Source: Microbacterium album (GTDB lineage Bacteria; Actinomycetota; Actinomycetes; Actinomycetales; Microbacteriaceae). From it: a stretch of 64,000 nucleotides of DNA. The stretch spans positions 1 to 64,000 of the forward strand of contig NZ_BMJY01000008.1 in NCBI RefSeq assembly GCF_014643695.1, in the 5' to 3' direction. A model generated the notes under the pieces. It worked only from the letters and a program-made list of their open reading frames with translations. It made no database searches and was not told the origin of the DNA. This document shows positions 1 to 64,000 of this stretch, one piece after another. The translations under genes and the position numbers were made by a program. Position 1 is the first letter of the stretch, and every line of letters starts with the position of its first letter.

Positions 1-81
1 AATCACCACCGACCCCACACCGCCCTCGGCGGCCAGACCCCAGCCTCCCGCGTTCACAACCTCACGGGGAAGTACAGCTAG
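1..81 (+). CDS. IS481-type transposase, C-terminal end (cut by window edge)
   Basis: The first 26 codons form an open frame ending in TAG at 79-81. The peptide contains NHHRPHTALGGQTPASRV and ends in NLTGKYS. The block HRPHxALGGxxPxSR is the hallmark C-terminal part of the DDE integrase domain of IS481-family transposases, next to the catalytic glutamate region. The start lies outside the window, so it cannot be told whether the copy is intact. It sits on the chromosomal side of the tRNA-Phe insertion site. IS481-derived debris also occurs at 59549-60050, so this family has been active in the genome. Confidence 0.75.
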   Translation, partial: NHHRPHTALGGQTPASRVHNLTGKYS

Positions 82-226
82 TGTCCTCGTTGGTGGCGTC
101 TGATGGTGGGTAGTCTCGGCCGGGCTCCCGGCACCGCATCGGCACGCGAACGAGCCGCGACCTGCCGCGTGTGATTCACTGGCACGTGTCTCGACGGAGC
201 GGCATCGAGCCGACTCAGGGGAATGC

Positions 227-253
227 GAAACCCCCGGGCGAACCGGGGGTTTC
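227..253. terminator. Bidirectional hairpin, the displaced tRNA-Phe terminator
   Basis: Perfect 11-bp stem (GAAACCCCCGG / CCGGGGGTTTC) with a 5-nt loop. It ends one base before the left copy of the 39-bp att repeat. Before integration this hairpin would have followed the 3' end of the leftward-read tRNA-Phe gene and would have been its terminator. It now lies almost 16 kb from that tRNA. Confidence 0.7.
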
Positions 254-254
254 G

Positions 255-293
255 GTGGTGGCTCCGACGGGCGTCGATCCCGTGACCTCACGA
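255..293. repeat. attL: duplicated 3' half of tRNA-Phe
   Basis: These 39 bases are identical to 16076-16114, which cover the 3' half of tRNA-Phe from the base before the CCA end through the T arm to the anticodon stem. Identity stops exactly at both ends (next bases g versus t on the right side, g versus t on the left). This is the standard footprint of a tyrosine integrase using a tRNA 3' end. Because the full tRNA is at the right end, the left copy is the displaced chromosomal 3' end. Confidence 0.95.
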
Positions 294-443
294 GTAACGG
301 CCCGACGGAATCAACAGTAATCGCGGGGTATCGGCATGCTCGACTCACCTACTGCCGACTAGTCACGCCGTATCGGGGAGTATCGCAACGGATCAGCGAA
401 TGTGCGGAGTAGATGCGGGGTCGCCAACCGTCGGCCCCACGGT

Positions 444-722
444 TCACCTAGGCTGGTCGAGCCTGCTGGCCATCCACTCGTCGAGGTCCTGGGCGCGAAA
501 CGCGTTTCGGCTACCGCGCTTGAGCATTCGGGGACCCGCCCCCAGCGATATCTGGTTGTAGAGCGTCTGGAGCGGCATGCCGATGTACTCCGCGGCTTGG
601 CTGGTCGTGAGGTACTGAGGGGGAGCGGAGGCGACCAAGCTCGTCACTATCCGGTCAGCTTCCTCGCGGACTACACGTCTCACGATTTCTTCGATCTCGC
701 GGCGGCTTGACTCATGAAGCAT
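444..722 (-). CDS. HTH-17/MerR-type DNA-binding protein, excisionase-like
   Basis: 92 aa. Residues 1-35 are charged and likely helical. From about residue 40 the sequence YLTTSQAAEYIGMPLQTLYNQ is a typical excisionase/MerR-like winged helix-turn-helix, followed by the usual wing and a basic segment (GPRMLKRGSRNAFRAQDLDEWM) that matches the family's substrate-facing turn. Such proteins act as recombination directionality factors or small regulators. It lies within 200 bp of attL, at the opposite end from int, whereas excisionases are usually next to int; the AlpA-like protein at 13810-14031 is the better excisionase candidate. The start is the most upstream ATG; translation signals are weak. 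Confidence 0.7.
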   Translation of the reverse strand: MLHESSRREIEEIVRRVVREEADRIVTSLVASAPPQYLTTSQAAEYIGMPLQTLYNQISLGAGPRMLKRGSRNAFRAQDLDEWMASRLDQPR

Positions 723-977
723 GCTTACGAGTCTTCAGCGCCACGGCTACCGTCGCCACAGGGAGTTCACGCCATACTCGCGCACGTCCACCCGTGACTT
801 GGAAGCCAGATTCGATGCGTGCGGACTGCTTGCGATTCATCGGGTCGATGACCTCAGCAGTGCTTAGGGCATCCGGGTTCGGATCAGCGAGGACGGCCCG
901 GGGTTCCGTCAGCAATAGTGATGGAAGCCCCGCTCGTCGTCCTTCGGAGCCGGAAGCCCGGAGGCTAAGGCGTTCAA

Positions 978-1000
978 GGGTACGCAGATTGTGCGTACCC
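978..1000. promoter_or_regulatory. 23-bp palindrome, operator-like (copy 1)
   Basis: Arms GGGTACGC and GCGTACCC flank a 7-nt spacer (agattgt). The site is 40 bp upstream of the ATG at 1040. A copy in inverted orientation with one spacer mismatch is at 3020-3042, and no other copy was seen in the island. Symmetry and position fit a dimeric regulator's operator. Function is inference. Confidence 0.5.
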
Positions 1001-1039
1001 CCTTCGAACCATGCTGCGAGCTCTTCGCGGCGAGCCGTC

Positions 1040-1987
1040 ATGCCTCATACCCTCGGTTCCGTGGACTTCAAAGCTACGTACGAGCGGAAGCCAACGCCAG
1101 ACGATGAGGGCAGTGACTGGCTGTACCGCGACCCGACGACGAAACGGACTCACCGAGTAGAGATCGACGTCGTCCCCGACCAGGCTCGGAAGATCCGGAT
1201 TCAGCACCTTGATCGAGACATGCGGGGCAAGTCTGAGTGGGTGCCAATCGGACGGGCAAAGGTGCCCTGGGCCGTCGCCGACGACTACCTAGCCACTGTT
1301 GCCATGTGGGCGCGTGCCGAGCGTCACCGCCCTGGTGCCGCCAAGTCGGATCTCGCCGCGAGGTTGCTCGCTGTGTACGTGGACGAGCGCGTCGCTGGCA
1401 TCTATTACAACGGAGCCAGCGGCATCATCGAGATCCATGATGTACCTGAACTGGCGCGGCTGTGTGGCCTTCCACCTGAGGCGCTGGTTGAGCACGAGGA
1501 CACGTTTACGGATGGGGCGACCTACGCGCCGTGGCCCACGACTGAGCTAGTTGTGAAGAGGCTGGTAGCGCGAGACCCTCAACCTGCTTCCGAGCACCTC
1601 GCTTCGCTTCGCGCGGACGACCTGCGGTCAGCGAAGCGCACGATGATGGATGGGGACCCCTGGTGGGTCTCTCCAACATGGGACGACGACCCCACGGCAC
1701 AGCGCCTGAGGCAGTGGAATGAGCAGGATGCTACGACTCGGAAGTACCTGAGCCAGCTGCTCGACGACGAAACGCCAGGACTCGCAGAGGACTTCCTGAC
1801 CCTTCGTCAGATGTACCTGGATCTCGTCCGGCTCATGCCGCACGCTACTGAGAGGATCAGGATGACGCGTGCGCGAATCTCGGAGGCGCTGGCAGAAGAG
1901 ATCGAGAGGCTCGTTGCCCGTCCCCTACCCCCGAGCGCTGCTCTGTTAGGGGCAGACGAGCCGACAGAGAAGGATCGGTCCATCTAG
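1040..1987 (+). CDS. Hypothetical island cargo protein (315 aa)
   Basis: I do not recognise this family. The frame is open further upstream, but ATG at 1040 (MPHTLGSVDFKATYERKPTP) is the likely start because earlier translation is low-complexity and Arg/Ser-rich. Residues 1-60 look like a beta-rich domain (YERKP..DDEGSDWLYRDP, RVEIDVVPDQ). The middle is helical with several Trp and acidic residues, and the C-terminal third is a long charged helical region (RMTRARISEALAEEIERLVARP). No signal peptide or membrane segment. It stands alone on the plus strand at the distal end of the element, where satellites commonly keep accessory or defence genes, and has a palindrome upstream. A defence or interference role is only a positional guess. 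Confidence 0.7.
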   Translation: MPHTLGSVDFKATYERKPTPDDEGSDWLYRDPTTKRTHRVEIDVVPDQARKIRIQHLDRDMRGKSEWVPIGRAKVPWAVADDYLATVAMWARAERHRPGAAKSDLAARLLAVYVDERVAGIYYNGASGIIEIHDVPELARLCGLPPEALVEHEDTFTDGATYAPWPTTELVVKRLVARDPQPASEHLASLRADDLRSAKRTMMDGDPWWVSPTWDDDPTAQRLRQWNEQDATTRKYLSQLLDDETPGLAEDFLTLRQMYLDLVRLMPHATERIRMTRARISEALAEEIERLVARPLPPSAALLGADEPTEKDRSI

Positions 1988-2339
1988 GAGCCCCCTACGA
2001 ACTGCTCCAGCTGGCCTCTCTTCATCGATCGCGGCCTCACGTTCGGCAAGCATCTCCGGAGCAGCGTGGCATGGTCATCCCTCCACTCATCGTCGGGGAG
2101 GACGAGTGTAGAGCCAGGGGGCGCTGCTGACTCGATGCTGTCGGGTCGTCAAGCTGTGGTTATGGCGGGTCTCTGCCTGTAGGACTGCTGAAGATGCGGC
2201 TGGGGATTGTCCACATGTATTAAGCCAGGTAACGTGAGGGACGTGACTGCTTCCCTGCCCATGATCACCATGCTCCGCCGCGGGTCCGGCTCAGGCGCCC
2301 GCCGCAACGTCGTGGACCGGGCAGACTACGGTACTCGCG
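1988..2339. other. Gene-poor stretch in the island
   Basis: 352 bp with no convincing gene. A 69-codon frame from a TTG at 2207 lacks a ribosome binding site and overlaps the next gene. No clear terminator hairpin or repeat was found. Confidence 0.4.
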
Positions 2340-2888
2340 GTGCACGTCAGCCAAGCAGGGCAGAGCGGGATCGGGTTCGCGCGCTTCTTGCGGACCGTGG
2401 TACTCGACTGGCGTAACGCGAGCGGTTCGCAACACCGAGCGCACCTGAGCGTTTTCCGGTGCACGCAGCCGGAGGACTCGACGTACGACGAAGACAGCGG
2501 CCTCGAGACTCACGACTATCCGTGGGAGTACGAGGTCCAGGACTACGTTCGCCGCAGGCATGTGCCGGCGCATCCGCCAGAGTTTCTGCTCCTTGGGTAC
2601 GACGATAAGGGTCTGGCCGCGGTCATCGAGATCAAGGTCAGCGAGTTCGACCGCTTCTGCTTCATCGCCGCAGTCGCGATTGCTCAACGTGTCAGCGGTC
2701 GCGGCCTGGCTGCCGAGGCACTTGCGAGAGTGCACAACGTGATGACGGCGTACCGTATAACGAGCAACTACACGGCAATGGCGCGTATCGACCCGGACAA
2801 CTGGCCAGCGAAGAGCGCATTCGCGAAACAGGGCTATGAGTACCTCGAGATCCAAGAAGGCTACGAGCTCTGGGCTCGGAACTTCTGA
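2340..2888 (+). CDS. GNAT-family N-acetyltransferase
   Basis: 182 aa from GTG at 2340; the start is uncertain because no strong ribosome binding site is visible. The C-terminal half has the GNAT core: a beta4-like strand FCFIAAVAIA, the acetyl-CoA pyrophosphate loop QRVSGRGLA (Q/RxxGxG/A) with the following helix LAAEALARVH, then the beta5-alpha4 part TAMARIDPDNWPAKSAFAKQ and a GYE strand typical of family members. The N-terminal 60 residues are not recognised. The substrate cannot be predicted; small island-borne GNATs can be drug, tRNA or toxin acetyltransferases. It is a single gene followed by a hairpin. Confidence 0.75.
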   Translation: MHVSQAGQSGIGFARFLRTVVLDWRNASGSQHRAHLSVFRCTQPEDSTYDEDSGLETHDYPWEYEVQDYVRRRHVPAHPPEFLLLGYDDKGLAAVIEIKVSEFDRFCFIAAVAIAQRVSGRGLAAEALARVHNVMTAYRITSNYTAMARIDPDNWPAKSAFAKQGYEYLEIQEGYELWARNF

Positions 2889-2926
2889 CCGGCATGATCC
2901 GCGCCTCCTGAGCCGCCCGAGCCTGT

Positions 2927-2959
2927 CCGGTGTGGGGTGGCGAAACACCACCCCACCGG
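2927..2959. terminator. GC-rich hairpin after the GNAT gene
   Basis: Inverted repeat with arms ccggtg-tggggtgg and ccaccccaccgg (two-base bulge) and a short loop, about 40 bp after the stop at 2888. There is no clear T run, which is common for GC-rich actinobacterial terminators. Confidence 0.5.
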
Positions 2960-3019
2960 CCATCTCAAGGCGGCCGTGATTCGCCACTCCCTTGAGGTGC
3001 TTGGCTGTGGTCTTACCGA

Positions 3020-3042
3020 GGGTACGCACAATCCGCGTACCC
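3020..3042. promoter_or_regulatory. 23-bp palindrome, operator-like (copy 2)
   Basis: Arms GGGTACGC and GCGTACCC around spacer acaatcc. This is the inverted copy of 978-1000 with one mismatch in the spacer. It lies in the intergenic space between the GNAT gene and the leftward gene ending at 3117. Confidence 0.5.
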
Positions 3043-3116
3043 TTCTCGTCGACCTCCAGGGAGCGCGTCATCGCCGCGGTGGACGAGTAGCTAAGGCCGC
3101 TGCTTGTGCGTGAGCG

Positions 3117-3527
3117 CTACTGCTGCGGTGGTAGATCCGATTGACGCGTGATTCGGATCGGCAGGTCACGTGTCCCCCGTACACGCATCCTCAGCTCGAA
3201 CATGTGAGTGATTGCCCTCAGGAACTCGTACGGGTCGACATCGTGCACGAGGAACTCCGTCGCGGGGATCTCGCCACCGTTTGCCTCGGCAACGCGCGGA
3301 TAGACGTCACCACCTTCCGGAATGTGCTCACGGTGCACCGCCACGACGTGAAGCTCGTGCCCTGTCTCGCCCCCGCCGATGTCAAAGCCGATGATCCGCC
3401 ACTCGTCGGGATTCAGCCCAACAGTCCGCTCGGGTGAACGGCCCGTCATCTTCTGGTCGAGTTGCGCGGTGCCCTTCCAATCGGGGTACGTGACCTCCGC
3501 GTCACGCCAGACGAAGCCCTCGCTCAT
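3117..3527 (-). CDS. Conserved hypothetical protein (136 aa)
   Basis: Soluble and acidic, starting MSEGFVWRDAEVTYPDWKGT. Not recognised as a named family. The sequence shows an N-terminal beta-rich domain (WRIIGFDIGGGETGHELHVVAVHRE) and a C-terminal stretch with DVDPYEFLRAITHMFELRMR, then a polar tail. No transmembrane segment. ATG at 3527 overlaps the stop of the upstream 42-codon gene (ATGA), so the two are translationally coupled and probably act together. A small helical partner plus a beta-rich protein would fit a two-component accessory module, but no function is claimed. Confidence 0.7.
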   Translation of the reverse strand: MSEGFVWRDAEVTYPDWKGTAQLDQKMTGRSPERTVGLNPDEWRIIGFDIGGGETGHELHVVAVHREHIPEGGDVYPRVAEANGGEIPATEFLVHDVDPYEFLRAITHMFELRMRVRGTRDLPIRITRQSDLPPQQ

Positions 3528-3652
3528 GATTCAAGCGCCGTGTTATAGACAGCACCTTCAACGCCCTCGACTGCATCCTTGATCTCCTTGAGCAGCTTCG
3601 TCTGCTTCTGCAGTTCAGACAAGATCTGTCGCAACTCGTGCTCGCCAGCCAT
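3524..3652 (-). CDS. Small coiled-coil protein (42 aa)
   Basis: ATG at 3652 has a strong ribosome binding site (AAGGAGGG) about 7 nt upstream. The product MAGEHELRQILSELQKQT... is one amphipathic helix with heptad-like Leu/Ile spacing (ILSEL, TKLLKEIKDAV). It ends in ALES with the stop overlapping the start of the next gene (ATGA). Function unknown; size and helicity resemble small binding partners or antitoxin-like proteins. The ribosome binding site and coupling make it credible despite its length. Confidence 0.6.
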   Translation of the reverse strand: MAGEHELRQILSELQKQTKLLKEIKDAVEGVEGAVYNTALES

Positions 3653-3856
3653 GTGCTTCACCCTCCTTCGTCGTGCGGATAACGCCGATGCTCTCACAAG
3701 GGACAGACATTGCGCTCGCGGCCCTTCAGTAGATGACTACTTGGCCTTTGTCCGCGCTGAGCGTCACTAGGGCTAAGCTCTCCCGAAATGTGAACCGTGC
3801 GAAGCGGCCCCGACCTCGTATGGGCGCCGAGGGTTTCATTCAGTACGCTCGTCGGC

Positions 3857-4296
3857 ATGCGCCGTATCGCGGTACTGCCCCTCATTGTCTTGCTGCTTCT
3901 AAGCGCCTGTTCGCGGGACCCGGCGCACCCAGACCAGCTTTCAGCGCCTGTTCCTGCGACCTCTGGAACCGAGTCACCTGCCGCGCTTCCAGCGAGCGGT
4001 GAGGAGTACGTCTGGAGTCCTGTCGAGGTTTCTGACGAGTGCTCAGGAGCGTTGCAGCTGCGGCAGACATCCCCGGTGACCAGATCGCAGATGAAGAGTT
4101 GAAAGCCACGGTGTACGTGTGCCGGACGGTCGACGAGTGGGTGACTGCTGTGCGGGAGAGGCCCGAGGCCATGGGGCTCAAGGGCCCCGAGTTCGTGGAC
4201 CCTGTGATCGACATGGCGACGATCTCCTTTCACGAGCGGGAGGCACCTGCATGCCTGGATGGTGTTGCTCGTTCGCTAGACCGCCACTGGAAGTAG
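3857..4296 (+). pseudogene. Lipoprotein gene with a frameshift
   Basis: Frame 1 starts at ATG 3857: MRRIAVLPLIVLLLLSAC, a clear signal peptide with lipobox LSAC, then a Pro/Ser/Thr-rich linker and EEYVWSPVEVSDECSGALQ. It then goes out of frame and stops at 4102. The next frame, open from 4039 to 4296, continues plausibly with AAADIPGDQIADEELKATVYV, CRTVDEWVTAVRERPEAMG and a C-terminal DGVARSLDRHWK. Joining the two between about 4039 and 4060 gives a single lipoprotein of about 146 aa with two or three cysteines. A one-base indel, real or a sequencing error, explains this best; two overlapping genes is less likely. Confidence 0.6.
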
Positions 4297-4337
4297 AGCC
4301 CCCCAGAGACCGGGAGCATGCCGATATCCTCGCAACC

Positions 4338-4622
4338 ATGGATGACCCCATCACTCCCGTCGAGCTAGCTCGCGAGCTCGGGCACGTGGAGCAGCGTCCG
4401 GGCAAGATGGTCCGCGATTTCCTGCGTGCCCGGTACGGCGACCAGCACGAGCACTATTCGCGGTGGCAACTGACGCCACAGCAGGCGAACGAGGTTCGTG
4501 CTCATTTCCGTGGCATGCTCACCCCGTCAGAGGTGCGGGACATGCTCGCGATCGCGGACGTTGCCACCGTTGATGAGTTGGTCGAGAAGCTGCGGGACTA
4601 CCTCAACGCCGAGGGCTCTTGA
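4338..4622 (+). CDS. Small HTH-like DNA-binding protein (94 aa)
   Basis: Starts at ATG 4338 (MDDPITPVELARELGHVEQR). The pattern ITPVELARELG...GKMVRDFLRARYG...RWQLTPQQANEVRAHF resembles the actinobacterial and phage layout in which an N-terminal helix-turn-helix (VELAxxLG..pkxVRxFLR) is followed by RWxLTpxqAxxV. The C-terminal half (SEVRDMLAIADVATVDELVEKLRDYL) is helical. A regulatory or nucleoid-type role is plausible. It lies 41 bp after the broken lipoprotein and in the same orientation. No close family name is assigned. Confidence 0.6.
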   Translation: MDDPITPVELARELGHVEQRPGKMVRDFLRARYGDQHEHYSRWQLTPQQANEVRAHFRGMLTPSEVRDMLAIADVATVDELVEKLRDYLNAEGS

Positions 4623-4812
4623 CGCATGGTGACGGCGTTGCGCCACACGACCGCTTCTCGGCGGGTTTGTGCGGCCAGGTGACCCATGCCCACACCCGAG
4701 AGGGGAGCGATTCGGGTCATGCCGCGCCGGGCGACGCGTGGAGCATAGGCGTAAGTGCGGACACTCAGCTTCGGCGGTAGATCGCAAAGAGCCGCGGTGG
4801 GACACTGGGAGC

Positions 4813-5037
4813 ATGAGGGAATCGGCGTTTTGGCTCGGCGTCCTCATCGTCGCGTGCTTCAGCGTGTCTTGGGCGTCGGCAGCTCCGTTGCCGGTGGCGC
4901 TTGTTCTTGGCTTTGCGGCGGCGGGGCTGATGGGATGGTCCCTCCTGGCTCTGCTGGCGATTGCCCGTTCTGCACAGCGCGAACGGTCTCCTCGAGGAGC
5001 TGCTGGAACTGCTCCTCGCTCAGCTGGTTCCCGCTAA
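4813..5037 (+). CDS. Possible small membrane protein (74 aa)
   Basis: Two hydrophobic segments, about residues 5-22 (AFWLGVLIVACFSVSW) and 27-50 (PVALVLGFAAAGLMGWSLLALLAIA), then a basic Ser/Gly tail. It overlaps the 3' end of the leftward gene 4859-5461 by 179 bp. That overlap is large, and the opposite-strand gene has the better family evidence, so this may be a shadow frame. Confidence 0.35.
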   Translation: MRESAFWLGVLIVACFSVSWASAAPLPVALVLGFAAAGLMGWSLLALLAIARSAQRERSPRGAAGTAPRSAGSR

Positions 5038-5461
5038 GAGCTACCAGCGCGACGATCGCGCTGATGACCGCGACGAGCACGGATGCCCAGGCGGCTGCCG
5101 CCATGCTCGTCGGGCCGCGGAACTTCTCGAGCCACGGTTTCGCCTGAGGGATGTTCTCGACAAGAGTCTGCTCAAGTACCCGGACCTTCTTCTCGTCATC
5201 GACTGAGTCCGCCTGCTGCTGAACCCACGCGAGGCTCTGCTTAAGTCGGTGCAGCTGTCTCGGGCTGAGCCGTAGAGTTGCAGTCGTTCGCCCGTTGATG
5301 TCGTTGTATGTGCCATCGACGTAGCTCGCAGATTTCCCGCAGGCCGGACATGTTCCCGTGGATCCGGAGATGGTCAGGTTGACCACGTTCTCGAAGTAAA
5401 TGCCGCTCTGGTCATTAACGAAGCCGTGCTCCTCGCAGAACAGGACCGGGGTGGGCGACAT
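4859..5461 (-). CDS. Zinc-ribbon membrane protein, conserved hypothetical
   Basis: 200 aa from ATG 5461 (MSPTPVLFCEEHGF); the frame is open to 5578 but the extra N-terminus is low complexity. The N-terminal domain has paired cysteines (LFCEEHG, TCPACGKSASYVDGTYN) around a right-handed-beta-like NVVNLTISGS segment, a layout seen in widespread bacterial hypothetical proteins with a CxxCG ribbon followed by DGTY/F. Residues about 70-115 are helical (LRLSPRQLHRLKQSLAWVQQQ). One membrane segment follows (SMAAAAWASVLVAVISAIVA), then a helix (SEEQFQQLLEETVRAV) and a Pro/Gln-rich tail. Function unknown. Confidence 0.65.
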   Translation of the reverse strand: MSPTPVLFCEEHGFVNDQSGIYFENVVNLTISGSTGTCPACGKSASYVDGTYNDINGRTTATLRLSPRQLHRLKQSLAWVQQQADSVDDEKKVRVLEQTLVENIPQAKPWLEKFRGPTSMAAAAWASVLVAVISAIVALVALSGNQLSEEQFQQLLEETVRAVQNGQSPAEPGGTIPSAPPPQSQEQAPPATELPTPKTR

Positions 5462-5561
5462 GCCGGGAACGCTACTGCACCCGCAAGTCTCCGCACAACG
5501 CACGGAACCGCCCCTCCCGGGGAGCCAGCCACCGTCATCATGATGATCATCATGTGCGGTG

Positions 5562-5657
5562 TCAACCGTAGATGACATGCAGTAGCGCGATTCGCACGGC
5601 GGTCATCACCGCTGTGAGGTCGAGCTTGATAGTCCACGAGACGCGGATCTCGATCAT
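5562..5657 (-). CDS. Very small protein (31 aa) with good RBS
   Basis: ATG at 5657 is preceded by AAGGGGA at about 6 nt. The product MIEIRVSWTIKLDLTAVM continues to ...LLHVIYG and is hydrophobic, beta-then-helix. It ends inside the possible extended N-terminus of the next gene (start at 5578 in another frame), so it may be a leader that couples translation of 4859-5461. Not recognised. Confidence 0.4.
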   Translation of the reverse strand: MIEIRVSWTIKLDLTAVMTAVRIALLHVIYG

Positions 5658-5734
5658 TGGGAACTCCCCTTGCCGCTGAACTGGTGTTGTCATGGCGGCG
5701 GAGTCTAAGGGGCTCCTGAGCCCTCTTCGGGGGG

Positions 5735-6115
5735 TTAGCGTCGGTAATTTACGACGCGGTCCCGTATGCCCATACATCCATCGTAGGTGCTGATCCCTCG
5801 ACGAGGAGGGGGCTGCGGCTTCCGCGGCTCAGGTCGGGTGTACTGCTTCCCGTCCATGCCGGTGATCGGCGGCGGGGTCGGGAACTCCGCCTGCTGACGC
5901 TCGATGCGAGCGAGAACCGCATCGCGCTCAACGCCTGTCATCGGCTCGAACTCGACGGGCGCGACCTCCCCGGCCGGGATCGGCTCAGGATCGTTCAGGT
6001 GTTCAGAACTGAACACCTGCGACGCCTCGCGATCTGCATGAACCGTGCCGACGCTCACTCCGACGATGGGTGCGATTGCTCGGGTGCTCATGCCCTGCGC
6101 GCTGAGCTCGGCCAT
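5735..6115 (-). CDS. HTH protein with TGMDGKQY motif (126 aa)
   Basis: The N-terminus MAELSAQGMSTRAIAPIVGVS forms a helix-turn-helix (SxRAIAPIVGVSVGTVHAD), followed by an acidic linker and the motif ITGMDGKQYTRPEP. This combination (HTH after a ParB-like region, then TGxDGKxY) is typical of the C-terminal half of ParB-like regulators of actinobacterial phages and integrative plasmids. The usual N-terminal ParB-like part is absent, so it is a short or truncated family member. It starts 9 bp after the stop of the upstream gene and is likely co-transcribed with it. DNA binding is the probable role. Confidence 0.65.
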   Translation of the reverse strand: MAELSAQGMSTRAIAPIVGVSVGTVHADREASQVFSSEHLNDPEPIPAGEVAPVEFEPMTGVERDAVLARIERQQAEFPTPPPITGMDGKQYTRPEPRKPQPPPRRGISTYDGCMGIRDRVVNYRR

Positions 6116-6124
6116 GGGATCAGT

Positions 6125-6451
6125 TCAATCGGCACCCGGCACCTCCTGCTGGGGTGGGCGCGGGTGGATATCGAGGATCACGCGGCGTGCTGTGAACATG
6201 AAGTCCCCGAGTCGTTTCGTGATCAGCGGGACCGCGGCGACGGGGGCTTCCCTGAGGGTGTGCCTGGTCACGAGCAGGGCCACGTGTTCGGCGATGAGTC
6301 GGGCGTAGCCGGGTTGCGTCTCGTGCGCGATGCGGATGATCTCGGTCCTGGCGGACGGTGAGTCAGAGCCGGACATAAGGAGTGCGAAGACCTGTAGGGC
6401 TTCTTCGTTCGCTCGTTCCGGGTCGATGGCGAACATCCCGCTGCCGTTCAT
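6125..6451 (-). CDS. Hypothetical protein downstream of tape measure (108 aa)
   Basis: Starts MNGSGMFAIDPERANEEALQ; all-helical and soluble by eye, not recognised. Its ATG overlaps the stop of the tape-measure gene (ATGA), which suggests translational coupling and a common transcript. In phages the position after tmp normally holds distal tail genes, but this protein does not resemble them. A regulatory role is possible because the next gene encodes an HTH protein. Confidence 0.6.
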   Translation of the reverse strand: MNGSGMFAIDPERANEEALQVFALLMSGSDSPSARTEIIRIAHETQPGYARLIAEHVALLVTRHTLREAPVAAVPLITKRLGDFMFTARRVILDIHPRPPQQEVPGAD

Positions 6452-9303
6452 CGGATTTGCCTCCCTCTCGTCACCGTCTGCGCACGACGCGCCTCACTCG
6501 CATGGATCCGCTGATCCGCTTCAACCCTCATCCGGGCGACGATCGCACCGTCCACGTCCTTCACGATCAACGTGTCAGGCATCGTAGGTGCCGACTGCGC
6601 GCCGCCAAGGACACCGAGACGGACCCCCGACTCAACCCACACACCGACGTTGCGCTCCTTCTGGTCCGGCTTCCCGGAGATGTACGCCTCCCACAGCGTC
6701 TCCGGCTCAGCGAACTTATGAATCGCCTCCGGACGCCCCTGATAGATGCCGGGGCCGGCGAACCCGCCGTCCCTGAACGCTTTCGCGTAGTCGTACAGGT
6801 TGCCGTCTGCATTCGGCTTCGGCGGCGAGGCGAGTCCCCGCACTCCACCGCTGGCGTCGATGCTGATGTGCTTCGTGGATGGGGTGGCGGCCAGTTGGCG
6901 GTTGAGTTCCCTGATGTGATCGATCGCGGCACCGGACCCTGAGAGGCTGATGTCGATGTTGCGGTGTGTGGGGATCTCGTTCGCCGCTCGGGCGACGTCG
7001 CGCAACCCGTGCTCGACGTCTTCCGCGCGTCCGAGGTTCTCGTCCGCCCATCGGACGGCTTCCTCTCGGGACAGTCCCATCGCTTCGAGTTGTCGGATGA
7101 TCGCGTCCCGGCCACGCGTGTATGCGTCGGTGACCTCGTCGGCGGACTTGCCGTTGTCGATCATCGCTTCGGCGGCGGCACGGTGACGTTCCTCCACCTG
7201 GCGGAGGGAGTCACGGAGCCGGATCGACGCGTCGTTCGTGCCGTCCAGGGTGACGCCTGATGCCTTGGCTGCTTCCGTCATCGAGTTGATCGCGGACTGG
7301 GCGGAGTCCTGCGCGTCCCCCATGTCCATCGCCGCGCGACCGAGGTCTGCCAACGCCTTCCGGTAGGTGTCCAGCGTCTCCTCACCGGCCTCGACCTCCC
7401 CGTGGAGTGCCATGAAAGCCGCCTCCGCGTCCGAGACCGGTGGCTTCACCTCCCCGAGGGCAATCTTCAGCAGGGTGGCGTCATCCGCGGTGAGCCCCAT
7501 TTCGTCAGCGACTCTGATGAGGTTGTCCCGCAACGTGTCGGACGAGTGGATCAGGGTCAGGATGTTCGCGTCTGTCAGCTCGAACTCGTCCCGCAACGCG
7601 CCCATCGTCGCGACCGCGTCATCGACGCTGAGCTGAGCGAGGGCGTCCGCAGCGTTCTCAACGCTGGCTTTCAGTTGGTCGAACCAGATATCGATCGGGT
7701 CGGAGCTGTTGCTAGAAGGGCGGCCCCGCTGGATCTGGTCAAGCACCCCGCCGAGGTCCTGGATCGTCTCCTTCACGCGCTCCACCTCCCAGGGGAACGC
7801 GGTGCCCTGGACCGCCTTCGCGAGGGCCTCATCGAGGCTGCCCTTGCTGATCGCGTTGGACAGGTCCGTGACGCTGGCCTCGGTTCCCTTCAACGCGTCT
7901 CCGAAGGCTTCCAAACCGGCCACAGCGGCGCTGAGCACTGCCGTCGCTGCCATCGCCTTGAACGCGACCGTGGTGATGCGGGCGGCGCGTTGCGCGGTGG
8001 GACCGAGGGTCTCCAGCGCCAGTCGGTACTCGACGATCTTCGGGACGCCCATCAGCATCGCCCCGGACGCCAGAGCAACAGCACCGCCCAGCCCCGTAGC
8101 GATCCCGATGATTCCCTGCACAGGGTCGGGCAGGTCCCCGAGGGCCTGAGCGAACTCGGCCACGCGCCCCGACGTTTCCGCGACGACCGGGAGGAACACC
8201 TCTCCGAAATCGATCGCCGCGTCCCGGATGGCGTTCGCGGCGATCGCGACGCGAGCCTCAACAGTCTCGTACCGCTTCGCGGCCTCCTCCGTCAGAGCGT
8301 TGTTCGCCTCGAACTCCCTGTTACCAGTCGCCATCGCCTCGGTGAACATGTCCGCAGCCGAGGATGAGCGCAGCAGCGCGTCGCGCATACGAACCTCAGT
8401 GATGCCCAACTCCGCGAGCACACCAAGCGTGGACGAGCCCTGCGCCTCCGCGTTCGCCAGGCCCTTCACGAACGCCGCAAGCGCCTCAGACGGGGCCGTA
8501 CGCCACTGCTTCGAGAACTCCTCCGCGGACATGCCCGCCGTCTTCGCGAACATCGCGACACGGTCGCCGCCCTCCTCAACCGACGCGGCAATGTCGATCA
8601 TCACCTTCGACATCGCCGAACCGCCGGCCTCAGCCTCGATACCCACCGAGGACAGCGCCGTCGCGAGACCCAGCACGTCACCCTCGGAGAGACCGATCTG
8701 ACGGCCCGCACCAGCGAGACGCATCGACATTTCGAGGATCTCGGACTCCGTCGTGGCGTAGTTGTTGCCCAGCCCCACCAGCGCCGAACCCAGGTTCGAC
8801 ACCTGTTCCTGCGAGGTGCCCATGATGTTCGTGAACCGCGCCAACGCCGTAGCCGCGTCATTCGCGGACAGGTTCGTCGTCTCACCGAGATCGATCATCG
8901 TCCGCGTGAACTCGACGACGTTCTCCGTGCGGATGCCGAGCTGACCTGCCGCCTCAGCAACCGCCGCGATCTCGTCATGCGACGCCGGCAAAACCGACGT
9001 CAACCCCCGCAAACCCTCCTCAACAGCCGCCAACTGCTCCGGAGTGCCATCAACCGTCTTCGTGACACCAGCCCACGCCGACTCCCACCCCATCGCCGCC
9101 TTAACTGACAGCGCGGTCATCGCCGTCATCGCCGTACCAACACCAAGCGCAGTCCGTCCCAACAGATCAAACGCCTGACGCTTCTGCGCGAGCTTCTCCG
9201 CCTCAGAACCCGTCTCCCGGGTAGACCGGGCGGCATCCTGCATCGCCTTCTGATACTCCGCAACCTGCGCGGAGAGAGTCACCTTTACAACTCTGTTCGC
9301 CAT
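6448..9303 (-). CDS. Phage tail tape-measure protein (951 aa)
   Basis: The N-terminal 50 residues are a charged helix (VTLSAQVAEYQKAMQDAAR). They are followed by the TP901-type core with alternating helices: GTAMTAMTALSVKAAMGWE, WAGVTKTVDGTPEQLAAVEE, GQLGIRTENVVEFTRTMIDL, LAGAGRQIGLSEGDVLGLAT. About residues 390-470 contain two hydrophobic segments (IIGIATGLGGAVALASGAML, VAFKAMAATAVLSAAVAG). The tail has GGFAGPGIYQGRPEAIHKFA, common at actinophage tape-measure C-termini. The protein sets tail length and passes DNA during infection. The frame is intact, yet no tail tube, chaperone or distal tail genes are present, which is unusual. The ATG is one base past the upstream stop (TGAgATG). Confidence 0.9.
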   Translation of the reverse strand: MANRVVKVTLSAQVAEYQKAMQDAARSTRETGSEAEKLAQKRQAFDLLGRTALGVGTAMTAMTALSVKAAMGWESAWAGVTKTVDGTPEQLAAVEEGLRGLTSVLPASHDEIAAVAEAAGQLGIRTENVVEFTRTMIDLGETTNLSANDAATALARFTNIMGTSQEQVSNLGSALVGLGNNYATTESEILEMSMRLAGAGRQIGLSEGDVLGLATALSSVGIEAEAGGSAMSKVMIDIAASVEEGGDRVAMFAKTAGMSAEEFSKQWRTAPSEALAAFVKGLANAEAQGSSTLGVLAELGITEVRMRDALLRSSSAADMFTEAMATGNREFEANNALTEEAAKRYETVEARVAIAANAIRDAAIDFGEVFLPVVAETSGRVAEFAQALGDLPDPVQGIIGIATGLGGAVALASGAMLMGVPKIVEYRLALETLGPTAQRAARITTVAFKAMAATAVLSAAVAGLEAFGDALKGTEASVTDLSNAISKGSLDEALAKAVQGTAFPWEVERVKETIQDLGGVLDQIQRGRPSSNSSDPIDIWFDQLKASVENAADALAQLSVDDAVATMGALRDEFELTDANILTLIHSSDTLRDNLIRVADEMGLTADDATLLKIALGEVKPPVSDAEAAFMALHGEVEAGEETLDTYRKALADLGRAAMDMGDAQDSAQSAINSMTEAAKASGVTLDGTNDASIRLRDSLRQVEERHRAAAEAMIDNGKSADEVTDAYTRGRDAIIRQLEAMGLSREEAVRWADENLGRAEDVEHGLRDVARAANEIPTHRNIDISLSGSGAAIDHIRELNRQLAATPSTKHISIDASGGVRGLASPPKPNADGNLYDYAKAFRDGGFAGPGIYQGRPEAIHKFAEPETLWEAYISGKPDQKERNVGVWVESGVRLGVLGGAQSAPTMPDTLIVKDVDGAIVARMRVEADQRIHASEARRAQTVTRGRQIR

Positions 9304-9304
9304 C

Positions 9305-9628
9305 TCACTGCCCCTTCACCTTCGAAAGACGCTCCCGCGTCGCATCCGCGCTCCAGCTGCCCTCGATCGACAGCTGGTTAACCCGGTGCCAGTCCGGGAA
9401 CTTCGGGTACGTCGGATTCCCATAGCCGTTCGCGACCAGCCACGCCCAGATCGCCTCTTTACGTCGACAAGCCGGACCCACGTCGAACGTCTGCCCCGGC
9501 GTAAGCCCGTGCCTTTCGAACCAGCGTCGCGACGCGGCAGGGTCGTCCCACAACGGCTCCCCGCGCCGCAGAAGCTCTACAGGCACCTCACCAGGCCCCT
9601 GCCCAGGACGTTGCCGCAGCCTAGGCAC
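9305..9628 (-). CDS. Hypothetical phage-type protein between terS and tmp (107 aa)
   Basis: GTG at 9628 overlaps the last codons of terS, so translation is coupled. The sequence has EPLWDDPAASRRWFERHGLT, then GQTFDVGPACRRKEAIWAWL and VANGYGNPTYPKFPDWHRV. Aromatic-rich and soluble; not recognised. It could be a packaging or head-tail adaptor-type partner of the small terminase, but only its position suggests this. Confidence 0.65.
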   Translation of the reverse strand: MPRLRQRPGQGPGEVPVELLRRGEPLWDDPAASRRWFERHGLTPGQTFDVGPACRRKEAIWAWLVANGYGNPTYPKFPDWHRVNQLSIEGSWSADATRERLSKVKGQ

Positions 9629-9992
9629 CCCGAACCGCCTTAGAACGCTCCCAACGGGCCTTCGCCGCGGCCTGAGCGGCCGTCGAGATCTGACGGGACA
9701 TCGCCACCGCCCCCTCAGCAGCCTCAAGGTTCAGCTGCGTCAACAGGCGGGCTACCGTCGCCTGCTGTTGACGCAACTCCGCCACCGCCGGATGCAACAC
9801 CTGCTGCCCCGTGGAACCGGTAATCATCAGCCCGTCCGCCTCGATCACGTCCTCAAGCGCGTCGATCCGGTCCAGCGAACGGCACGCCTCGAGCAACACA
9901 GGCGTCTCATGCTCGTCAAACTCGTACTTCTTGACCAGCTCCCGCCACAGGGCGCGGCCGCGGCGTTTAAGCACCTTCGGTACAGCAGTCAT
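9621..9992 (-). CDS. terS: Phage terminase small subunit, P27 family
   Basis: 123 aa from ATG 9992, with GGAGA 5 nt upstream. It matches the P27 pattern: LKRRGRALWRELVKKYEFDE, ETPVLLEACRSLDRIDALED, IEADGLMITGSTGQQVLHPA, VAELRQQQATVARLLTQLNL, then a basic C-terminus. P27 proteins bind the cos or pac site and recruit the large ATPase/nuclease subunit. No large subunit gene exists in the element, so this TerS would have to work with a TerL supplied elsewhere, as in satellites that redirect a helper phage's packaging. The following gene starts within its last codons. Confidence 0.88.
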   Translation of the reverse strand: MTAVPKVLKRRGRALWRELVKKYEFDEHETPVLLEACRSLDRIDALEDVIEADGLMITGSTGQQVLHPAVAELRQQQATVARLLTQLNLEAAEGAVAMSRQISTAAQAAAKARWERSKAVRGA

Positions 9993-10488
9993 CGCATCTC
10001 CAATTACTCGAATAGCGGTACGAAAATGAAGGTCCCGCACGCATCGACCAAGAATTCCCCTCCCAGGCGACCGACTGAGGGGCGTCCGAGGTGGGGTACC
10101 CCCCGGGTTTGGTTCCGAACCTTCGTACATTCGTTCGGCTCTCCTCGTGGTCTTCGAGCGGTTTCGACGAGGACCGGCCGTCGGGACTGCTCGTAGTCCG
10201 GGCACCGGTAGTCGGGGCCACATGCCGGGGCCTCCTGGGTGCCCGGATGGTGAGCGCCCACACACCGACGGGGGCCTGTGACGCGGGGTAGACGGCGGAC
10301 CTGGCTCGCGTCCGGTGGGCGCTGGTCTGCATCTGGTTGATGGTGGACAGATCTTCGGCGGCGGGTGGCAGCGCCCGGGTAGGTGGTCTCGAGGGTGTGA
10401 ACGTGTCCCCCCATGCCTTCCGGGGAACCCCCTCACGGCGATGGCGCGGTGAGGGTGCGGGGCGCGATTCGTGCTTCACGGCGTTCAC
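9967..10488 (-). CDS. Doubtful reading frame upstream of terS (173 aa)
   Basis: GTG at 10488 lies just after the stop of the 42-codon gene. Its segment EDLSTINQMQTSAHRTRARS...VGVWALT resembles the C-terminus of the gene at 10634-11206 (TDLAEINHMQTSREHKLAAS...AGVWTL), and the DNA is similar over about 100 bp. After that the frame is Pro/Arg-rich and runs into terS. It is probably a partial duplicate or decayed gene with a noncoding tail. Confidence 0.3.
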   Translation of the reverse strand: MNAVKHESRPAPSPRHRREGVPRKAWGDTFTPSRPPTRALPPAAEDLSTINQMQTSAHRTRARSAVYPASQAPVGVWALTIRAPRRPRHVAPTTGARTTSSPDGRSSSKPLEDHEESRTNVRRFGTKPGGYPTSDAPQSVAWEGNSWSMRAGPSFSYRYSSNWRCDDCCTEGA

Positions 10489-10490
10489 CC
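9993..10490. other. terS upstream region, candidate packaging site
   Basis: 498 bp with no strong gene. It includes the G/C tract at 10091-10108 (ggggtaccccccgggttt on the plus strand) and nearby short repeats (gtagtccgggcac, gtagtcggggcca). G-runs of this kind directly upstream of terS are where cos or pac sites usually lie in actinophages. It also contains the partial duplication described for 9967-10488. Confidence 0.35.
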
Positions 10491-10619
10491 TCAGTCGTCG
10501 ATGTCTCGACCGGTTTGCTCGAGCACGGACTCAAGCTCTTGGAGGAAGGTGCCGAGGCCGTGTATGCGCGGGGACCGGTAGACGGCGTGAAGGATGTCCA
10601 TCGCCTCCGTGTCCGTCAT
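10491..10619 (-). CDS. Small acidic protein (42 aa)
   Basis: ATG 10619 starts MTDTEAMDILHAVYRSPRIH, ending in ESVLEQTGRDIDD. It is a compact helical, acidic sequence with no membrane segment. It lies 14 bp downstream of the 190-aa gene and is followed at once by the doubtful GTG frame at 10488 (overlapping spacing). Not recognised. Its consistent codon use and tight spacing support expression as part of the early transcript. Confidence 0.45.
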   Translation of the reverse strand: MTDTEAMDILHAVYRSPRIHGLGTFLQELESVLEQTGRDIDD

Positions 10620-10633
10620 GGTGCGATCGGCCA

Positions 10634-11206
10634 TCAGAGTGTCCAGACCCCTGCGGGCGTGGAAGGCAGGGAGTACGCGGCAGAGGCTGCGAGCTTGTGC
10701 TCGCGACTGGTCTGCATGTGATTGATCTCGGCGAGGTCGGTGGCAGTCCGCGCGTCCTTCGGGTACTCGCGTTTGAACGACTCATATGTCTCCACCCATC
10801 CCTTCTGCGTGGCTCGCTGGGCGAGAGCGAGGGCAAGGGTGCGGTCGCCGCTGAGCGTGGCCCGCTCCATGAGGCGTTCGGCCTCTCTCTCGTCTTCGAT
10901 GCGGTCGGCTCGGTCCTGTGCGTCGCGCAGGGCTACGAGCTGGCTGGGGTCGTCGCCGACGGCTCCCGTGAGTCGCTTTCCGAGGTCGCGTGCGCGGGTA
11001 TGCAGGAGCTGCTCTTCACGTGCTCGCAGGGCGTCGATGGAAGCGCGGGCTTCGCGGTGGGCTTCACCTGTGCGCTCACGCTTCGCGAGGTCGCTGGCGT
11101 AGGCGTCAGCCCGGATCTGCGCGATGGTCTTGGCGAGATTGGCGCGGATCGTTGCGGCTTCATCTCGGAGAGCGAGCACCTGACTGATGGTTGTGCTGTT
11201 ACTCAT
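10634..11206 (-). CDS. Coiled-coil island protein (190 aa)
   Basis: ATG 11206 has AAGGA upstream and overlaps the stop of the preceding gene (ATGA). Residues 1-120 are continuous charged helix (MSNSTTISQVLALRDEAATI, ANLAKTIAQIRADAYASDLA, EARASIDALRAREEQLLHTR), then helices around ERLMERATLSGDRTLALALA. The C-terminal motif TDLAEINHMQTSREHKLAAS followed by PAGVWTL is echoed in the frame at 9967-10488. The family is unnamed; long helical proteins in this place in phages are often scaffold- or packaging-associated, but the sequence shows nothing specific. Confidence 0.7.
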   Translation of the reverse strand: MSNSTTISQVLALRDEAATIRANLAKTIAQIRADAYASDLAKRERTGEAHREARASIDALRAREEQLLHTRARDLGKRLTGAVGDDPSQLVALRDAQDRADRIEDEREAERLMERATLSGDRTLALALAQRATQKGWVETYESFKREYPKDARTATDLAEINHMQTSREHKLAASAAYSLPSTPAGVWTL

Positions 11207-11613
11207 GAGTGGTTCCTTGTCTGTCTGGGACTGTGACCGGTGATGTACGTCTTTGCGTCGTCGTTGGTGATGACCCATGTGTTGCCGTGTTTGACGGCGG
11301 GCAGGGTCTTTCGTTCGATGTCGAGTCGGACGGTTCGTGGTGCCCGCCTGGTGGCTTGGGCGATCTGGTTGACCGTCCAGTGACTACGTTCCTCTGATGC
11401 CGTTTCTTGCCGCGGTTCGTTGCCGGGAGCGGTACTGAACGCGCAGATCGTGATCGCGCGGAGAAGGTCATAGATCGCGCTGTCACCCACGCGGTATCTG
11501 CTGCGGAGCTCCTTTATGCGAGCGGCTTGGTAGAGCATCCTCGCGTCGTCCGGGGAGAGGATGAGCGCACCGGCCGGGAGGATCCGCATGGAGCGGGGCT
11601 CGTAGGTGCTCAT
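11203..11613 (-). CDS. HTH DNA-binding protein (136 aa)
   Basis: ATG 11613, two bases after the rep stop at 11616. The N-terminal part (MRILPAGALILSPDDARMLY, RIKELRSRYRVGDSAIYDLL) is helical. The C-terminal part, residues about 85-130, is an excisionase/MerR-like HTH: HWTVNQIAQATRRAPRTVRL, ERKTLPAVKHGNTWVITNDD, AKTYITG. A control function for replication or excision is likely given its place between the replication protein and the structural-type genes. Its stop overlaps the next start. Confidence 0.7.
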   Translation of the reverse strand: MSTYEPRSMRILPAGALILSPDDARMLYQAARIKELRSRYRVGDSAIYDLLRAITICAFSTAPGNEPRQETASEERSHWTVNQIAQATRRAPRTVRLDIERKTLPAVKHGNTWVITNDDAKTYITGHSPRQTRNHS

Positions 11614-11615
11614 CG

Positions 11616-12476
11616 TCAGGCCACCTCCAGCATGTCGGGGATGAACCCGCGGTCTGCCCACTCCCGCCCAACTGGCGTTAGGGCGTTGTAGGCGGGTGTC
11701 CCGTACTCCGGTCCCTCGTACCTGTCGTACCGGGGGATCTGCCGGAGGTACCTGTCGATGAGGTCTTGAGCCTCCAACTTGGTGAGGGTCTTCCATGTGT
11801 CCTTGCTGCGGGCGTTCGGGATTTGGCCGGTGAGGTGGATGTGGAGGTCGTGCAGGTAAGCGCGCTGCTTGTCGGTGCTGGTTGCGGGCTCGAAGGTTGT
11901 GACACTGTCGTGTGCGCTCGGAAGAGCGGACCTGAAAGTTTCTTCATTGGTCTTGTTCTCATTGGGCTTATTCGGGTGCCTCGGAGTCACTACCCCTGGT
12001 GACTCGGAGTCACTACCTAGTGCCTCGGAGGCACTACCCGAAGAGTCGACGGCCCGACGTAGTGACTCGGAGTCACTACGTGCAGTGCGTGCGGCATTCG
12101 CGAGCCGTGCACGTGATTCCGGCGACAAGTTGCGCTGGGGCTTCCGCCGGCCCTTCGCGGACACGTGCCACCAATCGCCCTGGCTCTCGCTGAGCACCGC
12201 GACCTCGTACACGTTCGGGCGGTTCTTCTCGCCGACGTTGCGCTGACGGGTGACTTTGATCGCGCTGTGTTCCTCGAGGCCGCTAATCGCTCGGATGACG
12301 CTGCGGCGCGACAGTCGCGATTCGTCAGCGATGGTCGACAGCCCCGGCCAGCACTTGCCCGTGGTTGGGTTTCGGTGCTTCAACAGAACGATGTAGACGA
12401 GCAGTTCATGGGCGTTGAGGGCGCTGTGTTCGATGACCGTGTTCGGCAGTCTGATCCAACCGTCTGTGTCAGTCAC
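11616..12476 (-). CDS. Replication initiator-like winged-helix protein with internal iterons
   Basis: 286 aa, GTG 12476 preceded by AAAGGAGGGGG. The N-terminal 100 residues match replisome-organizer/RepA-type winged helix domains: GWIRLPNTVIEHSALNAHEL, YIVLLKHRNPTTGKCWPGLS, TIADESRLSRRSVIRAISGL. A low-complexity linker (RSDSESLRRAVDSSGSASEA, LGSDSESPG) is encoded by the iteron palindromes at 11976-12079. The C-terminal 110 residues (STDKQRAYLHDLHIHLTGQI, WKTLTKLEAQDLIDRYLRQI) form a small helical domain of the type seen in phage initiators. Origins inside the initiator gene are known in lambdoid and lactococcal phages. It probably drives autonomous replication after excision. Confidence 0.75.
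   Translation of the reverse strand: MTDTDGWIRLPNTVIEHSALNAHELLVYIVLLKHRNPTTGKCWPGLSTIADESRLSRRSVIRAISGLEEHSAIKVTRQRNVGEKNRPNVYEVAVLSESQGDWWHVSAKGRRKPQRNLSPESRARLANAARTARSDSESLRRAVDSSGSASEALGSDSESPGVVTPRHPNKPNENKTNEETFRSALPSAHDSVTTFEPATSTDKQRAYLHDLHIHLTGQIPNARSKDTWKTLTKLEAQDLIDRYLRQIPRYDRYEGPEYGTPAYNALTPVGREWADRGFIPDMLEVA
11976..12079. repeat. Iteron-like palindrome array, candidate origin
   Basis: Four copies of a palindrome with core GTGMCTCGGAGKCAC: 11976-11990 (one mismatch between arms), 11999-12013 (7+1+7 perfect), 12019-12035 (8+1+8 perfect, with GCC/GGC in place of GAC/GTC) and 12059-12079 (10+1+10 perfect). Centres are at 11983, 12006, 12027 and 12069, spaced 23, 21 and 42 (two times 21) bp, close to two helical turns. 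Compensating substitutions in copy 3 keep the symmetry, which indicates selection on DNA structure or protein binding. Confidence 0.7.
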
Positions 12477-12510
12477 CCGCGACCCCCTCCTTTCGGTTTT
12501 CAGTTGTGGA

Positions 12511-12541
12511 GACGGCCCCTGGGGGAGTCCCAGGGGCCGTC
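12511..12541. terminator. Strong hairpin upstream of rep
   Basis: Perfect 13-bp stem GACGGCCCCTGGG / CCCAGGGGCCGTC with a 5-nt loop, between the 81-aa gene and rep. On the minus strand it is followed by an A-rich stretch and the rep ribosome binding site rather than a T run, so it could attenuate or process the transcript and limit read-through into rep. Confidence 0.55.
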
Positions 12542-12547
12542 CGGCGA

Positions 12548-12793
12548 TCAGTCGTCAAGTCCTCGGAGCCGCTCATCGACGCCGGCGTCGCGCTTGAGGA
12601 AGCGGGGCGGGTTCGGAAGGTCCGCCGCGAGCGTGGCGAGCCTGTCCGCTACGGCAAGCGCTAGCCCCTTATCCAGCGGCGTGACTTGCCCGTTCACACC
12701 CAGAATCCCGACCTCGGCTATTGCGCCATTCGCGTCGACGACGTTCACGACGATCTCCGAGGCCTCTGCGACGGCCCGCTGAGCGTCGGTCAT
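12548..12793 (-). CDS. Small hypothetical protein (81 aa)
   Basis: ATG 12793 overlaps the stop of the preceding gene (ATGA). The sequence starts MTDAQRAVAEASEIVVNVVD, with a strand-turn-strand NVVDANGAIAEVGILGVNGQ, then helix ALAVADRLATLAADLPNPPR and an acidic end. Soluble; not recognised. Third of four coupled early genes upstream of rep. Confidence 0.6.
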   Translation of the reverse strand: MTDAQRAVAEASEIVVNVVDANGAIAEVGILGVNGQVTPLDKGLALAVADRLATLAADLPNPPRFLKRDAGVDERLRGLDD

Positions 12794-13125
12794 GCGGTCA
12801 CCTCCTGCGAGACCTCGTCGGGCGTCGGCTGAGCCTGCCGCGTCGACTCGTCTTCGACTGCGTGCCTGTACTGCTTCTCGACCGCTCTCATCTCGCGCAT
12901 GAGGCGGTTCTTCTCGAGCCGCAGCCGATTCCACTTGACTGTCAGCTCGCGCAGCTCGGTGCACTTGCGACAGTCGGGAGCCCCGGGCAGGTCCGGGCGG
13001 CCGGATGTGCCGACCTGGACAGTCGGGACGAAACTCCGACCGCAGTACGTCTGCACTTTCGTTCCCTCGATCATGGCGAGCGTGATGTCGAACGCGGGCA
13101 TGACGTGGTGGTTCACGGGTCTCAT
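12790..13125 (-). CDS. DUF3039-like zinc-binding protein (111 aa)
   Basis: Resembles the actinobacterial DUF3039 layout: an N-terminal HHVMPAFDITLAMIEGTKVQ, then TYCGRSFVP and PDCRKCTEL, in which the Cys of YCG plus CxxC and the His pair would bind one zinc. It is followed by a long charged helix (RLRLEKNRLMREMRAVEKQY) and a polar tail. DUF3039 has no known function, but such proteins are common in actinobacterial chromosomes and phages. ATG 13125 overlaps the stop of the upstream gene, and its own stop overlaps the next start. Confidence 0.6.
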   Translation of the reverse strand: MRPVNHHVMPAFDITLAMIEGTKVQTYCGRSFVPTVQVGTSGRPDLPGAPDCRKCTELRELTVKWNRLRLEKNRLMREMRAVEKQYRHAVEDESTRQAQPTPDEVSQEVTA

Positions 13126-13691
13126 CGGGTCACCGCCTGACGAGTCACCTCAGCGGACAGGACGTCAGCGATCTCTCGTAGCGATTCCCCGAGCCTGCTC
13201 AGCGCGAGCGGTGAGGCCTCAAGCTCCGCGGCTCCATCCCGCCCGTACACGCAGAACTTAGGCGGGCAGGTGCTGACAGTCCCAGCCGGCATATCGTCGT
13301 CCCCGTCAGGGGAGATATCGTCCTCTACCGTCACGCTTATCATCTGCTCGAAGCCGACGTTGGTGAAAGCGGCATTGAGGATCGTTTTCCTGAACCAGAT
13401 GCTCACGTTCGGCCAGTCGTCGGCATACACCTGCACTTCGTCGGCCCAAGCGGGCGTGGGAAAGGGGAGGTCCTTGATCTCGCTGACCATGACTTGGAAG
13501 TAGAGCGTGCCGAGGTAGGCTCCGTGCTCCGGGAGGTGGGCAAGGATCTGCTCCTCAGTGAGCCGCACCACGTTCCGATCCACGAGTTCGTCAATGCGGG
13601 AGTCAGTCACTGACGTGATCGGCTTGCCCAGCTCCGCGCGCATGATGCGCAGACGGTCGATGAATCCCAGCTGTTCTGCCAGAATGGTCAT
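13122..13691 (-). CDS. Hypothetical early island protein (189 aa)
   Basis: ATG 13691 chosen because AAGGAGAACC lies 5-10 nt upstream. The N-terminal half is helical (MTILAEQLGFIDRLRIMRAE, SRIDELVDRNVVRLTEEQIL). The middle looks beta-rich (LYFQVMVSEIKDLPFPTPAW, VQVYADDWPNVSIWF, TNVGFEQMISVTVEDD), and the C-terminus has a short Cys pair (STCPPKFCVYG) and a helix. Not recognised. First of three overlapping genes, 118 bp downstream of the AlpA-like gene. Confidence 0.6.
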   Translation of the reverse strand: MTILAEQLGFIDRLRIMRAELGKPITSVTDSRIDELVDRNVVRLTEEQILAHLPEHGAYLGTLYFQVMVSEIKDLPFPTPAWADEVQVYADDWPNVSIWFRKTILNAAFTNVGFEQMISVTVEDDISPDGDDDMPAGTVSTCPPKFCVYGRDGAAELEASPLALSRLGESLREIADVLSAEVTRQAVTR

Positions 13692-13809
13692 GATCGGTTC
13701 TCCTTCTTCCTGGTTGGTGTTCTGGTCTTCGCCCTCGACCGAGTTGCCGCTCATGTGGTCGGGGGCTCTTCTCGTCCCAGCTGGTGCTGGCGAGCGAGCT
13801 GTGCTGGCC

Positions 13810-14031
13810 TCAGCGCCGACGCGCATCGGTCGTTTCGCAGGCAGCGCCAAGGGAGTCGAGCCAGGAGAGCACGTCCCCCTTGCGGTAGCGCACGCTTCCT
13901 CCGAGGCGCGTCACCTTCGGGCCTGTGCCTTCCATTGCCCAGCGCGCGAGGGTTGGAACGCTCGTACCGGTGAACTCCGCGATCTCGACGCGCTTAGCGA
14001 GCTCGGGCAGATCGTCTATGGACCGAACCAT
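13810..14031 (-). CDS. AlpA/excisionase-type DNA-binding protein (73 aa)
   Basis: MVRSIDDLPELAKRVEIAEFTGTSVPTLARWAMEGTGP is a helix-turn-helix of the AlpA/HTH_17 type. It is followed by the typical wing KVTRLGGSVRYRKGDVLSWL. It is the first leftward gene and is divergent from the repressor, the standard place for an excisionase or an AlpA-type activator of a phage satellite. It would bind near attP to direct excision, or activate the early operon. Short size and a complete motif fit the family. Confidence 0.8.
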   Translation of the reverse strand: MVRSIDDLPELAKRVEIAEFTGTSVPTLARWAMEGTGPKVTRLGGSVRYRKGDVLSWLDSLGAACETTDARRR

Positions 14032-14117
14032 GCCATCCTCCTGTGAAATCCTCTCGTTAACGCCTGCATCCTGGCGGTTTTCTCATGTTGACACGGGATG
14101 CGCTCCAACGCAAGCGG

Positions 14118-14150
14118 AAAACTCATCCTGATCTCGTATAGGGTGAGTTT
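14118..14150. promoter_or_regulatory. Operator/promoter for repressor and divergent early genes
   Basis: Inverted repeat AAACTCATCC ... GGGTGAGTTT with a 13-nt spacer. It encloses TATAGG (14138-14143), which sits 9 nt before the repressor ATG, so that transcript would be nearly leaderless. A further partial copy (gttttctcatg) lies at 14077-14087. The arrangement fits autoregulation by the XRE repressor. Confidence 0.5.
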
Positions 14151-14152
14151 TT

Positions 14153-14887
14153 ATGGTGGACGGAGACTGGGAGAACGACTTCACGCGCGCGGTCGCGCGC
14201 AACCTGGCGGCGCTACGTGAGGCTCAAGGCCTGACGATCGAGGCGTTCGCGAGGCGGTGTGACGAGGTCGTGGGGGTTGATGGGCGCTTCAAGCCGAACA
14301 CCCTGCAGGCGTTGTTCTCCGGCAAGCGGAAGGGTGTGACGGCCACAGAGCTCTTTGTGTTCGCTGAAGCGCTGCACGTGCCGATCCTTGCCTTGCTCAT
14401 CCCTATGGGCGGTAATCGAGGAATGCCGCTGCCGAGTGGCTCGATGGAGAGTGCTCAGATGATGTGGCAGCGCCTCACCGGATACGGAATGACCGCGGCT
14501 GAGGACGAAGCCAAGCTGGTCTACTACGAGTTGCACGAGCTGGCCGAGTTCGTTTCTGACCTGAGCGACCTGCGGAGTCAGATCATCTCCTTCTTCTACT
14601 CCGACACGGAGCCGGGAGGGTCCATCCAGGTTCTCGCTACGCGTGGTGTCTTGCTTGAACAGGTGCGCAGCCTGATGAAGTCGTGCCGTGAGGCGTTGCG
14701 ATCGCTCGAGCGGAGCGGCATCAGCTTCGACCGGCATGATCCGCTGATCGCATGGTGTCTCGCGCATAGACCGGAGCTCTTGACGGAGGACGGACTCCTG
14801 CACTATTCCAAGGCGCTGGTCGAGTACTACGCCTCCCAGCAAGCGGAAGGAGTGGAGGGTGGCACGGCCGCGGACGCCGATCGGTAG
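14153..14887 (+). CDS. XRE-family repressor (immunity-type regulator)
   Basis: 244 aa. Residues about 10-65 form a lambda-type HTH: FTRAVARNLAALREAQGLTI, EAFARRCDEVVGVDGRFKPN, TLQALFSGKRKGVTATELFV. The rest is helical with no LexA-like peptidase (no recognisable Ser-Lys self-cleavage segment), so release would need an antirepressor or protein contact rather than RecA cleavage. That mode is used by many satellites, whose repressors are removed by helper phage proteins; here it is inference. The last 29 bp overlap the integrase start, so repressor and integrase are made from one transcript. Confidence 0.8.
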   Translation: MVDGDWENDFTRAVARNLAALREAQGLTIEAFARRCDEVVGVDGRFKPNTLQALFSGKRKGVTATELFVFAEALHVPILALLIPMGGNRGMPLPSGSMESAQMMWQRLTGYGMTAAEDEAKLVYYELHELAEFVSDLSDLRSQIISFFYSDTEPGGSIQVLATRGVLLEQVRSLMKSCREALRSLERSGISFDRHDPLIAWCLAHRPELLTEDGLLHYSKALVEYYASQQAEGVEGGTAADADR

Positions 14888-16001
14888 CTACGGCGAGATC
14901 CACACGGCGCAGGTAGGCAGCAAGTGGCGGGCTCGTACTCGCTATCGCTTCTCGGACGGCAAGTCCCGCCAGGTTGAGCGGTTCGACGTGTCTGAGGCGA
15001 AGGCGAAGGCGAAGCTCCGAGAGGCGCTCAAGGGCGTCGAGGAGGGGCGGGGGAGCGAGCTGAAGCCCAGCACGCCGCTCAAACTGCTGGCTAATCGGTT
15101 CCTCGAGGAGAAGGAGGGCGCTGGGAGGTCGACGGGCACGCTCACCACGTACCGTTCGGCAGTGAAGATGCACATCATCCCGAAGCTTGGTGACCTGTCC
15201 GCTGCGGAGGCGACGCCGGCACAACTGCAGGCGTTCCTCAGTGCCGTGCACAAGCAGCACGGGCATGGTGCGGCGAAGAACTGCCGCTCGGTGCTCTCCG
15301 GGATGCTCGGCATGGCGGTCCGAAACGGGGCGATCCCTCGGAATCCCGTGAAGGAGCTCGACCTCATCACCCGCGCTGGGAAGAGAGGGTCGGAGGCGAT
15401 CCCGCTCGATGAGCTGCCTGCCTTCATCGCGAAGGTTCGAGCCGACGAAGTCCTGGTCGAGCGCGACATGGTTGAGCTCGTCGAGTTCATGCTCGCTGTC
15501 GGCTGGCGCATTGCGGAGGCGTGTGCGCTCGAGTGGCCGTCGGTGGATCTGGAGAAGGGTGTTGCGCGGATGGAAGCCATCGCCGTCCGGGTGCCGAAGC
15601 AGGGCGTGGTGCGCCAGCCGTTCGGCAAGACAAGTACCGCGTGGCGCACGACACCGTTGCCGGCGGACACGCTTCGGATGCTCAAGGCGCGGAAGGAACG
15701 GGTGGGGGAGTTGACGCCGCTCGTTTTCCCCACGCCCCTGCTGCGTCAGCGCGACCCGTCAAACGCTCAGCGCGAGCTTCGCGAGCGGCGCGAGGCCCTT
15801 GGCTATCCGGAGCTGACGACGCACAGCTTCCGCAAGACCGTGGCGACGGCGCTCGACGCGGCTGGGCTGAGCCCGCGGGACATCGCCGAGTACCTCGGTC
15901 ACCAGAACCCGAGCCTCACCATGGACGTGTACATGTCGAAGCAGAGCGGCAGCCGTCGGGCGGCGGACCTGATGCAGGAGCACCTTGAGCGTCTCCGCTG
16001 A
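14859..16001 (+). CDS. int: Tyrosine site-specific integrase
   Basis: 380 aa from GTG 14859, inside the end of the repressor gene. Domain order: AP2-like arm-binding domain (about 8-60; GSKWRARTRYRFSDGKSRQV), core-binding domain (75-165; STGTLTTYRSAVKMHIIPKL) and catalytic domain (175-375). Active-site residues are R217 (GWRIAEACAL), H322 and R325 (HSFRKT), H348 (LGHQNP) and the nucleophile Y358 (MDVYMS). The gene ends 75 bp from attR and targets the tRNA-Phe 3' end. Length and motifs are complete, so the enzyme should be functional. Confidence 0.95.
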   Translation: MARPRTPIGSYGEIHTAQVGSKWRARTRYRFSDGKSRQVERFDVSEAKAKAKLREALKGVEEGRGSELKPSTPLKLLANRFLEEKEGAGRSTGTLTTYRSAVKMHIIPKLGDLSAAEATPAQLQAFLSAVHKQHGHGAAKNCRSVLSGMLGMAVRNGAIPRNPVKELDLITRAGKRGSEAIPLDELPAFIAKVRADEVLVERDMVELVEFMLAVGWRIAEACALEWPSVDLEKGVARMEAIAVRVPKQGVVRQPFGKTSTAWRTTPLPADTLRMLKARKERVGELTPLVFPTPLLRQRDPSNAQRELRERREALGYPELTTHSFRKTVATALDAAGLSPRDIAEYLGHQNPSLTMDVYMSKQSGSRRAADLMQEHLERLR

Positions 16002-16045
16002 ATGTGCGGGGTTTTCGCGGGGTGCGTGACTGTTAGAAACGAAGA

Positions 16046-16075
16046 AGCCCCGAACTTCCGCAGAAATCCGGGGCT
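16046..16075. terminator. Hairpin between int and tRNA-Phe
   Basis: Stem AGCCCCG / CGGGGCT with a 16-nt loop, ending next to the att repeat. It serves int on the plus strand and tRNA-Phe on the minus strand. It replaces the tRNA terminator that integration moved to 227-253. Confidence 0.65.
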
Positions 16076-16114
16076 GTGGTGGCTCCGACGGGCGTCGATC
16101 CCGTGACCTCACGA
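16076..16114. repeat. attR: 39-bp direct repeat in the tRNA-Phe 3' half
   Basis: Identical to 255-293. It overlaps tRNA-Phe from its CCA end into the anticodon stem, so the element's attP restores the tRNA 3' half on integration. Confidence 0.95.
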
Positions 16115-16152
16115 TTTTCAGTCGTGCGCTCTACCAACTGAGCTACAGAGCC
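16077..16152 (-). tRNA. tRNA-Phe (GAA)
   Basis: 76 nt on the minus strand with encoded CCA. The acceptor GGCTCTG pairs with CGGAGCC, the anticodon loop is CTGAAAA (GAA), and the T arm is ACGGG-ATCGACG-CCCGT. It serves as the island's attachment site; the 3' 38 nt now come from the island. Confidence 0.95.
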
Positions 16153-16224
16153 TCGTGGCACTGCTCAGGGCTGTGCCACGTCCTAGACGAAAGGCCTCCT
16201 CGAAAGAAGGCCCATCGCTCGGAG

Positions 16225-16298
16225 CGACCCTGACGGGACTTGAACCCGCGACCTCCGCCGTGACAGGGCGGCACGCTAACCAACTGCGCTACAGGGCC
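16225..16298 (-). tRNA. tRNA-Asp (GTC)
   Basis: 74 nt on the minus strand. GGCCCTG pairs with CAGGGTC, discriminator G, anticodon stem-loop CCGCC-CTGTCAC-GGCGG (GTC), T arm GCGGG/CCCGT type. CCA is not encoded. It is 72 bp upstream of tRNA-Phe in the same direction. Confidence 0.95.
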
Positions 16299-16324
16299 AA
16301 ACTATGAAATTGTATCAGCCAGTG

Positions 16325-16397
16325 TGACCCCAACGGGATTCGAACCCGTGCTACCGCCGTGAAAGGGCGGCGTCCTAGGCCGCTAAACGATGGGGCC
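16325..16397 (-). tRNA. tRNA-Glu (TTC)
   Basis: 73 nt on the minus strand. GGCCCCA pairs with TGGGGTC, the anticodon arm is CCGCC-CTTTCAC-GGCGG (TTC), the T loop is GTTCGAATC. First of the leftward Glu-Asp-Phe tRNA cluster. Confidence 0.95.
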
Positions 16398-16581
16398 GGG
16401 GTGAACCGCCGGGGCTCACGCTTGCCGACGATCAAGCATAAGGCGATCCGTCCGGTTTTGCCAATTCGGGGCGCGTCGCGCGGGATCCCGGGCGTTTCGC
16501 GGGTGAGGATGAGGGGCGCGCCCGCGGTGTGTCGCTGCGATGCGGAGCAGGTCGACGTGGTGTAAGTGTGCAAGATGTTGT

Positions 16582-16587
16582 TACTGT
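16582..16587 (+). promoter_or_regulatory. -10 box for a leaderless M23 peptidase mRNA
   Basis: TACTGT ends 7 nt before GTG 16595, the distance from a -10 box to +1. This supports GTG 16595 as both transcription and translation start. Confidence 0.4.
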
Positions 16588-16594
16588 TGCGGAT

Positions 16595-18067
<1,473 letters not shown>

Positions 18068-18126
18068 CCCCGCGCGATCGCAGGCCCGGTCCGGCTCGCT
18101 CGCCGGACGCTTCCCGAGAACGCAGA

Positions 18127-18152
18127 AGGGGCCCGCCGGAAGGCGAGCCCCT
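18127..18152. terminator. Bidirectional terminator between M23 gene and ppa
   Basis: Nested stem: AGGGGC / GCCCCT outside, GCC-ggaa-GGC inside. It lies between two convergent genes, 59 bp after the M23 stop and 15 bp before the ppa stop. Confidence 0.65.
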
Positions 18153-18166
18153 GAAGCCTGACGAGG

Positions 18167-18703
18167 TCAGGCGCGGCTGTTCGGCGCCTCGCCCTCACCC
18201 TGCGTGCGGGTCTGGCCCTCGTGCTCCTCGAAGCGCTCGTACGCCTCGGACACCAGGCGCTCGGCCTCGGCCGCGTCGCCCCACTGGTCCACCTTGACCC
18301 ACTTGTTCGGCTCGAGGTCCTTGTAGTGCTCGAAGAAGTGCGCGATCTCCTTCTTCGTGTACTCGGGCAGGTCGCCCAGGTCCTGGATGTGGTCCCAGCG
18401 CGGGTCCTTCGCGAGCACGGCGATCACCTTGTCGTCGCCGCCGGCCTCGTCCTTCATCTTCAGCACGGCGACGGGGCGCACCTTGACGCCCACGCCCGGG
18501 TAGACGGTGTGGTCCATGACGACGAGCACGTCGAGCGGGTCGCCATCCTCGCCGAGCGTGTTCTCGAAGAACCCGTAGTCGGTGGGGTAGCCGAACGTCG
18601 TGTACAGCACGCGGTCGAGGAACACACGGCCCGTGCCGTGGTCCACCTCGTACTTCACGCGGCTGCCCCGCGGGATCTCGATGACTGCGTCGTACGCGCC
18701 CAT
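18167..18703 (-). CDS. ppa: Inorganic pyrophosphatase
   Basis: Family I soluble pyrophosphatase, hydrolysing PPi to two phosphates with Mg2+ in the cytosol. The sequence has the full set: [61 protein letters not shown] and [10 protein letters not shown]. The signature DGDPLDVLV carries the metal-binding aspartates. 178 aa from ATG 18703: AAGGAG lies 8 nt upstream of it but only 2 nt from the earlier ATG at 18709. The C-terminal tail ([14 protein letters not shown]) is extra and variable. It is divergent from tilS. Confidence 0.95.
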
Positions 18704-18853
18704 GCCCATTGCTCCTTGGAAGTCGGTGGCCCGAAAAGCTCCGGCGGCCTCGGGCCCCGGAAATGTACCGCGACAAGCCTAGAGCGTCCCGGCCGCGCGG
18801 CTTTCCGGCGCAGGCCGCGGCCCACCCTGCACTCCCGCGGAGCGCGCGTGCCC

Positions 18854-18859
18854 TAGCGT
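18854..18859 (+). promoter_or_regulatory. -10 box for leaderless tilS mRNA
   Basis: TAGCGT ends 6 nt before GTG 18866, so transcription probably begins at the start codon. No ribosome binding site is visible. Confidence 0.45.
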
Positions 18860-18865
18860 TGTCGC

Positions 18866-19849
18866 GTGCTCGATCCCTCCGTCGCCGCCGTCCGCCGCGC
18901 CGTCCGTGTCGCGCTGAGCCGCGTCGCGGAGGGCGGGACGGCGCTCGTCGCGCTCTCGGGGGGCGCCGATTCCCTCGCTCTCGCCGCCGCGACCGCGTTC
19001 GAGGCCCGCAAGCGCGGCATCCGCGTCGCGAGCGTCACGGTGGACCACGGTCTGCAGACCGGATCCGCCGCCGTCGCCGCCCGTGCGGCGGATCAGGCGC
19101 GGGCGCTGGGCATCGACGACGCCGAGGTCGTCCGCGTGGAGGTGACGGGGGCGGGAGGCCCCGAAGCAGCCGCCCGCGACGCCCGGTACGCGGCGCTGCG
19201 CGCTGCGGCGGCGGCGCGCGGCGCCGCGGCCGTGCTGCTCGGGCACACCCTCGACGATCAGGCCGAGACGGTGCTGCTCGGCCTCGCGCGCGGCGCCGGG
19301 GGCACGAGCCTGGCGGGCATGCCGCCGTCGCGCGACGACGGCGGTGTCGCCTGGGCGCGCCCGCTGCTGGGCGTGCGCCGCGCCGTCACTCACGCCGCGT
19401 GCGCCGCGCAGGGGCTCGAGCCCTGGCATGACCCCCACAACGCCGAAGACCGCTTCTCGCGCGTCCGCGTGCGCGAGCGCGTCCTGCCCGTGCTGGAAGC
19501 GGAGCTCGGCCCCGGCATCGCCGAGGCCCTCGCCCGGACGGCGGAGCAGCTGCGCGAGGACGCGGAGGCCTTCGCCGAGATGATCGACGAGACGATCGAG
19601 GACATCGTGGAGCCTGCGGAGGCGGGGATCGCCGTCTCGGTGGCCGCGCTCGCCGCCAATCCCGTCGCGCTGCGTCACCGTGTCATCCGCTACGTCGTTG
19701 ACAGCGAGTTCGGCGTCGCGCTCACGCGCGCGCAGACCCTCGAGGTCGCGCGGCTGGTCACGGACTGGTCGGGGCAGGGGCCCATCGATCTGCCCGGCTG
19801 CACGGCAGCGCGCCGCGGCGCGCTGATCGTGTTCACCGCACGCGCGTGA
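18866..19849 (+). CDS. tilS: tRNA(Ile)-lysidine synthetase
   Basis: 327 aa. Converts C34 of the CAT-anticodon tRNA-Ile2 to lysidine using ATP and lysine. The PP-loop SGGADSLALA is at about residues 32-41, followed by VTVDHGLQTGS and the conserved HTLDDQAETVLLGLARGAG. The middle has WARPLLGVRR and the PHNAEDRFSRVRVRERVLP segment (the family's D-N-F-R-N-x-R-R region). The C-terminal domain is short, as in other Actinobacteria. First gene of the conserved tilS-hpt-ftsH block. Confidence 0.95.
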   Translation: MLDPSVAAVRRAVRVALSRVAEGGTALVALSGGADSLALAAATAFEARKRGIRVASVTVDHGLQTGSAAVAARAADQARALGIDDAEVVRVEVTGAGGPEAAARDARYAALRAAAAARGAAAVLLGHTLDDQAETVLLGLARGAGGTSLAGMPPSRDDGGVAWARPLLGVRRAVTHAACAAQGLEPWHDPHNAEDRFSRVRVRERVLPVLEAELGPGIAEALARTAEQLREDAEAFAEMIDETIEDIVEPAEAGIAVSVAALAANPVALRHRVIRYVVDSEFGVALTRAQTLEVARLVTDWSGQGPIDLPGCTAARRGALIVFTARA

Positions 19850-20008
19850 GTCCCGCTCGCCGCGCTCGCGACCGTCCGGCGGGTCGGGCCGTCACACAAC
19901 CCGGTTGCGACACGGGAGATTGCTAGAATCAGCGCGCCTCTCGGGAGGAGGAGCGCCGACCGCCCTCCGCGGACTCCAGAGGTGGAGGAGAGAGGCGAGG
20001 CCCCGGAG

Positions 20009-22129
20009 ATGACCCCGGTTCACCATCTGCTGCACAGCCATGACCCGGCGCTGCTGCTCCTCGCGCTCCTGCTCTGCATCGCCGGCGCGTGGGCCACGTC
20101 CCGCTTCTTCCCGCGTCTGGTCGACTCCAGCGGCAATCAGCGCATCGGCTGGATCTTCCTCACGGCCCTGTCGACGGGCGTGTCCATCTGGTGCACGCAC
20201 TTCGTCGCGATGCTCGCCTACCAGGCGGGCACCGCGGTGACCTTCGACCGGTTCCTCACGATGCTGTCCCTCGTCGTCGCCGTCGGGGGCGGCTCGCTCG
20301 GGATCGCGATCGCCGGTACGGGGCGGAACGCCCGCGTGCGGCCGGCGATCGGCGGTGCCGTCGTGGGACTGTCGATCGCGGTCATGCACTACATGGGCAT
20401 GGTCGCGTACCGCGTGCACGGCACGGTGACCTGGGATGTGCCACTCGTGGCGCTGTCGGTCGCGTTCTCGATCGGCGTGTCGGCAGCCGCGCTGTACGTG
20501 GGACGACGTGCGGGGCGCCGGTCGCGCGACGGCATGTGGGCGCTGCTCGTGCTGTCGGTGCTGCTCCTGCACTTCACGGGGATGGCCGCCTTCCACGTGG
20601 TCCCGGCCGCATCGGCGGGGGAGGGAATCGACCCCGAGTCGCTGCGCGTGCTCGGCATGACGATCGTCTTCCTGTCGCTCGTGGTGATCAGCGCCGGCGT
20701 CGCGGGATACCTGATCGACTCCCGGGGCCGCGCCGACACGGTCGCGCGGCTGCAGCGTCTTGCCATGCACGACGCGCTCACGGGGCTTCCGAACCGCGCG
20801 AGCTTCAACGAGCGACTGAACACCGACATCGAGTGGGCGCGTGCCGAGGGAGAGCGTCTCGCGCTCGTCGTCATCGACATCAACGACTTCAAGGACGTCA
20901 ACGACCTGCGCGGCCACGCCGCCGGCGACGAGGTCCTGCGCGTCATCGGCGCGCGGCTCGGCGCCCTCACCGCCGGGCGCGAGGGGGAGTTCGTCGCTCG
21001 CGTCGGCGGCGACGAGTTCACGGCGCTCGTGCGCGTGCTCAGCGACGCCGAGCCGGGCGCCTTCCTGACCCGGCTGGAGGAGGCGCTGTCCGCGCCCATC
21101 TGGATCCAGGCGGAGCGGGACGAGATCGTGCCCCGTGCGAGCATCGGTGTGGCGATGTTCCCGGACGACGCCACCGACGGCGCGGTGCTCACGGCGAACG
21201 CGGACCTCGCGATGTACCGGGCGAAGGCGGGTCTGCAGCACGGCGTGTGCTTCTATGACGCCGAGCTCGACGAGCGCACCCGTCTGCGCCGGGGCCTGGG
21301 TGCGGACCTGCGCCAGGCCGTGGCGCGCGGCGAGCTGATCCTGCACTACCAGGTGCAGACGTCGCTGCAGACGGGCGCGCCTCGCGGATACGAGGCGCTG
21401 ATCCGCTGGGAGCATCCGCGGCTGGGCACCGTCCCGCCCGGGTCCTTCATCCCCCTCGCCGAGGAGAGCGGACTGATCGTCCCCATCGGCGAATGGGTGC
21501 TGCGCACCGCGTGCGCCGAGGCCGCGACGTGGGATCCGCCCTACCGCATCGCCGTCAACGTCTCCGCCGTGCAGCTCACCGAGCAGGACCTCGCCGGCGT
21601 CGTGCGGGACGTGCTCGACGAGACCGGCCTCGCACCCGCGCGCCTCGAGCTCGAGCTGACCGAATCCGCCGTGTTCGCCGACAAGGAGCGGGCGCAGGAG
21701 ACGCTGCGCGCGATCAAGGCGATGGGCGTCGGCATCGCGCTCGACGACTTCGGATCCGGATACTCGTCGCTCGAGGTGCTGCGGTCGTTCCCCTTCGACC
21801 GGATCAAGATCGACCGCTCCGTCATCGCCAGCCCCGGCACCGAGCAGGAGACGCTCGCCTTCGTGCAGGCGATCATGTCGATGGGCCGGATTTTCGGGAT
21901 GAGCGCGCTCGCGGAGGGCGTCGAGACTCCGGAGCAGCTCGCAGTCCTGCGCAGCGCGGGCTGCGAGGAGGCGCAGGGCTTCCTCTTCGGACGCCCCGAG
22001 CCCGTGGAGGCGATCCGCGCCGCCCGCACCGGGGACCCGACGGGCCAGCCCGTCGCGGCCGAGCGGGTGCCGGAGGTCGCGGCCGGAGGAGCGGTCGACG
22101 TGCCCGACGAGGGCGTGCAGCTGGTCTGA
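20009..22129 (+). CDS. MHYT-GGDEF-EAL membrane c-di-GMP protein
   Basis: 706 aa from ATG 20009 (GTG 19982 in the same frame is possible). The N-terminal seven-helix MHYT sensor (residues about 1-235) has three motif repeats: [20 protein letters not shown] and [10 protein letters not shown]; the family is proposed to bind copper and sense O2, CO or NO. The GGDEF domain has an intact GGDEF at residues 333-337 ([10 protein letters not shown]). The EAL domain begins with [10 protein letters not shown] (EAL at 462-464) and includes [10 protein letters not shown] and [12 protein letters not shown], so both cyclase and phosphodiesterase motifs look complete. It sits between tilS and hpt, normally neighbours in this lineage. 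Confidence 0.93.
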
Positions 22130-22152
22130 GCGGATCCCTCGGGCCCGCCGAT

Positions 22153-22158
22153 TAGACT
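22153..22158 (+). promoter_or_regulatory. -10 box for leaderless hpt mRNA
   Basis: TAGACT ends 7 nt before ATG 22166. No Shine-Dalgarno sequence is present. Confidence 0.45.
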
Positions 22159-22165
22159 CGCCGCT

Positions 22166-22717
22166 ATGCGCGCCGCCGACATCGCATCCGACCTCACGAC
22201 CGTCCTCGTCACCGAGGAGCAGATCCACGAGAAGCTCGGACAGCTCGCGGCGCAGGTCGAGTCGGACTACGAGGGCAAGAACCTGCTGCTCGTGGGTGTG
22301 CTCAAGGGTGCCGTGATGGTCATGGCGGACTTCGCCCGCCACCTCACGCGGGACGTCGCGATGGACTGGATGGCCGTGTCCAGCTACGGCAGCGGCACGA
22401 AGTCGAGCGGCGTCGTCCAGATCCGCAAGGACCTCGACACCGACCTGCACGGCTGGCACGTGCTGATCGTCGAGGACATCATCGACTCGGGCCTGACGCT
22501 CAGCTGGCTGCTGGAGAACTTCGCCTCCCGCGGCGCGGAGTCGATCGAGGTCCTCGCCCTGCTGCGCAAGCCCGAGGCGGCCAAGGTCGAGATCGACTGC
22601 CGGTACCTCGGCTTCGACATCCCCAACGAGTTCGTCGTCGGCTACGGCCTCGACTACGCCGAGCGGTATCGCAACCTCCGGGACGTCGCGATCCTCGCAC
22701 CCCACGTGTACGCCTGA
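22166..22717 (+). CDS. hpt: Hypoxanthine phosphoribosyltransferase
   Basis: 183 aa. Salvages hypoxanthine and guanine to IMP and GMP with PRPP. It shows LLVGVLKGAVMVMADFARHL, the flexible-loop region SSYGSGTKSSGVVQIRKDLD, and the PRPP-binding motif VLIVEDIIDSGLTLSWLLEN. The base-binding region ends ...YAERYRNLRDVAILAPHVY. Length and order match bacterial Hpt. It is upstream of ftsH as in most Actinobacteria, but its own -10 box shows independent transcription from the c-di-GMP gene. Confidence 0.95.
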   Translation: MRAADIASDLTTVLVTEEQIHEKLGQLAAQVESDYEGKNLLLVGVLKGAVMVMADFARHLTRDVAMDWMAVSSYGSGTKSSGVVQIRKDLDTDLHGWHVLIVEDIIDSGLTLSWLLENFASRGAESIEVLALLRKPEAAKVEIDCRYLGFDIPNEFVVGYGLDYAERYRNLRDVAILAPHVYA

Positions 22718-22871
22718 GGGCCCGGTGCCGCACGGATCGCCGGCCCGGGGGCGAATCGTACGCCGTGGGCGAATCCCAGACGAGGCATAGATACCGCGAG
22801 GTAGCCTGAGGGAATGTCGCGGGAGCGACAGCGCGCACCGACAGGAGGGGTCGGGGAATCACCCCCACACC

Positions 22872-24875
<2,004 letters not shown>

Positions 24876-24908
24876 CGCCCCGACGACGCGACGATGACCG
24901 ACACAGCC

Positions 24909-24914
24909 TAGGAT
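24909..24914 (+). promoter_or_regulatory. -10 box for leaderless folE mRNA
   Basis: TAGGAT ends 6 nt before ATG 24921, 34 bp after ftsH. The folate genes therefore probably have their own promoter with a leaderless transcript. Confidence 0.4.
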
Positions 24915-24920
24915 GGCCGG

Positions 24921-25526
24921 ATGGCCGTGGACAGGGAGCGCATCGCTGCGCTGACTCGGGAGCTGCTGCTCGCCGTCGGCGAGGACCCGGATCGACCGGG
25001 GCTTCGCCAGACCCCCCAGCGCGTCGCCGACGCGTATGCGGAGTTCTTCTCCGGCGTGGGAGTGGACGCGGCCGAGCCGCTGTCCCACACGATCAGCGTG
25101 GCGCACGGGCCCGCCCCGGACACGCTGCCGTCGGGCGTGGTCATGCTGCGCGACATCCGCTTCCGCTCCGTCTGCGAGCATCACCTGCTGCCGTTCGCGG
25201 GCCGGGCGCACATCGCCTACCTCCCCGGCGAGCAGGTCGTCGGTCTGGGCGCGCTGCCCAAGGTCGTGGACGTGCTGGCGGCGCGACCGCAGGTGCAGGA
25301 GCGTCTCGGCGAGCAGATCGCCGACACGATCGCGGGCTCGCTCGACGCGCGGGGTGTGCTGGTCGTGCTCGACGCGGTCCATCAGTGCGTCACGATGCGG
25401 GGCGGGAGGCAGTCGGACACGTCGACGGTCACCGTGTCCGCTCGCGGGGCCCTGGCCGATCCCGTGCAGCGGGCCGAGGTGATGGCCCTGGTCGGCGCGG
25501 CGAGCGCGGGCGAGGCGGCGTCGTGA
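24921..25526 (+). CDS. folE: GTP cyclohydrolase I
   Basis: 201 aa. First step of folate synthesis, GTP to dihydroneopterin triphosphate. Conserved parts: LLAVGEDPDRPGLRQTPQRV, the zinc ligands in FRSVCEHHLLPFAGRAHIAY (C-E-H-H) and later VHQCVTMRGGRQ, plus YLPGEQVVGLGALPKVVDVL. The stop overlaps the folP GTG by one base pair set (GTGA), so the two are coupled. First gene of folE-folP-folB-folK. Confidence 0.96.
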   Translation: MAVDRERIAALTRELLLAVGEDPDRPGLRQTPQRVADAYAEFFSGVGVDAAEPLSHTISVAHGPAPDTLPSGVVMLRDIRFRSVCEHHLLPFAGRAHIAYLPGEQVVGLGALPKVVDVLAARPQVQERLGEQIADTIAGSLDARGVLVVLDAVHQCVTMRGGRQSDTSTVTVSARGALADPVQRAEVMALVGAASAGEAAS

Positions 25527-26368
25527 CCGGCGCGGGTCCGGAAGCTGCGAGCTCGCGCGTGCAGATCTGGGGAATCGTCAACGTCACGCCCGACTCGTTC
25601 AGCGACGGGGGCGCCTTCTTCGACGGCGACAGGGCGATCTCCCACGGCCGCGAGCTGCGCGCGCAGGGAGCCACGGTCCTCGACGTGGGCGGCGAGTCCA
25701 CCCGACCGGGAGCCACGCCCGTGGGCGCCGAGGAGGAGATCCGGCGCGTGCTTCCCGTGATCGAGGCGCTCGCGGGCGACGGCGCCGTCGTCAGCGTCGA
25801 CACGTACCGGTCCGAGACGGCCTGCGTCGCGCTCGCAGCGGGCGCCCGCATCGTCAACGACGTCTCCGGGGGGCTCGCCGACCCCGAGATCCTGCGCACC
25901 GTCGCAGCCGCCGGCGCTACGATCGCACTGGGGCACTGGCGCGGTCCGTCCGCCGACATGTACGCCAGGGCCGAGTACGCGGACGTCGCGCGCGAGGTCG
26001 CCGCGGAGCTGCGGGAGCGCGTCGACGCGGCCGTTTCGGCGGGGATCGCGCGGGAGCGGATCATCGTCGATCCGGGCATCGGCTTCGCGAAGGCGGGGGA
26101 GCAGAACTGGGCGCTGCTGCGCCGGCTCGACCACGTCCGCGCGCTGGGGCTCCCGGTGCTCGTCGGCACGTCGCGCAAGCGGTTCCTCGCGACGGCCCTG
26201 GGGGACGACGCGACGAACGAGCGCCGCGACCTCGCGACCGCCGTGACGAGCGTGCTCGCCGCCCGTCAGGGCGCCTACGGCGTCAGGGTGCACGACGTGC
26301 GGGCGACGCGCGACGCGCTCGCCGTCGCGGCGGCGTGGGACGGCACCGTCGAGGAGGAGCGGGCATGA
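25523..26368 (+). CDS. folP: Dihydropteroate synthase
   Basis: 281 aa. Joins pterin pyrophosphate and p-aminobenzoate; target of sulfonamides. Signatures: IWGIVNVTPDSFSDGGAFFD at the N-terminus, then LDVGGESTRPGATPVGAEEE, VSVDTYRSETACVALAAGAR, IVNDVSGGL, DPGIGFAKAGEQNWALLRRL and VGTSRKRFL, all expected of an active enzyme. GTG 25523 overlaps folE's stop. The stop overlaps folB's ATG. Confidence 0.96.
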   Translation: MTGAGPEAASSRVQIWGIVNVTPDSFSDGGAFFDGDRAISHGRELRAQGATVLDVGGESTRPGATPVGAEEEIRRVLPVIEALAGDGAVVSVDTYRSETACVALAAGARIVNDVSGGLADPEILRTVAAAGATIALGHWRGPSADMYARAEYADVAREVAAELRERVDAAVSAGIARERIIVDPGIGFAKAGEQNWALLRRLDHVRALGLPVLVGTSRKRFLATALGDDATNERRDLATAVTSVLAARQGAYGVRVHDVRATRDALAVAAAWDGTVEEERA

Positions 26369-26751
26369 GCGACCTGATCCGGCTGCGCGGGCTGCGCGCC
26401 TACGGCTATCACGGCGTGTTCGACTTCGAGCGGGAGAACGGCCAGGAGTTCGTGATCGACGTCGAGCTGCACCTCGCCGCCGAGACGATGCGGCGCGCGG
26501 CCGCCAGCGACGACGTGGCCGACACGGTGCACTACGGCGAGCTCGCCGAGCGGGTCGTCGCGATCGTCCAGGGCGAGCCGGTCAATCTCATCGAGACGCT
26601 CGCCCACCGGATCGCCGGGGCCGTCATGGCGGACCGGCGGGTGCAGGCCGCCGCCGTCACGGTGCACAAGCCCCAGGCGCCCATTCCGGCGACGTTCGAG
26701 GACGTTTCGGTCACGGTCCGGGCCTCCCGGGAGCCGGACGACACCGCCTGA
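26365..26751 (+). CDS. folB: Dihydroneopterin aldolase
   Basis: 128 aa. Cleaves 7,8-dihydroneopterin to 6-hydroxymethyl-dihydropterin. Conserved RLRGLRAYGYHGVFDFEREN (catalytic/substrate Tyr and Glu), DVELHLAAETM, DTVHYGELAERVVAIVQGEP, NLIETLAHRIA and VTVHKPQAPIPATFEDVSVT with the catalytic Lys. The ATG overlaps folP's stop (ATGA). Followed by a 99-bp gap before folK. Confidence 0.95.
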   Translation: MSDLIRLRGLRAYGYHGVFDFERENGQEFVIDVELHLAAETMRRAAASDDVADTVHYGELAERVVAIVQGEPVNLIETLAHRIAGAVMADRRVQAAAVTVHKPQAPIPATFEDVSVTVRASREPDDTA

Positions 26752-26850
26752 CGCCGAGCATGTCCCCCTTGCGGTCGGAATACGGGCGGATAGCGTCGGG
26801 AAGTGGGACATGCGGGATCGACGTAGCGGGACGGACGAGAGGATGAGCGG

Positions 26851-27396
26851 ATGAGCAAGCTCCTGGCGCAGCCGCTGGGGAACCCGCCGGCCGTGCCGCC
26901 GCGCGAACCCGTGACGGCGGTCGTCGCGCTCGGCGCGAACCTCGGCGACCGCGCCGCCACGCTGGCCGAGGCGGTCGAGGAGCTGCGGCGGCTGCCGCTC
27001 GTGGACGAGGTCGTCGCCTCGGAGCCGATCGACTCGGTCGCGGTGACGCTCGCGGGCCCGGACGAGTCGGAGCCGTCGTATCTCAACGCGGTGGCACTCG
27101 TACGCACGCGACTCGCGCCCAGCGTGCTGCTCGCGCAGCTCCACGCGATCGAGGCGCGCCACGGTCGCGAGCGCCGCGAGCGGTGGGGTGCGCGCACGCT
27201 CGACCTCGACCTCGTCTCCTACGGCGACGTCGTGTCCGACGACCCCCGGCTGCTGCTGCCGCATCCCCGCGCCGCCGAGCGCGACTTCGTGCTCGCGCCG
27301 TGGCTCGAGGTGCAGCCCGACGCCGTGCTGCCGGGACGCGGCAGGGTGTCGGAACTGCTCGCCGCCCTGCGCGCCGGGGCGGGAGGCGGCGCGTGA
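26851..27396 (+). CDS. folK: HPPK, hydroxymethyl-dihydropterin pyrophosphokinase
   Basis: 181 aa. Transfers pyrophosphate from ATP to 6-hydroxymethyl-dihydropterin. Seen: VVALGANLGDRAATLAEAVE, SYLNAVALVRTRLAP, LLAQLHAIEARHGRERRERW, GARTLDLDLVSYGD (Mg-binding D-x-D) and LLLPHPRAAERDFVLAPWLE. The first 20 residues (SKLLAQPLGNPPAVPPREP) are an extra N-terminal extension. GAGAGGA lies 9 nt upstream of the ATG. A possible promoter (TTGCGG, 16 nt, TAGCGT) is in the preceding gap. The stop overlaps the next GTG. Confidence 0.94.
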   Translation: MSKLLAQPLGNPPAVPPREPVTAVVALGANLGDRAATLAEAVEELRRLPLVDEVVASEPIDSVAVTLAGPDESEPSYLNAVALVRTRLAPSVLLAQLHAIEARHGRERRERWGARTLDLDLVSYGDVVSDDPRLLLPHPRAAERDFVLAPWLEVQPDAVLPGRGRVSELLAALRAGAGGGA

Positions 27397-27935
27397 GACG
27401 CACGTCCGCGCTCGCGCTCCTGGTCGCCGCCGTGCTCGGCGGCGGCGCCGGGTTCCTCATCGACCAGGTCCTGACCTCGGCGGGCCGGCCCACCTTCACC
27501 CCCGTGATCGGCCTGCCCGTGCTGCTCGTCGCGCTCGGGGCGCTGTGCCTCGCGGTGGCCTGGCCGGTCCGTCGCTCGACGCGTCCCGCCGCGCCCGGCC
27601 GGCCCGCGGCGCCGCGCGTCGACCCCTTCCGCGCTCTCACGGTCGTGGTGCTGGCGAAGGCGTCCAGCCTCGTCGGTGCCGGGGTCGGGGGTGCTGCGGT
27701 GGGCATGCTGCTGTTCGTCGCCACCCGTCCCGTCGTCCCGGCGCTAGGCTCGATGACGACGCTCTTCGCCACCGCGGCGGCGGGTGCTCTGCTCGTGGTG
27801 GCGGCGCTCGTCGCCGAGCATTTCTGCACGTTGCCGAAGGGTCCCGGCACCGGGGACGAGGGGTCCGCGGGCGCAGGCTCCCCGGACACTGGAAGGTCAC
27901 ACGATCCCGATGACAGAGAGCCCGACGACGCCTGA
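27393..27935 (+). CDS. DUF3180 family membrane protein
   Basis: 180 aa from GTG 27393 overlapping folK's stop. Four hydrophobic segments are visible: LALLVAAVLGGGAGFLI, VIGLPVLLVALGALCLAVAW, SLVGAGVGGAAVGMLLFVAT and FATAAAGALLVVAALVAEHF, with the conserved RVDPFRALTVVVLAKASSLV between the second and third. This is the DUF3180 pattern that follows folK throughout Actinobacteria; the function is unknown. The polar Gly/Asp-rich tail overlaps the start of the next gene by 26 bp. Confidence 0.85.
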   Translation: MRRTSALALLVAAVLGGGAGFLIDQVLTSAGRPTFTPVIGLPVLLVALGALCLAVAWPVRRSTRPAAPGRPAAPRVDPFRALTVVVLAKASSLVGAGVGGAAVGMLLFVATRPVVPALGSMTTLFATAAAGALLVVAALVAEHFCTLPKGPGTGDEGSAGAGSPDTGRSHDPDDREPDDA

Positions 27936-28581
27936 GCCGGAGCGGGCCGCCGCGCCCGACGGCACGCCCGCCGCCACCCCCGGGGCGACGCCTGCCACGC
28001 CGGCCGTGCCCGCCGTGCCGGCCGCCGCGGATGCGCAGGCCCGCCCTGCCCCGGAGACGCTCGACGCTGGCACGTACACCTCGCTGCACGAGCCCCGGGG
28101 CGCCGGGCGCCTCACGCTCGACGGGACGTGGCACCAGATCTCGCCGAAGTACGTCGCATCGCAGACGCTGCAGAACGGCATCTTCGTCGTGGGCGTCGTA
28201 GGTGTCGCGCTGTTCGTGGCGCTCGTGCTGAACCAGAACTGGGTGTGGATCCCGGCGGCGGCGATGATCCTCCTCACGGTCGCGACGCAGCTGGTGCTGC
28301 CGCGCCAGGCCCGCTCGATCGGCTACATGCTGCGCGATGACGACATCGTCTTCCGCCGGGGCATCCTGTGGCAGCGGATCGTCGCCGTCCCGTACGGGCG
28401 CATGCAGCTCGTCGACATCACGCACGGCCCGATGGATCGCGCCTTCGGCATCGCGAAGCTCAAGCTCGTGACCGCGGCGGCCACGACCGGCGTCGAGATC
28501 CCCGGTCTGTCCCAGCAGGCCGCCGAGACGCTGCGCGACACCCTGATCGAGGTCGCCGAGACCCGCCGGACCGGGCTGTGA
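27910..28581 (+). CDS. PH-domain (bPH2) membrane protein, small
   Basis: 223 aa. The N-terminal 60 residues are Pro/Ala-rich and probably disordered. Two membrane helices (about 95-115 IFVVGVVGVALFVALVLNQN and 117-135 VWIPAAAMILLTVATQLVLP) are followed by one bacterial PH-like domain (GYMLRDDDIVFRRGILWQRI, VAVPYGRMQLVDITHGPMDR, FGIAKLKLVTAAATTGVEIP). This matches the YdbS-type half of the YdbS/YdbT pair. It overlaps the DUF3180 gene upstream and the larger PH protein downstream. The role is unknown. Confidence 0.88.
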   Translation: MTESPTTPEPERAAAPDGTPAATPGATPATPAVPAVPAAADAQARPAPETLDAGTYTSLHEPRGAGRLTLDGTWHQISPKYVASQTLQNGIFVVGVVGVALFVALVLNQNWVWIPAAAMILLTVATQLVLPRQARSIGYMLRDDDIVFRRGILWQRIVAVPYGRMQLVDITHGPMDRAFGIAKLKLVTAAATTGVEIPGLSQQAAETLRDTLIEVAETRRTGL

Positions 28582-30374
28582 GCCTTCCGCCGCAACCGCC
28601 CCGCGAGGGAGGCGACGCGTTCCCGGCTGACGGTCCCGCCGGCGTGCCGACCGCTGCCGCGCCCCGAGCGACCGCTGCCGCGCCCGGAGCGGCCGTCCTC
28701 CCCGGTGGCGGCCGCTCGGCGCTCGCCGACGGCGAGTGGCACCGCCTGCACCCGCTGACGCCGCTGTTCAAGGGCGGGCTCGTGCTGCTGATCGTCGCGG
28801 GCATCGTGCTGTCGAACATGCGCGACCGGCTGATCTTCTGGTTCGTCGCGCTCTTCACGCCCGACGAGGTCCACGTCGACGACTACGGCGGCGGGGATGC
28901 GCTCGACTGGGTGCTCGCGAACAACCTCGTGCTGCTCGCGCTGCTCATCACGTTCGGCGTCCTCGTCGTGCTGGTCCTGGCGTTCTGGCTCGTGTGGCGG
29001 TTCCAGCAGTTCCGGGTCACGGGCGAGCACGTCGAGGTGCGCAAGGGCATCGTGTTCCGCTCGCACCGCCGCGCCCCGCTCGACCGCGTGCAGGGCGTGA
29101 ACCTCACGCGCCCCTTCCCGGCGCGGCTGATCGGGATGGCCAAGCTCGAGGTGGTGGGTGCCGGCACGGACGCCAACGTCGACCTCGAGTACCTCGCCAC
29201 GACTCGCGCCGAGGCGGTGCGCGCCGACATCCTCCGGCTCGCGTCCGGCCTGCGCGCCGCGCGCCAGACCGCGCGTGAGGGCGGCCAGGCGCCGCAGGGA
29301 GCCCGTGGTCAGCTGGTCGGCACGCTCAACGAGGGCGTCAGCGGCCTGATCGAGGGCGTCGACCTGGCGGACGTCGCTCCCGAGAGCGTCGTGAAGATCC
29401 CGACGGGGCGTCTCATCGGCTCGCAGGCGATCAGCGGGGTCATCTGGCTGGGGTTCTTCCTGCTGATCTTCGCCGTCGTGATGGCCTTCATGGTGCCCAT
29501 CGCCATCGCGAACGCCGACGACGGCGGGTGGCTCGTGCTGCTCGGGGCGGCGCTCGGCACGGGCATCCCGCTCGTGATCGCCGTCGTCGCGATCACGTGG
29601 GCCCAGATCTCGCGCTCGCTGCGCTACGCGATCGCCCCGACGCCCGACGGCGTGCGCATCACGTACGGCCTGTTCACGACCGTCACCGAGACCCTGCCGC
29701 CGGGGCGCGTGTTCGCCGTAGAGGTCTCGCAGTCGCTGCTGTGGCGCCCGTTCGGCTGGTGGACCGTCAAGGTCAACCGCATGTCCGGAAAGAGCGCCAT
29801 GCAGCAGCAGTCGGGAAGCGCGCAGCAGTTCAGCGTGGTGCTGCCGGTCGGCACGCGCGAGGACGTGCAGCGCGTGCTGGCGCTCGTGGTTCCCGACGCG
29901 CCGGTGACGGATCTGCCCCTCGTGTGGGAGCACGGGATCCTCGGGCCCGTGAGCGGGGACCCCTACCGGACCATGCCGCGCCGCGCGCGGTGGCGCCGGC
30001 CGTTCTCGTGGCGGCGCCACGGCTACGCCGTCACTCCTTACGCGCTGCTGCTGCGTCGCGGCAGGATGTGGCGCAAGCTCGCGATCTTCCCCCTCGCACG
30101 CCTGCAGGGCGTCAGCGTGGCTCAGGGGCCCGTGGACAGGCTGCAGGGCGTGGCCTGGGGGCAGGCGCACACCGTGGCCGGCCCGGTCTCGGGCCAGGTC
30201 GTCGGCCTCGACCGGGCAGACGCCCTCGCGATGTTCGACGAGGTGCGCCGCGGCGCGGTCGCCGCGGCCTCCGCCGACCGCACGCACCGTTGGGCCGAGC
30301 ACGTCGCCACGTTCGGCGACCACGCTCCCGACGGGCCCGGGGGCGGGCCCGGCCCTGTGCCCGGGGACGGGTGA
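28578..30374 (+). CDS. PH-domain (bPH2) membrane protein, large (YdbT-like)
   Basis: 598 aa from GTG 28578, overlapping the previous stop (GTGA). It contains three bPH2 repeats: WRFQQFRVTGEHVEVRKGIV, YAIAPTPDGVRITYGLFTTV and GYAVTPYALLLRRGRMWRKL, each followed by the R-x-Q-G/S-V motif (LDRVQGVNLTRPF, LARLQGVSVAQGP). Four membrane helices are seen (about 50-75, 115-140, 280-305, 315-340). This is the YdbT architecture. YdbS and YdbT together are linked to membrane-stress or bacteriocin resistance in Bacillus; here the role is unknown. Confidence 0.88.
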   Translation: MSLPPQPPREGGDAFPADGPAGVPTAAAPRATAAAPGAAVLPGGGRSALADGEWHRLHPLTPLFKGGLVLLIVAGIVLSNMRDRLIFWFVALFTPDEVHVDDYGGGDALDWVLANNLVLLALLITFGVLVVLVLAFWLVWRFQQFRVTGEHVEVRKGIVFRSHRRAPLDRVQGVNLTRPFPARLIGMAKLEVVGAGTDANVDLEYLATTRAEAVRADILRLASGLRAARQTAREGGQAPQGARGQLVGTLNEGVSGLIEGVDLADVAPESVVKIPTGRLIGSQAISGVIWLGFFLLIFAVVMAFMVPIAIANADDGGWLVLLGAALGTGIPLVIAVVAITWAQISRSLRYAIAPTPDGVRITYGLFTTVTETLPPGRVFAVEVSQSLLWRPFGWWTVKVNRMSGKSAMQQQSGSAQQFSVVLPVGTREDVQRVLALVVPDAPVTDLPLVWEHGILGPVSGDPYRTMPRRARWRRPFSWRRHGYAVTPYALLLRRGRMWRKLAIFPLARLQGVSVAQGPVDRLQGVAWGQAHTVAGPVSGQVVGLDRADALAMFDEVRRGAVAAASADRTHRWAEHVATFGDHAPDGPGGGPGPVPGDG

Positions 30375-30375
30375 C

Positions 30376-31080
30376 GTGCGGCGGGACGGACGCCTGGGGG
30401 TCGGCATCATCGGCGCCGGTCGGGTCGGCCCCGTCGTGGGGGCCGCGCTCGCCGGGGCCGGGCACGCGCTGACGGGCATCACGCACGGGTCCGACGACGA
30501 GCGCGTGCAGGCGATCCTGCCCGGGGTGCCGGTGCTCGACGCGCTCGAGGTCGTGCGCCGCAGCGAGCTCGTGGTGGTCGCCGTGCCGCGGGACGAGCTC
30601 CCGGGCCTCGTGGCGGGGCTTGCGGACCTGGGGGCGTGGCAGATCGGCCAGCTCGTGATGCACACGGATGCGGCGCACGGCACCGAGGTGCTGCGGCCGG
30701 CCGCCGAGCGCGGCGCGATCCCCCTGGCCGTGCACCCGGCGATCGCGTTCACCGGCACGAGCATCGATCTGCGGCAGCTCGCCGCGGCCTACGCGGCCGT
30801 GACCGCTCCGTCCGCGGTGCTGCCCATCGCGCAGGCGCTCGCGGTCGAGCTGGGCTGCGAACCGGTCGTGGTGGCGGAGGAGGATCGCCCCGCGTACGGG
30901 GAGGCGATCGAGACGGCCTCCGAGTTCTCGCGTCAGATCGTGCGGCAGGCGACGGGCATGCTGCGCGGCATCGGCGTGGAGAACCCGGGCGGCTACCTGT
31001 CGGCGCTGGTGCGCTCGACGGTCGACCACGCGCTCGCGGACGGCGCGCCTCCGGGTGATGGGATGCCAACGGTCGGGTGA
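30376..31080 (+). CDS. Rossmann-like/DUF2520 protein
   Basis: 234 aa. The N-terminal Rossmann fold has LGVGIIGAGRVGPVVGAALA (GxGxxG-type nucleotide loop); the DUF2520 C-terminal helical domain has AVHPAIAFTG, then AYGEAIETASEFSRQIVRQA and GGYLSALVRSTVDHAL. Usually encoded next to panC in Actinobacteria, and sometimes annotated as a ketopantoate reductase-like protein because the fold is similar. A role in pantothenate synthesis is plausible but unproved. It begins two bases after the large PH protein's stop. Confidence 0.85.
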   Translation: MRRDGRLGVGIIGAGRVGPVVGAALAGAGHALTGITHGSDDERVQAILPGVPVLDALEVVRRSELVVVAVPRDELPGLVAGLADLGAWQIGQLVMHTDAAHGTEVLRPAAERGAIPLAVHPAIAFTGTSIDLRQLAAAYAAVTAPSAVLPIAQALAVELGCEPVVVAEEDRPAYGEAIETASEFSRQIVRQATGMLRGIGVENPGGYLSALVRSTVDHALADGAPPGDGMPTVG

Positions 31081-31120
31081 CGAATCGGGGGCCGATGCAT
31101 CCGGCGCCCGCGGAGGCGAG

Positions 31121-31126
31121 TACGCT
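31121..31126 (+). promoter_or_regulatory. -10 box for leaderless panC mRNA
   Basis: TACGCT ends 6 nt before GTG 31133; there is no ribosome binding site. Confidence 0.4.
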
Positions 31127-31132
31127 CTACGC

Positions 31133-32098
31133 GTGATCCGCTCCGTACCCGAGCTGCGGACCCGCGTCGACGAGCTGAGGAACGGCGCCAGGCGAACGGT
31201 CGCCCTGGTGTCCACCTCCGGCTCGCTGCACGATGGCCACGCCGAGCTCATCCGCCACGCCCGCCGCCGGGCCGATGCCGTCGTCGTCTCGATCTACGTC
31301 AACCCGCTGCGCTTTCGCACGGCCGCGGAGTACGAGACCTACCCCCGCCGCCTCGACGAGGACCTCGAGCTGCTCGACCAGCTCGGCGTCGACGCCGTGT
31401 TCGTGCCGGAGGGGGACGAGCTGCTCGCGGCCGCGGAGGACGCAGGGACGACCGTCGCCGAGCTGGGCGGCGAGCACGCGCACTTCGCGCGCGCCGAGCA
31501 CCTCGACGGCGTGCTGCGCGTCGAGGCCGCGCTCCTACGCGCCGTGGAGCCGGATGTCGCGGTGTACGGGATGCGCGACGCGCAGCGGGTGTTCCTGGTG
31601 CGGCGGCTGGTCGCGCGGCTCGGCCTGCGGGTGTCGGTGGACGCCGTCGAGACCGTGCGCAGCCTCGACGACCTCCCGATCTCGACGCGCGTCGGCCTGC
31701 TCGACGCGGCCGACCGCGACGCGGCGGCGAAGCTGCCGCAGGCGCTCGACGCCGCTCTCGCGAGCGCCGAGCACGGCGTCGAGTCGTGCCTTGCGGCGGC
31801 CCAGCAGGTGCTGTCGGGCGACGGCCGCATCTCGACGGAGTACCTCGCGGTGGTGGACCCGCGGACGTTCCTCCCCGTCGCGCCCGACCACTGCGGACCG
31901 GGTCTGGCGCTCGCGGCGATCGAGGTCGGCGGCCATCGCTTCGTCGACAACGCGGAGCTGGAGCTCGGCGGCGAGCGGTCGGCCGCTCCGCGGCCCTGGA
32001 CCTCCGGCCGGCACCGTGACGACGAGACCCGGCGCCGCAGCCTGCTCGCGGCGCTCGCCGAGGCGTCGCCCCGGCGCGCGGCCGCTCCCGTCGCCTGA
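31133..32098 (+). CDS. panC: Divergent pantoate-beta-alanine ligase (PanC-like)
   Basis: 321 aa. The overall fold is recognisable: ALVSTSGSLHDGHAELIRHA with the HxGH nucleotide motif (H33, H36), SIYVNPLRF, HFARAEHLDGVLRVEAALLR and RPD-like VEPDVAVYG. Several residues that are near-invariant in PanC differ: the usual GxKDxQQ lysine is Arg (GMRDAQ, R148), the SSRN motif reads STRV (184-187), NPxQF reads NPLRF, and MGALH reads TSGSLH. The C-terminal domain is short. It could be a degraded or repurposed paralogue; synteny with the DUF2520 gene and lysS supports orthology. Confidence 0.8.
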   Translation: MIRSVPELRTRVDELRNGARRTVALVSTSGSLHDGHAELIRHARRRADAVVVSIYVNPLRFRTAAEYETYPRRLDEDLELLDQLGVDAVFVPEGDELLAAAEDAGTTVAELGGEHAHFARAEHLDGVLRVEAALLRAVEPDVAVYGMRDAQRVFLVRRLVARLGLRVSVDAVETVRSLDDLPISTRVGLLDAADRDAAAKLPQALDAALASAEHGVESCLAAAQQVLSGDGRISTEYLAVVDPRTFLPVAPDHCGPGLALAAIEVGGHRFVDNAELELGGERSAAPRPWTSGRHRDDETRRRSLLAALAEASPRRAAAPVA

Positions 32099-32195
32099 CC
32101 GCCGCGCGCGCATCGCGGGGGTACGCGGCAGCCGCGCGGCGGGCGGCGCGCGCGGGGCTCCGTAGACTGGACGGCAGACTTCAAGGAGCACCCCC

Positions 32196-33722
32196 ATGAC
32201 TGAAACGCCCGCACCGGGCGCCGCCGACGCGGCCGCAGACGACGAGGACATCTTCGAGCAGAAGGCCGTGCGTCTCGCCAAGCGCGAGCGTCTGATCGCC
32301 GAGCGGGAGAGCGCGGCCGGCGGCGCGTACCCCGTCGCGGTGCGCGTGACGCACGCCATCCCGGCCCTGCGCGAGAAGTACTCCGGCCTGGAGGCGGGCG
32401 CCGAGACGGGCGAGACCGCGGCGGTGGCCGGGCGCGTCGTGTTCAGCCGCAACACGGGCAAGCTCTGCTTCGCGACCCTGCAGGCGGGCGACGGGTCGCG
32501 CATCCAGGCGATGGTGTCGCTGGCGAACGTGGGCGACGAGTCGCTGCAGCGATGGAAGGAGCTCGTCGACCTCGGCGACCACGTCGCCGTGTCGGGCGAG
32601 GTGGTCTCGAGCCGTCGCGGCGAGCTGTCGATCATGGTCGCGGAGTGGGAGATCGCCGCGAAGGCCATCCTCCCGCTGCCCAACATGTACACCGAGCTGA
32701 ACGAGGAGAGCCGCGTCCGCAGTCGCTACCTCGACCTCATCGTGCGCGAGCAGGCCCGCCACACGGTCAGGGCCCGCGCCACGGTCAATCAGAGCCTGCG
32801 CACGACGTTCGCCGCGCACGACTTCACCGAGGTCGAGACGCCCATGCTGCAGGTGCAGCCGGGCGGCGCCACGGCGCGCCCGTTCGTCACCCACTCGAAC
32901 GCGTTCGACACCGAGCTGTACCTCCGGATCGCGCCCGAGCTGTATCTCAAGCGGGCCGTCGTGGGCGGCATCGACCGTGTGTTCGAGATCAATCGGAACT
33001 TCCGCAACGAGGGCGCCGACTCGACGCACAGCCCCGAGTTCGCCATGCTCGAGGCGTATCAGGCCTACTCCGACTACCACGGCATCGCCGACCTCACGCA
33101 GGAGCTGGTCCAGAACGCGGCGATCGCGGTCGCCGGCTCCACCACGGTGACGTGGGCGGACGGCACGGAGTTCGACCTGGGCGGGGACTGGGACCGGGTC
33201 TCGATGTACCCGTCGCTCTCCGCCGCCGCGGGCGTCGAGATCACGCCCGCCACGGGGATGGACGAGCTGCTGGCGCTCGCCGAGGCCAGCGGCGTCGACG
33301 TCCCGCCGCACGCCACGCACGGCAAGCTCGTCGAGGAGCTCTGGGAGCACTTCGTCAAGGGCGGCCTGGAGCGTCCCACGTTCGTCATGGACTTCCCCGT
33401 CGACACCAGCCCGCTCGTGCGCGAGCACCGCTCGGTGCCGGGTGTCGTGGAGAAGTGGGACCTGTACGTGCGGGGCTTCGAGCTCGCGACCGGGTACTCC
33501 GAGCTGGTCGACCCGGTGATCCAGCGCGAGCGCTTCGTCGAGCAGGCGGCGCTCGCCGCTCGCGGTGACGACGAGGCGATGCGCATCGACGAGGAGTTCC
33601 TGCGCGCGCTCGAGCACGGCATGCCCCCGACCGGGGGTATGGGCATGGGCATCGACCGGCTGCTCATGGCGATCACGGGCCTGGGCATCCGCGAGACCAT
33701 CCTCTTCCCGCTGGTCAAGTAG
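32196..33722 (+). CDS. lysS: Lysyl-tRNA synthetase, class II
   Basis: 508 aa. AAGGAG lies 9 nt before ATG 32196, and a TAGACT -10 box at 32163. The OB-fold anticodon-binding domain is at about 60-165 (VAGRVVFSRNTGKLCFATLQ). Class II motif 1 (RYLDLIVREQARHTVRARAT), motif 2 (FEINRNFRNEGADSTHSPEF) and motif 3 (GMGMGIDRLLMAITGLGIRE) are all present. LysS charges tRNA-Lys in the cytosol. It overlaps the convergent DUF4192 gene by 8 bp. Confidence 0.96.
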   Translation: MTETPAPGAADAAADDEDIFEQKAVRLAKRERLIAERESAAGGAYPVAVRVTHAIPALREKYSGLEAGAETGETAAVAGRVVFSRNTGKLCFATLQAGDGSRIQAMVSLANVGDESLQRWKELVDLGDHVAVSGEVVSSRRGELSIMVAEWEIAAKAILPLPNMYTELNEESRVRSRYLDLIVREQARHTVRARATVNQSLRTTFAAHDFTEVETPMLQVQPGGATARPFVTHSNAFDTELYLRIAPELYLKRAVVGGIDRVFEINRNFRNEGADSTHSPEFAMLEAYQAYSDYHGIADLTQELVQNAAIAVAGSTTVTWADGTEFDLGGDWDRVSMYPSLSAAAGVEITPATGMDELLALAEASGVDVPPHATHGKLVEELWEHFVKGGLERPTFVMDFPVDTSPLVREHRSVPGVVEKWDLYVRGFELATGYSELVDPVIQRERFVEQAALAARGDDEAMRIDEEFLRALEHGMPPTGGMGMGIDRLLMAITGLGIRETILFPLVK

Positions 33723-34863
33723 GCCGCCCGCGGCGCGCCTCGTCCCGGCGGGACTTCGCCCACCGGCGGCGCTCCGCGCGGTTCTTCGGGGGCGGGCCGG
33801 GGATGGGACGGTCGTACGCCCACGCGGGCAGGTAGGCCGCCGTGATCATCGTCGCGATGATGTCCGCGAGCCCGTGGTCCGGATCGAGCTCCCGTACGAG
33901 ATCCACGTAGTGCGCCGCGTGCGTGGAGTTGCCCAGGGCCCATGCCAGCCACGCGGCCGCTGCCAGCGGCCCGGCGCGGCGCGGGCGCGGGGCGCACGCG
34001 GCGAGCCGGCGCGCCAGATCGAGGGCGCGCTGCAGGCGCTCCGGGTCGGGCCGGGGCCCCTCGCCCGCGAGCCGCAGCGGGCCGTCGAGCGCGGGCGCCT
34101 CGCCCCGTGACCAGGCGAGCTGCCACCGCTGCGCGGCGCGTCCCTCGGCGAGGCCTCCGCACCACTGCGTGAGGGCGACGTCGCGGGTCGCGGGGCGATC
34201 CAGCACGAGGATCAACTCGGCGGCGTCCTGCGGGTGCAGGGCCGCCGGGTCCCACGCCAGCGCGTCCTCGATCCGCTCCGTCAGGCGTCCGTCGTCGAGG
34301 CCGACCGCCGCCCCCGCGAGCGCGCGGCCGACACGCTCGCGCTCGGCGAGGTCGCTCGCGGGCAGCTCGGACCCCGCCGCCTGATCCCCGAGCGGGGGCT
34401 CGCCGTCGCCGACCGGGATGTCCTCGGGGCGGATCCGGTCGAGCGGGTGGCCGGCGTACGGGCCGTCCGGTTCGAGGTAGGAACCCCATCCGTCGGCCGC
34501 GACGCACAGCGCCTCGACGATCTCGAGGTCGCAGCCTTCCAGGCGGCGCAGCACGGAATCGACGAGAGCGGCACGGGCGATCCGGCCCGTCGCGTCGCGG
34601 TAGGGGTCGTCCGTGTAGACGACGACGGCGACGCGGTTCGCGACGGTCACCTGGCACACGTTCCCCACGACGGTCGCGGCGAACTCGGCGTACCCCGGAT
34701 GCTCCGCGTGGAGAGGGCCGGGCAGATCGACGCGCATCGCGCCGACCGTGCGGCGATCCGCGAACGGGACCAGGACCAGGCTGTCGCGCGGCGTGCAGCG
34801 GGTGACGTGGGGGACGAGGGACAGGAAGCGTGCGGAGTCCTCGCACGAGATCACGATGGTCAT
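33715..34863 (-). CDS. DUF4192 family protein
   Basis: 382 aa from ATG 34863 (MTIVISCEDSARFLSLVPHV). The DUF4192 pattern is visible: FLSLVPHVTRCTPRDSLVLV, a VVVYTD strand, DGWGSYLEP, and the helical C-terminal region PLAAAAWLAWALGNSTHAAH. The C-terminal end (PPPKNRAERRRWAKSRRDEA) is strongly basic. The family is restricted to Actinobacteria and has no assigned function. It is convergent with lysS, whose last 8 bp it overlaps. Confidence 0.82.
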   Translation of the reverse strand: MTIVISCEDSARFLSLVPHVTRCTPRDSLVLVPFADRRTVGAMRVDLPGPLHAEHPGYAEFAATVVGNVCQVTVANRVAVVVYTDDPYRDATGRIARAALVDSVLRRLEGCDLEIVEALCVAADGWGSYLEPDGPYAGHPLDRIRPEDIPVGDGEPPLGDQAAGSELPASDLAERERVGRALAGAAVGLDDGRLTERIEDALAWDPAALHPQDAAELILVLDRPATRDVALTQWCGGLAEGRAAQRWQLAWSRGEAPALDGPLRLAGEGPRPDPERLQRALDLARRLAACAPRPRRAGPLAAAAWLAWALGNSTHAAHYVDLVRELDPDHGLADIIATMITAAYLPAWAYDRPIPGPPPKNRAERRRWAKSRRDEARRGRPT

Positions 34864-34987
34864 GCAGGCGATCGTCGCGCCCGGTGTCCGGCCGCGGGCG
34901 CCGATCCGGCCCGATGCGAGAGACCGCCGACCGAGTCCGTCCTGTGAGCGAGGAGTCCGCGGGCGGAGGTCTCCCAGCATCCGCGCG

Positions 34988-34993
34988 TACGAT
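34988..34993 (+). promoter_or_regulatory. -10 box deciding the start of the 70-aa membrane protein
   Basis: TACGAT ends 7 nt before GTG 35001 and overlaps the upstream ATG 34992, which could therefore not be in the mRNA. Confidence 0.35.
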
Positions 34994-35000
34994 GGACGCC

Positions 35001-35213
35001 GTGGACAACTACTGGGCCGCTGTCGTATGGTCGCTGCTTCCGACGGCGGCGATCTGCGTGGTCTTCTGGTTCGTCCTGCGCAGCATCCTCCGCTTCGACC
35101 GGACCGAGCGACGCGTCTACGCGCGCATTGAGGCCGAGGAACGCGCGAAGCGCGGCCTGCCGGCGCGCGCCGACGACGGCGCCGACCCCGCACCCCGCGC
35201 CGCCGCCGACTGA
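35001..35213 (+). CDS. Small single-pass membrane protein (70 aa)
   Basis: Starts MDNYWAAVVWSLLPTAAICV with one membrane helix (about residues 7-30, ending VFWFVLRSIL), then an amphipathic charged helix RFDRTERRVYARIEAEERAK and a disordered Asp/Ala/Pro tail. Unnamed; similar short proteins with FRxIxRADxxER after one helix are common in Microbacteriaceae. GTG 35001 is preferred over ATG 34992 because of the -10 box position. It is upstream of the cardiolipin synthase gene with a 73-bp gap. Confidence 0.7.
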   Translation: MDNYWAAVVWSLLPTAAICVVFWFVLRSILRFDRTERRVYARIEAEERAKRGLPARADDGADPAPRAAAD

Positions 35214-35286
35214 TCACCGGCCCGGCCGCGCCAGGGTGCGCCGTGCCGAGCCACTACGCTGGTCCCGAGCAGGAGAGGCGGCGTAG

Positions 35287-36747
35287 GTGGACGTTCTCAT
35301 CGGCACATCGTGGTGGATCATCGTCCTCACGATCGTCGACCTGACGATCCGCATCGCGGCGATCATCGTCATCCCCCGCAATCGCCGGCCGACCTCCGCC
35401 ATGGCCTGGCTGCTCGCGATCTACTTCATGCCGATCCCGGGGCTGCTGCTGTTCCTGCTGATCGGCAACCCCCGGCTGCCGCGCGACCGCCGGCGCCGGC
35501 AGGAGCAGACCAACGAGTACATCCGCGGCGCGCGCGAGCACCTCGAGCGCGGCCGGCTGCGGCCCAACGAGCCCAGCTGGTTCACGTCGCTCGTCCACAT
35601 GAACCGCGAGCTCGGCGCGTTCCCCCTCGCGGGCGACAACGGCGCCCGGCTCATCCGCGACTATCACGAGAGCCTGGCCGAGATGGCCGCCGCCATCCGG
35701 GCGGCGCGGTCCTACGTGCACGTCGAGTTCTACATCCTCAAGTCCGACGACGCGACCGACGATTTCTTCCGCGCGATGGAGGAGGCGTGCGCGCGCGGCA
35801 TCCCCGTGCGCGTGCTGTTCGACCACTGGGCGAACCTCGTCAAGCCGCACCACCGGCGCACGATCCGGCGTCTCGAGGCCATGGGGGCCGAGTGGCGGTT
35901 CGCCCTGCCCATCCAGCCGCTGCGCGGCAAATGGCAGCGGCCCGACCTGCGCAACCACCGCAAGCTCCTCGTCGTGGACGGCGACGTGGCGTTCCTCGGC
36001 TCCCAGAACATCACGCACCCGAGCTACAACGTCCGCGCCAACATCCGACGCGGCCTGCAGTGGGTCGACCTGATGGTGCGGCTCGACGGCCCGATCGTGT
36101 CGAGCGTCAACGCCGTGTTCCTGTCCGACTGGTACAGCGAGGCGGACTCGGTGCCCGAGGGCATCGACCTCGAGCACATGGAGGCCGGCACGGGCGACCT
36201 GGACTGCCAGGTCGTGCCCTCCGGGCCGGGGTTCGAGGTGGAGAACAACCTGCGCCTCTTCCTCGGCCTGCTCTACGCGGCGCACCGGAAGATCATCATG
36301 ATCAGTCCGTACTTCGTGCCGGACGAGGCGCTGCTGCTGGCGATCACGGCCGCGACGAAGCGCGGCGTGCAGGTGGAGCTGTTCGTGTCCGAGGTGGGCG
36401 ACCAGGCCGTCGTCTACCACGCGCAGCGCAGCTACTACGAGGCGCTGCTGCGGGCCGGCGTGAAGATCTGGATGTACCCCCGCCCGTACATCCTGCACAC
36501 CAAGGGCCTCACGATCGACGAGGAGGTCGCCGTGATCGGGTCCAGCAACATGGACATGCGATCGTTCGGCCTCAACCTCGAGATCTCGCTGCTCGTGCGC
36601 GGCGAGGAGTTCGTGCAGCAGATGCGGGACGTGGAGGCCGAGTACCGGGAGCTCAGCCGCGAGCTCACCCTCGAGGAGTGGCTGAAGCAGCCCCTGCGCT
36701 CGACGGTGCTCGACAACCTCGCGCGGCTCACGTCCGCGCTGCAGTGA
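35287..36747 (+). CDS. cls: Cardiolipin synthase (phospholipase D family)
   Basis: 486 aa. Two N-terminal membrane helices (SWWIIVLTIVDLTIRIAAII and AMAWLLAIYFMPIPGLLLFL) precede two HKD catalytic motifs: NHRKLLVVDG with GSQN after it, and HTKGLTIDEE with GSSN after it. Cls condenses two phosphatidylglycerols, or PG with CDP-diacylglycerol. The GTG start is preceded by AGGAGAGG. Tandem motifs and length match bacterial ClsA types. Convergent with the lipid kinase gene, whose stop is 6 bp beyond. Confidence 0.93.
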   Translation: MDVLIGTSWWIIVLTIVDLTIRIAAIIVIPRNRRPTSAMAWLLAIYFMPIPGLLLFLLIGNPRLPRDRRRRQEQTNEYIRGAREHLERGRLRPNEPSWFTSLVHMNRELGAFPLAGDNGARLIRDYHESLAEMAAAIRAARSYVHVEFYILKSDDATDDFFRAMEEACARGIPVRVLFDHWANLVKPHHRRTIRRLEAMGAEWRFALPIQPLRGKWQRPDLRNHRKLLVVDGDVAFLGSQNITHPSYNVRANIRRGLQWVDLMVRLDGPIVSSVNAVFLSDWYSEADSVPEGIDLEHMEAGTGDLDCQVVPSGPGFEVENNLRLFLGLLYAAHRKIIMISPYFVPDEALLLAITAATKRGVQVELFVSEVGDQAVVYHAQRSYYEALLRAGVKIWMYPRPYILHTKGLTIDEEVAVIGSSNMDMRSFGLNLEISLLVRGEEFVQQMRDVEAEYRELSRELTLEEWLKQPLRSTVLDNLARLTSALQ

Positions 36748-36753
36748 GCCGCG

Positions 36754-37872
36754 CTACGCGTCGGCGCCGCGCTTCTTCGCGCGCCGCGCCGCCCGGCGTT
36801 CCCGCGCCGCCCGGCGCTCCTGCGCCTGCGGTTGCTCGCGGCGCACGTCGTGCCCCTTCGGCACCGCGACCGTGAGCCCGCCCTTCTCGACGCGGCACGC
36901 CACCCGGATCGCCTCGCCGAACTCGTCGCCGTCCAGCTCCACCGGCTGGGGCCGGGGCGTGGCCGCCTCGGCGGCGACCCCGCGCAGGTAGCGCACGGAC
37001 GTGTCGCGGCCGCGGCGCTCGACCAGCGCGCGTCCGGCGCGCGTGCGCCGGAGCACCGAGTTGTCCCACCACACCTTGCGCCAGACGCCGAGCCAGCCCA
37101 GCGGACCCGTCGGCTGCACGAGCGCGACATCCAGCTGCCCGTCGACGACCGAGCCGTCGGGGATGAGGGAGATGCCGCCGGGCAGCTCGCCGCAGTTGGC
37201 GAACAGGATGCTCTGCACCCGCGCGGAGTGCAGGCGCGCGGAGGTCAGCGTGCGCACGGGGCCGATCGGCCGGGCGCGCGCCCGGTCGATCTCGTACATG
37301 ACGCGGAACGGCTCGGCGCGCGCGAGCGAGCGCGCTGCGCCGTCGACGTAGGCGACCCAGCCGACCGACTTCTTCAGCTCCGGGCGGGTGTTGGCGATCA
37401 TGGCGGCGTCCAGGCCCATCCCCGCCATGACGACGAAGGCGTGCTCTTCGGTCGTCTCGTCGGGACGGCTCAGCACCGCGACGCAGATGTCGACGTCCAC
37501 CGTGTCCCCGTCGAAGGCCGCCTCCACCATCTGCTCGGGTCCGTCGAGCGGCAGCAGCAGGTTTCGGGCCAGCAGGTTGCCGGTGCCGCTCGGCACGATC
37601 GCGAGCGGCACGCCCGACCCGCGCACGGCCTCCGACACGGCTCGCACCGTGCCGTCGCCGCCGGCGACGAGCAGCGCGTCCACGCCCTCCTCGAGCGCCT
37701 GCCGGGTCGTCTGCTGCCCCGGATCCTCGACACTCGTCTCGAGCAGCAGGGGCGGCGCCCATCCGGCCTCCGCGGAGTGCTGCTCGACCAGAGCGCGCAG
37801 CGCGGGTCCGTCGACCTTGACCGGGTTGAACACGAGCGCCGCGCGGCGGGCGGCGGAGGTGCTGGAGCGCAT
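36754..37872 (-). CDS. Diacylglycerol kinase-family lipid kinase
   Basis: 372 aa. DAGK catalytic domain: AALVFNPVKVDGPALRALVE, the nucleotide motif LLVAGGDGTVRAVSEAV and LAIVPSGTGNLLARNLLLPL. The C-terminal lobe has AGMGLDAAMIANT, then GELPGGISLIPDGSVVDGQL and VELDGDEFGEAIRVACR, followed by an Arg/Ala-rich basic tail. It phosphorylates a lipid such as diacylglycerol; the adjacent cls gene makes a phospholipid role sensible. The substrate is unknown. Confidence 0.9.
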   Translation of the reverse strand: MRSSTSAARRAALVFNPVKVDGPALRALVEQHSAEAGWAPPLLLETSVEDPGQQTTRQALEEGVDALLVAGGDGTVRAVSEAVRGSGVPLAIVPSGTGNLLARNLLLPLDGPEQMVEAAFDGDTVDVDICVAVLSRPDETTEEHAFVVMAGMGLDAAMIANTRPELKKSVGWVAYVDGAARSLARAEPFRVMYEIDRARARPIGPVRTLTSARLHSARVQSILFANCGELPGGISLIPDGSVVDGQLDVALVQPTGPLGWLGVWRKVWWDNSVLRRTRAGRALVERRGRDTSVRYLRGVAAEAATPRPQPVELDGDEFGEAIRVACRVEKGGLTVAVPKGHDVRREQPQAQERRAARERRAARRAKKRGADA

Positions 37873-37976
37873 GCGGTCAGCCTAGAGCGGCCCGCGCGGA
37901 ATCCCGTGGAGCGCAGGGCCGCGGTCGGGGAGCGGAGCGCGCCCCGCGGGGCGGGGCGATCGCGTCAGCGCGCGCC

Positions 37977-37982
37977 TAGACT
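37977..37982 (+). promoter_or_regulatory. -10 box for leaderless serS mRNA
   Basis: TAGACT ends 6 nt before GTG 37989 and only 3 nt before GTG 37986, which favours 37989 as start codon and +1. Confidence 0.45.
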
Positions 37983-37988
37983 GGCGTG

Positions 37989-39281
37989 GTGATCGATCCC
38001 GCTCTGCTTCGCGACGACCCCGACCGCGTCATCCGTTCGCAGGTGGCGCGCGGGCACTCGCCCGAGACCGTCACCGCCGCGATCGAGGCCGACAGGGCCC
38101 GGCGCGCCGCCATCACCGCGTTCGAGGAGCTGCGCGCCGAGCAGAACGCGTTCGGCAAGCGGGTGGCGCAGGCGCCTAAGGACGAGAAGGCCGGGCTCGT
38201 CGCGCAGGCGAAGGATCTCGCCAACCGGGTCAAGGAGGCGCAGCAGGCGGTCACCGCGGCCGAGGAGGCGTATGCGGCCGCCGCCGGGCGCATCGAGAAC
38301 ATCGTGCTCGACGCCGTCCCCGCAGGCGGAGAGGACGACTTCGTCGTGCTGCGCGAGGTCGGCGAGGTGCCCTCGTTCGACCCGGCCGAGTTCCCCGAGG
38401 GCCCGCTCGATCACCTCGCGCTGGGGGAGAAGCTCGGCGCGATCGACATGGAGCGCGGCGCCAAGGTCTCCGGCGCGCGGTTCTACTTCCTCAAGGGGGT
38501 GGGCGCGCGGCTCGAGATCGCGCTCATGAACTACGCGCTCGCCAAGGCCCTCGACGCGGGCTTCGTCCCCATGGTGACGCCCACGCTCGTGCGTCCCGAC
38601 ATCATGGCGGGCACCGGCTTCCTCGGCGCGCACGCCGATGAGATCTACCGCCTCGAGGCTGACGACCTCTACCTCGTCGGCACGAGCGAGGTCGCGCTCG
38701 CCGGATACCACAAGGACGAGATCATCGACCTGCAGGACGGGCCGCTCCGCTACGCCGGCTGGTCGACCTGCTACCGCCGCGAGGCCGGCTCGCACGGCAA
38801 GGACACCCGCGGCATCATCCGGGTGCACCAGTTCAACAAGCTCGAGATGTTCGTCTACGCCGCGCCGGAGGACGCGGAGGCGGAGCACGAGCGCCTGCTC
38901 GCCCTCGAGGAGGAGATGCTGCAGTCACTCGGTCTCGCGTACCGCGTGATCGACGTCGCGGCGGGCGACCTGGGGTCCAGCGCCGCGCGCAAGTTCGACA
39001 CCGAGGCGTGGGTGCCGACGCAGAACGCCTACCGCGAGCTCACATCGACGTCGAACTGCACGACGTACCAGGCCCGCCGGCTCGACATCCGGCACCGCCC
39101 GTCCTCCGACGCGGTGGGTGGCAAGACCCAGCACGTCGCGACGCTCAACGGCACGCTCGCGACCACGCGCTGGATCGTCGCGATCCTCGAGACGCACCAG
39201 CGGCCGGACGGCTCGGTCCTCGTGCCCGAGCCGCTGCGCCCCTACCTCGGGGGACTCGAGATCCTGGAGCCGATCGCGTGA
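37989..39281 (+). CDS. serS: Seryl-tRNA synthetase
   Basis: 430 aa. The N-terminal long coiled-coil arm (about 30-100; [20 protein letters not shown]) binds tRNA-Ser. The class II core has motif 1 ([20 protein letters not shown]), motif 2 ([20 protein letters not shown]) and motif 3 ([20 protein letters not shown]), plus the serine-binding [19 protein letters not shown] region. GTG 37989 is preferred to 37986 because of -10 spacing. The stop overlaps the HAD gene's GTG. Confidence 0.96.
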
Positions 39282-40105
39282 CCGGACGCATGCTCGTCGC
39301 ACTGGACCTCGACGGCACGGTCGTGCTCGAGGACGAGAGCTTCAGCCCCGGCGTCGAGGCCGCGGTGCGCCGCACGGTCGAGGCCGGACACATCGTCACG
39401 ATCGCGACGGGGCGCAGCTGGGAGGCGACGTCGTACATCCTGCACAGGCTGGCGATCCTGCCCGAGTACGTCGTCTGCTCGAACGGCGCGGCGATCCTGT
39501 CGCGCGACCCGAACCAGCAGACGGGCTACGCCCGGCACACGACCGAGACGTTCGACGCGACGGCCGTGCTCACGCTGCTGCGCGAGCAGCTGCCCGACGC
39601 CAACTACCTGGCGGAGCTGGCGGACGGCACCCGTCTGTACACGCAGTACGTGGACGACTGGGGGCTCGAGCGCGAGACCGCGCGCCAGGTCGAGCTCGAG
39701 GAGATGATGGGGATCGAGGTGGCGCGCATCGTCGTCGTCTCGCCCGAGCACTCCGAGGGGGACTTCCTGGAGCTGGTCGACCAGATCGGCCTGCAGCAGG
39801 TCTCCTACGCGGTGGGCTGGACGGCCTGGCTCGACATCGCCCCCAAGGGCGTCGACAAGGGCACCGCTCTCGAGCAGGTGCGGCAGTGGCAGGGCATCGA
39901 CCCCGCCGACGTCGTCGTGATCGGCGACGGCCGCAACGACATCGGGATGTTCCAGTGGGCGGCCTCGCACGGCGGGCGGGCGTTCGCGATGGGCCAGGCG
40001 CCGCCCGAGGTCGTCGAGGTGTCGACGGACATCACGGGCACGGTCCAGGAGGGCGGCGTCGCGGAGGCGCTCGACCTGCTGCTGGCCCGCGCTGCCACGA
40101 GCTGA
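39278..40105 (+). CDS. HAD-superfamily (Cof-type) hydrolase
   Basis: 275 aa, GTG 39278 overlapping serS's stop (GTGA). HAD motif I DLDGTVV ([20 protein letters not shown]), motif [12 protein letters not shown], the motif III lysine [12 protein letters not shown] and motif [18 protein letters not shown], with the C2-type cap between II and III. Phosphatase on sugar phosphates or related compounds; the substrate is not predictable. The serS-HAD pair is conserved in Actinobacteria. Confidence 0.9.
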
Positions 40106-40196
40106 CGGAACGCCGTCGTGCCCTCCGGGCGCGTCGCGCGTGTTTCGATCCGATGAAGAGATGCCCGCCGAGAGGCGGCGCGCACGCGGCCGGGAT

Positions 40197-40202
40197 TACG
40201 GT
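40197..40202 (+). promoter_or_regulatory. -10 box for leaderless PucR-type regulator mRNA
   Basis: TACGGT ends 7 nt before ATG 40210. The upstream ribosome binding site is weak. Confidence 0.35.
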
Positions 40203-40209
40203 GGGACGC

Positions 40210-41940
40210 ATGCTCGGCTCGTTCCCCGCCCCGCCGCGCCGCGACACCGCGGTCCCCGGCGCGCTCGCGCCCGGACGTCGCGACACCGCCCCGCGCACGC
40301 TGCCGCGACTGCAGCGCGTGCTGGAGGAGCTCGGGTCGACCTTCCTGGCCCCGCTCGCGCCCGTGCCCGATCCGGATCGCCGCGTGGGCGGTGTCGTCGT
40401 CTTCGATCCGCTCGACGAGCAGGCGGTCTCGGAGGGCGCCGTCGTGCTGGGCGTCGGCCTGTCCGCCGGCCCGGAGCTGCGCGCGCTGGTCGCTCGCCTG
40501 GGCGCGCAGGGCGCGGGCGCCGTCGTGCTGCGGGAGCCGGTCGTGCTCGACGAGGCGACCGCCGTGGTCGCGCGCGAGCACGGCATCGCGCTCCTCGGGC
40601 TCACGCGCGGAGCATCCTGGACCCAGCTGAGCGCGATGGTGGCCGCGCTGCTGACGGAGCCGGAGCCGGACCGGACGCAGGACGTCATCGGCGGGGTGCC
40701 CACCGGTGACCTGTTCGCGATCGCCAACGCGATCGCGGCGCTGCTCGATGCACCCATCACGATCGAGGACCGCAACTCCCGTGTGCTGGCGTTCTCCAGC
40801 AAGCAGGACGGCGCGGACGCCTCGCGCATCGAGACGATCCTCGAGCGCCAGGTGCCGGAGCGCTACGCGCGGCTGCTGACCGAGGCGGGGTTCTTCAAGA
40901 AGCTCTACTCGAGTGAGGATCCGGTGTACATCCGGCTCACGTCCGACGGCGTCGAGGTGAAGCCGCGCTGCGCCATCGCCGTGCGGGCCGGCGGCGAGAT
41001 CCTCGGTTCGATCTGGGCCGCCGTGCCCGAAGAGCTCAGCAGCGAGCGGACGGCCGCCCTGCGGGACTCGGCGAAGCTCGTCGCGCTGCACCTGCTGCGG
41101 TTGCGCGCCGGTGCCGATGCGGAACGACGGCTGCGCGCGGACCTGCTGAGCACGGCGCTGGAGGGCGGCAGCGATGCCGCGTACGCGCTGGAACGGCTCG
41201 GTCTCGACGGATCGCCCGTGACGGTGCTCGCCGCGGAGATCGCCGACGACGATCCCGAGGGACTGCACGGGGCCGGCGATCGGCAGGCGCAGCGGCAGCG
41301 GATCGCGGATGCCGTCGCGATGCACCTCGCCGCCGTCCATCCGAAGGCCTGCGCGGCACTGCTGGGCGGTACGATCTACGGCCTGCTGCCCGTCGCCTCG
41401 CCCGAGACCGGCGAGGCCCAGGTCGCGCGGCTCGCGAACGACTTCCTCGCACGTATCGGCGCCCGCACGCCCGTGCTGATCGGGATCGGCCGGGTCGCGA
41501 GCGGCCCCCGCGGCGTCGTGCGCTCGCGCGAGGCGGCGGAGCGGGCGCTGCGCGTGCGCCTCGAGCACGGCGCGTCCGCCTCGGGACGCCGCACCTCCCA
41601 GGTGGCGCTGTTCCGCGACGTGCACGTCGAGTCGCTGCTGCTCGAACTGCGCGACCGCGTGGCGGCGGGGGAGGAACAGGCGACCGGCGCTGTCGCGCGG
41701 CTGCTCGAGCACGACCGCGCCAACGACACGCAGTTCGTCGAGACGCTGCGCGCGTGGCTCGATCACCTGGGCGACGTGTCTTCCGCGGCCGAGGCGCTGC
41801 ACATCCACCCCAACACGTTCCGCTACCGGTTGCGCCGCCTGGCAGAGGTCGGGGAGATGGACCTGTCCGACCCCGAGGCCCGCTTCGCGGCTCAGCTGCA
41901 GCTGCGCATCATCCCGGAGCTCGTGCGCCGGCGCGGCTGA
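40210..41940 (+). CDS. PucR/CdaR-type transcriptional regulator
   Basis: 576 aa. A PucR N-terminal-like ligand domain (about 30-150; GGVVVFDPLDEQAVSEGAVV, LGLTRGASWTQLSAMVAALL) is followed by a GAF-like middle region (DLFAIANAIAALLDAPITIE). The C-terminal PucR HTH_30 domain is clear: LLEHDRANDTQFVETLRAWL, DHLGDVSSAAEALHIHPNTF and RYRLRRLAEV. Such regulators sense nitrogen-rich metabolites, amino acids or peptides. It is the nearest transcription factor to the D-amino-acid cluster starting 1.1 kb away and could control it, though the DUF559 gene and repeats lie between. Confidence 0.88.
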   Translation: MLGSFPAPPRRDTAVPGALAPGRRDTAPRTLPRLQRVLEELGSTFLAPLAPVPDPDRRVGGVVVFDPLDEQAVSEGAVVLGVGLSAGPELRALVARLGAQGAGAVVLREPVVLDEATAVVAREHGIALLGLTRGASWTQLSAMVAALLTEPEPDRTQDVIGGVPTGDLFAIANAIAALLDAPITIEDRNSRVLAFSSKQDGADASRIETILERQVPERYARLLTEAGFFKKLYSSEDPVYIRLTSDGVEVKPRCAIAVRAGGEILGSIWAAVPEELSSERTAALRDSAKLVALHLLRLRAGADAERRLRADLLSTALEGGSDAAYALERLGLDGSPVTVLAAEIADDDPEGLHGAGDRQAQRQRIADAVAMHLAAVHPKACAALLGGTIYGLLPVASPETGEAQVARLANDFLARIGARTPVLIGIGRVASGPRGVVRSREAAERALRVRLEHGASASGRRTSQVALFRDVHVESLLLELRDRVAAGEEQATGAVARLLEHDRANDTQFVETLRAWLDHLGDVSSAAEALHIHPNTFRYRLRRLAEVGEMDLSDPEARFAAQLQLRIIPELVRRRG

Positions 41941-41965
41941 GCCCGCCGCGACGCCTGCACGCCGC

Positions 41966-42045
41966 GCCTGCACGCCGCGCGGAGATCTGCAGATCCTCGG
42001 AGCCGATCCTGCGGATCCGGTCCGAAGTCGTGCAGATCTCCGCGC
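41966..42045. repeat. 80-bp palindromic repeat, copy A
   Basis: Identical over 80 bp to 42994-43073. The inner 69 bp (41977-42045) begin with GCGCGGAGATCTGCA and end with its exact complement TGCAGATCTCCGCGC. In this copy the symmetry extends outward (GCCTGCAC at 41966 and GTGCAGGC at 42049-42056). It lies between two converging gene ends (PucR-type stop 41940, DUF559 stop 42060) and could act as a terminator. Confidence 0.85.
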
Positions 42046-42059
42046 CTGGTGCAGGCGCA

Positions 42060-42887
42060 TCACTCGCGGACGCGATGCAGCCCCTGCGCGACGGCGGTCA
42101 CGATGAGCTCCTGGACCGTGGGCCAGTCGTCGATCACCTGCCAGTAGCCGACGCGGATGACGTGGTAGCCCATGAGCCGCAGACGCGCATCGTGCTCGTT
42201 GTCCTGCAGGCGCTGCAGGTCGACGTGGTGGCCGCCGTCGACCTGCACCACGAGCCGGTCGCCGATGAGCAGATCGACACGATGACCCGCGATGAACACC
42301 TGCGGCCGCAGGGGAAGCCGGAGCCACCGCAGACGCGGCACGAAGAAGCTCTCCAGCCCCGAGTCGGCCCACGGGCGCGCGTCGGTCAGCAGCCGGCGTG
42401 CGTCCGGACCGAGCGGGAGGCCGCGGAGGACGTCCCGGTCGAGCAGGCCCTTGTTCAGGGCGGACTCCCAGACCGCGAGCGCGTGCTCGTAGGGCTGGCA
42501 GGCGGCCACGAGGACGAGCGCGTTGACGAGGGAGTCCTCGAACGCGTCCGGGTCCCGGGGCAGGAGCGGCGTCGCCCAATGCACGTGGGCGTTCGTGGCG
42601 CGCCGCAGGTGGCCCTTCGGGGCGAGCGCGACATGCGCGCGCTCGACCGGGAGCGTCCACAGACCGCGCCGAGCCGCCAATGTGACACAGCTGAGCACGA
42701 CTCCGAGCTCAGCGGCCGCGCGAAGCGCCGCGTCGGCGCGGGGCACGGCGAACACTCCGGATCCCAGTCGCTGGAGACGCTCCTCCGCGACTGCCCGCTG
42801 GAGTCGGTGCCTGCTCGCTCCGAGGGCGATCAGCGTGCGATAGCGGGCGACGCCGCCGAGGCGTTCGGTGAGTGCGACGGGATCCAC
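42060..42887 (-). CDS. AbiEi-N/DUF559 nuclease-like protein
   Basis: 275 aa from GTG 42887 (MDPVALTERLGGVARYRTLI). N-terminal winged-helix region of the AbiEi_4 type (GVARYRTLIALGASRHRLQR), a middle domain, and a C-terminal DUF559/Vsr-like endonuclease fold: LPLRPQVFIAGHRVDLLIGD, LVVQVDGGHHVDLQRLQDNE, HDARLRLMGYHVIRVGYWQV. The D..VQVDG pattern with conserved acidic residues is the PD-(D/E)xK-like core of very-short-patch-repair relatives. Highly represented in Microbacteriaceae genomes, often in variable loci. The substrate is unknown. It is bracketed by two identical 80-bp repeats. Confidence 0.82.
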   Translation of the reverse strand: MDPVALTERLGGVARYRTLIALGASRHRLQRAVAEERLQRLGSGVFAVPRADAALRAAAELGVVLSCVTLAARRGLWTLPVERAHVALAPKGHLRRATNAHVHWATPLLPRDPDAFEDSLVNALVLVAACQPYEHALAVWESALNKGLLDRDVLRGLPLGPDARRLLTDARPWADSGLESFFVPRLRWLRLPLRPQVFIAGHRVDLLIGDRLVVQVDGGHHVDLQRLQDNEHDARLRLMGYHVIRVGYWQVIDDWPTVQELIVTAVAQGLHRVRE

Positions 42888-42993
42888 GCGCCCAGCCTGC
42901 CGACGCGAGGCGCGCGCGGCCGCCGAGTGCCCCTCCGGTGGGCACACCTCGCGCCCCCGCAAGCCTGTGGACGAACGGCGCGCCGCGGCGCGA

Positions 42994-43073
42994 GCCTGCA
43001 CGCCGCGCGGAGATCTGCAGATCCTCGGAGCCGATCCTGCGGATCCGGTCCGAAGTCGTGCAGATCTCCGCGC
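42994..43073. repeat. 80-bp palindromic repeat, copy B
   Basis: Same 80 bp as 41966-42045; inner 69-bp palindrome at 43005-43073 with 15-bp perfect terminal complementarity. It lies between the DUF559 start and the 3' end (43087) of the racemase gene. The outermost extension of copy A is not conserved here. Confidence 0.85.
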
Positions 43074-43086
43074 GTGGCGCAGGGGG

Positions 43087-44211
43087 TCAGGGGGTGAGGT
43101 CGACGACGGAGGTGCGGAAGCGCTCGAGCCGCTCGGGATCGATCTCGACACCGAAGCCCGGGCCCGTGGGGACGTCCACGACGCCGTCGTGCATGCGGAT
43201 GGGCTCGGTGATGATGTCCTCGGCGTAGAACCGGTCCGAGCCGGAGATGTCACCGGGCAGGGTGAAGCCCGGCAGCGCCGCAAGGGCAGCGTTGGCGGCA
43301 CGGCCGATGCCCGTCTCGAGCATGCCGCCGCACCAGACGGCGATGCCGTGCGCCCGCGCGAGGTCGTGGATCCGACGCGCCTCGAGATATCCGCCCACGC
43401 GGCCGGGCTTGATGTTGATCACGGCCGCGGCCCCGAGCGAGATGGCGTCGGCGGCCGCCTCGGCCGACACGACCGACTCGTCGAGGCAGATCGGGGTGTG
43501 CATGAGCTTCGCGAGCTCGGCGTGCTGCCGGATGTCCGCCTCGCCGAGGGGCTGTTCGATCAGCAGCAGGCCGAACTCGTCGAGCCGGCGCAGGTGAGCG
43601 GCGTCGACGAGGGTGTACGCCGCGTTGGCGTCGACCTGGAACGGCAGATCGTCGCCGAACTCCCGGCGCACCGCGGCGACGTGCGCGATGTCGGCGCCGG
43701 GCTGGATCTTGAGCTTGATACGCGCGTAGCCCTCGTCGAGGTAGCCGCCGATGACGCCGACCGTCGCCTCCACGGAGTCCTGGATGCCCACCGAGACCCC
43801 CGAGGGCACGGTCGCGGAGACGGCGCCGAGGTAGGAGGCGAACGAGCGGCCCTCCGCGCGCAGCTGGGCGTCGAGCACGGCCATCTCGACCGAGGCCTTC
43901 GCCATCTGGTTGCCCACGATCCTGTGCAGCCGGTGGCCCACGGTCTCGGCCGTGAGGTCGTCGGCGGCGAACAGCAGCGGCGCGAGCCAGCGCCGCACGA
44001 CGTCGGCCGCGCCGTCGAGGTACTCCGGGGAGTACACCGGCCGGTCCAGCGCGACGTTCTCGCCCCATCCGGTCACGACCTGGCCGTCCGCCGTCTCCAG
44101 CCGTGCCTCCACGAGGAAGCAGCGCTTGACCGTCTGCGTTCCGAAGGAGGTCGTGAACGGGGCCACCAGCGGCATCTCGAGGTGGTGCAGGCGCAGGCTC
44201 AGCAGCTTCAT
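43087..44211 (-). CDS. N-acylamino-acid racemase / o-succinylbenzoate synthase family
   Basis: 374 aa, enolase superfamily, MLE/OSBS-NSAR subgroup. The capping domain comes first (LEMPLVAPFTTSFGTQTVKR), then the barrel with K166-x-K168 (RIKLKI), metal ligands D194 (QVDANAAY), E219 (LIEQPL) and D244 (CLDESV), and the second base K268 (NIKPGRVGG). All catalytic residues are present. Members either make o-succinylbenzoate for menaquinone or racemise N-succinyl amino acids. Coupling to a COG3375-type GNAT gene (ATGA) and the absence of other men genes here favour racemase. Likely last gene of the leftward operon with the S12 hydrolase. Confidence 0.85.
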   Translation of the reverse strand: MKLLSLRLHHLEMPLVAPFTTSFGTQTVKRCFLVEARLETADGQVVTGWGENVALDRPVYSPEYLDGAADVVRRWLAPLLFAADDLTAETVGHRLHRIVGNQMAKASVEMAVLDAQLRAEGRSFASYLGAVSATVPSGVSVGIQDSVEATVGVIGGYLDEGYARIKLKIQPGADIAHVAAVRREFGDDLPFQVDANAAYTLVDAAHLRRLDEFGLLLIEQPLGEADIRQHAELAKLMHTPICLDESVVSAEAAADAISLGAAAVINIKPGRVGGYLEARRIHDLARAHGIAVWCGGMLETGIGRAANAALAALPGFTLPGDISGSDRFYAEDIITEPIRMHDGVVDVPTGPGFGVEIDPERLERFRTSVVDLTP

Positions 44212-45089
44212 CGGGCGGGGTCCTCTCGCAGGGGTGCGCGGAGCACGTACTGCCCCGCGCGGGTGAAGTCGGTCACGGACCAGCCCGCGCCCATGAGCTC
44301 GGTCAGGGCGGCGCGCGTCTGCGCGCGCCAGCGCCGAGCGAGCTCGGGGTCCGTGCGGCGCAGCGCCTCGATGTCGCGCGGCACCGCGACGGTCGCGGGC
44401 AGCGTGCGGTCCAGGGGCGGGACGAAGGGCGAGGGGGCTCCGTCGGCGTCCACGACGACCGCTTGGGCGCCCGCCGGGGGCCCCGCGTCGCGCGTGGCGC
44501 CGGGCTCGGGCGGCGTCAGGGTCAGGTCCCAGCGCACGAGCACGCGGTCCGAGCCCTGTCCCGCGTTGACGGAGTCCTTCATCTCGCCGTAGAAGTCGGG
44601 CAGGTACTCGGCGGCGTGCGCGCCCAGGCGGCGGATGTTGAAGAACGCGTTGCGGGCGACGAGCGGATCGTACGTCCACGTCATCGCGTCGATGCCCCGC
44701 TCCAGGCACCAGGCGCGCTGCGCGAGCTTGACCGCGCGCCCGAGCCCGCGACCCACGACCCCCGGGAGGAGCCCGACCACGTGGGAGTGGAAGGGCGCGC
44801 CCGGAGGGCCGCAGAAGCCGACGGCCGCACCGACCGGCCCGTCCTCGCCGATCGCGAGCGTGACGAGGTTGCCGGCGTGCGCCATCGCGACGAGCAGAGC
44901 GGGATCGATCATGGGGGAGCCGTCGCGCCGCCAGATGGTGCTGAGCACCTCGGCCACGCGCCGGCACGAGTCGGCGTCGTGGGCGTGCTCCACCCGGATG
45001 CCCGCGGCGGCGCACGCCGCGTCCGCCATCCTGCGTGCCTCGGCCGTAACCGCACCCGTCGGGCCGGTCGTGGTGATCGGCGCGCTCAC
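44208..45089 (-). CDS. GNAT-type acyltransferase paired with NSAR (COG3375-like)
   Basis: 293 aa, GTG 45089. The N-terminal 180 residues hold the acyltransferase domain: GIRVEHAHDADSCRRVAEVL, FCGPPGAPFHSHVVGLLPGV, then VGRGLGRAVKLAQRAWCLER (acetyl-CoA/acyl-CoA loop RxxGxG) and DAMTWTYDPLVARNAFFNIR. The NAFFNIRRLGAHAAEY motif is characteristic of COG3375 proteins encoded next to N-acylamino acid racemase. The C-terminal part is family-specific. In Geobacillus, a partner of this kind succinylates D-amino acids so that the racemase can invert them. Its stop overlaps the racemase ATG. Confidence 0.8.
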   Translation of the reverse strand: MSAPITTTGPTGAVTAEARRMADAACAAAGIRVEHAHDADSCRRVAEVLSTIWRRDGSPMIDPALLVAMAHAGNLVTLAIGEDGPVGAAVGFCGPPGAPFHSHVVGLLPGVVGRGLGRAVKLAQRAWCLERGIDAMTWTYDPLVARNAFFNIRRLGAHAAEYLPDFYGEMKDSVNAGQGSDRVLVRWDLTLTPPEPGATRDAGPPAGAQAVVVDADGAPSPFVPPLDRTLPATVAVPRDIEALRRTDPELARRWRAQTRAALTELMGAGWSVTDFTRAGQYVLRAPLREDPAR

Positions 45090-45116
45090 GGGGCCGTCCT
45101 CCGGTCCGCCGCCACG

Positions 45117-46517
45117 TCAGTCCACCCGCCGGTTGGCGCGGCCGCCGAAGTGCAGGAACTCCACGCCGTCCACCTCCACGAGGTGTCCCGTGAACCAGCT
45201 GCTGCCGTGGAACTGCGTCATGATGGTGTCCTCCGCCGTGGCGACGAAGCGCAGCGGGATCGTCGTCTCCTCCTGGGAGTCGGACGCCGCCGCCTCCTGC
45301 GTGATCTCCGCCGCGATCCCGTCGCCGTCGGGGGTCAGCCGGAACACCGTGCCGTGGCGGCGGAACGTCCCCGCGAAGCGGGCCAAATCGACATCGGGCA
45401 GGGGGACCGGGGGGCGGGGCGGCGGCGGCACCTCGATGCCCAGGGCCTCGGCGGCGAGCTCGGCGAACATCGTGATGCCGTCCCCGCCGTTGGTCAGCAG
45501 GACCACCACGAGGTCGTGTTCGGGGACGACGCGCAGGAAGGCGAGCTGGCCGTACGTCGCGCCGTCGTGCCCGTGGGTCGTGTCGGACCAGTCCTCGAAG
45601 CCCCATCCGATCCCGCGGCGCGCCAGCTCGGGGGCGGCGCTCTGCTCGCGGCGCATCTCGGCGACGGACGCCGCCGAGAGGATGCGGTGCCCCCCGGGCG
45701 CGACGCCGTCGGCGAGATGCATGCGCGCGAAGGCCGCGACGTCCCTCGCGCGGGCCGCGATGATGCCCGCCGGCCCGCTCGAGCGCGGGATGCTCCAGCG
45801 GGGCACGAGGGCCATGCGCCCCTCGGCGTCCGCAGCGTGGCCGTGGGCGACCGCGTAGCGGGGCAGGCGCTCGGGCAGGGTCTCGGTGTGCGTGAGGCCG
45901 AGGGGCTCGACGAGGCGCTCGCGCAGCACGTCGTCCCAGACGCGACCCGTCACCGCCTCGATCAGGCGGCCGGCGATGACGTACGACGTGTTCGAGTACG
46001 ACGTGAGCGCACCCGGCGCGTGGACGAACCCGATGCCGCCGAGTCCGTCGACGTAACGCGCGAGGCAGTCGTCCCCCCGCCCCGTGTCGGTGAAGACGTC
46101 GCCCTCGATCCCGCTCGAGTGGGTCAGGAGGTGGCGCACCGTCACGCGCGCCATCCGCTGCGGCTCCGCGGACGGGAGGTCCGGCAGGTACGTCACGACC
46201 GGTGCGTCGAGGTCGAGCACCCCCTCGTCGACCAGCTGCATCACGAGGGTCGCCGTCCACACCTTCGTGATCGAGCCGATCTGGAAGAGGGCGTCGGTCG
46301 TGGCGGTCGAACCCATTTCGACGTTGAGCAGCCCCGACGCGGCGTCCGACACCGTGCCGGCGCGATCGATCGCGACCTGAGCGCCGACGACGCCGTGCTT
46401 CGCCCGCAGGCGCTCGAGCACCTCCCAGAGCGCGGCGTCCGAGAGGTCGCGCGCGGGAGGGACCGCTGCAGGGGGCGCGAAGGGGCCGCTGGTCTCCATG
46501 GCCTCCAGCATCACCAT
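45117..46517 (-). CDS. S12-family serine hydrolase (beta-lactamase/D-aminopeptidase type), copy 1
   Basis: 466 aa from ATG 46517 (46511 and 46499 are alternatives; 46499 has GGAGG very close). Catalytic S82-x-x-K85 (GSITKVW), the YxN motif in SYSNTSY and the KTG-equivalent HDGATYG are present, with VRHLLTHSSGIEGD after the active site. The C-terminal extension of about 110 residues is a lipocalin-like beta domain (DLARFAGTFRRHGTVFRL). Class C-type enzymes of this design include D-aminopeptidases and D-esterases. No signal peptide, so it is cytosolic. Divergent from copy 2. Confidence 0.85.
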   Translation of the reverse strand: MVMLEAMETSGPFAPPAAVPPARDLSDAALWEVLERLRAKHGVVGAQVAIDRAGTVSDAASGLLNVEMGSTATTDALFQIGSITKVWTATLVMQLVDEGVLDLDAPVVTYLPDLPSAEPQRMARVTVRHLLTHSSGIEGDVFTDTGRGDDCLARYVDGLGGIGFVHAPGALTSYSNTSYVIAGRLIEAVTGRVWDDVLRERLVEPLGLTHTETLPERLPRYAVAHGHAADAEGRMALVPRWSIPRSSGPAGIIAARARDVAAFARMHLADGVAPGGHRILSAASVAEMRREQSAAPELARRGIGWGFEDWSDTTHGHDGATYGQLAFLRVVPEHDLVVVLLTNGGDGITMFAELAAEALGIEVPPPPRPPVPLPDVDLARFAGTFRRHGTVFRLTPDGDGIAAEITQEAAASDSQEETTIPLRFVATAEDTIMTQFHGSSWFTGHLVEVDGVEFLHFGGRANRRVD

Positions 46518-46604
46518 CGGGGTGCGGCGGTGGTGTGTCGGATCGGACGAACGCGGCACGGCAACGTTGTGCGAACGGATGAACGGCCGATATCCCGCGC
46601 CTCG

Positions 46605-46610
46605 TAGCGT
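46605..46610 (+). promoter_or_regulatory. -10 box for the rightward peptide cluster
   Basis: TAGCGT ends 6 nt before ATG 46617, giving a leaderless mRNA for the first gene of the transport and hydrolase operon. The 99-bp gap to the divergent hydrolase must hold both promoters. Confidence 0.45.
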
Positions 46611-46616
46611 CGTGCC

Positions 46617-48041
46617 ATGGCGAACACGCAGACCGACACCCCCGCCGTCCTGCCCGGCGAGCTGCGCTCCTGGCTGGCGGACGAACTGCCGCGCCTGATC
46701 GAGGCGCACGGCGTGCCGGGCGCGGCGGCCGGCGTCCTGGTCGGCGGCGAGATCGTCGACGTCGCCGCCGGGGTGCTGAACCTCTCCACTCGGGTGGAGG
46801 CGGACACCGACTCGCTGTTCCAGATCGGATCCATCACGAAGGTGTGGACGGCCACGCTCGTCACGCAGCTCGTCGACGAGGGCCTGCTCGACCTCGACGC
46901 GCCCGTCCGCGAGTACCTGCCGGACTTCCGGGTCGCCGACGAGAGCGCCGCCGCCGCCATCACGACCCGCCAACTGCTGTCGCACCGCGCCGGCTTCGAG
47001 GGCGACCTGTTCACCGACACGGGCCGTGGCGACGACTGCGTCGAGAAGTTCGTCTCCGGCCTCGCGGGCATGCCCCAGCTGTTCGAGCCGGGCGGGCAGT
47101 TCTCCTACAACAACGCGGGCTACGTCCTGCTCGGGCGCCTCGTCGAGGTGCTGCGCGGCAAGCCGTACGATCAGGCACTCACCGAGCACCTCATCCAGCC
47201 CCTCGGTCTGACGCACACAGCGCCGGGCCCGTACGAGGCGATCCTGCACAGGGTGGCCCAGGGCCACATCGCCACGGGGGAGGACGGCGCGCTCGTCGCC
47301 GCGCCCGTCTGGGCACTGGCCCGGTCGAACGCCCCCGCGGGCTCGAGTCTCGCGATGCGAGCGGCCGACCTGCTCGCCTTCGCGCGCATGCACGTCGAGG
47401 GCGGCGCGGCGGCCGACGGCGGGCGCGTGCTGTCTCGGGAGTCGGTCGCCGCCATGCAGGAGCCGGCGGTCGAGGTGCCGTACATCGGGCTGCTCGGCGA
47501 GGCGTGGGGGCTCGGCTGGGAGATCGACGAGACGCCCGTCGGCCGCATGGTGTCGCACGACGGAAGCACGATCGGGCAGAACGCGTTCCTGCGGGTCATC
47601 CCCGAGCTCGGCGTCGCCGTGACGCTGCTCACGAACGGCGGAGACGTGTACGCGCTCTCCCGCGCACTGTTCGACGCCGTGTTCGACCGGCTGACGGGCA
47701 CGCGCGTGCTCGCGCCGGCGCCGGACCCGGCCGACGCCGGCCCGGATCCGGACGCCGAGACCGCCGCCCGCTTCGTCGGCACGTACTCGGCGTCGGTCAT
47801 GGACGTCGTGGTCACGCAGGACGATGACGGCGCGCTGTGGCTCCAGCCGTCGATCAAGGGCGAGCTCGCGGCCCTCGCGCCCGCTCAGCCCGCGGAGCGC
47901 GTCGCTCCGTACGGCGAGCACGGCCTCATCCAGGTCGAGGGCACCGGAGGCGTGCACGTCGTCTACGCCTTCCTCGACCCCGGCGACGACGGCCGCTACA
48001 GGTTCATCCACACCAGCCGGGCGCTGCCGCGTTCCGCCTGA
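46617..48041 (+). CDS. S12-family serine hydrolase, copy 2
   Basis: 474 aa. S72-x-x-K75 in GSITKVWTAT, Y164-N-N in SYNNAGYVLL and HDGSTIGQNA are the three S12 motifs. The core region TRQLLSHRAGFEGDLFTDTG is nearly the same as in copies 1 and 3, so the three are paralogues. It has a beta-rich C-terminal domain (ARFVGTYSASVMDVVVTQDD) and no signal sequence. A D-stereospecific peptidase or esterase acting on imported substrates is the likely role; a true beta-lactamase is unlikely without export. The ABC transporter genes follow. Confidence 0.85.
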   Translation: MANTQTDTPAVLPGELRSWLADELPRLIEAHGVPGAAAGVLVGGEIVDVAAGVLNLSTRVEADTDSLFQIGSITKVWTATLVTQLVDEGLLDLDAPVREYLPDFRVADESAAAAITTRQLLSHRAGFEGDLFTDTGRGDDCVEKFVSGLAGMPQLFEPGGQFSYNNAGYVLLGRLVEVLRGKPYDQALTEHLIQPLGLTHTAPGPYEAILHRVAQGHIATGEDGALVAAPVWALARSNAPAGSSLAMRAADLLAFARMHVEGGAAADGGRVLSRESVAAMQEPAVEVPYIGLLGEAWGLGWEIDETPVGRMVSHDGSTIGQNAFLRVIPELGVAVTLLTNGGDVYALSRALFDAVFDRLTGTRVLAPAPDPADAGPDPDAETAARFVGTYSASVMDVVVTQDDDGALWLQPSIKGELAALAPAQPAERVAPYGEHGLIQVEGTGGVHVVYAFLDPGDDGRYRFIHTSRALPRSA

Positions 48042-48130
48042 AGCCCCACCCCACCCGACCCCCACGCACCGCGGGGTCTGCGAGCCCCCACCATCGCAGG
48101 CCCCGCGGATCCCACCCCGGAGGACACAGC

Positions 48131-49735
48131 ATGAAGATCATCCCCACGACCCGCGCGCGCGGCGCCGCGCTCGCCGGCATCTCGCTGGCGAGCGCGCTCG
48201 CCCTCGCGGCCTGCTCCGGCGGGCCGTCCGGGAACGGCTCGGGCGCGTCCGAGCTCGTCGAGGACGGCACGTTCGTCCTGGCGATCAGCACCGACATCGG
48301 CTCGCTCGACCCGCACCTGGGCGCAGCGAGCGCGGCGTTCCAGGCAGCGCGGTTCGCCTACGACCCGCTCGTGAACGTCGACGCGGACGGCGGCATCGTC
48401 TCGGGCCTGGCGCAGGAGTGGGACGTCGACGGCACGACCGTCACGTTCACGCTGCGCGACGACGTCACGTGCTCGGACGGATCGGCGTTCACCGCGTCGA
48501 CCGCCAAGGCGAACCTCGACTGGATCGCGGATCCCGCGAACGCGAGCCCGTTCCTGGGCACGTTCGTGCCCGCCGGCGTCACCGCCGAGGCGGACGACGA
48601 CGCCGGCACGCTCGTGCTGACGCTGGCGACCCCGTCGCCCTTCGTGCTCGAGGGGCTCGCGCAGATCGGCCTGGTGTGCGACGCGGGCCTCGCCGACCGT
48701 GACTCGCTCGTCGACGGCACCGTGGGCACAGGACCGTACACGGTGGCGGAGATCGCCTCGAACGACCGCTACACGTACCAGGTGCGGGAGGACTACGCGT
48801 GGGGCCCGGACGGCGCCACGACGGCCGAGCCCGGCGTCCCGGCGACGGTCGAGTTCCGCGTCATCCCCAACGAGACCACTGCGGCCAACCTGCTGCTGTC
48901 CGGGGAGGTCAGCGCCGCGCGCATCATCGGCCCCGACGCGGCGCGCCTCGGCGGCATGGAGCAGGTCGAGAGCGAGGCCGTCACGGGCGAGACCTGGTTC
49001 AACCAGGCCGAGGGACGCGTGACCGCGGATCTGGCCGTCCGCACGGCCCTCTCGCAGGCGCTCGACCTCGACGAGCTGGCGAACGTCATCACGTCCGGCA
49101 CCGGCAAGCGCGCGACGCAGCTCGCGGTCGCGGCTCCCGCGGCCTGCCAGGGCGGCGACTTCACCTCGGCGCTGCCCGACGCGGGCGCCGAGAACGCGGC
49201 CGCCACGCTCGAGGGGGCCGGTTGGACCCAGGGCGCCGACGGCTGGGAGAAGGACGGCGCGCCCCTCGCGGTGACCTTCATCCACGACTCCGCGCTGGGC
49301 GCGGGAGGCGCCGCCGCGGCGGAGCTCGTGGTCGCCGCCTGGAACGAGCTGGGCGTGCAGGTCGATGTCAGCACCATGCCCACCGACGAGCTGTCGGGCG
49401 TGATGTTCGGCGGCGGGGACTGGGATGTCATCTGGGAGCCGCTGAACGTCAACACCCCGGACCAGCTCGTGGGCTTCCTGACGGGCCCCGGCCCGGCCGA
49501 GGGCGGCGTGAACTTCGCGTCGATCGCGAACCCCGACTACGAGGCCGCGGTCGAGGAGGCGATGACGCTCGTCGGCACCGACAGCTGCGACGCCTGGTTC
49601 GAGGCCGAGGCGGCGCTCGTCGAGAACCTCGACGTGCTGCCCTTCGCGAACAGCGTCCTGCCGGTCTACGCTTCCGGAGCCGAGTTCACCGGGGCCGACA
49701 CGATCAACCCGACGAGCATCCGCCTCGTCAAGTGA
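48131..49735 (+). CDS. Peptide ABC transporter substrate-binding lipoprotein
   Basis: 534 aa, SBP family 5 (DppA/OppA type). Signal peptide and lipobox: ARGAALAGISLASALALAAC with the +1 Cys, then a Gly/Ser linker. The family pattern is ISTDIGSLDPHLGAASAAFQ, AYDPLVNVDADG, SGLAQEWDVDGTTVTFTLRD, RTALSQALDLDELANVITSG and WEPLNVNTPDQL. It is anchored to the membrane outside and presents ligand to the permeases. GAGGACAC is a weak ribosome binding site before ATG 48131. Starts 89 bp after copy 2. Confidence 0.92.
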   Translation: MKIIPTTRARGAALAGISLASALALAACSGGPSGNGSGASELVEDGTFVLAISTDIGSLDPHLGAASAAFQAARFAYDPLVNVDADGGIVSGLAQEWDVDGTTVTFTLRDDVTCSDGSAFTASTAKANLDWIADPANASPFLGTFVPAGVTAEADDDAGTLVLTLATPSPFVLEGLAQIGLVCDAGLADRDSLVDGTVGTGPYTVAEIASNDRYTYQVREDYAWGPDGATTAEPGVPATVEFRVIPNETTAANLLLSGEVSAARIIGPDAARLGGMEQVESEAVTGETWFNQAEGRVTADLAVRTALSQALDLDELANVITSGTGKRATQLAVAAPAACQGGDFTSALPDAGAENAAATLEGAGWTQGADGWEKDGAPLAVTFIHDSALGAGGAAAAELVVAAWNELGVQVDVSTMPTDELSGVMFGGGDWDVIWEPLNVNTPDQLVGFLTGPGPAEGGVNFASIANPDYEAAVEEAMTLVGTDSCDAWFEAEAALVENLDVLPFANSVLPVYASGAEFTGADTINPTSIRLVK

Positions 49736-49820
49736 CGTCCGTCCCGGGCGCTCCCGACCTGAACGGGAGCGCCCGGGACGTTCCCTCCGCACGCGAGAAC
49801 GGAAGCGACGGAAAGACACC

Positions 49821-50864
49821 GTGACGACGATCATCCAGACCGCCGGCGCCACGGCCCCCGGGCCGGAGGCGCCGCCCGCGCGTCGCGCCCACGGCCTGCT
49901 GCAGAACCGCTGGGTCCGCTTCGCGGTGCGCCGCGGCGGTCGCCTGCTGCTGTCGCTGTGGGTGCTGGTGACCGCCGCCTTCCTGATGATCCACCTCGTC
50001 CCGGGCGACCCGATCCGCGCCGCGCTCGGTCCCACCGCGACGCCCGAGCTCATCGAGCAGACCCGGAGGAACCTGGGGCTGGATGCGCCGCTGTGGGAGC
50101 AGTACCTGCGCTTCCTGGCCGGCATCTTCACGGGCGAGCTGGGCACCTCCATCCAGTTCCGGCTGCCGGTGGCGGACGTCATCGGCGACCGGCTGCCGGC
50201 GACGCTCGCGCTGGGCGTCGCGGGTTTCGTGGCCGCCGTGCTGATCGCGATCCCCGTCGGCGCGCTCATCGCCGTGGCCACGCGGCGCGGTCGGCGGCGC
50301 GGCCTCGAGCTCGGCTTCGCGTCGTCGAGCGTCGTGCTCGGGACCATCCCCGACTTCCTGCTCGGCGTCGCGCTCGTGTGGATCTTCGGCGTGACCCTGC
50401 GACTGTTCCCCGTCGCGGGCGCCGGCGGACCGGACTCCTATGTGCTGCCGGTGCTCGCGCTCGCCGTGGGGCCCGCGGCGATCCTGTCCCGCATCGTCCG
50501 GGTCGAGCTGCTGGCGGCCCTCGAAGCCGACTACGTGCGCACAGCGCGGTCGAAGCGCCTCACGCACGCGCGCGTCGTGCTGCGCCACGCGCTTCCCAAC
50601 GCCGTCACGGCCTCGCTCACGCTCGGAGGCCTGCTGCTCGGATCCATGGTGGCCGGCACCGTCCTCGTCGAGAACGTGTTCGCCTGGCCGGGCATCGGTT
50701 CGACGGTGGCCGGCTCGATCCTCGGCAAGGACTACCAGCTCGTGCAGGGCATCGTGCTGGTGTACGGGGTGGGCGTGCTGCTCGCCAACACGATCGTGGA
50801 CGTGATCCTCGCGATCCTGGATCCCCGGTCCACGATCCTCGACGAGACCGGCGGAGGCCGCTGA
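49821..50864 (+). CDS. Peptide ABC permease, DppB type
   Basis: 347 aa, GTG 49821. Six membrane helices; N-terminal GGRLLLSLWVLVTAAFLMIH and LVPGDPIRAALGPTATPELI are typical of DppB/OppB, with RNLGLDAPLWEQYLRFLAGI following. The EAA loop is LEADYVRTARSKRLTHARVV, then LRHALPNAVTASLTLGGLLL, the site that contacts the ATPase. The stop overlaps the next ATG (TGATG). Confidence 0.92.
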   Translation: MTTIIQTAGATAPGPEAPPARRAHGLLQNRWVRFAVRRGGRLLLSLWVLVTAAFLMIHLVPGDPIRAALGPTATPELIEQTRRNLGLDAPLWEQYLRFLAGIFTGELGTSIQFRLPVADVIGDRLPATLALGVAGFVAAVLIAIPVGALIAVATRRGRRRGLELGFASSSVVLGTIPDFLLGVALVWIFGVTLRLFPVAGAGGPDSYVLPVLALAVGPAAILSRIVRVELLAALEADYVRTARSKRLTHARVVLRHALPNAVTASLTLGGLLLGSMVAGTVLVENVFAWPGIGSTVAGSILGKDYQLVQGIVLVYGVGVLLANTIVDVILAILDPRSTILDETGGGR

Positions 50865-52861
50865 TGCGCGCGCTCAGGATCCTGCGGACCCCGCTGGGGC
50901 TGGCGGCTGCGCTCATGCTCGCGGCGGTGCTCGCCGTCGCGATCCTCGCCCCGCTGCTGTGGGGCGAGGCGGCGGACATCACGGACACGTCCGACATCAA
51001 CGCCGCTCCCTCGGCGGAGCACCCGATCGGCACCGACGCGCTGGGGCGCGACCTCCTGCTGCGCACGCTCGTCGCGACGAGGCTGACCATCATCCTCGCG
51101 CTGGGCTCGACCGCGATCGCCCTGGTCATCGGCGTGATCCTCGGCGCGGCCCCGTTGCTGCTGGGGCGCACGCTCGGCCGCGTCGTGGTGACCGCGGTCA
51201 ACATTGCCGTCGCATTCCCCGGCATCCTGCTCGCGCTGTTCCTCGCGACCGTGCTGGGCGTGGGGGAGTACGCCGCCATGTGGGCGATCGGCCTGGCGGG
51301 CGCCCCGTCGTTCGCGCGGTTCTGCCAGACGCTCATCGCGGGCGTGATGGATCGCGACTACATCGCCGCGGCGCGGATCGCGGGGCTCGGCCGATTCCGC
51401 ATCCTGCTGCGCCACGTGCTGCCCAACATCGCCGAGCCGCTCATCGTCAACGGCACGATCGCCGCCGGCGGTTCGCTGCTGGCCTTCGCGGGACTGTCCT
51501 TCCTCGGGCTGGGTGTGCAGGCGCCAGCGTACGACTGGGGCCGCCTGATGATGGAGGGGCTCAGCCGCATCTACCTGAACCCCCTCGCGGCGCTGGCGCC
51601 GGGCATCGCGGTCGTGCTCGCCGGTCTCGCCTTCAACCTGACCGGCGAGGCCCTGGCGAAGGTGTACTCGGTGTCGACCATGCCCGCCACGATGTTCTCG
51701 GTCGGCGCGCGGCGCGCCCGCAGCCTCGCGCCCCGCACGGAACGCGCGCCGGCCGACGCCGCCGCGGACGCCGAACCCGTGCTCGACGTGCGGGGCCTGC
51801 GCGTGGCGCTGCCCACCGCGCAGGGAGAGGTGGCGCCCGTGCGCGGGATCGACCTGCGCGTCGGTGCGCAGGAGGCCGTCGGCATCGTCGGAGAGTCGGG
51901 CTCGGGCAAGTCGCTCACGGCCCTCGCGATCGCTCAGCTCGTGGAGGCCCCGCTGCGCGTCGAGGCCGACCGGCTGCGGTTCGCCGGCGCCGACCTGACC
52001 GAGGTCCCGCGCTCGCCCTCCGCGATCGCGGAGCGCCGTCACCTGCTGGGCACCTCGCTGGCGATGGTGTTCCAGGACCCGATGACGTCGTTCAACCCGA
52101 CGATGAAGATGGGCCTGCAGCTCGCCGAGGTGTCGCGGTTCCACGGCGTCTCGGAGGGCCGGCGCATGACGTGGAAGCAGGCGCTCGCCCACGCGACGCA
52201 GCGGCTCGGTGCGGTGAGCATCACGGATCCCGAGCGACGCGCGCGCCAGTACCCGCACGAGTTCTCGGGCGGTATGCGGCAGCGCGCCATGATCGCGATG
52301 GGCGTGATGGCGACGCCGCGGCTGGTCATCGCCGACGAGCCGACGACGGCCCTCGACGTCACGGTGCAGAAGCACGTGCTCGAGCTGCTCGGACGCGTGC
52401 GCCGCGAGAACGGCGCGGCCATCCTGCTCATCAGCCACGACGTGGCGGTGGTGCGGGAGGTGTGCGACCGGATCGTCGTCATGTACGCCGGTCGGATCGT
52501 CGAGGAGATCGCCTCGGACCGCCTCGCCGAGGACGCCCAGCACCCGTACACGCGCGCGCTGATCGCCGCCGTGCCCGACATGAACACGGATCGGGACAGG
52601 CCGCTCGCGACCATCCCGGGCCGTCCGGTGGATCCGGCGCGCGTGCCGGCGGGTTGCGCGTTCGCGGCGCGCTGCCCCTTCGCGACGGCCCGCTGCCTCG
52701 AGGAGGACCCGGTGCTGGCTCCCGTGGGCGACGCGGAGAGCGCACAGCGGGTCGCCTGCTGGAACCCCGTGACCACGCCGGATCGCGTGGCCCGTATCGA
52801 GTCTCCGGTTCCGACGTCGGCGCTGCCCGTCGTCGCGGCCGCCCGGGAGGGAGAGGCATGA
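50864..52861 (+). CDS. Fused permease-ATPase of the peptide ABC transporter (DppC-DppD)
   Basis: 665 aa. Residues 1-280 are a DppC-type permease (APSAEHPIGTDALGRDLLLR, the EAA loop DYIAAARIAGLGRFRILLRH, LAFAGLSFLGLGVQAPAYDW). After a charged linker, residues about 305-600 form an ABC ATPase: Walker A GESGSGKS, Q-loop MVFQDPMTSFNP, signature FSGGMRQRAMIA, Walker B LVIADEPTTALDVT and the H-loop SHD. The C-terminal oligopeptide domain carries the cysteine cluster GCAFAARCPFATARC. Such fusions exist in other Actinobacteria. The stop overlaps the next ATG (ATGA). Confidence 0.92.
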   Translation: MRALRILRTPLGLAAALMLAAVLAVAILAPLLWGEAADITDTSDINAAPSAEHPIGTDALGRDLLLRTLVATRLTIILALGSTAIALVIGVILGAAPLLLGRTLGRVVVTAVNIAVAFPGILLALFLATVLGVGEYAAMWAIGLAGAPSFARFCQTLIAGVMDRDYIAAARIAGLGRFRILLRHVLPNIAEPLIVNGTIAAGGSLLAFAGLSFLGLGVQAPAYDWGRLMMEGLSRIYLNPLAALAPGIAVVLAGLAFNLTGEALAKVYSVSTMPATMFSVGARRARSLAPRTERAPADAAADAEPVLDVRGLRVALPTAQGEVAPVRGIDLRVGAQEAVGIVGESGSGKSLTALAIAQLVEAPLRVEADRLRFAGADLTEVPRSPSAIAERRHLLGTSLAMVFQDPMTSFNPTMKMGLQLAEVSRFHGVSEGRRMTWKQALAHATQRLGAVSITDPERRARQYPHEFSGGMRQRAMIAMGVMATPRLVIADEPTTALDVTVQKHVLELLGRVRRENGAAILLISHDVAVVREVCDRIVVMYAGRIVEEIASDRLAEDAQHPYTRALIAAVPDMNTDRDRPLATIPGRPVDPARVPAGCAFAARCPFATARCLEEDPVLAPVGDAESAQRVACWNPVTTPDRVARIESPVPTSALPVVAAAREGEA

Positions 52862-53652
52862 GCGAACTCGCCATCGAGGATCTCGTCGTGCGCTACGGTC
52901 ACGGCGCGCACGCCCACGTGGCGGTCGACGGCGTCAGCCTCACCGTCCCGCCCGGCGAGATCGTGGGACTGGTCGGCGAGTCGGGATCGGGCAAGTCGAC
53001 CATCGCGCGCGCCGTGGTCGGGCTCGCCCCGGTCACGAGCGGGCGCATCCTGATCGACGGCGTCGAGCTGTCGCGCGGCCGGCGCTCCGGGAAGCCCCGG
53101 CGCAGCGACACGGGGCGGTCCCCGCGGAGCCGCCCCGTGCAGATGGTGTTCCAGGATCCGCAGTCGTCGTTGGATCCGCGCATGAGCATCGGCAGCTCGA
53201 TCGCCGAGGCGCTGCCGCCCGACGTGCCCCGCGCGCGGCGCCGTGCCGAGATCGAGCGGCTGCTCGAGCTGGTCCACCTCGATCCCCAGCGCGCCGACGC
53301 CCGCCCGGGCGAGCTGTCGGGCGGTCAGCGGCAGCGCGTGGCGATCGCCCGGGCGCTCGCCTCGCGCCCCGACGTCATCGTCGCCGACGAGATCACGTCG
53401 GCCCTCGACGTGTCCGTGCAGGGTGCGGTGCTGAACCTCGTGCGCGAGCTTCAGCGCGAGCTCGGCCTGTCGATGCTCTTCATCTCTCACAACCTCGCCG
53501 TCGTGCGCTACGTCGCCTCGTCCGTCGCGGTCATGCGCGATGGGCGGATCGTCGAGCACGGCGACACGGCACAGATCCTCGAGTCCCCCGAACACCCGTA
53601 CACCCGCGAGCTGCTCGCCGCGGTCCCCGAACCCCTCAGGAGCGCGTCATGA
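52858..53652 (+). CDS. Peptide ABC transporter ATPase, DppF type
   Basis: 264 aa. Walker A GESGSGKSTIARAVVG, Q-loop VQMVFQDPQSSLDPRM, signature LSGGQRQRVAIARALA, Walker B VIVADEITSALDVSVQ (Ile in place of the usual Pro after DE) and the H-loop ISHNLAVVRY. It lacks the Cys-rich oligopeptide tail, ending EHPYTRELLAAVPEP. Pairs with the fused DppCD protein. The stop overlaps the ATG of the third serine hydrolase. Confidence 0.92.
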   Translation: MSELAIEDLVVRYGHGAHAHVAVDGVSLTVPPGEIVGLVGESGSGKSTIARAVVGLAPVTSGRILIDGVELSRGRRSGKPRRSDTGRSPRSRPVQMVFQDPQSSLDPRMSIGSSIAEALPPDVPRARRRAEIERLLELVHLDPQRADARPGELSGGQRQRVAIARALASRPDVIVADEITSALDVSVQGAVLNLVRELQRELGLSMLFISHNLAVVRYVASSVAVMRDGRIVEHGDTAQILESPEHPYTRELLAAVPEPLRSAS

Positions 53653-55094
53653 CCGACACCACGACCTCGTCACCCGCCGCGACCATCGATGCCGCGCACT
53701 GGAAGGCGCGCCTGGCCGAGCTCGCCGCCAAGCACGGCGTGCCCGGCGCGCAGCTGGGCATCTTCCGCCTCGGCGCGGACGGTGCGCCGGACCAGGAGGT
53801 GACGGTCTCGCACGGCTATCTCCACGTGCCCGCCCAGATCCCCGTGTCGGACGACGCCGTGTTCCAGATCGGATCCATCTCGAAGGTGTGGACCGCGACG
53901 GTGGTGATGCAGCTCGTGGACGAGGGGCTGGTCACGCTGGACACCCCGATCGTGGAGGTGCTGCCCGACTTCGAGCTGGCGGACATGGACGTCGCCCGCC
54001 AGGTCACGCTGCGCCACCTGCTCGCCCACACCAGCGGCATCGACGGCGACGTCTTCACCGACACGGGACGCGGCGACGACAACCTGGAGAAGTACGTCGC
54101 GCTGCTGAAGGAGCAGACGCAGAATCACCCGATCGGGGCGACCTGGTCGTACTGCAACGCGGGCTTCTCGCTCGCCGGGCGCGTGATCGAGGTGCTCACG
54201 GGCAAGACGTGGGACACCGCGATGCGTGAGCGCCTCTACGTGCCGCTGGGCCTGAAGGCCACGGGGACGCTGCCGGAGGAGGCCATCCTGCACCCCGTCG
54301 CGGTGGGACACAACGTGGCCGAGGACGGCACCGCGACGGTCGTCCCGGTCTGGAGTCTCCCGCGCCCGCTCGGCCCGGCCGGCCTCATCGCCTGCCCCGT
54401 GAGCGACCTGCTCGCGTTCGCGCGGATGCACCTGGCCGGAGGCGTCGCGGCCGACGGCACGCGGGTGCTGTCGGAGGCGGCGGTCGCCGAGATGGCGACC
54501 AAGCAGGCCGAGCTGCCCGACCCGTACACGCTCGGGGATTCCTGGGGGATCGGCTGGATCCGCTTCGACTGGGACGGTCACCGCCTGATCGGCCACGACG
54601 GCAACACGATCGGGCAGGCGGCGTTCCTGCGCATGCTGCCCGAGCAGGGCCTCGCGGTCGGTCTGCTCACCAACGGCGGGCACACCCGTGACCTGCACAT
54701 GGACCTGTACCGCGCGATCTTCGCCGAGCTGGCGGGCGTCGAGATGGCATCGCCGCTCGCGCCGGTCGACGGCGCCGAGGGCGACATCACCCCGCACGTC
54801 GGCACGTACGAGCGCGCCTCCGTGCGCATCGAGGTCAAGCCGGCGGCCGAGGACGGCGGCCTGCCGGTGCTGCGGATGACGCCGCTCGGCCTGCTGGCGG
54901 AGCTGGAGGACGACCCGGGCACCGACTACGAGCTGCACCCGATCGAGGGCGACCACCTGTGGGCGACCCGTGCGCCGGGCACCGAGACCTGGATGGCCGT
55001 GACGTTCTACGCGCTGCCCACGGGCGAGCGGTACGTGCACCTCGGTGCCCGCGCGACGCCCAAGAAGGCGGAGCCGGCCGGACAGACCGCGTGA
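53649..55094 (+). CDS. S12-family serine hydrolase, copy 3
   Basis: 481 aa, ATG 53649 overlapping the ATPase stop. S76-x-x-K79 (GSISKVWTAT), SYCNAGFSLA (YxN as YCN) and HDGNTIGQAA. The segment LRHLLAHTSGIDGDVFTDTG is shared with copies 1 and 2. The C-terminal lipocalin-like domain is about 110 aa (VGTYERASVRIEVKPAAEDG). Cytosolic by lack of a signal peptide. Tight coupling to the transporter ties it to processing of imported peptides or esters. Three copies of one enzyme type may cover different side chains. Confidence 0.87.
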   Translation: MTDTTTSSPAATIDAAHWKARLAELAAKHGVPGAQLGIFRLGADGAPDQEVTVSHGYLHVPAQIPVSDDAVFQIGSISKVWTATVVMQLVDEGLVTLDTPIVEVLPDFELADMDVARQVTLRHLLAHTSGIDGDVFTDTGRGDDNLEKYVALLKEQTQNHPIGATWSYCNAGFSLAGRVIEVLTGKTWDTAMRERLYVPLGLKATGTLPEEAILHPVAVGHNVAEDGTATVVPVWSLPRPLGPAGLIACPVSDLLAFARMHLAGGVAADGTRVLSEAAVAEMATKQAELPDPYTLGDSWGIGWIRFDWDGHRLIGHDGNTIGQAAFLRMLPEQGLAVGLLTNGGHTRDLHMDLYRAIFAELAGVEMASPLAPVDGAEGDITPHVGTYERASVRIEVKPAAEDGGLPVLRMTPLGLLAELEDDPGTDYELHPIEGDHLWATRAPGTETWMAVTFYALPTGERYVHLGARATPKKAEPAGQTA

Positions 55095-56572
55095 CGGCCG
55101 TCCTGCTCGCGGGCGGCCGGGTGATCGACCCGGCCACCGCGACCGACCGCATCGCCGACGTGCTCGTCCGCGACGGATCCGTCGTCGAGATCCGCGATGC
55201 GGGCGGCACCGCTCCGGTGGACGCCACGGTCGTCGACGTGACCGGACGGATCGTCGGGCCCGGCTTCATCGACCTGCACAGCCACGTGCACTCGATCGCG
55301 GGGCAGCGCCTGCAGGCGATGGACGGCGTCACGACGGCGCTGGACCTGGAGATGGGGCTCATGCCCGTCGAGCGCGCCTATCAGCGCGCGGCCGCGGAGG
55401 GGCGTCCCCTGAACTACGGCTTCTCGGCCTCGTGGATGATGGCGCGCGCGGCGGTGCTGTCGGGCCGGACGTCCGACGCTGATCCGTTCGGCGATCTCGA
55501 CATCCTGAGCGATCGCGCGTGGCTCGGCGACTCGTCACCCGCGCAGCTGCGCGAGTGGCTGGGGCTGCTGGAGCGCGACCTGTCGCTCGGTGCGCTCGGC
55601 ATCGGCGTGCTCATGGGCTACGCGCCCCGCACGGATCCCGCGGAGTTCCGCGCGGTCGCGCGCCTGGCGGCGCAGGCCGGGGCGCCGACGTTCACGCACG
55701 TGCGCGAGATCGTCGAGTCGGACCCGAGCACCCCGATCGACGGCACCCTCGAGGTGGCGCAGGCGGCGATGGACTTCGGAGGAGCGGCGCATCACTGCCA
55801 CGTCAACAGCACGTCCCGCCGTCACGTCGACCGCACCCTCGCGACGATCGAGCGCGCCCGCCAGGGCGGCGCCGCCGTGACGGTCGAGGCGTATCCGTAC
55901 GGTGCGGGCACGACCGGCATCGGCGCGGCGTTCCTCGCTCCGGAGGCGCTGTCCGCGTGGGAGCTCCGGCCCGAGAACCTGGTGCTCGTCGCGACGCAGG
56001 AGCGCATCCGCGACGAGGCCCACCTCCGGCACGTGCGCGCGACCGACCCCGGGGCGCTCGTGATCGTCGAGTTCCTCGACGAGAGCGACCCGCGCGACGC
56101 CGAACTGCTGCGCCGCTCGCTGGCCTTCCCCGACGGCATCGTGGCATCCGACGCGATGCACGTCGAGTGGCCGGGCGGGGCGGTCGACACGCGGGAGTGG
56201 CCCCTTCCGCCGGGTGGCCAGACGCATCCGCGCACGGCCGGCACGTTCGCCCGCTCCGTGCGCGTGATGGTGCGCGAGCACGGGCTGTGGACCTGGACCG
56301 AGGCGTTCCGGCGATGCTCGTATCTGCCGGCCCGCGTGCTCGACGGCATCGCGCCGGCCGCGCGCCGGAAGGGGCGCCTGTCGCCGGGCGCCGACGCCGA
56401 CATCGTCGTGATCGACCCCGAGCGGATCACCGACCGCGCGACCTACCTCGACCCCACCCGTCCCTCGGTCGGCGTCGACCATCTTCTCGTGGGTGGGGAC
56501 TTCGTGGTCCGAGACCGGGATATCGTCGTGGAGGCATATCCGGGACGAGGACTGCGAGGAGAACCGCGATGA
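55091..56572 (+). CDS. N-acyl-D-amino-acid deacylase-type amidohydrolase
   Basis: 493 aa, GTG 55091 overlapping the previous stop. Amidohydrolase-superfamily metalloenzyme: H63-x-H65 in GPGFIDLHSHVHSIAGQRLQ, then AMDGVTTALDLEMGLMPVER and PLNYGFSASWMM, a pattern seen in N-acyl-D-glutamate deacylases. Further metal-site candidates are THVREIVE, the HCHVN segment and ASDAMH. The C-terminal composite barrel ends GADADIVVIDPE. It would release free D-amino acid from N-acyl-D-amino acids, probably acidic ones. Fatty- or short-acyl preference cannot be told. Confidence 0.82.
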   Translation: MTAVLLAGGRVIDPATATDRIADVLVRDGSVVEIRDAGGTAPVDATVVDVTGRIVGPGFIDLHSHVHSIAGQRLQAMDGVTTALDLEMGLMPVERAYQRAAAEGRPLNYGFSASWMMARAAVLSGRTSDADPFGDLDILSDRAWLGDSSPAQLREWLGLLERDLSLGALGIGVLMGYAPRTDPAEFRAVARLAAQAGAPTFTHVREIVESDPSTPIDGTLEVAQAAMDFGGAAHHCHVNSTSRRHVDRTLATIERARQGGAAVTVEAYPYGAGTTGIGAAFLAPEALSAWELRPENLVLVATQERIRDEAHLRHVRATDPGALVIVEFLDESDPRDAELLRRSLAFPDGIVASDAMHVEWPGGAVDTREWPLPPGGQTHPRTAGTFARSVRVMVREHGLWTWTEAFRRCSYLPARVLDGIAPAARRKGRLSPGADADIVVIDPERITDRATYLDPTRPSVGVDHLLVGGDFVVRDRDIVVEAYPGRGLRGEPR

Positions 56573-57732
56573 GCACGATCCCGCGCGCCGCCGAGGCGCT
56601 GGTGACGTGGGCCGAGGAGCGCCTCCCCGAGATGCTGGTCGACATCGAGCACGTCATCCGGTGCGAGTCGCCGACCGTCGATCTCGTGGCCGTCGCACGG
56701 TCGGCGGACCTGGTCTCGGCGATCGGCACCCGGCGTCTCGGCTTCGAGCCCGAGCGGCTCGTGATCGACGGCGTGACGCATCTGCGCTGGCGGCTCGGGT
56801 CGCCCGCGCCCGAGGCCCCGCGCGTGCTGGTGCTGGCCCATCACGACACGGTGTGGCCCGTCGGATCCATCCTGACCCATCCCTTCTCGATCCAGGACGG
56901 CGTGCTGCGCGGCCCCGGCTGCTTCGACATGCTCACCGGCCTCGTGATGGCGATCCACGGCGTCGCGGCCCTGGGGCACCTCGAGGACACCGCGGTGACG
57001 CTGCTCGTCACGGGAGACGAGGAGATCGGATCGCCCACGTCGCGGACGCTCATCGAGCAGGAGGCCGCCGGATGCGTGGCCGCGCTCGTGCTCGAGCCGT
57101 CCGGGGACGGGGGCGCGCTCAAGATCGGGCGCAAGGGCGTGTCGCTGTACCGCGTCGAGATCACCGGCAGGGCCGCTCACGCCGGACTGGAGCCCGAAAA
57201 GGGCCTCAACGCCACGGTCGAGATGGCGCACCAGATCGCGGCGGTCACCCGGTTCGCCGACCCCGCCCGCGGCACCACGGTGACGCCGACGGTCGCGCAG
57301 TCGGGCACCACGACCAACACCGTCGCCGCGCACGCGGCCTTCACGGTCGACGTGCGCGCCGAGACGGCGGCCGAGCAGGAGCGCGTGGACGAGGCGTTCC
57401 GGTCGCTCGAGTCGGTGACCGGCGCGGCCATCGCCGTCACGGGAGGCGTCAACCGTCCTCCGTTGGAGGTCTCCGCCGCGGAGCCGCTGTGGCGGCGGGC
57501 GCGGAGCCTGTCGGAGCGGATGGGAATCGAGCTGCCCGGCGCGATCGCGGTCGGCGGCGCGTCGGACGGCAACTTCACGGCCGGCATCGGCGTTCCCACG
57601 CTCGACGGCCTGGGCGCCGTCGGCGGCGGTTCGCACGCGGATCACGAGCACGTGATCGTCCAGGAGATCCCACCGCGCACGGCGCTGTTCGTCGCGCTCC
57701 TGCGCGACCTGCTGGGGCTGCCGGTCGTGTGA
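56569..57732 (+). CDS. M20-family metallopeptidase/deacylase
   Basis: 387 aa, ATG 56569 overlapping the previous stop (ATGA). Carboxypeptidase G2-like: first metal His in LVLAHHDTVWPVG, bridging Asp in GPGCFDMLTGLVMAIHGVAA, catalytic Glu pair in VTGDEEIGSPTSRTLIEQEA, dimerisation domain with GRAAHAGLEPEKGLNATVEM, and the last His in GSHADHEHVIV. The metal site reads as complete. M20 members include N-acyl-L-amino-acid deacylases, so it may be the L-specific release step opposite the D-specific deacylase. Last gene of the rightward operon. Confidence 0.87.
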   Translation: MSTIPRAAEALVTWAEERLPEMLVDIEHVIRCESPTVDLVAVARSADLVSAIGTRRLGFEPERLVIDGVTHLRWRLGSPAPEAPRVLVLAHHDTVWPVGSILTHPFSIQDGVLRGPGCFDMLTGLVMAIHGVAALGHLEDTAVTLLVTGDEEIGSPTSRTLIEQEAAGCVAALVLEPSGDGGALKIGRKGVSLYRVEITGRAAHAGLEPEKGLNATVEMAHQIAAVTRFADPARGTTVTPTVAQSGTTTNTVAAHAAFTVDVRAETAAEQERVDEAFRSLESVTGAAIAVTGGVNRPPLEVSAAEPLWRRARSLSERMGIELPGAIAVGGASDGNFTAGIGVPTLDGLGAVGGGSHADHEHVIVQEIPPRTALFVALLRDLLGLPVV

Positions 57733-57824
57733 GCGCCGCGCCGCGGGCCGATCCGGCTCGTGCCGGTGCGCCGTACAGGGGGCGTCCAGCACGCGTGGGC
57801 ACAATTGCGGCAAGGCCGGTCGGC

Positions 57825-57946
57825 TAGACTCGACGCCTGTTCGGCAGGGAGATCCCTGCCTGGAGGGTTGTCCGAGCGGCCGAAGGATCTGGTCTTGAAA
57901 ACCAGTGGGCAGCAATGTCCCGTGGGTTCGAATCCCACACCCTCCG
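57825..57946 (+). tRNA. tRNA-Ser (TGA) with promoter and abutting hairpin
   Basis: The tRNA itself is 57862-57946 (85 nt): acceptor GGAGGGT/ACCCTCC, anticodon loop CTTGAAA (TGA), and a long variable arm of class II type. CCA is not encoded. TAGACT at 57825-57830 is a -10 box. The hairpin GGCAGGGA-GA-TCCCTGCC occupies 57843-57860, ending one base before the tRNA. Confidence 0.93.
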
Positions 57947-58054
57947 CAACGGAGTCTCAGGGGAGACACCGACCGATTCGCGGCGGGTGCGAGCACTCGG
58001 GACGCCGCCGGCGAGCGATGACACCGGTGGCGGTGCGATGAGAGGAACACCCGA

Positions 58055-59359
58055 GTGAGCGAGACGTCGAAGCGGCGCGGACGTCGCCCGATCGCCCGCC
58101 ACGGCCAGCTGTCGGCGCCGCGCCCGTTCGCGCGCATCATGCGCACGCTGGGGATCGCGATGTCGGTCGTCCTGGTCGCCGGTCTCGGCGTGGCCGCGTA
58201 CATCGCCAACGACTTCTGGTCGGCTTTCACCGCCGACGCCGTCGAGCTCGAGGGACAGGCGACCAACCCGCCCGACATCGGCGCGCTCGACGAGAACGGC
58301 GTGAACATCCTGCTCACCGGCATCGACGTGTGCGAGTGGGATTTCCGGGAGGTCTTCGGCGCAGGACGCTGCCCCGTTGACCGCTCCCGCTATGACGACA
58401 ACGGCCGCGAGATCACCGGCGCGCTCAACGACGTGAACATGCTCGTGCACGTCTCGCCCGAGCCGCGCCGGATCACGGTGGTGACGTTCCCGCGCGACCT
58501 GATGATCCCGACGCCCGAGTGCACGGATCCCGACACGGGGGCCGTCACGCCGGCGCAGTGGAAGGCGCAGATCAACAACACCTTCCAGTGGGGGGGACTG
58601 CCCTGCGTGGCCAAGACGATCGACACGCTGACCGTCCCGGAACTGAAGATCGAGTACGCGGCGAACGTCACCTGGGGTGGTGTGATCGACATCACGAACG
58701 CGATCGGGGGCGTCGAGGTCTGCGTTGAGAACGCGATCCGTGACCGCCACACCGGTCTCAATCTCGGGCCGGGCCCGCACACCCTCGTGGGTGTCGACGC
58801 GCTGCAGTTCCTCCGCACCCGTCACGGCGTCGGCGACGGCGGCGACCTCGCGCGGATCGGCAACCAGCAGGTCTACATGGCGGCGCTCGCCCGCAAGCTC
58901 ACGAGCGAGGAGGTGCTGACGAACATCAGCACGGTGCTCACGCTCGCGCGCACGGTGCTGAACAACGTCGACCCGTCGTCGAGCCTCAACGACCCCGTCA
59001 CGCTCGCGCAGATCGCCATGGCCGCGAACGACGTGCCGCTGTCCGACATCGCCTTCGTCCAGTACCCCGTCCTCGAAGACCCCTCCGACCGATATCGCGT
59101 CGTGCCGAACGAAGCCGCCGCCGAGGAGCTGTGGGCGAAGATCGTCGCCAACGAGCCGCTGTTCGCACCAGAGCCGGAAGAGCCGCCGGCGGGCGGTGAG
59201 CAGCCGGGCACGGAGGACCCGGGGACGGGCGAGGATCCTGCTCCGGAGCAGCCGACGACGCCGGTTCCGGAGATGACGCAGACCCCGCCGCCGGGCATCG
59301 AGGCGGGCCGCACGGCGCGCGACGAGTCCTGTTCGCAGGGGAGCACGCGCGTGTTCTGA
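58055..59359 (+). CDS. LytR-CpsA-Psr (LCP) family cell-wall ligase
   Basis: 434 aa, GTG 58055 with AGAGGA upstream. A cytoplasmic Arg-rich start, then one membrane helix (about 30-50; TLGIAMSVVLVAGLGVAAYI). The extracellular LCP domain shows VNILLTGID, the RSRYDDNGR region, NDVNMLVHVSPEPRRITVVT, FPRDLMIPTP, the AKTIDTLTVPELKIEYAANV region and LQFLRTRHGVGDGGDLARIG (R-x-R and D-x-x-R phosphate-binding residues). The Pro/Glu-rich C-terminal tail is disordered. LCP proteins transfer polymer from undecaprenyl phosphate to peptidoglycan. Confidence 0.92.
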   Translation: MSETSKRRGRRPIARHGQLSAPRPFARIMRTLGIAMSVVLVAGLGVAAYIANDFWSAFTADAVELEGQATNPPDIGALDENGVNILLTGIDVCEWDFREVFGAGRCPVDRSRYDDNGREITGALNDVNMLVHVSPEPRRITVVTFPRDLMIPTPECTDPDTGAVTPAQWKAQINNTFQWGGLPCVAKTIDTLTVPELKIEYAANVTWGGVIDITNAIGGVEVCVENAIRDRHTGLNLGPGPHTLVGVDALQFLRTRHGVGDGGDLARIGNQQVYMAALARKLTSEEVLTNISTVLTLARTVLNNVDPSSSLNDPVTLAQIAMAANDVPLSDIAFVQYPVLEDPSDRYRVVPNEAAAEELWAKIVANEPLFAPEPEEPPAGGEQPGTEDPGTGEDPAPEQPTTPVPEMTQTPPPGIEAGRTARDESCSQGSTRVF

Positions 59360-59449
59360 CCTGGTTTTCGCCCCCGCCCGCCGACCGGCTACTATGGGTG
59401 AGTGCGTCCACGGACGCATGCCCTTCGGGGCAGCTATCCTGCGGGATAG

Positions 59450-59542
59450 GGAGACGTCGCATAGTCAGGCCTAGTGCACCACCCTGCTAAGGTGGAGTCC
59501 CCTTTAAGGGGACCGAGGGTTCAAATCCCTCCGTCTCCGCCA
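59450..59542 (+). tRNA. tRNA-Ser (GCT)
   Basis: 93 nt including encoded CCA. Acceptor GGAGACG/CGTCTCC, anticodon loop CTGCTAA (GCT), long variable arm GTCCCCTTTAAGGGGAC. A hairpin CTATCC-TGCG-GGATAG (59435-59450) runs into its first base, and a second hairpin TGCGTCC-AC-GGACGCA lies at 59404-59419. The last 15 nt are repeated at 60059-60073. Confidence 0.94.
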
Positions 59543-59548
59543 TTGTGA

Positions 59549-59595
59549 TGAGTCGGGACATCGTTTACGAACGTGTCGCGACTCAGGGCTTTTTT
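59549..59595 (+). terminator. tRNA-Ser terminator built from two IS481-type ends
   Basis: TGAGTCGGGACA pairs with TGTCGCGACTCA (one mismatch), followed by gggctttttt. Each arm resembles the inverted-repeat end of the nearby IS481-derived element (TGAGTCGCGGCATCGTTGAC), so insertion ends appear to have become a terminator. Confidence 0.6.
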
Positions 59596-59630
59596 GTGGG
59601 TTCGGCGGGTTGACGGTGACTGGTGGTCGG

Positions 59631-59948
59631 TGAGTCGGGTCATCGTTGACGGTCGGTTCGTTGTCGTTGTGGCTGGTAGTCGCGGGTGGGGTCGATGGTG
59701 TGCTCGGCGATGATCTCGCCGGTGCCGGGTCGGGTCTTCGGGGCGCGGGAGCGGGGTGCGACGCCGTCGGGGCCGTCGGTGTCATAGCGGGTGAGGAGGG
59801 TGTGCACCCATTGCCGGGAGACGCCGAAGCGGGCGGACGCCTCAGCGGGGGTGAGGCCTTGTTCCCGCACGACGCGGACGATGACGAGGTTCTTCGGTTT
59901 CACGCCCCATCGTCAGCAGTGCTCGCCTGTCAACGATGCCGCGACTCA
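59631..59948 (-). mobile_element. 318-bp internally deleted IS481-type element (MITE-like)
   Basis: Inverted repeats TGAGTCGGGTCATCGTTGAC (59631-59650) and the complement of TGAGTCGCGGCATCGTTGAC (59929-59948), with two mismatches in 20. Inside, the minus strand encodes 87 aa from 59903 to 59640: the normal N-terminal HTH of IS481 transposases (VREQGLTPAEASARFGVSRQ, WVHTLLTRYDTDG) is joined directly to a C-terminal tail (TGEIIAEHTIDPTRDYQP). The whole catalytic domain is missing, so the element could only move in trans. Confidence 0.75.
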
Positions 59949-60050
59949 CCCGTCAACGATCATCACCACACCTTCGTCAACGGTGTCGCGACTCAGCGGT
60001 CAACGATCACGACCAACGCTGGCGCGATCACGTGTCAACGATGTCGTGCA
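59949..60050. repeat. Solo IS481-type end repeats
   Basis: Four more copies of the end motif GTCAACGATG/GTCAACGGTG occur in direct order: about 59952, 59974 (with TGTCGCGACTCA following), 59999 and 60035. They look like scars of repeated insertion or deletion of related elements. No gene is seen in 59949-60245. Confidence 0.5.
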
Positions 60051-60058
60051 ACCCGACA

Positions 60059-60073
60059 CCTCCGTCTCCGCCA
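60059..60073. repeat. att-like duplication of the tRNA-Ser 3' end
   Basis: 15 bp CCTCCGTCTCCGCCA, identical to the last 15 nt of tRNA-Ser(GCT) at 59528-59542. This is the typical trace of integration at a tRNA 3' end. The enclosed 516 bp hold only insertion-sequence debris, so the former element is largely gone or the site bounds a nested island. Confidence 0.6.
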
Positions 60074-60245
60074 GTTCTTATTCCCTCTGACCAGGGGATA
60101 GAAGGCTCCGTCCGATGCCATGGGCCCTTCGCTGTGAGGCGCGTGGTTCCCAGGTGTCGCGTTCGTCGGGCGCCACCCGGCGGGCCGTCGCTCGTTGCGG
60201 CTTTGGATGTAACCCGAATAGAGATTTTCTATGTAAGTTACAGAC

Positions 60246-61232
60246 ATGTTGATCGACAGCGCGAGTGGCGTCGAGTTGTTGCGCGACGCGGGCTTCGACG
60301 TGCGTGTCGCGGGGCACGGAGATGTCGAGATCGCCGTCGATGGAACTCGCTGGCTGCGGTACGACGTGCGGAGTCTGAACCACTCGCCGAGCCCAGCTGA
60401 GCTCGATCAGGCACAGAGTGCGCTGAGGGCGGACGAGGCCGGGGTGCTTTTCGTTGTGCCGCGTGCGGGACGGGCGTTGCGTGCGCGGGCCGCGGACACG
60501 CGGGTCGCCTACGCCGCCGTCGTCGATGGCATGGTCGGGCTCCATGGCGAGGAACATCGTGCGGCGGAAACGGCAGCCGTGGCACCGTCGGGCGCGTCTC
60601 GCGTGAGCTGGGTGCGCTTCGCCGTGCTCCGTGCGCTCGCGCTGGACCCCGCGCGCGTGTGGACTCAGTCCGAGTTGGGGAGGCGTCTCCGTGTCTCTCA
60701 TGTCGCGGTCGGAAAGCAACTCCTCACTCTCGCGCCTCTGCTGGAGCGGACCCCCGAGGGCTGGCGAGCAATCGATCCTCAGACATGCGTCCATCGCTTC
60801 CTGGGCGAGTATCCGGGCGCCCGCGGCCTCGTGACCTACTGGACCGCGACGACCGATCTCTCTGCACAGGTGCAGCGCGCCGAGGAGGTTGCGCGCGAGC
60901 AGGACGTCGCGATCGCGTTCTCCGGTGACATTGCGGCGGATGTCTACGCCCCGTGGCGGCGTCCCACGCGTGGTCTCGGTTATGTGGCTGACATGCCGGA
61001 TCTCGAGCCGTACGGCTTCGCGCAGGTGCGGGCAGCTGACGCCACGCTGGAGCTGCGTATCCCGCAGGACCCGACGATCCTCCCCATGTCCCGCGCCGTG
61101 TCACCGACCGGCAGGCTTCTGGCGGACCCGCTCGTCACGGCCTGGGATCTGTCGCGCACCCGCGGCGGCGATGCCCCTGACGCCGTCGCTCAGCTGACCG
61201 CCCGAGCGATCGAGGAGCGGCTTTGGTCGTGA
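60246..61232 (+). CDS. AbiEi-like antitoxin/regulator
   Basis: 328 aa. The N-terminal third is a beta-alpha region (LLRDAGFDVRVAGHGDVEIA, LFVVPRAGRALRARAADTRV). The middle winged helix is VWTQSELGRRLRVSHVAVGK, and the C-terminal domain has FSGDIAADVYAPWRRPTRGL and VADMPDLEPYGFAQVRAADA, ending with LLADPLVTAWDLSRTRGGDA, a pattern of type IV AbiEi-family antitoxins and related regulators. The gene overlaps the nucleotidyltransferase that follows (GTGA), the standard AbiE layout. It lies just inside variable DNA next to the tRNA-Ser scar. The repressed promoter probably lies in 60074-60245. Confidence 0.72.
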   Translation: MLIDSASGVELLRDAGFDVRVAGHGDVEIAVDGTRWLRYDVRSLNHSPSPAELDQAQSALRADEAGVLFVVPRAGRALRARAADTRVAYAAVVDGMVGLHGEEHRAAETAAVAPSGASRVSWVRFAVLRALALDPARVWTQSELGRRLRVSHVAVGKQLLTLAPLLERTPEGWRAIDPQTCVHRFLGEYPGARGLVTYWTATTDLSAQVQRAEEVAREQDVAIAFSGDIAADVYAPWRRPTRGLGYVADMPDLEPYGFAQVRAADATLELRIPQDPTILPMSRAVSPTGRLLADPLVTAWDLSRTRGGDAPDAVAQLTARAIEERLWS

Positions 61233-62014
61233 CTCGGCGCGCGAAGCTCGTGGCGACCTCCCGATCCGACGAGCTGGCGCTGCGCGCCCTCGCCGACGTG
61301 GCCCGGATCACCACTGGGGAGGAAGCGCGGATCGTCGGAGGCCAGATGACCTCGCTGCTGCTGACCGCGTTCCCGGTTCTGGATGTGCAACCGCGTCGTA
61401 CCCGCGACGCGGATACCGCGATCACGACCGAGCTCGCGGGATCCGGGATCCTCCACGACCGGCTGCTGGAGTGCGGCTACGTCGCGACCGCTGGCAACAG
61501 CTATGCGCGGCCCGTCCCTGAGCTCGCGATTCCCGGTCAGCCCGCCCCGCGACTCGAGGCGGATCTTCTGGTGCCCTCGCGTGATAGCCGCTTCCGCGCC
61601 GAGACTCACGGTGGCCGCCAGTTCGACGCCGTCCCTGGCCTTCGTCTTGCGCTGGCGGCGCCTCCAATCGAGATCGCCGCCGCGGTGACGTTCCTCGACG
61701 GATCCGTCGACCAGTTCGCCGTGCTCGTGCCCCCGGTCGAGGTGGCCGTCGTCGTGAAGGCGCATGCCTGGGCTTCGCGACATCAGCCCCGCGATGTCGA
61801 AGATCTGTACCGGCTGCTGGAGATCGTGCACGCCTACTCTGCTGAGGACATCGGGGGCTGGGCGCTCGACGGCGATGGGCTTCGTGGCGCGCGAGGCGAC
61901 GCCGCTACTGCGCTGTGGACGCTAACCAGACAGGTACGTCGTCTATCCGACGCCGAAGTGCCGGTCGCACGATTGGCCGCGCTGATCGCCGCCCACGTGC
62001 GACGACCCGATTAA
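61229..62014 (+). CDS. AbiEii-type nucleotidyltransferase toxin
   Basis: 261 aa, GTG 61229. The nucleotidyltransferase core reads ARIVGGQMTSLLLTAFPVLD (GG at 37-38), then RRTRDADTAITTEL with T58, D60 and D62 as the T-x-D-x-D metal site of AbiEii/MNT-fold proteins. The later segment PRLEADLLVPSRDS supplies a third acidic residue, and VVVKAHAWASRHQPRDVEDL is the conserved K-x-x-A...R-x-K/R-D-x-x-D helix. Toxins of this group modify tRNA or block phage growth by nucleotide transfer. All key residues look intact. It is partner of the gene upstream. Confidence 0.75.
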   Translation: MTRRAKLVATSRSDELALRALADVARITTGEEARIVGGQMTSLLLTAFPVLDVQPRRTRDADTAITTELAGSGILHDRLLECGYVATAGNSYARPVPELAIPGQPAPRLEADLLVPSRDSRFRAETHGGRQFDAVPGLRLALAAPPIEIAAAVTFLDGSVDQFAVLVPPVEVAVVVKAHAWASRHQPRDVEDLYRLLEIVHAYSAEDIGGWALDGDGLRGARGDAATALWTLTRQVRRLSDAEVPVARLAALIAAHVRRPD

Positions 62015-62199
62015 AGCCGCTGACACCCGGCTCCACAATCTGCGGCTGATTGCGGGAAATCGCTGCGGCTGATTCCGAGTGGGGGACTGGTGCCCGTCAG
62101 CGGATCCACTCGATGGTGCGGGCGACGAACCCGCGCTGGTATCGAACTCGGGACGTGGTCGCAGGACATGCGGTGGGGGCCGATCTGTACAGTGAGCGA

Positions 62200-62616
62200 G
62201 TGACCCGTTTCCTGGAGGCGGCCGAGACCGCCGTCGACGGCAAGCCCTCCCTGTCCGACGTCGCCGAGTACGCTTACGTCGCGATCACCCCGCCCGGGCG
62301 AAGCCTGGTGCATGTCGCGGGGGCGTGCCCGCTCGCCCCGGATGGAACGACGGTGGCGATCGGGGACGTTCGCGGCCAGGCAGCGAGGTGCGTGGAGAAC
62401 CTCGTCCAGTCGCTGGCCGCCGCCGGCGCGGGCCTAGGCGACGTCGTGAAGACGACCGTCTACGTCGCCTCCGCAGAGCAGGCTGACCTCGTGGCCGCCT
62501 GGGAGGTCGTCCGCGACGCCATCGCCCCGCACCGACCGCCGAGCACTCTCCTGGGCGTCGCGGCGCTGGGCTACGACGATCAGCTCGTCGAGATCGAGGC
62601 AGTGGCCGCGGTCTGA
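62200..62616 (+). CDS. RidA/YjgF-family protein
   Basis: 138 aa from GTG 62200; the frame is open upstream to 62050 but that part is unlike the family. It matches RidA: SLVHVAGACPLAPDGTTVAI, ARCVENLVQSLAAAGAGLGD, VVKTTVYVASAEQADLVAAW and HRPPSTLLGVAALGYDDQLV, ending EIEAVA, with the conserved Arg (HRPPST) and Glu (VEIE). RidA hydrolyses reactive enamines and imines; divergent subfamilies have other roles. It has no tight link to neighbours. Confidence 0.8.
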   Translation: MTRFLEAAETAVDGKPSLSDVAEYAYVAITPPGRSLVHVAGACPLAPDGTTVAIGDVRGQAARCVENLVQSLAAAGAGLGDVVKTTVYVASAEQADLVAAWEVVRDAIAPHRPPSTLLGVAALGYDDQLVEIEAVAAV

Positions 62617-62703
62617 GGCGCGGCGTGGTGGTGGCCTTGGGCGGTCCTTCTCAGCGAGTGGCCCCCACCTCGACCCCGCCCGCTTCGACCGCTGAGCTGC
62701 GCG

Positions 62704-63357
62704 TCAGCGCACCGGCACGTCGACCACGCGCTCGCCCCCGACGCGCGGGGCGAGCGACCCGGCCGATGCGGCCGCGATGTCGTCACGCAGGCGGTCGAGC
62801 GCCGCGGCGGGCACCCACAGCTCGAACGTCACGCCGGCGCCGTACGTCGTGTCGCCGAGCGTCGCCCCGCGGTGCGAGACCCAGTCGCGCAGGATGTTGT
62901 CGTAGCGCCCGGCGTCCGCGTGCGGGGCGTCGACGAGCGCCTGGGTGAGGGCCTCCCGGCGGACGAGCGCGGCGCGGTCGAGCGCCTCCGACACGGCGGA
63001 GGAGTATGCGCGCACGAGACCGCCCGCTCCGAGCTTGATGCCGCCGAAGTACCGCGTGACGACGGCGACGACGTCCGTCAGCTCTCGTCGCCGCAGCACG
63101 TCGAGCATCGGCACGCCCGCGGTGCCGGACGGCTCGCCGTCGTCCGACGAGCGCGCCTGGTCGCCCAGCAGGCCCGTCACCATCGCGACGCAGTTGTGCC
63201 GCGCATCCCATGCCTGCTTGCGGATGCGGGCGATGATCGCGTCCGCCTCGTCGGGGGACGCGGCCGGTTCGACGTGCGCGATGAAGCGCGACTTCTTGAT
63301 GACCAGCTCGTGCTCGATCGGCGCCGTGATCGTGGCGGGATAGCGGCGGCCGGTCAT
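62704..63357 (-). CDS. YigZ/IMPACT-family protein
   Basis: 217 aa. N-terminal UPF0029 domain: HELVIKKSRFIAHVEPAASP, WDARHNCVAMVTGLLGDQAR, SSDDGEPSGTAGVPMLDVLR, VVAVVTRYFGGIKLGAGGLV and RAYSSAVSEALDRA. The C-terminal DUF1949 ferredoxin-like domain follows. Family members relate to eukaryotic IMPACT and may act near translation; the bacterial function is unknown. Convergent with RidA; divergent from the gene at 63434. Confidence 0.92.
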   Translation of the reverse strand: MTGRRYPATITAPIEHELVIKKSRFIAHVEPAASPDEADAIIARIRKQAWDARHNCVAMVTGLLGDQARSSDDGEPSGTAGVPMLDVLRRRELTDVVAVVTRYFGGIKLGAGGLVRAYSSAVSEALDRAALVRREALTQALVDAPHADAGRYDNILRDWVSHRGATLGDTTYGAGVTFELWVPAAALDRLRDDIAAASAGSLAPRVGGERVVDVPVR

Positions 63358-63433
63358 CCTCTCGAGGATATCGGGCGTTGCTCGGGCGGCAGCGAAAGAG
63401 GCGCTGCGCGCGGAGTTCGGGCACGCTGGTGCC

Positions 63434-64000
63434 GTGACAGGAGTTGTCCGCGAGTCGGTCCGATGGGTCCGCGCCACGCGGCCGGCGGGAATGGCGTGCG
63501 CGGCGCTCGCCGTCACCGCCGGCGCCGCGCTGCTGATCGCGCGCGTCCGGGGGGACGCCGGGTTCCCGACGGATCCGGCAGCCGTGATCCTGCTCGCGCT
63601 CGCGGCGGGCGCGGCGGCGACCGTCGCGGCGCGCCTGCAGCCGGCGGCCGGACGGTTCGCGCTCGGCCTCACGTTCGCGCTCGCCGCGTACCTCGCCAGC
63701 GCCGCGTGGGCCGTCTGGGCCTCCGGCGCCGCGAGCCCGACCGCCGGACCGGCCGCGGCGATCTGGAACACCGCCTGGATCCCGGTCCTGCTGCTCGGCC
63801 AGCTGCTCGCGTCCGCGTCGATCCGCCGCGATCCGCGCCCCCCGCGCGCCGACCTCGCCGTGGTCGCACTCCTCGCGCTCACGGCGGCGGCAAACCTCGT
63901 CCTGTCGCACCCTGAGGAGCCCTTCACCGGGCTGCCGCCCATCGCGCCGGAGAGCTGGCGGACGGCGATCGCGCCCGCCGGGGCGATCGCGACGGTGCTC
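63434..64000 (+). CDS. Multi-pass membrane protein, N-terminal part (runs off window)
   Basis: GTG 63434, 189 codons open to the window end. At least five hydrophobic segments: ACAALAVTAGAALLIARV, AVILLALAAGAAATVAARL, FALGLTFALAAYLASAAWAV, TAWIPVLLLGQLLASA and DLAVVALLALTAAANLVL. The arrangement resembles membrane sensor regions of actinobacterial histidine kinases, but no kinase motif is in view. The start has no clear ribosome binding site. Confidence 0.55.
   Translation, partial: MTGVVRESVRWVRATRPAGMACAALAVTAGAALLIARVRGDAGFPTDPAAVILLALAAGAAATVAARLQPAAGRFALGLTFALAAYLASAAWAVWASGAASPTAGPAAAIWNTAWIPVLLLGQLLASASIRRDPRPPRADLAVVALLALTAAANLVLSHPEEPFTGLPPIAPESWRTAIAPAGAIATVL

Follow-up and report, generated by a model that had tools for sequence, protein, structure and literature searches.

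The window, the 64,000-nucleotide stretch of Microbacterium album DNA analyzed here (assembly GCF_014643695.1, contig NZ_BMJY01000008.1, positions 1 to 64,000), contains a 15.9-kb island at positions 255-16114 that is integrated in a tRNA-Phe gene. The island ends in two copies of a 39-bp perfect repeat (255-293 and 16076-16114), and the right copy lies in the 3′ part of the tRNA-Phe (gaa) that is the integration target (16077-16152, minus strand; ARAGORN). The GC content of the island is 0.64, versus 0.725 in the remaining window. A tyrosine integrase gene (14859-16001, plus strand; Phage_integrase, E 8.5e-19; phrog_1, E 3.8e-53) adjoins the tRNA and is accompanied by an HTH repressor-like gene on the same strand (14153-14887; phrog_8, E 1.7e-4; HTH_31 and HTH_3 below their cut-offs). 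The minus strand carries a small, tentatively excisionase-like gene (13810-14031; 38%, E 3e-6, against a small gene near the L052 integrase), three small genes with no assigned function (12548-13691; ORF calls only), a replication-initiation-like gene (11616-12476; phrog_270, E 1.5e-18; HTH_36, E 9.9e-13), a possibly excisionase-like HTH gene with relatives in L066 and L067 (11203-11613; phrog_1840, E 0.0017 when scanned with a longer start), and a 190-aa gene upstream of TerS (10634-11206) that has relatives at the same place in L066 and L067 and matches no Pfam or PHROGs family. To the left of the operon described below are a 126-aa HTH-like gene (5735-6115, minus strand; phrog_29861, E 7.5e-5; HTH_23 below cut-off) and left-end genes of no clear function that may be cargo (444-5578; ORF calls, with HTH_17 in 444-722). 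Genes were called with a GC-frame script that probably assigned the wrong strand at least once (L145, 9027-9614).

A tight operon on the minus strand contains the gene for the terminase small subunit (TerS; 9621-9992; phrog_1496, E 2.7e-21; Terminase_4, E 2e-7). It continues with P107, a 107-aa gene with a GTG start (9305-9628) that overlaps TerS by 8 nt and has relatives in other islands, then after 1 nt with the tape-measure protein gene (TMP; 6448-9303, ATG start), and then with a 108-aa gene (6125-6451) that overlaps the TMP stop by 4 nt. The first-pass annotation had described an intact, full-length tape measure beside TerS, and this description holds: the open reading frame encodes 951 aa with zero internal stops and matches both phrog_13339 (E 5.9e-150) and Pfam PhageMin_Tail (70.8 bits, above the curated cut-off of 33.2). 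Because residues 3-951 align with the TMP of the L058 prophage, the C-terminus has been retained. At E 0.01, no match to P107 was found in phages, and a search of PDB and viral models with its predicted fold (mean pLDDT 77.9, pTM 0.70) gave nothing below E 0.001. The 108-aa gene has no convincing relative in 398 family genomes (the best other match, at E 1.4e-4, has a stop inside) and gave only chance-level matches to genes upstream of other TMPs.

The window TMP matches TMPs of prophages in the family at 38-44% over most of its length, and its best phage matches are to Brevibacterium phages LuckyBarnes and AGM1-type. Relatives at E ≤ 1e-30 were found in 13 of the 398 family genomes, its own included, and the surrounding loci were fetched (L055-L063; the three weakest, L013-L015, were left out). 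TerL, portal and capsid genes are present in L055, L056 and L058, and other head or tail genes in L059, L060 and L061; L062 and L063 are contig fragments, and in L057 the TMP stood alone in the tblastn structural screen, yet a baseplate match appeared in another comparison. A TMP-only search of species-genome contigs produced 15 pattern matches, none of them a relative.

How much of a virion does the island itself encode? When structural proteins of the phages Footloose, AGM1 and LuckyBarnes were used as tblastn queries, window positions 1-18000 gave the TMP only, and 14 islands gave nothing beyond TMP and chaperone; of 17 controls, 16 gave at least one non-TMP structural gene. The coverage of this screen has gaps, as it missed the TMP of L189 and the one capsid gene of L139 (Agreia), which was found by Pfam. 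The Pfam search of 107 ORFs from eight islands, a set that excludes the TMPs apart from one L066 fragment, identified as virion families TerS, Peptidase_S74 (two), capsid (one) and the L066 TMP fragment among the best 25 of 39 families, the families outside these 25 being single-member and weaker than ~1e-5. For the window-island ORFs of at least 85 aa, no TerL, portal, tail-tube or baseplate family was among those best 25 of 39 (eight islands pooled), and PHROGs searches of the same 107 ORFs gave no TerL or portal among the best 25 of 68 families. In 66 ORFs of six more islands (16 families), TerS was the sole virion family found by Pfam; L184, L185 and L190 were screened by tblastn alone. 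The earlier statement that no tail-tube or baseplate gene accompanies the window TMP is thus supported by tblastn (1-18000) and by Pfam among the families listed.

The island is therefore organized as a phage satellite, namely a discrete integrated element with an integrase and att sites, a TerS for packaging and an incomplete set of virion genes. It shares with PICIs the form of a small integrated island that carries an integrase, repressor-like and replication-like genes and TerS. Misassembly with a nearby prophage was considered and rejected: neither a TerL_ATPase match nor a second PhageMin_Tail match was found in the host genome (45 contigs), so these two families, the ones searched for, give no sign of such a broken prophage as the source.

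Recurrence of tape-measure genes near TerS

TerS was detected in 23 of the 398 family genomes at E 1e-5, its own included. A scan of species-genome contigs reduced 376 pattern matches to eight confirmed TerS loci, in Agreia sp. PsM10 (L139), Microbacterium azadirachtae (L140), Zimmermannella bifida (L141), Pseudolysinimonas kribbensis (L142), Cryobacterium arcticum (L143), Leucobacter salsicius (L144), M. salsuginis (L145) and M. hydrocarbonoxydans (L146). A TMP lies within ~1.3 kb of TerS in six of the eight, and L141 and L143 have none. With a TerS profile at E ≤ 1e-12, 15 of 295 same-genus genomes were positive (its own and M. salsuginis included), and 11 of these 15 loci contain a TMP within the stretch retrieved (the window, L180, which is L145, L181-L185, L187, L189, L190 and L191). 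In L190 the TMP is upstream of TerS, and in L187 it is 2.3 kb away. Three of these TMPs, in L184, L185 and L190, escaped the profile used for TMPs and were identified from ORF lists. The four same-genus loci in which no TMP was seen are L178 and L179 (in both, TerS is near a contig end), L186 and L188, and outside both scans none was seen in L065, L067 or L069; the TMP-less loci were rechecked by eye for ORFs of at least 500 aa, none of which was taken for a TMP. Since two of the eight scan loci and four of the 15 same-genus loci show no TMP, the gene is not essential to the lineage. L066, also outside both scans, has a TMP that a frameshift in the L066 assembly interrupts. Among 66 viral-contig loci, L108 contains TerS, an 84-aa gene and a TMP, and in L096 and L129 the TMP is upstream of TerS.

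The first-pass annotation had proposed searching for TerS, P107 and TMP as a conserved trio in other islands lacking tail genes, and had named as refuting a trio confined to full prophages. The search supports the proposal: the trio is present in seven islands, the window, L140, L142, L144, L145, L146 and L183, with P107 profile values of E 1e-10 to 1e-17 (leave-one-out or independent), and spans Microbacterium, Pseudolysinimonas and Leucobacter; no TerL, portal or tail-tube gene was recognized in the trio islands. P107 also occurs where TMP is absent (L143, L178 and L179) and is absent from several TMP-bearing islands. Other islands have TerS and TMP with a different small gene between them, or with none, and the small genes at the P107 place in L139, L181, L182, L184, L185, L189 and L191 do not match the P107 profile.

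Other genes accompany the TMP in some relatives. The tape measure had been called lone, with no chaperone, and this is so in the window, where none is recognizable beside it, as is also the case in L183; the description does not extend to L140, L145, L181, L182 and L191, where a relative of the Footloose tail-assembly chaperone is located just upstream of TMP (in L182 on profile evidence only). A fibre-like protein of 226-233 aa with a Peptidase_S74 domain, a domain of tail fibres and spikes, is encoded just after the TMP in L142 (= L053) and L066. A 213-229-aa gene after TMP is common to L182, L183 and L191, and its L183 copy has no phage match.

The islands in which TMP is found have different att sites, different integrases and tight operons, and the TMP reading frame is intact in all TMP-bearing islands examined except L066. 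Two of them end just after the TMP: L139, a 9.9-kb island with an att-like repeat of 29 bp (100%) at tRNA-Val, and L146, a 10.1-kb island with an att-like repeat of 49 bp (90%). Between TerS and the start of the TMP lie 317-2289 nt in 15 islands. In phages and prophages the distance is 8162-9616 nt (15 loci that showed both genes, including one pair with identical TerS), and Footloose has a spacing of 9.6 kb. The carriage of a tail ruler near TerS is conserved in related islands, often with P107 or the chaperone between, and this recurrence is seen directly in the loci.

Types of tape measure in one slot

The island TMPs, which we take to be like those of siphophages, belong to several types that have distant similarity to each other and are distinct rather than unrelated. 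The window and L181 have the AGM1/prophage type, nine other island TMPs fall with a group of Footloose and Arthrobacter phages, and L144 and L189 have the TMP_3 type. The best matches of the L184 and L185 TMPs are phrog_971 and phrog_58, and those of the L190 TMP are phrog_305 and phrog_58. Footloose-like and AGM1/LuckyBarnes-like phages are the nearest phage relatives of most of the compared TMPs and of the chaperone, and they differ from the island in being full phages.

The TMP tree, built from 28 rows without L144, requires at least four changes between satellite and phage on well-supported branches, and groups the window TMP with family prophages (100/99). The TerS tree (48 rows, 123 columns; some branches weak) has a clade (97/96) made up of 14 satellite rows, the window among them, and none of the 16 phage rows falls in it. 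Within it, the observation that close relatives carry unlike tape measures is direct: TerS sisters L181 and L182 (99/87) have different TMP types, as do TerS sisters L144 and L145 (99/94). The simplest account of the main TerS clade is one backbone with a TMP slot that appears to have been retained and repeatedly refilled. The TerS of L187 and L189 fall among phages, which indicates either more than one origin of TMP-bearing satellites or an exchange of TerS.

Relaxed selection on the TMP frame, with dN/dS near 1, had been named in the first-pass annotation as a finding that would refute its proposal. Eight comparisons (six between islands and two between the window and prophages) gave pN/pS of 0.52-0.69, values that resolve selection only roughly because pS is 0.56-0.66 and thus near saturation. 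The TMP is likely under constraint, in favour of the first-pass proposal, and part of this history may lie in phages. Island TMPs (n = 13) are 814-1028 aa with a median of 908 aa, and phage or prophage TMPs (n = 17) have a median of 1168 aa (Mann-Whitney p 2.4e-5), a difference that is a hint only because the phage set was picked by similarity matches and is not independent. This test omits L066, whose TMP is split, L184, L185 and L190 (725-741 aa), L108, and also L096 and L129, whose long TMPs (1641 and 1336 aa) run contrary to the shorter-island trend.

Possible roles of a satellite-borne tape measure

What would a satellite gain from a tail ruler of its own? From this gene content we infer that the island is probably a phage satellite that supplies its own TMP for chimeric tails built on helper parts. 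In this model, an active helper phage would cause the island to excise and replicate, and the satellite TerS would redirect the helper large terminase to satellite DNA. The satellite TMP would then replace that of the helper, with tail tube, terminator, tail tip and capsid coming from the helper, and the resulting particle would have a chimeric tail, with the satellite TMP setting its length. At about 0.15 nm per residue, a TMP of 951 aa would correspond to a tail of roughly 140 nm.

The first-pass annotation had expected a satellite that supplies a tape measure to be a new form of piracy, but this form is already known: PLE satellites of Vibrio cholerae were shown to carry a TMP and build chimeric tails (PMC12987554; Nature, March 2026). 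In that study, the TMP and baseplate hub of PLE11 replace those of ICP1 in particles, the tails of these particles are ~10 nm shorter, and deletion of the PLE11 TMP reduces transfer by ~99.9% (PMC12987554). The islands described here resemble PLEs in gene content, with a satellite-borne TMP, no full tail set and, in some islands, a chaperone. They differ in being actinobacterial, in their siphophage-like TMPs, in the TerS-P107 operon and in the several TMP types that occupy one slot, whereas PLEs are reported to use a lytic contractile-tailed helper and some carry a baseplate hub (PMC12987554). A chaperone beside the TMP, present in PLEs and in the five relatives named above, has no recognizable counterpart in the window, a difference that counts against the chimeric-tail reading. 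Predicted or putative tmp genes are also listed for cf-PICIs (PMC12987554, Extended Data Fig. 10), which encode a capsid of their own; in the window no capsid gene was recognized by tblastn or by Pfam among the families listed, and L139 has one. Among the literature matches listed, none was noticed that reports a TMP in a classical PICI.

A survey of actinobacterial prophages raises the possibility that small elements among them are satellites (PMC10023795). In the literature covered, which was largely open-access, we found no account of actinobacterial satellites that carry a TMP, nor of an actinobacterial satellite lineage whose TMP slot is conserved and repeatedly refilled. These islands suggest that tail-ruler carriage by satellites recurs in a distant phylum and is not a Vibrio oddity. 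The questions of why a satellite replaces the helper TMP, how its own TMP outcompetes that of the helper, and whether TMP determines helper choice or entry could be tested in culturable Microbacteriaceae.

That the slot is kept although close relatives fill it with different TMP types is what would be expected of a component that has to suit the current helper. We tentatively extend the chimeric-tail model, such that the TMP slot may act as a helper-matching adaptor in which one satellite lineage keeps its TerS and swaps the ruler, mostly a short one, among several distinct types according to the helper tails available, giving tails shorter than those of the helper; fibres, spikes and capsid would extend the series from packaging-only to near-virion satellites.

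An alternative, which we regard as unlikely, is that the TMP acts as a weapon against the helper: as an ill-fitting ruler it would jam or shorten helper tails and lower helper yield, and it would be absent from satellite particles. Satellite attacks on tail assembly have precedents in PICI Tai (PMC11364771) and PLE11 Rta (PMC12987554), but Rta is described as small, at 80 aa (PMC12987554), and the TMPs kept here are full-length. Moreover, the chaperone beside TMP in some islands and the fibre-like protein in two argue against a weapon, as does the satellite's own requirement for tails. It is a little less probable that the TMP serves mainly DNA entry, a step to which TMPs are linked, by a route, or a bypass of resident-prophage exclusion, unlike that of the helper, with tail length as a by-product. 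The difference in TMP type between sister satellites would agree with this, but the chaperone in some islands suggests assembly, and the data fit entry and assembly alike. Decay of a prophage down to TerS and TMP is very improbable despite the resemblance of the window TMP to family prophage TMPs, since the pair is found again, in tight operons, in islands that differ in att site and integrase, different TMP types occupy the slot, the window TerS falls in a satellite-only clade, frames are intact but for L066, and the gene block is shared with other islands.

The contig starts 254 bp to the left of the island, a tandem element may be present further left, beyond the contig start, and the left flank can be compared only weakly with relatives. 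Near tRNA-Phe-like repeats in four same-genus genomes, there was no TerS or TMP profile match, with one of the stretches ~1.3 kb short. In G410, a tRNA-Phe-like repeat lies far from the tRNA.

Genes adjoining the tape measure

A Peptidase_S74 domain, which is known from tail fibres, is encoded immediately 3′ of the tail tape-measure protein (TMP) gene in the satellites of Pseudolysinimonas kribbensis (L053:13560-14240) and of L066 (13477-14178), an island whose TMP is frameshifted in its assembly. Satellites may themselves provide receptor-binding parts. Visual inspection of a same-genus satellite also revealed a spike-looking 547-aa gene 3′ of the TMP (L184:4835-6478), for which the sole PHROG match was weak and corresponded to head decoration (3.9e-4).

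A conserved gene of 213-229 aa overlaps the TMP end in three same-genus genomes (L182:11877-12566, L183:6061-6702 and L191:11831-12493). A Pfam scan of these copies returned no match, and the L183 copy, the only one searched against phages, matched none.

Islands at tRNA-Phe and capsid genes

Further same-genus islands (L158 and L160) occupy the same tRNA-Phe as the window island; they carry genes that by eye resemble DNA-methylation genes, and a profile search for the terminase small subunit (TerS) and TMP gave no match in either.

The 9.9-kb satellite of Agreia sp. PsM10 (L139:4314-14200), bounded by 29-bp repeats at tRNA-Val, encodes its own major capsid protein (Phage_capsid, 1.1e-25) together with TerS and a 1028-aa TMP. 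A capsid-like gene (L069:11733-12626; phrog_283, 1.8e-28) is also present in a TerS-bearing island in which no TMP was seen.

Tape measures upstream of TerS

Two viral contigs of 14.7 kb (L096) and 16.2 kb (L129) encode long TMPs (1641 and 1336 aa, respectively) upstream of TerS, possibly representing a second arrangement of TMP-bearing satellites.
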